A stretch of DNA of 19,224 nucleotides from an uncultured Asticcacaulis sp. (GTDB taxonomy: Bacteria; Pseudomonadota; Alphaproteobacteria; Caulobacterales; Caulobacteraceae), in NCBI GenBank assembly GCA_946480125.1, contig CAMLIY010000032.1, positions 1-19,224 of the forward strand, read 5' to 3'. Shown piece by piece: positions 1 to 19,224 of this stretch; within the stretch, counting starts at the first letter, position 1; every line of letters starts with the position of its first letter. The notes beneath the pieces were generated by a model. That model saw only the letters and a list, made by a program, of their open reading frames with translations, was not told the origin of the DNA and did no database searches. The translations under genes and the position numbers were made by a program.

Positions 1-754
1 CGTGCCGCTGATCGCCGAAACCGGCGGGCTGAACGCCATGATCGTCGATTCCTCGACCTTGCCAGAGCAGGTGGTGGCCGACGTCATCACCTCGGCCTTT
101 CGCAGCGCCGGTCAGCGCTGTTCGGCCTTGCGCCTGCTGATCGTGCAGGAGGATATCGCCGATAACCTGCTGAAGATGCTGACCGGCGCCATGGATACGC
201 TGGTGATTGGTGATCCGGCCGATATTCGCACGGATGTCGGGCCGGTGATCGACGCCGCCGCGCGCGACAAGCTGGAAGCCTACCGCCAGTCGATGAAGGC
301 CAACTGGATTCACGCTCTGGAAAAGCCGGCATTGCCTGGGACCTTCCTGCCGCCGACCCTGATTCGGCTGGACAAGATTGAAGACCTGACCACCGAATGG
401 TTCGGACCGATCCTGCACGTCGTTACCTGGAAGGCCGGTGAACTGGAAAGCCTGGTTGCCCGCATCAATGCGCAGGGTTACGGCCTGACCATGGGCGTCC
501 ATAGCCGTATCAAGGCAACGGCGGATGCGGTCAGCGATCTGGCGCGGGTTGGCAATCTCTATGTCAACCGCTCGATGATCGGGGCGGTTGTCGGTTCGCA
601 ACCGTTTGGCGGGGAGGGCCTTTCCGGTACCGGCCCGAAGGCCGGCGGCCCGCATTTCCTGATGCGCTTTGTCAGTGAGCGGACCATCTCCACCGACACA
701 ACCTCTGCCGGCGGTAATGCGACCCTGTTGTCACTGGCGGAGACGGATATTTAG
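1..754 (+). CDS. putA: PutA, C-terminal part (P5C dehydrogenase domain), 5' truncated
   Basis: This is the C-terminal end of the bifunctional proline dehydrogenase / delta-1-pyrroline-5-carboxylate dehydrogenase PutA, which oxidises proline to glutamate. The gene enters the window already open, with codons in phase with base 2, so the true start lies upstream. The aldehyde dehydrogenase signature is visible: ETGGLNAMIVDSS at about residues 6-18 of the visible part (the Glu of the usual E-L/T-G-G motif) and AGQRCSA with the catalytic Cys at about residue 40. The tail PFGGEGLSGTGPKAGGPHF and the TTSAGGNATLLSL ending are typical of PutA. The stop codon TAG at 752-754 shares bases with the stop of a convergent minus-strand small gene. 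A stand-alone P5C dehydrogenase is possible, but the tail favours PutA. Confidence 0.93.
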   Translation, partial: VPLIAETGGLNAMIVDSSTLPEQVVADVITSAFRSAGQRCSALRLLIVQEDIADNLLKMLTGAMDTLVIGDPADIRTDVGPVIDAAARDKLEAYRQSMKANWIHALEKPALPGTFLPPTLIRLDKIEDLTTEWFGPILHVVTWKAGELESLVARINAQGYGLTMGVHSRIKATADAVSDLARVGNLYVNRSMIGAVVGSQPFGGEGLSGTGPKAGGPHFLMRFVSERTISTDTTSAGGNATLLSLAETDI

Positions 755-888
755 GCGGGCGCGCCTGCCGTCACAACCATCCAACCGACGACAACCAGTG
801 AAAATACAATGATCACGATTGCGCTCCATGGAAACCGATCGGCTCCTGGGGTAGTTAAATCGGGTTCTGGCGGTGTATTCGCTGACAT
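751..888 (-). CDS. Small single-span membrane protein, 45 aa, unknown function
   Basis: This short gene was found by reading the minus strand after putA. It encodes 45 residues beginning MSANTPPEPDLTTPGADRF, followed by a hydrophobic segment at about residues 21-40 (WSAIVIIVFSLVVVGWMVV) and ending TAGAPA. A strong ribosome binding site, GGAGGG (893-898 on the minus strand), lies 4 nt before the ATG at 888. The N-terminal half is Pro/Asp/Glu-rich and hydrophilic, so the protein looks like a one-pass membrane microprotein. Its TAA stop at 751-753 overlaps the putA TAG in the tetranucleotide TTAG, so the two genes converge with no spacer. No family was recognised. The start signal and clean hydrophobic stretch make it a real-gene candidate. 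Confidence 0.62.
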   Translation of the reverse strand: MSANTPPEPDLTTPGADRFPWSAIVIIVFSLVVVGWMVVTAGAPA

Positions 889-1094
889 TTTGCCCTCCAT
901 CTATGGATGAAAGATAGGCCGCGTTGCGATAAAAATGCGGGATCGCTTAGAACGTGGCGGCATAAAAAAATTATATGGATGAGAATTGAGCTCAGATTCA
1001 ATCTGACAAGGACAACTCAAATCCCAGGCTTGGCGGTCCTGTGCAAGGGGGGGGGCGCTTGTCCGTAAAATCTGAAAGCCGGTTCACTCCCTGT
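889..1094. other. Intergenic region with palindromes and a G9 run
   Basis: About 200 nt lie between the divergently oriented small membrane-protein gene and the promoter of the amino-sugar block. No coding sequence with a ribosome binding site was found. It holds an A-rich stretch (963-972), two overlapping palindromes at 987-1006 and a run of nine G residues at 1047-1055. It probably carries the promoter of the minus-strand small gene, but no convincing -35/-10 pair could be assigned. Confidence 0.5.
987..1006. repeat. Overlapping palindromes, possible operator
   Basis: TGAGCTCA (987-994) is a perfect 8-bp palindrome. It overlaps TCAGATT-C-AATCTGA (992-1006), a perfect 7+7 bp palindrome with one central base. 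The second has the size and symmetry of a dimeric repressor site. It lies about 90 nt upstream of the -35 element of the RidA-block promoter and about 100 nt upstream of the minus-strand small gene. There is no T-tract, so it is not a terminator. Function is inferred only from symmetry. Confidence 0.4.
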
Positions 1095-1124
1095 TTGACA
1101 GCCTCCATTTATGTAGTTTATATT
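1095..1124 (+). promoter_or_regulatory. Sigma70-type promoter of the amino-sugar/D-amino-acid block
   Basis: A perfect -35 hexamer TTGACA (1095-1100) is followed after 18 bp by TATATT (1119-1124), a 5-of-6 match to TATAAT. Transcription would begin near 1131, about 40 nt before the RidA start codon. This is the best promoter seen upstream of the ten-gene plus-strand block. A perfect inverted repeat overlaps its -10 element and start point, so it is probably repressible. Confidence 0.6.
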
Positions 1125-1139
1125 GTGTAGCTAAACTAC
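1113..1139. promoter_or_regulatory. Inverted repeat overlapping -10: candidate operator
   Basis: GTAGTTTA (1113-1120) and TAAACTAC (1132-1139) form a perfect 8+8 bp inverted repeat with an 11-bp spacer, centred at 1126. The arms cover the -10 element and the probable start site. Inside it, TGTAGTTTA (1112) and TGTAGCTAA (1126) also form an imperfect direct repeat with a 14-bp step. A dimeric repressor bound here would block the promoter. The GntR/UTRA protein encoded at 8385-9191 is the obvious candidate, but no second copy of the site was found to support this. Confidence 0.5.
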
Positions 1140-1170
1140 TTTACAGGTATCTGCATTCAGAGGTTGCTCC

Positions 1171-1557
1171 ATGACTATTACACGCATCGGCGATCCGCGC
1201 TCGGGCAGCGGCGGGCAAATGCTGCCCTTTTCGCAGGCAACCGAAGCCGGAGGCTTTGTATTTGTCTCGGGTCAGGTTGGCTTTGATGCCGGTGGTGAGA
1301 TCGTTCAGGGGGGCATTGTCGCCGAGACGAAGCAAACCATGGATAATATTGTCGCCATCCTTGCCAAGGCTGGCTGTACACTGGCAGATGTGGTCAAGGC
1401 CAATGTCTGGCTTGACGACACCCGTGATTTTGCCGCTTTTAATCGGGTTTATGCCAGCTATTTTGATGGCGTACTTCCGGCCAGGTCGTGCGTACGCTCG
1501 CAGATCATGATTGATGCCAAGGTCGAAATTGATGTTATCGCTTACAAAGCGAAATGA
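1171..1557 (+). CDS. RidA family (YjgF/YER057c/UK114) enamine/imine deaminase
   Basis: A 128-residue RidA-family protein, the usual length. The family hydrolyses reactive 2-aminoacrylate-type enamines and imines released by PLP-dependent dehydratases, giving 2-oxo acids and ammonia; it acts as a cytosolic trimer. The C-terminal signature VLPARSCVRSQIMIDAKVEI carries the catalytic Arg at residue 105 and the conserved Glu at 120. FVSGQVGFD at about 31-39 is the typical central strand. The sequence after PARSCV departs from the archetype (usually EVARLP), suggesting a subfamily other than housekeeping RidA. It is the first gene after a good promoter and lies upstream of a D-serine-dehydratase-type PLP enzyme, whose imine product it probably processes. 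The ATG at 1171 fits the family N-terminus; an antiparallel frame is a shadow. Confidence 0.9.
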   Translation: MTITRIGDPRSGSGGQMLPFSQATEAGGFVFVSGQVGFDAGGEIVQGGIVAETKQTMDNIVAILAKAGCTLADVVKANVWLDDTRDFAAFNRVYASYFDGVLPARSCVRSQIMIDAKVEIDVIAYKAK

Positions 1558-1589
1558 GGGATGTTGACGGTTCGCCATCGTCAAACCAA

Positions 1590-1621
1590 GCGATGCATGG
1601 TCCAGGAATTTGATGCATCGC
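1590..1621. repeat. 9-bp inverted repeat in the RidA-SDR gap
   Basis: GCGATGCAT (1590-1598) and ATGCATCGC (1613-1621) are perfect inverted repeats separated by 14 nt. They lie in the 209-nt gap between the RidA and SDR genes, the only large gap inside the plus-strand block. There is no following T-tract, so a simple terminator is unlikely. An operator or an RNA processing/stabilising hairpin is possible. No strong promoter was found between it and the SDR gene; CTGACA (1729-1734) is a weak -35 candidate only. Confidence 0.45.
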
Positions 1622-1766
1622 CTTTGATCAACGCCGCTCTGATAATCGCGCGACCTGACGGACGGGTTGGAAAATGGCGCAGAACCCGGCGATTGGCCGC
1701 TACATTTCAGTATGCTGCGTTAATGGGCCTGACAGGGGTCAAAATAATACTTACTAAAGGTGCGAT

Positions 1767-2537
1767 ATGTTTGATTTCAGCGGAAAGGTCGTTCTTATCA
1801 CCGGGGCGGCAGGGGGTATTGGCCGGGGTCTGTGCGAGGCCTTTCTGGGCTGGAACGCCACTGTACTGGCGCTGGATCGCGATGCCAACGCCCTGGCCGG
1901 CATGGATGAACGCCTGAAGACGGCGGCGGTCGATCTCACCGATCTGGCGGCCGTGAAAGCGACTATAGAGGGTCTGGTGGCTGTGACAGGGCCGGTGGAT
2001 ATCCTCGTCAATAATGCCGGCGCGGCGGCGGCCACGGCCCTGGCCACGCTAAAGCCAGAAGACTGGGTGCACGATCTCGCCATCAATCTCAGCGCCGCCT
2101 ATCACTGCGTAGAAGCGGTGAAGGCCGCTATGTTCGCGCGCAAGTCAGGCGTCATCATCAATATCGGCACGGTCAATGCCAGCCTGGCCCTTGGCCACCC
2201 CGCCTATAGCGCCGCCAAGGCGGGACTGGTCAGCTACACCCGTTCACTGGCCATCGAATATGGCCCGCTCGGTATCCGCGCCAATCTGGTGGCGCCGGGC
2301 ACGGTCAAGACCCAGGCCTGGGCGGAACGCGCCGCGAAGAAACCGGAAGTCTTTGACGATCTGAAGAAATGGTATCCATTGCGCGATTTTGCCGATCCGC
2401 AGGATATCGCCAATGCGGTCGCCTTCCTGTCGTGCGATCTGTCGCGCATGATCACCGGCGTGGTGTTGCCGGTTGATGCCGGTTTGACGGCGGGCAATCC
2501 GGTGCTGGCCGCCGAACTGACCCTGGAGTCGTTCTGA
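1767..2537 (+). CDS. Short-chain dehydrogenase/reductase (SDR), substrate unknown
   Basis: A 256-residue classical SDR, an NAD(P)-dependent oxidoreductase with one Rossmann domain. The cofactor motif TGAAGGIG is at residues 12-19, NNAG at 82-85 and the catalytic YxxxK as Y147-SAA-K151. Asp37 after the second strand (ALDRD) suggests preference for NAD. The position normally holding the catalytic Ser is occupied by Thr135 or shifted (INIGTVNASLALG), which is unusual. AAAGGTG (1756-1762) precedes the ATG. The TGA stop overlaps the ATG of the next gene (TGATG), indicating translational coupling to the PLP enzyme. Context suggests a sugar or sugar-acid substrate, for example oxidation of an amino sugar at C1 or handling of a keto-deoxy sugar acid. 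The sequence alone does not decide. Confidence 0.88.
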   Translation: MFDFSGKVVLITGAAGGIGRGLCEAFLGWNATVLALDRDANALAGMDERLKTAAVDLTDLAAVKATIEGLVAVTGPVDILVNNAGAAAATALATLKPEDWVHDLAINLSAAYHCVEAVKAAMFARKSGVIINIGTVNASLALGHPAYSAAKAGLVSYTRSLAIEYGPLGIRANLVAPGTVKTQAWAERAAKKPEVFDDLKKWYPLRDFADPQDIANAVAFLSCDLSRMITGVVLPVDAGLTAGNPVLAAELTLESF

Positions 2538-3814
2538 TGGCGCTCGATCTCGATCCGATCCTCAATTTACCGCTGCACCCCGGTATCAAGGGGCTGCCAG
2601 CGGCTGCCGAAGGCCTGACCATGCGTGAGGTCGGCGCGCAGGGCTGGAACCTGCTCGATGGCTCGATTCCCCTGCCGGCGGCGGTGATCCGCAGCAACGT
2701 GCTGACGAAAAACCTGAAGGCGTTTCAAGCCTATATCGATCAGGCCGGGGCGAAACTGGCGCCGCACGGCAAGACCAGCATGTGTCCGCAACTGTTCGAC
2801 CGCCAACTGGACGCCGGCGCCTGGGGCATGACGGTAGCGACCTTCTCTCAAGCTAATACGGCGCTGACATATGGTGTCAAAAACCTGCTGATCGCCAATG
2901 AGCTGGTTGGGGAGGCGGAAATCCGGGCGCTTGCAGTCCGGCAGGATGCCGCGCCGGATACTCTGATCCTCAGCCTGGTCGATAGCCTGGCCGGTGTCGA
3001 ACGGCTGGAAGCTATATTGACCGCCGCCGGTGCTGTGCGGCCATTTGACGTGCTGGTCGAACTGGGAATTTCGGGCGGCCGCACCGGGACGCGGACGCGG
3101 GAAGCCGCGCTCGATATCGCCCGTTGTGTGGCGCAATCGCCAAAACTTACCTTGCGCGGGGTTGAGGGCTATGAAGGCCTGATCGTCACCGGCGACGCGG
3201 CGGCGGATGCGGTGAAGGTCGATGCCTTTCTTGATGATTTGCTCGGCCTGTTCCATACCTGCCGGGGCGAAGGCCTGTTCACCGGCGAACCCATAATCAG
3301 CGCCGGTGGATCGGCCTATTTCGATCTGGTGGCGCGCGGCCTCAAGACCGACGGCATCACCCCTTTGCTGCGCAGCGGCTGCTATCTGACGCACGATACC
3401 GGCTTCTATAACAAGCTGCTGGCCCATGTCGGTGAGCGGGCTGTGCTCGGTCCGGCGCCGGCGCTCCATCCGGCGCTGGAAGTGTGGGCGCAGGTGGTTT
3501 CGCATCCCGAACCTGACCTGATCATCGTCAATGCCGGCCGCCGCGACCTGTCCGACGATTCCGCCCTGCCGAAGGTCGAATACCACGCCACACCGGGCGA
3601 GGGGGCCGCACCCGAAGCCGTAACAGACTGGTCGTTTTTCCGCATGAACGACCAGCATGGCTATATCCGCCTGCCGGCCGGCGCTTCGGTCCGTATCGGC
3701 GATTATGTCGGCCTCGGCATCTCACATCCCTGCACCACCTTCGATCGCTGGCCTGTCCTGCTCGAAGTCGATGACGCCTATGCCGTGACCGGCGCCCTCA
3801 AGACCTTTTTCTAA
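2537..3814 (+). CDS. D-serine dehydratase / D-threonine aldolase-type PLP enzyme (fold type III)
   Basis: A 425-residue protein of the alanine-racemase-like fold type III group that includes DSD1 D-serine dehydratase and D-threonine aldolase. These enzymes use PLP plus a divalent metal on D-configured 2-amino acids with a 3-hydroxyl. The PLP lysine is K79 in LAPHGKTSMCPQ. The metal site near the C-terminus is H397-P-C399 in GISHPCTTFDRW; His with Cys matches the dehydratase rather than the aldolase pattern (His/Asp). NDQHG and the LRSGCYLTHDTGFY block fit the family. It starts inside the SDR stop codon and is followed 9 nt later by the deacylase gene. D-glucosaminate (2-amino-2-deoxygluconate) is a D-3-hydroxy-2-amino acid, so ammonia elimination from it is a reasonable hypothesis. 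D-serine or D-threonine are alternatives. Confidence 0.88.
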   Translation: MALDLDPILNLPLHPGIKGLPAAAEGLTMREVGAQGWNLLDGSIPLPAAVIRSNVLTKNLKAFQAYIDQAGAKLAPHGKTSMCPQLFDRQLDAGAWGMTVATFSQANTALTYGVKNLLIANELVGEAEIRALAVRQDAAPDTLILSLVDSLAGVERLEAILTAAGAVRPFDVLVELGISGGRTGTRTREAALDIARCVAQSPKLTLRGVEGYEGLIVTGDAAADAVKVDAFLDDLLGLFHTCRGEGLFTGEPIISAGGSAYFDLVARGLKTDGITPLLRSGCYLTHDTGFYNKLLAHVGERAVLGPAPALHPALEVWAQVVSHPEPDLIIVNAGRRDLSDDSALPKVEYHATPGEGAAPEAVTDWSFFRMNDQHGYIRLPAGASVRIGDYVGLGISHPCTTFDRWPVLLEVDDAYAVTGALKTFF

Positions 3815-3823
3815 GAGTAGTCC

Positions 3824-5293
3824 ATGTCTGTTTCCGCCGATATCCTGTTGCGCAACGGTCTCGTCTTCGATGGCGGCGGGCTTGCGCCCTATGCGGCGGA
3901 TATCGCCATCCGCGACGGTGTGATCATCGCCACGGGTGACTTGTCCGACATGGCGGCGGCTAAAAGCTTCGACCTGGCGGGTAAGGCCGTCGCGCCGGGC
4001 TTTATCGATGTCCATTCCCACGATGATTACGCCTGTATCCACCACCCCGAAATGACGGCCAAGATCAGCCAGGGCGTGACCACGGTGGTGGTCGGCAATT
4101 GCGGTTTGTCGATCGCGCCGCTGCGCTTTCCCGCCGAACCGGAGGAGCCCTTCAATCTGCTCGGTGACGCCAAGGCCTTCGCCTATTCGAGCTTTGCCGA
4201 CTATGCCGCCGCCATCGACCAGGCCCGGCCGGCGGTCAATGTGGCGGCGCTGGTCGGCCACACCACCCTGAGAAAGATTTGCCTGCCGGATCTAGGCAAG
4301 GCCGCCAGTGCAGATGAGCGTCGGCAGATGCAGAATTTGCTGGCGGAAGCTTTGGAAGCCGGCGCCACGGGCATGAGTTCCGGCGTTTATTATCCGCCCG
4401 CCGCCGCCGCTGATCTCGACGAACTGACGGCTTTGGCGCGCACGGTCAGCGCTCATGGCGGCGTCTATGCCACCCATATCCGCAGCGAATATGATGGAGT
4501 CGCCGAGGCCCTGCAAGAGGCCTTCACCACGGCCGGCCCAACGCAAACCCCGCTGATCATCTCGCACCATAAATGCGCCGGCGTCCGCAACTGGGGGCGT
4601 TCGATCGAGACGCTTGGGCTGATCGACACCGCGGCGAAAACGCAGCCGGTTGCCATGGACTGCTATCCTTACACGGCCGGCTCATCGGTGCTGAACCCCG
4701 ACCTGTGCGACGGGGAAATCAAGGTGCTGATCAATTCGTCGGAGACTCATCCGGATCAGGCGGGACGTTATCTCCATGATGTCGCCCGCGAATGGGGCAT
4801 CAGCGAATATGACGCCGCCAAGCGCCTGCTGCCGGGCTATGCCTGCTATTTCCAGATTCACGAGGACGATATGCGCCGCATCCTGGCGCATCCGCTGTGC
4901 ATGGTGGGTTCCGACGGTCTGCCGAATGACAAGAACCCGCATCCGCGCCTGTGGGGCACCTTCCCGCGCGTGCTCGGCCACTATGCCCGCGACCAGAAGC
5001 TGTTTTCGATGGCAGAGGCGGTCGCCAAGATGACGGCTTTCCCGGCAAAGCGCTTCGGATTCCATGATCGCGGCCAGATCGCGGTAGGCATGGCGGCCGA
5101 TATTACTGTGTTTGATGTCGAGACCGTGGCGGATCGCGCGACCTTCGAGAAACCGGTGCAGATTTCCGCCGGTATCGAGGAGGTCTTCGTCAATGGCGTC
5201 CATAGCTGGTCGCAAGGCCAGGGGCTGGCGCGCGCCGGCGGCTTCCTGTCGCACAAGACGGTCACAGCCAAGGCCGTCGCGGCCGGCGAATAA
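3824..5293 (+). CDS. N-acyl-D-amino-acid deacylase (D-aminoacylase family)
   Basis: A 489-residue amidohydrolase of the D-aminoacylase family, near the family's usual length. These zinc enzymes remove acyl groups from N-acyl-D-amino acids. Metal and active-site motifs are visible: FIDVHSHDD (H64, H66), GNCG (C93), ATHIRSE (H218), ISHHK (H248/H249) and VGSDGLPNDK (D364). There is no signal peptide, so it acts in the cytosol. It lies 9 nt after the PLP enzyme and 27 nt before the sugar transporter, in the same probable transcript. Next to a GlcNAc catabolic set, the likely substrate is an N-acetylated D-2-amino acid such as N-acetyl-D-glucosaminate. N-acetyl-D-amino acids from cell-wall turnover are an alternative. 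It is not NagA-like; that activity is encoded separately at 10272. Confidence 0.91.
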   Translation: MSVSADILLRNGLVFDGGGLAPYAADIAIRDGVIIATGDLSDMAAAKSFDLAGKAVAPGFIDVHSHDDYACIHHPEMTAKISQGVTTVVVGNCGLSIAPLRFPAEPEEPFNLLGDAKAFAYSSFADYAAAIDQARPAVNVAALVGHTTLRKICLPDLGKAASADERRQMQNLLAEALEAGATGMSSGVYYPPAAAADLDELTALARTVSAHGGVYATHIRSEYDGVAEALQEAFTTAGPTQTPLIISHHKCAGVRNWGRSIETLGLIDTAAKTQPVAMDCYPYTAGSSVLNPDLCDGEIKVLINSSETHPDQAGRYLHDVAREWGISEYDAAKRLLPGYACYFQIHEDDMRRILAHPLCMVGSDGLPNDKNPHPRLWGTFPRVLGHYARDQKLFSMAEAVAKMTAFPAKRFGFHDRGQIAVGMAADITVFDVETVADRATFEKPVQISAGIEEVFVNGVHSWSQGQGLARAGGFLSHKTVTAKAVAAGE

Positions 5294-5320
5294 TCATCAC
5301 GATAAGGGGGAAACAACACC

Positions 5321-6622
5321 ATGCCGACATCTGGACCTGTAACGGCTGCGAACGCGCCGCAGACCACCCCATGGGGCGCTGTGCTTATGTTCTGCGGCCT
5401 GTTCGCCATCTTCGGCTTTGTCACCTGGCTGAATGGCCCGCTGATCACCTTCTCCAAGCTGGCCTTTAGCTTGAGCGATGTCGAAGCCTTCCTGGTGCCG
5501 TCGGTTTTTTACCTGTCCTACTTCTTCCTGGCCCTGCCATCCGCCTTTATCCTGCGCAAGACTGGCATGAAGACCGGCATGGCGCTGGGCCTGCTGGCCA
5601 TGGCTATCGGCGCCGCCGGCTTCGGCCAGTTCGCCTCCATGCGCCTGTTCCCGCCGACGCTCGTCTCGCTGTTCGTCATCGGCGCCGGGCTGTCCCTGCT
5701 GCAAACCGCCTCCAACCCCTATATCTCGGTGTTGGGCCCCATCGAATCGGGTGCGCAACGCATTGCCCTGCTCGGCATATTCAACAAGCTGGCCGGCGCC
5801 GCCGCACCGGTGGTCATCGGCACCCTGATCCTCAACGGCATCGGCCAAATGCAGGCCCAGGTCGACGCCGCGCCCACTACCGCCGCCCGCGAACTGCTGC
5901 TCAACGCCTTTGCCGCCCGCATCCATCTGCCCTATCTGATCATGGGTGCCTTCCTGGCCGTCATCGCTTTACTGGTTTACAAGTCGCCGCTGCCCAATAT
6001 CAGCGATGACGCCAATCCCGGCACCGGCAAGGGCTTCTGGGCCGCCGCGCCGCAGATGTTCTTCGGCTTCCTGGCCATCTTCTTCTATGTCGGCGTCGAG
6101 GTTATGGCCGGTGATGCCGTCGGCACCTATGGCAATGGCTTCAACCTGCCGCTCGACCAGACCAAGTTCTTCACCAGCTTCACCATGGTGACCATGCTGG
6201 TCGGCTATATCTGCGGCCTGATCGCCATTCCGCGCTTTGTCAACCAGGAAAAGTACCTGACCTTTTCGGCCGTGCTCGGCATCCTCTTCAGCATCGGCGC
6301 CTTCCTCACCAAGGGCTATACCTCGGTCGCCTTCGTCTGGGCGCTCGGTTTCGCCAACGCCATGATGTGGCCGGCCATCTTCCCGCTCGGCATCCGTGGC
6401 CTCGGCAAGCTGACCGAGTTCGGCGCGGCGTTTCTCGTCATGGGCATTATCGGCGGGGCCGTCATTCCGCAACTGTTCGCCCACTTCAAGGAACAGTTCG
6501 GCTTCCAGCTCGTCTTCCTCTGCCTCATGGTCCCCTGCTACGCCTATATACTGGTGTTTGGGCTGGTGGCTGGTCGCAAGGGAAAGCCTGATGCCGCTTT
6601 GGCCGTGCCAACAGACGTCTGA
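5321..6622 (+). CDS. nagP: FHS-family MFS sugar transporter, probable GlcNAc permease
   Basis: A 433-residue major facilitator of the fucose/glucose-galactose/GlcNAc (FucP/GluP/NagP) group; members are 12-span inner-membrane symporters. Family motifs are clear: GFVTWLNGPL at 32-41 in the first span, QTASNPYISVLGP at 128-140 and FNKLAG at 154-159. Hydrophobic segments alternate to the C-terminus. A good ribosome binding site (AAGGGGGAA, 5304-5312) precedes the ATG. It stands between the D-aminoacylase-type gene and the kinase, so it probably imports the shared substrate pool. GlcNAc is the best guess, since NagP-type FHS permeases are common in proteobacterial nag loci that lack a PTS and no PTS gene is seen here. 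It could also accept N-acetylglucosaminate. A perfect palindrome CAGACGTCTG (6612-6621) runs into the stop codon and may be chance. Confidence 0.87.
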   Translation: MPTSGPVTAANAPQTTPWGAVLMFCGLFAIFGFVTWLNGPLITFSKLAFSLSDVEAFLVPSVFYLSYFFLALPSAFILRKTGMKTGMALGLLAMAIGAAGFGQFASMRLFPPTLVSLFVIGAGLSLLQTASNPYISVLGPIESGAQRIALLGIFNKLAGAAAPVVIGTLILNGIGQMQAQVDAAPTTAARELLLNAFAARIHLPYLIMGAFLAVIALLVYKSPLPNISDDANPGTGKGFWAAAPQMFFGFLAIFFYVGVEVMAGDAVGTYGNGFNLPLDQTKFFTSFTMVTMLVGYICGLIAIPRFVNQEKYLTFSAVLGILFSIGAFLTKGYTSVAFVWALGFANAMMWPAIFPLGIRGLGKLTEFGAAFLVMGIIGGAVIPQLFAHFKEQFGFQLVFLCLMVPCYAYILVFGLVAGRKGKPDAALAVPTDV

Positions 6623-6676
6623 AAGACGTTCCCCGATCTCTGATAATTCTCAAGCTAATGATGTGATGTGCCTGTT

Positions 6677-7597
6677 ATGAATACGCCTGATCCCAGCCTT
6701 CAGCTTTTCGCCGGCGTCGATGGCGGCGGCACAAAATGCCGCGTCCGTGTGCGCGATGCCGAAGGCGCCCTGCTCGGTGAGGCCGAGGGTGGTCCCGCCA
6801 ATATCCGTCTGGGGCTGGATATGGTGTGGGCAAATATTCTCGGTGCGCTTGATCAGGCGCTCGTTCAGGCCGGTCGCACATCGGCTAACCGGGATAAGAT
6901 CAGCATCGGCCTTGGCCTGGCCGGCATTTCCGCGCGGCAAGATGCCGAGCGCACGATCAAGGCCGGGCCGAAATTCGGTCGTTGCGACGCCTCTTCGGAT
7001 GCCCATACCGCGTGCCTCGGTGCGTTTTCCGGCCGTGACGGCGCCATTTTGATTTCTGGCACAGGCAGCGCCGCCTATGCCTGGGTCGGGCAAAAATCCA
7101 CTCAGATCGGCGGATGGGGTTTCGAGGTATGCGACAACGGCTCCGCTGCCAATCTTGGCCGTCTGGCGCTGCGTGCGGCGCTAGAGGGACATGATGGTTT
7201 GGCTATACAAACTGACTTTACCCGTCAGTTGATTAAGCATTTTGGCGGCCATCCGTCGGATATCGTTCACTGGGTCACCACGGCCACGCCACGCGATTAC
7301 GGCGCCCTGGCGCCGCTGGTCATGGATTTCGCCAATGATGGCGATGCCGTCGCCAAGGCCCTTGTCCAGTGCAGCGCTGATGATCTGGCGCGCTATATTG
7401 CCAGACTGAACGCCATAGGTGCCCCAAAAGTGTGTTTGGTGGGCGGCATGGCGCCTATCCTCCTGCCCTGGATCAATTCGCAGGCCCGTGCCTGCCTGGC
7501 CCAACCGGAAAACGACGCCATGGAGGGTGCGCTTTTAATGGCCCACGGCACCAGCAACGGACTTGGCGGCGACCTGCGCGAAACGGTGACCCCCTAA
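6677..7597 (+). CDS. BadF/BadG/BcrA/BcrD-type kinase, probable GlcNAc kinase
   Basis: An ATPase/kinase of the ASKHA superfamily, about 306 residues, matching NAGK-type N-acetylglucosamine kinases. The phosphate-1 motif GVDGGGTKCRVRV is at about 13-25 and the candidate catalytic Asp is D108 in SSDAHTACLGAF. The phosphate-2 and adenosine regions are ILISGTGSAAYAW and VCLVGGMAP. The usual GD-E-GSG loop reads CDNGSAANLGR, with Asn where Glu is typical, so substrate or nucleotide handling may differ. The start is uncertain: ATG at 6677 is preferred, with a GTG at 6668 three codons upstream; neither has a good ribosome binding site. The stop overlaps the next ATG by one base (TAATG). It would make GlcNAc-6-P for NagA; glucosamine kinase is an alternative. 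Confidence 0.83.
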   Translation: MNTPDPSLQLFAGVDGGGTKCRVRVRDAEGALLGEAEGGPANIRLGLDMVWANILGALDQALVQAGRTSANRDKISIGLGLAGISARQDAERTIKAGPKFGRCDASSDAHTACLGAFSGRDGAILISGTGSAAYAWVGQKSTQIGGWGFEVCDNGSAANLGRLALRAALEGHDGLAIQTDFTRQLIKHFGGHPSDIVHWVTTATPRDYGALAPLVMDFANDGDAVAKALVQCSADDLARYIARLNAIGAPKVCLVGGMAPILLPWINSQARACLAQPENDAMEGALLMAHGTSNGLGGDLRETVTP

Positions 7598-8388
7598 TGT
7601 CAAAAGACATGCTCAAATCGGCGCCCCCCCTTTTACTGGAAGTCGTCGTGGACACTGCCGCTGGTTTGCGCACGGCCATGGACCATGGCGCTGACCGCGT
7701 AGAATTGGTAGCGGCGCTGGTCGAAGGCGGGCTCACCCCTTCCGGTGGTCTGATGCGTCTGGCGGCGGACAGCGGCAATGAACGCGGCATCCCGACCCGC
7801 GCCATGATCCGACCACGCGCGGGTGATTTTACCTATACGACCGATGAGCTGCATATTATGCATAATGATATCGTGGCAGCGGCCTCAAGCGGCCTGGAAG
7901 GCGTGGTGCTGGGCGCCAACCTGACATCCGGCGCCCTCGATGAATCCGCTCTCAAAAGTCTCGTGATTCACGCCAAGGCGCATGGTCTCGCCGTAGCTAT
8001 GCATCGAGGTTTTGATCTCGCACCCGATCTCGCCGAGGCTCTGGAGATTGTCATATCTCTCGGCATAGATACGGTTCTGACTTCAGGTGGTGGACAGACG
8101 GCGGCGCAAGGTCTCGAAAGCCTGGCTGCCCTGGTAAAACAAGCCGCTAATTCGGATGGAACCCGGCGAATCGAAATTCTGGCCGGGAAAGGCATAACGG
8201 CGGAAAATGTCGCAGCGATTCTCGGCGCCGGCATTACCGCCATTCACGCCTCTTGCAATGCGCCTCTGCCGCCGCATGAAAACCGTGCCTTCGCACTCGG
8301 TTACGTCACCGCTACAATGCGCGACACCGATGCTCAATCAGTGGCCCATTTGAAAGCGATGCTGTTAAACGGCGGAACCCCCTCATGA
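7597..8388 (+). CDS. cutC: CutC-family TIM-barrel protein inside the amino-sugar operon
   Basis: A 263-residue CutC-family protein, close to the family's usual length of about 245-250. CutC was named for copper homeostasis, but the family fold is a TIM barrel with enzyme-like conserved loops. Core motifs are present: GADRVELVAALVEGGLTPS, MIRPRAGDFTY, MHRGFDLAPD, DTVLTSGGGQ and ILAGKGI. Cysteines found in E. coli CutC at LEICC, VELC, GDFC and FDMC are all replaced here (Val, Val, Thr, Ala), which argues against copper binding. The true start is the ATG at 7597 overlapping the kinase stop; a longer open frame upstream is a shadow. Its stop overlaps the GntR gene start (ATGA). Tight coupling to kinase and regulator points to a role in amino-sugar metabolism. 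Confidence 0.88.
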   Translation: MSKDMLKSAPPLLLEVVVDTAAGLRTAMDHGADRVELVAALVEGGLTPSGGLMRLAADSGNERGIPTRAMIRPRAGDFTYTTDELHIMHNDIVAAASSGLEGVVLGANLTSGALDESALKSLVIHAKAHGLAVAMHRGFDLAPDLAEALEIVISLGIDTVLTSGGGQTAAQGLESLAALVKQAANSDGTRRIEILAGKGITAENVAAILGAGITAIHASCNAPLPPHENRAFALGYVTATMRDTDAQSVAHLKAMLLNGGTPS

Positions 8389-9191
8389 ATGCCCCTTCCC
8401 GAACAAAAACCTACGCAGCCCAAACTCACTCCGCAGCGAAAGCCTCAGAAATGTCGTTTGCTGATACCATAGGCCACCTGACCAAGGACGATCCATCACC
8501 GCTTTATCTGCAATTGCAGCGGGCCCTTCGCGATGCCATTCAAAGCCGTCAGTTACATCAGGATGACGCCATCCCGCCAGAACGTGACCTGGCAGAAGCT
8601 TTTGACGTTTCTCGCATCACTGTGCGCAAGGCGATCGACGGGCTGGTTTCTGAAGGTTTGCTGACTCGCCGTCGCGGCGCGGGCACCTTTGTGGCATCTC
8701 GCGTTGAAAAAAGTTTTTCCAAACTCTCTTCCTTCTCGGAGGACATGATTTCACGCGGCCGCAAACCCCATTCGGAATGGGTATCGAAATCGGCAGGCGC
8801 GGTCACGCCAGAAGAGTCGCTGTCACTTGGTCTGTCGCCGGGCGCGCTGGTCTACCGATTCCACCGCGTCCGTTACGCCGACAACACCACCATGGCGCTC
8901 GAATATTCGACCATCCCCGGCTATTGCCTGTCTTCTCCCGAAGCGGTCACCAGCTCGCTTTATGACGCGCTGGAAAAAACGGGCCATCGACCGATACGCG
9001 CCTTGCAACGCCTGCGCGCCGTCGCCTTCCTGCCGGAACAGGCCGAACGCCTCGGCGTCAAACCGGGAGATCCCGGCCTCTTCATCGAACGTCGCGGCTT
9101 TCTCCAGGATGGCCGCGCCGCCGAATTCACCCAGTCCTATTATCGCGGAGACGCCTACGACGTGGTCGCGGAACTCAACGATATAAGCTGA
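8385..9191 (+). CDS. GntR/HutC-family regulator with UTRA domain
   Basis: A 268-residue transcription factor with an N-terminal GntR winged helix (about 38-105; PLYLQLQRALRDAI, IPPERDLAEAFDVSRITVRK, RRRGAGTFVA) and a C-terminal UTRA ligand-binding domain (about 125-262; RFHRVRYADNTTMALEYSTI). HutC-subfamily members such as NagR/YvoA and proteobacterial NagQ bind amino-sugar phosphates and repress nag genes. Its place within the kinase-cutC-deaminase-nagA run supports GlcNAc-6-P or glucosamine-6-P as effector. The ATG at 8385 overlaps the cutC stop. An internal ATG at 8451 would remove a low-complexity N-terminal 22 residues and is an equally possible start. It may act at the inverted repeat at 1113-1139; this is inference. 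The common HutC-type site TGGTATAGACCA was not found. Confidence 0.9.
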   Translation: MNAPSRTKTYAAQTHSAAKASEMSFADTIGHLTKDDPSPLYLQLQRALRDAIQSRQLHQDDAIPPERDLAEAFDVSRITVRKAIDGLVSEGLLTRRRGAGTFVASRVEKSFSKLSSFSEDMISRGRKPHSEWVSKSAGAVTPEESLSLGLSPGALVYRFHRVRYADNTTMALEYSTIPGYCLSSPEAVTSSLYDALEKTGHRPIRALQRLRAVAFLPEQAERLGVKPGDPGLFIERRGFLQDGRAAEFTQSYYRGDAYDVVAELNDIS

Positions 9192-9213
9192 CTGTTACTT
9201 CAAGGATTGTCTA

Positions 9214-10275
9214 ATGCCCTCTACGCTTACCAAACTGCCGATCGACGCTGAAAAGACGTTGATGTTCGCCGAAGCCGCTGAAGGCGGCGCGGCCGTCCAG
9301 CGCTTCCTTACCCATAACAAGGCCGCCCTGGCCCGCCTGGGTGCGCGCCTGAAAAGCAACCCGCCGCGTTCGGTCACCACCGTGGCGCGCGGGTCCTCAG
9401 ACCATGCCGCGACCTATGGCAAATACCTGATCGAAACCCTGACCGGTGTCCCCACCTCGACCGCCGCCATGTCAGTCTCCTCCATCTATGCAGCGCCCGT
9501 AGTGGCGGCGGATTCGCTGTGCATTGCCATTTCACAATCAGGGCGTTCGCCCGACCTGCTGGCCACGGTAGAAGCCCACCGCAAAGCCGGCGCCTATGTT
9601 GTGGCCCTGGTCAATGACGAGGCCTCGCCTCTGGCCGCCCTGGCCGATGAACTGTTGCCATTGTGCGCCGGCCCTGAAAAGTCCGTGGCCGCCACCAAGT
9701 CCTACATCGCCTCGCTCGGTGGCCTGGCCGCTATTGTCGCTGCCTGGTCGGGCGATGAAGCGCTGACCGATGGCTTGAATGATCTGCCGGCACAGCTGAA
9801 TGCGGCGTTTGCCCTCGACTGGACTCCCGCTCTGCCCGTGCTGCAATCAGCGCGCAACCTGTTCGTCATCGGCCGCGGCTACAGTTTTGCTGTCGCTCAG
9901 GAAGCAGCGCTGAAGCTCAAGGAAACCTGCGCCCTGCACGCCGAGGCTTTTTCCTCAGCCGAGGTCAAGCATGGCCCCATGGCGATTATTAATGACGGCT
10001 TTCCGATCATCGGTTTCGCCACCTCTGATACGGCCGGTGAGGGTGTCCGCGAAGCGGCGCAGGAATTTGCGGCGCGCGGCGCATCGGTTCTGCTGGCTAA
10101 TCCGGCCGGTATGCTTGAAAGCACTGTGCATTTGCCAGCCCTGTTAGGCGTTCCCGCGCTTGAACCCATCCTGCAGATCCAGAGCTTCTACCGTCTGGCC
10201 AACAGCCTGTCCGTAGCGCGTGGGCTTGACCCCGACAGCCCGCCTCACCTCAACAAGGTCACGAAAACGGTATGA
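9214..10275 (+). CDS. nagB-II: SIS-domain glucosamine-6-phosphate deaminase (NagB-II type)
   Basis: A 353-residue protein with two SIS sugar-isomerase domains (about 45-180 and 205-343), resembling the isomerase half of GlmS but lacking the glutaminase domain. Proteins of this architecture in nag operons act as glucosamine-6-phosphate deaminases (NagB-II), turning glucosamine-6-P into fructose-6-P and ammonia. Motifs: VARGSSDHAATYGKYLIE, AISQSGRSPDLL, EKSVAATKSYIASL, GRGYSFAVAQEAALKLKET, AEAFSSAEVKHGP and the conserved end PPHLNKVTKTV. AAGGA lies upstream of the ATG, 22 nt after the GntR gene. The last codons overlap nagA by 4 nt (ATGA), which agrees with consecutive steps. No classical NagB is visible in the window. 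Confidence 0.9.
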   Translation: MPSTLTKLPIDAEKTLMFAEAAEGGAAVQRFLTHNKAALARLGARLKSNPPRSVTTVARGSSDHAATYGKYLIETLTGVPTSTAAMSVSSIYAAPVVAADSLCIAISQSGRSPDLLATVEAHRKAGAYVVALVNDEASPLAALADELLPLCAGPEKSVAATKSYIASLGGLAAIVAAWSGDEALTDGLNDLPAQLNAAFALDWTPALPVLQSARNLFVIGRGYSFAVAQEAALKLKETCALHAEAFSSAEVKHGPMAIINDGFPIIGFATSDTAGEGVREAAQEFAARGASVLLANPAGMLESTVHLPALLGVPALEPILQIQSFYRLANSLSVARGLDPDSPPHLNKVTKTV

Positions 10276-11423
10276 CATCGATCAGCTTTATAAACGCGCA
10301 GATCACCACGCCGGACGGCCGGTTGATCACGGGCACCCTGACCTGCGAAGGCCAGACCATCGCGGCGGTGGGTGATCATGCCGCCACCGGCGAGATGATC
10401 GATGTAGAGGGAGGCTATCTGCTGCCGGGCTTTATCGACACTCAGGTCAATGGCGGCGGCGGCGTCCTGTTCAACGACGAAACGACAGCGGCAGGCATCG
10501 CCGCCATTGGTGCGGCCCATCGCAAATATGGTACCACCGCCTTCCTGCCCACCCTCATCAGCGATGAGTTAAGCGTGATTGATGCCGCCATGCGCGCCAC
10601 AGAAGAGGCCATCGCTCAAGGTGTGCCTGGCGTACTCGGAATCCATATCGAGGGTCCCTTTATTTCGAAGCAACGCAAGGGCATCCACAATCCGGAGATG
10701 TTCAGAACGCTCGATGCTGAGTCCAAGGCCCTGCTCAAAAGCCTGAAGCGTGGCAAGACCCTTGTGACCCTGGCGCCGGAAAACTGCACACCGGAAGATA
10801 TCGCCGAACTGGCTGCGGCGGGGGTCATACTGGCCGCCGGCCATACCAATGCGACCTATGAAACAACCGTAGAGGCTTTGAAAGCCGGACTTACCGGTTT
10901 TACCCACCTCTTCAACGCCATGACGCCGCTAACCCATCGTGCGCCGGGCGTCGTCGGGGCGGCGCTGGAAAACCTCACAAGTTATTCCGGCCTTATCGCC
11001 GATGGTCACCATGTTGATTGGGCGGCGCTGCGCATCGCCTTGCGGACACGCCCGATTGATCATTTCATGCTGGTCACGGACGCCATGCCTACCGTCGGGT
11101 CTGAAACCAAGACCTTCGTGCTTAACGGCCAGACTATTATTGTACGCGATGGCGTCTGCGTTGGCCCGGACGGCACACTCGCCGGATCCGATCTCGATAT
11201 GGCCACCGCCGTGCGCAATACGGTCGAGCATATCGGCCGCACCTTGCCTGAAGCCGCTATCATGGCAGCCACGGCCCCGGCGCATTTTCTGGGACTTGGC
11301 GCTTCGCGCGGATCTCTGTCTGTGGGTCAGCGGGCCGATATCGTCTGGATGGATACAGATTTGAAGATGAAGGGCACCTTTATTGGCGCTAAGTCGGATG
11401 AGACTATGGGTTTGCCGGTTTAG
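10272..11423 (+). CDS. nagA: N-acetylglucosamine-6-phosphate deacetylase
   Basis: A 383-residue amidohydrolase, the usual NagA length, deacetylating GlcNAc-6-P to glucosamine-6-P in the cytosol. The metal and catalytic residues are all present: HIEGPF with E127, AAGHTNA with H191, FTHLFNAM with H212 and LVTDAMP with catalytic D270. PGFIDTQVNGGGG at about 52-64 is the family N-terminal motif. It starts with ATGA overlapping the deaminase stop, so it is the last gene of the plus-strand block. Only 32 nt separate it from the convergent minus-strand operon and no clear terminator hairpin lies between. Confidence 0.95.
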   Translation: MTSISFINAQITTPDGRLITGTLTCEGQTIAAVGDHAATGEMIDVEGGYLLPGFIDTQVNGGGGVLFNDETTAAGIAAIGAAHRKYGTTAFLPTLISDELSVIDAAMRATEEAIAQGVPGVLGIHIEGPFISKQRKGIHNPEMFRTLDAESKALLKSLKRGKTLVTLAPENCTPEDIAELAAAGVILAAGHTNATYETTVEALKAGLTGFTHLFNAMTPLTHRAPGVVGAALENLTSYSGLIADGHHVDWAALRIALRTRPIDHFMLVTDAMPTVGSETKTFVLNGQTIIVRDGVCVGPDGTLAGSDLDMATAVRNTVEHIGRTLPEAAIMAATAPAHFLGLGASRGSLSVGQRADIVWMDTDLKMKGTFIGAKSDETMGLPV

Positions 11424-11455
11424 ATTGAAAGTTTCTTTGCTTGTCTAACTATCGC

Positions 11456-11869
11456 TCAGGCGATGATATCCGGACGAATCTTGTCTTCAATCTTGGCAAT
11501 CTGATCACGCAAGGCCAGTTTCTTGCGCTTCAAACGCGCAATCAAAATCTGATCTGGCAAGGGCACGATTTCCAGCGCACTGATGGAATCATCGAGATCC
11601 TTGTGTTCCTGCTTCAATAAAGCGCATTCATTGCGCAGGGCCACAACTTCGTTATCGATCGGCAGTTCACGAATACGCGGTTCAAGATCATCATGCTGAA
11701 CCATCTCTTCAGGCACAAGCCCGATATAGGTGTGCTCGCCTTCGAGACGCTGGGCGATGCGGCGCTCGATGTCCTTATCAGAATCGCCCTTGCCTGTTTG
11801 GCCATCCGTTTTGACCAGATGCAGATTGTCATTTCCGCGCAAGGTCCGGATGTTGCTGTCGTCGTGCAT
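11456..11869 (-). CDS. DUF465/YdcH-type protein with N-terminal extension
   Basis: A 137-residue protein whose last 65 or so residues match the small DUF465 (YdcH) helical family: VVALRNECALLKQEH followed by LIARLKRKKLALRDQIAKIED. The first 70 residues form a polar, charged extension (MHDDSNIRTLRGNDN...) with a motif-like IERRIAQRLEGEHTYIGLVP. The frame is open to 11968, but the ATG at 11869 is preferred because AGAGGAG lies about 10 nt upstream. It follows the TIGR02444-family gene by 37 nt and is probably the last gene of the ubiX operon. Function unknown; DUF465 proteins are usually 60-80 residues, so the extension is unusual. A second, short member lies at 13190. Confidence 0.75.
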   Translation of the reverse strand: MHDDSNIRTLRGNDNLHLVKTDGQTGKGDSDKDIERRIAQRLEGEHTYIGLVPEEMVQHDDLEPRIRELPIDNEVVALRNECALLKQEHKDLDDSISALEIVPLPDQILIARLKRKKLALRDQIAKIEDKIRPDIIA

Positions 11870-11906
11870 GAAACGTCGACTCCTCTCAGGCTTTAAGGGG
11901 TTGAAG

Positions 11907-12446
11907 CTAAAGGACAAAAGGAGACCTAAGCGTTGCCCCCTCCTGGCCTTTATACTGCAAAAAACCACCCTCCGAAAGGGCTTCGCTCAGACGTAAAAGC
12001 GCGCTTTCCGGCATTTCCTTGTTCCAGGCGTAAGACACGGCTTTTAAACTGGCAAACAAATCGGCTTTAACATTCTGATTTATTGACGCATTTCTGGCAA
12101 CTTCCAATGCCGATAGCGCCTCCATAAGAGCCTGTTCGGCCTCCAGTTCAATCACTTTTATTTTTTCGCGCAAAGGCAATCGTAAAGCTTCGTCGCCCGT
12201 TGACAGTTCTGCTTTCAGACGTCTGCGCAATAGCCTTAGCGGCGAGATCAGTGTATCCGACCAGCTCCGCGTCAAAACCACCGCCTCAAGAGCTTGCGGT
12301 TCGCCAACCGTGATGCCTAGTCCGCTCAGCCAGGCTGCCCACAGCAGCAGTGGCACATTCTGGCCGTCCTCATCCTGCAAGCTGAGACAGGCCGCGGCCA
12401 CCCCCGCGCCTGCATAGGCTTGTACGGCCCAATCCCAAAATCTCAC
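11907..12446 (-). CDS. TIGR02444 (DUF2390) family protein
   Basis: A 179-residue protein of unknown function. The N-terminus FWDWAVQAYAGAGVAAACLSLQDEDGQNVPLLLWAAWL is the hallmark of the TIGR02444/DUF2390 family (F-W-x-W/F, LQD..G.NVPLLLW). The remainder is helical and Leu/Ala/Glu-rich with no membrane span or signal peptide. Its start codon overlaps the ubiX stop by 4 nt, so the two are translationally coupled. No catalytic residues are evident. Confidence 0.83.
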   Translation of the reverse strand: MRFWDWAVQAYAGAGVAAACLSLQDEDGQNVPLLLWAAWLSGLGITVGEPQALEAVVLTRSWSDTLISPLRLLRRRLKAELSTGDEALRLPLREKIKVIELEAEQALMEALSALEVARNASINQNVKADLFASLKAVSYAWNKEMPESALLRLSEALSEGGFLQYKGQEGATLRSPFVL

Positions 12447-13033
12447 AGGCTGATATCCTCACCCCAGCGGGTCATCGGCACGTCGATATCGAACAGGGCC
12501 AGGGTTCGCGCCACACTCTGCCGCACCATCTCATCGAGACTTTGCGGCTTGGTATAAAAGGCCGGCATCGGCGGGGCGACGATGGCGCCCATTTCCGTTA
12601 CAGCGGCCATCGAACGCAGGTGGCCGAGATGAAGGGGGCTTTCACGCACCATCAATACCAGCCGGCGGCGCTCTTTCAAACAGACATCAGCCGCACGGCT
12701 GACAAGGGATGAGGTCACGCCGGTTGTAATTTCGCCAAGCGTTTTAATCGAGCAAGGCGCGATCAGCATGCCCAGCGTTCGGAAGGACCCTGAAGCAATG
12801 GCTGCCCCGATATCGGCCGGCTTGTAGGACACGTCGGCCAGGGCATGGAGACCGGACAGTGACTGGTCCGTTTCGGCTTCCAGTGACAAGGCCGCCGCCT
12901 TTGAAACAACCAGGTGCGTTTCAATACCTGCGGCCTTAAGCATTTCAAGCGCGCGGATACCATAAATTGCTCCGGACGCGCCACTTATGGCGACAATAAG
13001 ACGTTGATTAGGTTTCATTTTATCATTTATCAT
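12443..13033 (-). CDS. ubiX: Flavin prenyltransferase UbiX
   Basis: A 196-residue UbiX, which joins dimethylallyl phosphate to FMN to make the prenylated flavin used by UbiD-type decarboxylases in ubiquinone synthesis. Motifs: VAISGASGAIYG (about 14-25, flavin binding), APCSIKTLGEITTGVTSSLVSRA and the block RRRLVLMVRESPLHLGHLRSM. Starts at 13033 (MINDK) or 13018 (MKPNQ) are both possible; neither has a clear ribosome binding site. The gene leads a minus-strand operon with the TIGR02444 and DUF465 genes. No UbiD is in the window. Confidence 0.94.
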   Translation of the reverse strand: MINDKMKPNQRLIVAISGASGAIYGIRALEMLKAAGIETHLVVSKAAALSLEAETDQSLSGLHALADVSYKPADIGAAIASGSFRTLGMLIAPCSIKTLGEITTGVTSSLVSRAADVCLKERRRLVLMVRESPLHLGHLRSMAAVTEMGAIVAPPMPAFYTKPQSLDEMVRQSVARTLALFDIDVPMTRWGEDISL

Positions 13034-13062
13034 AACGTAGAATTGCTTAATGCAGCCTATAC

Positions 13063-13068
13063 TATAAT
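13063..13068 (+). promoter_or_regulatory. Consensus -10 (TATAAT) upstream of the short DUF465 gene
   Basis: A perfect TATAAT lies in the 156-nt divergent gap between ubiX and the short DUF465 gene, about 120 nt before the latter's start. The -35 is weak: 17 bp upstream reads GAATTG. Transcription from here would give a leader of about 110 nt containing the hairpin at 13141-13162. Its use for ubiX on the other strand is unclear. Confidence 0.35.
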
Positions 13069-13140
13069 TCTCTCGTTACCGTGATCGCATGTAACGGTTT
13101 GTGATTACACATTCGCGTCTTCCGGGTGTTCCCTGTAAGG

Positions 13141-13162
13141 GCCGGAACATTGGGGTTCCGGC
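13141..13162 (+). promoter_or_regulatory. Leader hairpin before the short DUF465 gene
   Basis: GCCGGAAC (13141-13148) and GTTCCGGC (13155-13162) form a perfect 8-bp stem with a 6-nt loop (ATTGGG). It sits 12 nt before the GAAGGA ribosome binding site (13175-13180) and has no T-tract, so it is not a terminator. It may stabilise the message or affect ribosome access, or be an operator in DNA form. Confidence 0.45.
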
Positions 13163-13189
13163 AATAGAGACATTGAAGGACATTGCCTA

Positions 13190-13387
13190 ATGACCATTGA
13201 AGCGAGAGTTCGTGAACTCGACCAACGTCATCAATCCCTCAAAACGATCATTGCCCGCGAAGAACGAAGCCCCTCCGTGGACTCTCTATACCTAAAGGAA
13301 CTCAAGCGAAAGAAGCTTAAGCTCAAGGAAGAAATCGAGCGCATCAAGACCATCCAGCGACAGGACGTTTTGGAAACCGTCCAGTAA
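13190..13387 (+). CDS. Short DUF465/YdcH family protein
   Basis: A 65-residue basic, wholly helical protein of the DUF465 (YdcH) family, of unknown function. The core is LDQRHQSLKTIIAREE ... DSLYLKELKRKKLKLKEEIERIK, typical of the family's helical hairpin. GAAGGA (13175-13180) is 9 nt before the ATG. The gene is monocistronic, with its own leader hairpin upstream and a strong terminator downstream, which suggests high or separate expression. It is a paralogue of the C-terminal part of the protein encoded at 11456. Confidence 0.85.
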   Translation: MTIEARVRELDQRHQSLKTIIAREERSPSVDSLYLKELKRKKLKLKEEIERIKTIQRQDVLETVQ

Positions 13388-13448
13388 GCTTGCGTCTTAA
13401 GCTTTGACCACAAGAATTCTGACTGCGCCAGGTTCGAGCGGCGCACAG

Positions 13449-13490
13449 AAAAAAAAGCCCTCGGGACCAGTCGGTCGCGGGGGCTTTTTC
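13449..13490 (+). terminator. Intrinsic terminator after the short DUF465 gene
   Basis: AAAAAGCCC (13452-13460) pairs with GGGCTTTTT (13481-13489). The stem continues inwards to give about 17 bp with one G-G mismatch around a 4-nt loop (AGTC, 13469-13472), followed by the T-tract on the plus strand. An A-tract on the 5' side means it could also terminate minus-strand transcription. It separates the DUF465 gene from the ECF sigma operon. Confidence 0.88.
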
Positions 13491-13590
13491 TTGCATTACG
13501 CTTTCTCGGACCGCGCAGGATTTACGCCCGCCGCTGCGTATCATCTCGTGACAACCGGGTTGAACGAACAGAGGGACAGGCGTAAAAGCG

Positions 13591-14184
13591 GTGAGATATT
13601 CCCTGGACACAACCGATGGCGGGCCGTTTGCAATACCGATGACGAGCCTGCTGACAGACGAACACCTCATGGCGCAGGTGGTGCGGGGGGAGTCCGTCGC
13701 TTTCCGGCAACTGGCTGGCCGCTACCTGGGCCGTGCCTATGCTATTGCTTTCCGCCTGCTGCAAAACCGCGAAGACGCCGAGGAAGTCGCACAGGAAGCC
13801 ATCTCAAGGGTCTGGCAAAAGGCGGCCGCCTTTGATCCGTCACGCAGCGCTTTTGGCACCTGGTTTTACCGCATCGTTTCCAATGCCGCACTTGATCGGC
13901 TGCGCCGGCGAAAACCGCCCTCCGAAAATCTCGACGACTACACAGAGCGTTTGAGCGACACCGCCCCGACCGGCGAAGATTTGCGGATCAGGGCCGATTC
14001 CTCACGCCACCTTAAACAGGCCATAGCCACCCTGCCACCGACACAGCAAATGGCCCTCACCCTTGTCTATTACGAAGAGTTTTCGCAAGCCGAGGCGGCC
14101 CGCATCATGAACACCACCACCAGCGCCCTGGAAGCCCTTCTGTTCCGCGGAAAGAAGGCTTTGAAGCAGAGATTGACCGCATGA
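13591..14184 (+). CDS. ECF (sigma-70 family) RNA polymerase sigma factor
   Basis: A 197-residue ECF sigma factor. The sigma2 region spans about 37-107 (FRQLAGRYLGRAYAIAFR, DAEEVAQEAISRVW, FGTWFYRIVSNAALDRLRRR). Sigma4 spans about 138-190, with the helix-turn-helix EFSQAEAARIMNTTTSALEALLFRGKKAL. The start is uncertain: GTG at 13591 is taken here, and ATG at 13639 would give a shorter, family-typical N-terminus (MTSLLTDEHLM). The stop overlaps the next gene's ATG by 4 nt. The order sigma, small one-span membrane protein, periplasmic sensor resembles the metal-responsive CnrH/CnrY/CnrX system of Cupriavidus, with similar protein sizes. The regulon is unknown. Confidence 0.93.
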   Translation: MRYSLDTTDGGPFAIPMTSLLTDEHLMAQVVRGESVAFRQLAGRYLGRAYAIAFRLLQNREDAEEVAQEAISRVWQKAAAFDPSRSAFGTWFYRIVSNAALDRLRRRKPPSENLDDYTERLSDTAPTGEDLRIRADSSRHLKQAIATLPPTQQMALTLVYYEEFSQAEAARIMNTTTSALEALLFRGKKALKQRLTA

Positions 14185-14480
14185 CAGACCGTCTTGATCC
14201 CGAATTGAAGTCCCTGTTGCAAAAGTGGGAGATCGATGCTCCCGCGCCGGATATGCATGCGCGCCTGATCAACGAGGCGCTGCGCCTCCCGCAACAGAAG
14301 CCATGGCGGCAGGCGGCAACGGAAAACATAATGCGCGCCATGACCGAATGGCAGTACGCCATCGGTTACAAGCTTGCGGCTCTGGCCGGATGCGCCGCGC
14401 TCGGTCTCGGCATCGGCATCGCCGCTGGCGAAAGCCTGGATATTGCCGGTGTGGCCCTGATGGCGGGTATAGGAGGCTAA
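14181..14480 (+). CDS. Small membrane protein, putative anti-sigma factor
   Basis: A 99-residue protein with a cytosolic N-terminal part of about 60 residues and one hydrophobic segment at about 61-82 (IGYKLAALAGCAALGLGIGIAAG), followed by a short hydrophobic tail. It overlaps the ECF sigma gene by 4 nt and is followed after a GGAGG ribosome binding site by a membrane-anchored periplasmic protein. The N-terminal motif DPELKSLLQKWEIDAPAPDMHARLINEALR resembles short sigma-binding tails of anti-sigma factors, but no zinc-binding HxxxCxxC motif is present. The assignment rests on position and topology, as for CnrY (about 95 residues). Confidence 0.68.
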   Translation: MTDRLDPELKSLLQKWEIDAPAPDMHARLINEALRLPQQKPWRQAATENIMRAMTEWQYAIGYKLAALAGCAALGLGIGIAAGESLDIAGVALMAGIGG

Positions 14481-14481
14481 G

Positions 14482-14925
14482 GTGAGGACCAACTGGAAAA
14501 CAGGCGCCGCCATAGCCGTATTGCTCGCCTTGAATGTGCTTCAGGGCGCCGTTTTGGCCGGCCTCTTTATCAAAGCAGAGATGGCCCGGCATGACGCCGC
14601 GCCGATCACTCTCAGCGAAGCCCATATCGCCCGGATGCCAGCGCCGACCCAGGCGGCGGTCAAGGCCAGCCTGGCCGATGCCCGGCCTGTGCTGCGCGCG
14701 CGCCTTAAAGAGGTTCGAAAGGCCCGCCGCGATCTGAAACACTATATTGCCAGCCCGCACTATAACCGCGCTGAAGCGCAGAAACGCTTCGCCGCCCTGC
14801 GCGAAAAGAATAATCAAGCGCAGATCGTGGCGCAGGATATGCTGCTCAACGCCGCCGACAAGCTGCCGCCGGCCGATCGCGCAGATGTGGTTCAGGCGAT
14901 CAGCGAGGATGATACGTCGAATTAG
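14482..14925 (+). CDS. Membrane-anchored periplasmic heavy-metal-sensor-like protein
   Basis: A 147-residue protein with an N-terminal span at about 8-30 (GAAIAVLLALNVLQGAVLAGLFI) and a helical, Ala/Arg-rich periplasmic domain, matching in topology and size the CnrX / 'heavy-metal resistance' (CpxP-like) sensors. It starts at GTG 14482, preceded by GGAGG (14471-14475). Histidines are few (H37, H48, H87, H93) and do not show the HxxxH arrangement of CnrX, so the sensed signal may not be nickel or cobalt. It probably acts with the small membrane protein to hold or release the ECF sigma factor. Its stop TAG overlaps the stop of the convergent Lrp gene. Confidence 0.75.
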   Translation: MRTNWKTGAAIAVLLALNVLQGAVLAGLFIKAEMARHDAAPITLSEAHIARMPAPTQAAVKASLADARPVLRARLKEVRKARRDLKHYIASPHYNRAEAQKRFAALREKNNQAQIVAQDMLLNAADKLPPADRADVVQAISEDDTSN

Positions 14926-15386
14926 CCCATCTTTACGGTGCGGATCGAGAAACTCGACGCCAGTTTCGACACGCCCGGCATGATCGACAGCACGTCGCGG
15001 TGGACGTCTTCGTAGGACAGGCTTTCACGCAGGACAATTTTCAGCAGGTAATCCGCCTCGCCCGACATAAGGTGGCATTCTTCGATAGCCGCACAGGCCA
15101 GAGCCGCCTTCTCGAACTTCTCGAATGTTTCGCGGCGCTGGTCGGTAAGTGTCACATGCACGAACACCGTGCCCTGCTTTCCCTGAACATTTTCGGCGAT
15201 GACGGCGCGATAGCCGGTGATGACACCCTTTTGCTCCAGAATCTTGACCCGGCGGTGCGCCGCGGAAGGACTGAGGCCCACCGCTTCGCCAAGATCGGCC
15301 GAGGTCGCACGCGCGTCAGTGCGCAAAACCTTGATCAATTCGCGGTCAAACGAATCAAGGTCGGAAAATTTGTCGCTATTTGCCAT
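14922..15386 (-). CDS. Lrp/AsnC family transcriptional regulator
   Basis: A 154-residue Lrp/AsnC-type feast/famine regulator. The N-terminal helix-turn-helix runs FDRELIKVLRTDARATSADLGEAVGLSPSAAHRRVKILEQKGVITGY at about 13-59. The C-terminal RAM (ligand/oligomer) domain contains AIEECHLMSGEADYLLKIVLRE. The frame is open to 15497, but the ATG at 15386 gives the family-standard N-terminus. GGGAGG sits about 16 nt upstream, rather far for a ribosome binding site. A candidate promoter places transcription start almost on the ATG. It is divergent from the secreted phosphatase gene and convergent with the ECF operon. The amino-acid effector is unknown. Confidence 0.92.
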   Translation of the reverse strand: MANSDKFSDLDSFDRELIKVLRTDARATSADLGEAVGLSPSAAHRRVKILEQKGVITGYRAVIAENVQGKQGTVFVHVTLTDQRRETFEKFEKAALACAAIEECHLMSGEADYLLKIVLRESLSYEDVHRDVLSIMPGVSKLASSFSIRTVKMG

Positions 15387-15393
15387 GGTTTTG

Positions 15394-15422
15394 AGAATAT
15401 ATCCTCCCGCCAGCCAAATCAA
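15394..15422 (-). promoter_or_regulatory. Candidate promoter of the Lrp gene (possibly leaderless)
   Basis: On the minus strand TTGATT (15417-15422) and TATTCT (15394-15399) are separated by 17 bp; each matches the sigma70 consensus at four of six positions. The expected start point is within a base or two of the ATG at 15386, giving a leaderless or near-leaderless message. The evidence is weak. Confidence 0.3.
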
Positions 15423-15612
15423 CGTACAAAATTTCAAAAACCACCGCTTCATACGGACGATCGTGCTCACGATTTTCAAGCCATAGCCAGTGAACAACTT
15501 GGCTGCCGATCATTCGCGTAAAAGTCATTTTTCACATAACACCGTGCCTTACATCAAAGTGTCACGGTTCGGACTTTAAGTGACGGAAAGCGCGTTATGA
15601 GGAGAGTCCGTG

Positions 15613-17469
15613 ATGATGAAAATCCATAATTTGACCCGCCACCTGTGCCTGGCCATGTTCGGTTTTCTCGTCAGCGCGGGCATGAGTGACGCTGCCGATA
15701 AACCCCGCAATATTATCATCTTCGTCGCGGACGGCCTGCGCTACGGCATCGTCAATCAGGATACCGCGCCGACCTTTTTTGACATTCAGAAAAAAGGCGT
15801 CGATTTCCGCAATTCGCATTCGCTCTACCCGACCGTCACCACCACCAATGCTTCGGCCATCGCCACCGGCCATGGCATAGGCGACACCGGCGAATGGTCG
15901 AATTCGCTGGCTCTGCCCCCCTTGAAATATGAACCCGGCTCGGTTCATTTCATGGAAAACGACGCCATCCTGAAAGAAACCAACGGTCTTTACGGCAACA
16001 ACTACCTCAACGAGATGAGCCTGCTGGCCCTGGCGCGGCAAAATCATTACCAGACCGCGGCCATTGGCAAGGAAGGCCCGGTCCTGATTCAGGACATCAC
16101 CGCGGCCGATGGCGCCAGCACCATCTTCATCGATGACTCGACCGGCACCCGCTGGGAAAAGAACCACGCCATTCCGGTGGCGGCCGATGTGATGCAGGCC
16201 ATAAAAGATGCCGGTCTGGAAACCGAAGCGCGTGACCGGGGCCTCAATCAATCCGCCGGCGCCTACAACATGCCCGGCGTGATGGTCGCCAATATCTATC
16301 AGCAACAGTGGTTTACCGATGTAACCACCAAGGTGATCCTGCCCCGCTTTGTGGCGGCGGGTCAGCCCTTCGCGCTTGTCTACTGGTCGCGCGACCCGGA
16401 CGGCACACAACATAACACCGGCGACAGTCTCAACAAACTCTCCCCCGGCATCAATGGCCCGACCTCTCTGGCCGCCGTGCGAAACGCCTCGGACAATCTG
16501 CAAGCTTTGATTACCAGGCTGAAAGAGCTGGGCGTCTACGACAATACCGATATCTTCGTCACCGCCGATCACGGCTTCTCGACCATCGCCCGCCAGTCGA
16601 AGACCTCTTTCGCAGGCAAGCACGCCTATCCCGATGACACGGTGAAAGGCTATCTGCCGGAAGGCTTCCTCGCCATCGACCTGGCGAAGGCGCTGAACCT
16701 GCCTCTGCTCGATGCCTATAAAACGCCGATCGATATAGACAAGGGTGAGCATCCGCACAACTATTCAGCCATAGGCGGCAATGCCGGGCAGCCCGATATA
16801 CTGGCGGTAGGTTCCGGCGGTTCCGAACTGCTTTTTCTCGATCCGGCCAAGGCAAAAGACCTGGCACCCAGGATTATCGCCGCCCTGACACAGCAAGACT
16901 ATGTGGCGGCCCTGTTTGTCGATGATGAACTGGGGTCCATTGCGGGCACACTTCCCATGAGCGCCGTGGGCCTGCGCGGCGGCGCCCTGACGCCCCGCCC
17001 CGCCATCTATGTCAGCTTCGCCGATTATGCCTTGCCGTCCTGTCTGAAAAAATGGCATCAGCCCGAACTCTGCTCGGTAATGATAAATGACACCAACCTG
17101 CAACAGGGCCAGGGCAATCACGGCGGCTTCACCCGCGCCAATACACGCAATTTCATGGCGGCCATCGGACCCGATTTCAAAGCCGGTTATGCCGATCAGT
17201 CACCGGTCTCCAATGCGGATATCACCCCGACCCTGGCGCATATCCTTGGCTTCGATCTGCCGTCAAAGGGATCGCTGAAAGGTCGTGTCATCGGTGAGGC
17301 TCTGAGCACCGGCCCCGCCACAACCGACAGCACCCCCCATGTCACGCGATCTAAACCCGCCGCCAATGGCTTCACCACGGTTTTGGAAAGCCAGACCGTA
17401 GATAACGAGTTCTATTTCGATGCCGCAGGCATGCCGGGACGTGTCGTCGGCCTCAAGACGACCAGATAA
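15613..17469 (+). CDS. Secreted alkaline-phosphatase-superfamily phosphodiesterase/nucleotide pyrophosphatase
   Basis: A 618-residue exported protein. The signal peptide is clear: basic start, hydrophobic stretch LCLAMFGFLVSAGM, and a probable cleavage near SDAADK at about residue 28. The mature part matches the type I phosphodiesterase/nucleotide pyrophosphatase branch of the alkaline phosphatase superfamily. Metal ligands include D40 (FVADGLR), D263 and H267 (DPDGTQH, the DxxxH pair), D319-H320 (TADHGF) and a late His in NHGGF. The candidate nucleophile is T76 in LYPTVTTTNASAIATGH. It is longer than typical family members of about 400 residues. GAGGAG (15598-15603) supports ATG 15613; GTG 15610 is also in frame. 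It is divergent from the Lrp regulator, which may control it. The substrate (nucleotide, phosphodiester or phospholipid) is unknown. Confidence 0.85.
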   Translation: MMKIHNLTRHLCLAMFGFLVSAGMSDAADKPRNIIIFVADGLRYGIVNQDTAPTFFDIQKKGVDFRNSHSLYPTVTTTNASAIATGHGIGDTGEWSNSLALPPLKYEPGSVHFMENDAILKETNGLYGNNYLNEMSLLALARQNHYQTAAIGKEGPVLIQDITAADGASTIFIDDSTGTRWEKNHAIPVAADVMQAIKDAGLETEARDRGLNQSAGAYNMPGVMVANIYQQQWFTDVTTKVILPRFVAAGQPFALVYWSRDPDGTQHNTGDSLNKLSPGINGPTSLAAVRNASDNLQALITRLKELGVYDNTDIFVTADHGFSTIARQSKTSFAGKHAYPDDTVKGYLPEGFLAIDLAKALNLPLLDAYKTPIDIDKGEHPHNYSAIGGNAGQPDILAVGSGGSELLFLDPAKAKDLAPRIIAALTQQDYVAALFVDDELGSIAGTLPMSAVGLRGGALTPRPAIYVSFADYALPSCLKKWHQPELCSVMINDTNLQQGQGNHGGFTRANTRNFMAAIGPDFKAGYADQSPVSNADITPTLAHILGFDLPSKGSLKGRVIGEALSTGPATTDSTPHVTRSKPAANGFTTVLESQTVDNEFYFDAAGMPGRVVGLKTTR

Positions 17470-17558
17470 CGGACGCTTATTTGCTTGGCGTTTATGGAAT
17501 TGTGCCACATAGTCTCTGCCTGAAGACAAGAAAAGCCTTCGAAAAGCAGGAAGAGACC

Positions 17559-18047
17559 ATGGCCCGGACCGTCCGGATACGTCGTATCGACGTTGACGAA
17601 TTGGAAATTGTACGCGAACTGGCTCTGATTATCTGGCCGAAATGCTACCGGAACATCATTGGTCCCGATCGGGTCGACGCCATGCTGGCCGTCCTCTACG
17701 CCACCGACACGCTGGAAAGCGAAATGCTGGAAGATAACCATGTCTTCTGGATAGCGCGAGTCAACGAAATGGATGTGGGCTATGCGTCCGCCTATGTGGA
17801 TGGCGAACGCCTGTGGCTGAAAAAACTGTATGTACGTGATGAGTTTCGGGGGCTGGGCCTCGGCAAGGAACTGATCGAGGCGGCGCTTAGCCATTTTACA
17901 GCACGAGAACTGGCACTCTATGTCAACAAGGACAATACGCCGGCAATCAATTATTATTTACGCTCAGGTTTTCATGTTGAGTCCGAGGTGCCTGTGCAGA
18001 TGGGACCATATAGATTTACGGATTATGTGATGCAGCGGGCGCTGTAA
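17559..18047 (+). CDS. GNAT family N-acetyltransferase (paralogue 1)
   Basis: A 162-residue GNAT acetyltransferase. The acetyl-CoA binding motif A is KKLYVRDEFRGLGLGKELI with RGLGLGK at 97-103. The C-terminal motif B region has LYVNKDNTPAINYYLRSGF. AGGAAG (17548-17553) precedes the ATG at 17559; the frame is open from 17481 but the upstream part has no start signal. It is paralogous to the next gene: the two proteins align without gaps over the first 103 residues, sharing the unusual ELxIVRxLALxIWPKxYR segment. The acceptor is unknown. Confidence 0.87.
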   Translation: MARTVRIRRIDVDELEIVRELALIIWPKCYRNIIGPDRVDAMLAVLYATDTLESEMLEDNHVFWIARVNEMDVGYASAYVDGERLWLKKLYVRDEFRGLGLGKELIEAALSHFTARELALYVNKDNTPAINYYLRSGFHVESEVPVQMGPYRFTDYVMQRAL

Positions 18048-18317
18048 CTTAAGCCTGATTGATGACGCAAATCGGATGCTGGCCCTTTTCCCTTCGGCAT
18101 CGCCACGCGCATGACGGGAAATACAGACGCATAACAAACCCGTTACCGTTCATTTAGCAACTTAACCGCGCAGACCTTGTGTGTTAACCTCTACTAATAT
18201 CTGATTAAAAAGCGCGACAAGGAAAACTCGCCCTATTTCTGCGCGAATTATAGAGTCTTCTAAGCCTATCTGAGGATGAGCCTTCCCCTTCTCACCTAGA
18301 AGCCATGGAGCCACACC
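18048..18317. other. 270-nt gap between the two GNAT genes
   Basis: No convincing gene was found. It contains AT-rich DNA with two TTAACC direct repeats 22 bp apart (18162-18167 and 18184-18189) and a TAATAT (18195-18200). No -35/-10 pair with correct spacing could be assigned. The spacing of the TTAA motifs does not fit a CtrA site (TTAA-N7-TTAA). The region presumably holds the promoter of the second acetyltransferase. Confidence 0.4.
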
Positions 18318-18839
18318 ATGACCCTGACGCCGCAAACCCGACCCATATCCGTTTCAGAACTCGATATCGTTCGCGATCTCGCTTTGCAGATCTGGCCCAA
18401 GTCCTATCGCGCCAGCATACCGCCCGATCAGATAGACCGGCTGGTCAGCCAGACCTTTGATCGCGACAGACTGGAAGACGATATCATGCAACGCGGGCAT
18501 GTCTTCTTCATCATTCGCGTCGGCCGTGTCGATGTCGGCTTCTGCTCGGCGCACCTCGAAGGTACGCGCATCTGGATCACAAAGCTGTGCGTCATGGCCG
18601 ATTTCCGCGGATTTGGCCTGGGTAAGGCACTGATCCATGCCGCGCAGGATTATTTCGCGCCGGCCGAAGATGTCGTCATGTGCATTCACAAGGACCATGA
18701 TACAGCCGTCAATTTCTGTTTGCGCAGCGGCTTCAAGATTACCCGGGAAATTCCTTCGGACCTTGACGACCTGACGGATTATGTAATGCATAAGCCAATG
18801 CCGCACACACAAAGTACAACGCAGATGTGCGCGGCCTAG
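18318..18839 (+). CDS. GNAT family N-acetyltransferase (paralogue 2)
   Basis: A 173-residue GNAT acetyltransferase, paralogue of the preceding gene. Motif A is TKLCVMADFRGFGLGKALI with RGFGLGK at 97-103, the same position as in paralogue 1, and VNFCLRSGF matches motif B. Both share SELDIVRDLALQIWPKSYR-like N-termini and the HVFFIIRVGRVDVGF strand pair. It differs in being richer in Cys and in having a polar C-terminal tail (PHTQSTTQMCAA). It is separated from paralogue 1 by 270 nt, so it is probably transcribed on its own. The acceptor is unknown. Confidence 0.86.
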   Translation: MTLTPQTRPISVSELDIVRDLALQIWPKSYRASIPPDQIDRLVSQTFDRDRLEDDIMQRGHVFFIIRVGRVDVGFCSAHLEGTRIWITKLCVMADFRGFGLGKALIHAAQDYFAPAEDVVMCIHKDHDTAVNFCLRSGFKITREIPSDLDDLTDYVMHKPMPHTQSTTQMCAA

Positions 18840-19014
18840 CCTTGTTCAGCAATTATTATAAGCGCATGACCCCAACTTACCGTATGCAGATTGCGGTATT
18901 TATCGCCGCCTCTTCCAGCCCTCTTTAAATTGCGTTAGAAAGGGCCACATAGGAGCGGCGTAGGGGGCGCATATGGCGTTCTCCTGCGCATTGGGCAACA
19001 AAGGAGCGCCTTTC

Positions 19015-19224
19015 ATGACATTCTCACGTTTTCTTGGTTCGCGTATACTCGGCCTTGCCGCTGTTGCCGGTCTTGCGTTGAGCCTCGCCAGTTGCGGGGT
19101 CAACAATATCCCGACCAAGGAAGAACAGGCCAAGCAATCCTGGGCGGATGTCCAGAATGCGTATCAGAACCGCGCCGACCTGATTCCCAACCTCGTCGCC
19201 ACCGTCAAGGGTGCGGCGGCTCAT
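19015..19224 (+). CDS. LemA-family lipoprotein, 3' truncated by the window end
   Basis: The first 70 codons of a LemA-family protein. The N-terminus has a signal sequence with a lipobox, LSLASC, placing the lipidated Cys at residue 27, so it is a predicted lipoprotein. The downstream NNIPTKEEQAKQSWADVQNAY and QNRADLIPNLVATVKGAAAH segments are the family signature. AAGGAG (19001-19006) lies 8 nt before the ATG. In many bacteria lemA is followed by a TPM-domain (YgcG-type) gene, which would lie outside this window. The reading frame runs off the end without a stop. Confidence 0.9.
   Translation, partial: MTFSRFLGSRILGLAAVAGLALSLASCGVNNIPTKEEQAKQSWADVQNAYQNRADLIPNLVATVKGAAAH

Follow-up and report, generated by a model that had tools for sequence, protein, structure and literature searches.

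A D-aminoacylase-like deacylase, a DSD-type PLP lyase and RidA occur together in the ong cluster of Pseudoalteromonas (L080), as excerpted from PMC9537276, and that cluster is under RpiR-type control. The Pseudomonas regulator RccR, in the excerpted part of PMC5489143, recognises TGTAGT/ACTACA repeats at sites 15 or 28 bases long, and KDPG is its ligand. A glucosaminate route that uses other enzymes has been predicted in haloarchaea (PMC12343721, excerpt), and NagX is a separate matter (PMC9007349, excerpt). Literature searches of open-licence papers returned no description of an N-acetylhexosamine 1-dehydrogenase gene or of the operon presented below; the dehydrogenase matches, as far as the retrieved excerpts go, concern UDP-N-acetylglucosamine dehydrogenase, and the excerpt of PMC11906056 holds nothing relevant to such a gene or operon.

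The window, our term for the whole stretch of DNA analysed (19,224 nucleotides), represents the nag locus of a bacterium resembling Asticcacaulis. A four-gene module, probably for degrading an oxidised amino sugar, sits before the nag genes and replaces their usual switch, so that a single operon appears to combine two amino-sugar routes. Our main model, in which a module with its own promoter and RpiR-type operator captured the nag operon to give a dual amino-sugar route, is in our judgement evenly poised between right and wrong.

Gene content of the operon

Families were assigned with Pfam and NCBIfam profiles, applying the model cut-offs. An ORF check located all ten genes on the plus strand, at the positions and in the order given by an earlier reading made from the sequence only. 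The features are as follows.

1095..1124, + strand: promoter-like site TTGACA-18-TATATT before RidA, 11 of 12 consensus matches
1112..1140, + strand: nested inverted repeat of 29 bases, TGTAGT...TGTAGCTAAACTACT, a candidate RpiR (RccR/HexR-like) operator
1171..1557, + strand: RidA family protein, enamine/imine hydrolase type, OngD-like (TIGR00004 above cut-off; PARS motif)
1693..1758, + strand: 3'-terminal remnant of gene X, a gene located between RidA and SDR in L001, L002, L003 and L089
1767..2537, + strand: SDR oxidoreductase (PRK07074 is the best model, at 337.7 bits and thus below its cut-off of 361)
2537..3814, + strand: DSD1/fold-type III PLP ammonia-lyase, OngC-like (PF14031 above cut-off)
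3824..5293, + strand: subtype V amidohydrolase deacylase (PF07969), in a clade apart from OngB and AfDam
5294..5307, + strand: junction; homology to nag locus L071 from 5307, inverted repeat of the kin absent
5321..6622, + strand: FHS sugar transporter, NagP-like (TIGR01272 above cut-off; NagP model second, below cut-off)
6668..7597, + strand: BadF-type N-acetylglucosamine kinase, NagK-like (sole model NagK_SO3507, below cut-off)
7594..8388, + strand: CutC family protein (PF03932)
8385..9191, + strand: GntR/UTRA regulator (Pfam/NCBIfam), NagR-like by place
9214..10275, + strand: glucosamine-6-phosphate deaminase, SIS, NagB-II type (best model NagB-II, below cut-off)
10272..11423, + strand: NagA (TIGR00221 above cut-off)

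Intergenic gaps range from -4 to 45 bases, with the exception of 209 bases between RidA and SDR. The module directly adjoins the nag genes on the same strand, which upholds the connection drawn in the sequence-only reading. Comparison of the four module genes with those of Asticcacaulis sp. AC466 (L001) gave dN/dS values of 0.014-0.082 (synonymous sites of RidA being close to saturation), so they are genuine genes maintained by purifying selection. NagP, NagK, NagB-II and NagA are all encoded in the window, the first three by genes whose named models score below their cut-offs. Neither an RpiR regulator gene nor GH20, SSS or KDG kinase is among the ten genes, RpiR-type control being represented by the box alone, and the window holds no KDG kinase or aldolase gene. 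The match to gene X in the long gap was equalled by 0/300 shuffles when scored against the final 300 bases of that gene and by 1/300 against its full length; judged by this remnant, the gene between RidA and SDR has decayed in the window.

Genomic setting and junction

The nag deaminase was matched at E <= 1e-70 in 23 of 25 genomes of AC466's genus, and the right flank of the window shows synteny to nag loci from the same genus; placement in Caulobacterales therefore fits. Two of the same 25 genomes carry the SDR, in each away from nag; AC466, for one, has the module and a nag locus apart from it. This would suit an assembly chimera joining two unrelated operons. Against such an artefact, the boundary is confined to 14 bases, with 13 bases between the end of the module and the start of homology to the close nag locus L071, beside the FHS ribosome-binding site. 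The FHS gene also resembles the nag copy of genome G1011 along its full length (DNA identity 0.896 overall, 0.79-0.95 per 120-base stretch) and falls within the nag-locus clade of its nearest kin in the tree. The FHS gene of the AC466 module belongs to that same nag clade (six rows, support 100/99), outside the clade of other module FHS genes, so that a second, named genome also has a deacylase joined to a nag-type FHS. We consider a chimeric assembly highly improbable. A three-way comparison had pointed to FHS as a module/nag recombination chimera, an idea dropped once closer nag loci were added. PutA was set aside as part of the system; this left neighbour is unrelated, and in G1011 it lies 263 kb away from nag.

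Candidate promoter and operator elements

An inverted repeat lies ahead of FHS in all eight kin nag loci opened. It is absent from the window, where a search allowing three mismatches returned 2 matches (3.3 would be expected), neither of them close to the operon. Before RidA there is instead the promoter-like site, a consensus match only and the best of 7 in positions 700-11900 (shuffle mean 4.2, so that the count is not clearly above chance), together with the nested TGTAG/CTAC element. The same 29-base element is found upstream of RidA in L001 and in genome G1014 (L070), with 0/300 shuffles matching. Within it, TGTAG-N5-CTACA forms a 15-base palindrome with one mismatch, in the last base; the 15-base pattern with two mismatches allowed was found once against 2.5 expected, which is not above chance. 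Related boxes in AC466 precede a TonB receptor gene, RidA and RpiR, with another between a GH-like gene and a second receptor gene, and in G1014 they precede the receptor, RidA and GH-like genes. HexR is the nearest model for the RpiR proteins of L001, L022 and L089, all below its cut-off.

Since the kin repeat is missing and these elements stand before RidA instead, joint transcription of module and nag genes under the module's own control is likely. The cotranscription suggested in the sequence-only reading is accordingly graded as likely, on the strength of the junction, the lost repeat and the promoter-like site. A weak promoter-like match (9/12) at 6619-6647, between FHS and NagK, means that transcription of nagK-nagA could also begin separately.

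Deacylase clade and substrate pocket

The gene set of the module has the same enzyme classes as ong (PMC9537276, excerpt) and resembles the set of OngB, OngC and OngD, which agrees with the sequence-only reading. That reading takes the module for the known route of GlcNAc1A, the C1-oxidised GlcNAc that LPMO releases from chitin, with a deacylase of OngB function and ordinary GlcNAc catabolism running in parallel. The zinc, catalytic and carboxylate residues are indeed all present in the deacylase (His68, His70, Cys97, Tyr194, His222, His252, Lys254, Tyr285, Ser291, Asp368 and Arg379, OngB numbering). In the excerpted part of PMC12017989, Ser290 and Gln298 of PpOngB bind the C5/C6 hydroxyls, Ser292 binds C3 and Glu226 binds C4. 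Ser292 and Glu226 are conserved in the window deacylase, whereas neither C5/C6 side chain is (0/2), and of the small cavity residues Ala193, Ala256 and Gly348 one of three, Ala256, is retained. Columns 193/290/292/298/348 read Tyr, Gly, Ser, Leu and Gln, against Ala, Ser, Ser, Gln and Gly in PpOngB. The nearest proteins share Gly290 (120/120), Leu298 (118/120) and Gln348 (120/120, at a position that varies inside the OngB clade).

In the tree, the window deacylase belongs to a clade of 12 rows (100/98), apart from the OngB clade (14 rows, 99/99), in which L081 has Arg298. In the orders of Rhodanobacter and Sphingomonas (L090-L093) there are genes that do have the OngB residues, and these neighbour GntP and a relative of OngC. 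LPMO_10 was found in 0/23 genomes carrying a deacylase relative (the search control matched in 1 of 14 named genomes), so oxidised chitin is not an obvious source, although OngB-type genomes lack the family too. We had tried LPMO presence as a divider of OngB-type from window-type genomes, and with 0/23 across both it separates nothing. Taken as a whole, a GlcNAc1A route with an OngB-like deacylase is unlikely, and the earlier assignment of the deacylase to GlcNAc1A is not supported by its predicted pocket and its position in the tree.

The best PDB match of the deacylase is the D-aminoacylase 1m7j (473 bits). The window deacylase lies outside the AfDam clade, and the hydrophobic pocket of AfDam (Phe191, Met254, Leu298, Met346) is unmatched by Tyr, Ala, Leu and Gln at columns 193, 256, 298 and 348, although column 298 of AfDam is Arg in the alignment used and the paper pairs its Leu298 by structure. 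Gly290 and Tyr/Phe193 are nonetheless AfDam-like; as residues reminiscent of D-amino-acid enzymes they count against our main model.

Neighbourhoods of module relatives

These residues, with the PDB match, fit a D-amino-acid module in which the deacylase frees, for example, D-Ser or D-Thr, the PLP enzyme deaminates it and RidA clears 2-aminoacrylate, the SDR having an unrelated task and the nag link being a matter of chance. OngC also deaminates D-Ser and D-Thr (PMC9537276, excerpt). Clade members in L004 and L083 adjoin Opp/Dpp-type ABC transporters, which suit peptides or amino acids and likewise count against the main model. Other neighbourhoods speak against a D-amino-acid function. FHS is present in 5/6 SDR-bearing clusters (the window, L001, L002, L003 and L070), with an SSF symporter in its place in L089, and in 0/6 SDR-less clusters of the clade (L004, L022-L025, L083) within the stretches examined. 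A GntP permease stands beside clade members of AC466's order in 4/4 (L022-L025); GntP could carry D-serine, yet L022 GntP exceeds the gluconate symporter cut-off, with the gluconate model far above DsdX. L022 also has a GH20 gene (403 bits), SDR relatives stand beside GH20, and the RccR-like operator candidate is a further point. The D-amino-acid reading is somewhat improbable. The GH20, GntP, TonB receptor, FHS and RpiR genes around deacylase relatives point instead to an N-acetylhexosamine-derived acid as the probable substrate.

AgaS-family and BadF kinase genes lie near the module in G1014, and KDG kinase/aldolase genes near L003 and L089, where they may serve other sugars. DgoK/DgoA near the module in these two loci were rejected as proof of a galacto product; they are a mere hint, since L003 also has GH16 there and DGOK occurs in 19/23 genomes.

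Proposed route and capture of the nag operon

The SDR has Asp after beta-2, a feature of NAD enzymes. Its identity to the listed relatives on plasmids is only 45-55%. Of 58 matching records, 11 plasmid loci were opened by hand, and in 9 of these the SDR relative sits in a RidA-RpiR-SDR-GH20-M81 cluster. We propose that it is an N-acetylhexosamine 1-dehydrogenase, an old activity for which, to our knowledge, no gene is known. The PLP enzyme is identical to OngC of L080 at 140/405 residues. Several observations count against the main model here, namely this modest SDR identity, an SDR score that falls short of the cut-off for the closest named model, the absence of RpiR, KDG kinase and aldolase genes from the window, the mismatch in the operator box and the possible second start before nagK.

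The sequence itself shows the gene content, the junction, the missing kin operator, the RpiR-type box, the distinct deacylase clade and the decay of X; from these data we infer the chemistry, sugar, regulators and joint transcription that follow. The RidA-SDR-PLP lyase-deacylase module, with its promoter and RpiR-type operator, would have inserted at the nagP (FHS) ribosome-binding site and removed the operator normally found there, at which the GntR protein presumably acts, making the nag genes the module's downstream part. FHS would import an N-acetylhexosamine, GlcNAc or GalNAc. One branch would run through NagK-NagA-NagB; in the other, the SDR would oxidize C1 to give N-acetylhexosaminate inside the cell, the zinc deacylase would take off acetate, the PLP enzyme would eliminate ammonia and RidA would clear the enamine/imine. 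The resulting 2-keto-3-deoxy acid would pass to a kinase and aldolase encoded elsewhere, and its phosphorylated form would lift repression by RpiR. The operator swap, the decayed gene X and the idea that the SDR may catalyse the first step were not part of the sequence-only reading.

More specifically, we tentatively put forward a non-phosphorylative oxidative route from plain GlcNAc/GalNAc to a 2-keto-3-deoxy acid without LPMO, combining a cytoplasmic SDR dehydrogenase, this deacylase clade and the PLP lyase and controlling nag through a keto-deoxy-phosphate-sensor operator, whilst regarding it as possible rather than probable. If true, GlcNAc1A-like chemistry would be independent of LPMO-cut chitin, a gene would be assigned to N-acetylhexosamine 1-dehydrogenase activity, and a new specificity clade would be recognized among D-aminoacylase-like carbohydrate deacetylases. 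As far as the DNA indicates, the join would be a clear natural case of promoter capture, in which the type of control was replaced at a ribosome-binding site.

Comparison with known systems

Compared with ong, the window has a deacylase of another clade with a changed C5/C6 pocket, an FHS transporter in place of SSS and attached nag genes, and its cluster lacks both GH20 and a sugar-acid kinase. The added SDR, singled out early as a distinct feature, is a real difference. The nag part resembles Shewanella-type operons in its NagP, NagK, NagB-II and NagA activities, ordered as in the eight kin loci, but it has lost the inverted repeat and the promoter region upstream of FHS, and CutC and GntR lie inside. 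The RidA-RpiR-SDR-GH20-M81 clusters of Rhizobiales and related bacteria (L085, L086, L088, L095-L100), whose function is predicted, share RidA, RpiR and an SDR from the same group, and 4/9 also have a PLP enzyme of D-TA/DSD type within the stretches examined; they differ in having M81 proteins for the deacylase, GH20 in the cluster and carbohydrate ABC genes for FHS (annotated in L085, L086 and L095). Finally, the nested long and short TGTAGT/ACTACA repeats, and the RpiR regulator of kin clusters, recall the Pseudomonas RccR/HexR regulons (PMC5489143, excerpt), whereas the candidate box of the window spans 29 rather than 28 bases and would have amino-sugar genes as its targets.

Structure of the probable fused operon and its junction

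Gene calls and family models identified a single run of ten genes in the window, and the families of all ten matched the names given in the sequence-only reading.

1171-11423, + strand: ten-gene run comprising RidA, SDR, DSD1-type PLP enzyme and deacylase (the module), then FHS, NagK, CutC, GntR, NagB-II and NagA (the nag genes)

Intergenic spacing was short throughout, with the exception of 209 bases between RidA and the SDR. Close relatives came from Asticcacaulis. Of 25 genomes from this genus, 23 had the nag deaminase at E <= 1e-70, whereas two, AC466 and G1014, had the SDR; in both of these the module was located apart from nag. AC466 module proteins were 96 % (RidA), 91 % (SDR), 85 % (PLP enzyme) and 87 % (deacylase) identical to those of the window, and an FHS with 91 % identity to the window FHS stands behind the deacylase. 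The AC466 nag locus (FHS-NagK-CutC-GntR-NagB-NagA, followed by the same right flank as in the window) lies on a separate contig. At 13591-14925 and 17481-18839 the window shares further genes with related nag loci: a sigma-like gene (recognized by eye) and two small genes downstream of it with L071 and L073, and a pair of related GNAT-like genes with L072 and L074.

An inverted repeat, ATACCA-N11-TGGTAT, is present directly 5' of FHS in all eight 20-kb nag loci examined in related genomes (L030 and L071-L077; TGGTA in L075) and, judged by its position, is probably the GntR operator. It is absent from the window, where a search at three mismatches returned two matches against 3.3 expected, both beyond 16000. 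DNA homology to L071, the nag locus of close relative G1011, begins at 5307, 14 bases upstream of the FHS start and 13 bases from the deacylase stop; given this boundary and the missing repeat, the module therefore ends at the expected position of the nag promoter. The window FHS was most similar to nag copies of its nearest relatives (0.896 DNA identity to L071, 0.79-0.95 per stretch). Synonymous divergence from L071 was lower for FHS (dS 0.35) than for NagB (0.73) or GntR (0.78). CutC (7594-8388) was found within the nag operon in all eight related loci opened, and it also occurs close to SDR-GH20 clusters in Peteryoungia and Allorhizobium (L096, L098). Such placement is suggestive of a hexosamine-related function, not one connected with copper.

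In the FHS tree, which had long branches on two rows, the AC466 FHS behind the deacylase grouped with the nag copies of the relatives nearest to the window (six rows, 100/99), a clade that excluded AC466's own nag FHS. Module FHS sequences of G1014, L002 (Rhodanobacter) and L003 formed a separate group (100/100). The most parsimonious interpretation has the joining of deacylase and nagP predate the window, with AC466 acquiring its module from such a locus; an artefactual join is not likely.

Putative regulation

Upstream of RidA we identified a promoter-like TTGACA-18-TATATT and a 29-base nested repeat (1112-1140) that occurred in none of 300 shuffles. Its inner 14-base pattern had 0.01 matches expected, and the 15-base pattern at two mismatches was not above chance in the window. 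The same nested element lies 5' of RidA in AC466 and G1014. In both, related boxes also lie upstream of a TonB receptor gene and next to a GH-like gene, either 5' of the latter or separating it from a second receptor gene. A further related box precedes the RpiR gene of AC466, whose product was closest to the HexR model with a score under the cut-off. PMC5489143 describes, for the Pseudomonas RpiR protein RccR, sites of 15 and 28 bases with TGTAGT/ACTACA repeats, one site form nested within the other at its own gene, and KDPG as ligand. By analogy, the fused operon may be controlled by an RpiR protein sensing a 2-keto-3-deoxy-6-phospho acid; no RpiR gene was found within the window. A weak promoter-like match between FHS and NagK makes a separate transcription start for nagK-nagA possible. 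It is likely that module and nag genes form one operon, and the case for this is stronger than in the sequence-only reading.

The GH-like protein beside boxes of this type (L001, i.e. AC466, 13695-15677; L070, i.e. G1014, 2702-4687) was recognized by eye and had no Pfam match; its database name, 'enterotoxin', looks like annotation transfer.

Between RidA and the SDR, L001, L002, L003 and L089 carry a gene of about 383 codons, here termed X.

L001, 6786-7937: copy of gene X

The L001 copy had no Pfam match, and PF02638 was present in some homologues. Only a 3'-end remnant persists in the window and G1014, so X seems dispensable for the module. Scoring of 7995 candidates yielded 2183 homologues of X at E <= 0.001. 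On Rhizobium and Aminobacter plasmids (L078, L079), members of this family are encoded next to RidA, a PLP enzyme of the DSD type and a protein resembling aspartoacylase.

Candidate substrate and comparison with OngB

Within the stretches examined, FHS accompanied five of six SDR-bearing clusters, the sixth (L089) having an SSF symporter, versus none of six lacking the SDR. Four genomes from the order to which AC466 belongs (L022-L025) have RpiR-RidA-PLP-deacylase clusters with a deacylase of the window's clade, each including a GntP permease; L022, scanned further, also held a TonB receptor and a GH20 gene (403 bits), its GntP scoring above the gluconate symporter cut-off. These patterns fit a rule whereby an imported acid makes the SDR unneeded, whilst an imported neutral sugar is converted to the acid by the SDR. 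SDR relatives adjoined GH20, RidA and RpiR in 9/11 loci opened by hand out of 58 plasmid records (exceptions L084 and L087). The G1014 module has two genes nearby that hint at GalNAc, one for a BadF kinase and one of the AgaS family (390.6 bits for a cut frame, against a cut-off of 529.2); the nag genes in the window hint at GlcNAc. In L002, the module is immediately followed by a gene for a polysaccharide lyase of family 8 (12076-14643). Opp-type ABC transporters in L004 and L083, of the same deacylase clade, and the lack of a KDG kinase within the window count against an N-acetylhexosaminate route. With odds of about one in two, such a route, related to that for C1-oxidised GlcNAc, is nevertheless the favoured interpretation; in it the SDR, as first enzyme, would make the acid from an imported neutral sugar.

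GntP was also present in 4/4 OngB-type clusters from other orders (L090-L093; those of Rhodanobacter and Sphingomonas). LPMO was detected in none of 23 genomes with a relative of the deacylase, OngB-type included, which also counts against the N-acetylhexosaminate route. Given GntP and no LPMO_10 match in the L090-L093 genomes, the ong route may draw acid from other sources.

OngB residue numbering and roles (zinc, catalysis, carboxylate, C5/C6 surroundings) were taken from PMC12017989. On this basis, the window deacylase retains the zinc-binding, catalytic and carboxylate-gripping residues, and shares Ser292, Glu226 and Ala256 with the reference PpOngB, whilst around C5/C6 it has Tyr193, Gly290, Leu298 and Gln348 versus Ala, Ser, Gln and Gly. 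In the list of the 120 nearest proteins, Gly290, Gln348 and Ala256 were invariant (120/120 each), Leu298 occurred in 118/120, and position 292 was occupied by either Ser (36 proteins) or Thr (84). The deacylase tree (36 rows, after removal of two partial references and eleven loci duplicated under other numbers) placed the window in a clade of 12 rows (100/98), and OngB in another of 14 (99/99) including 9g5m, Pseudoalteromonas L080 and L081, which has Arg298; the D-aminoacylase AfDam fell outside both. The earlier assignment of the deacylase to GlcNAc1A, C1-oxidised GlcNAc, is thus not supported as stated: by its separate clade and changed C5/C6 residues the enzyme is not OngB by membership, though it may be able to work like OngB.
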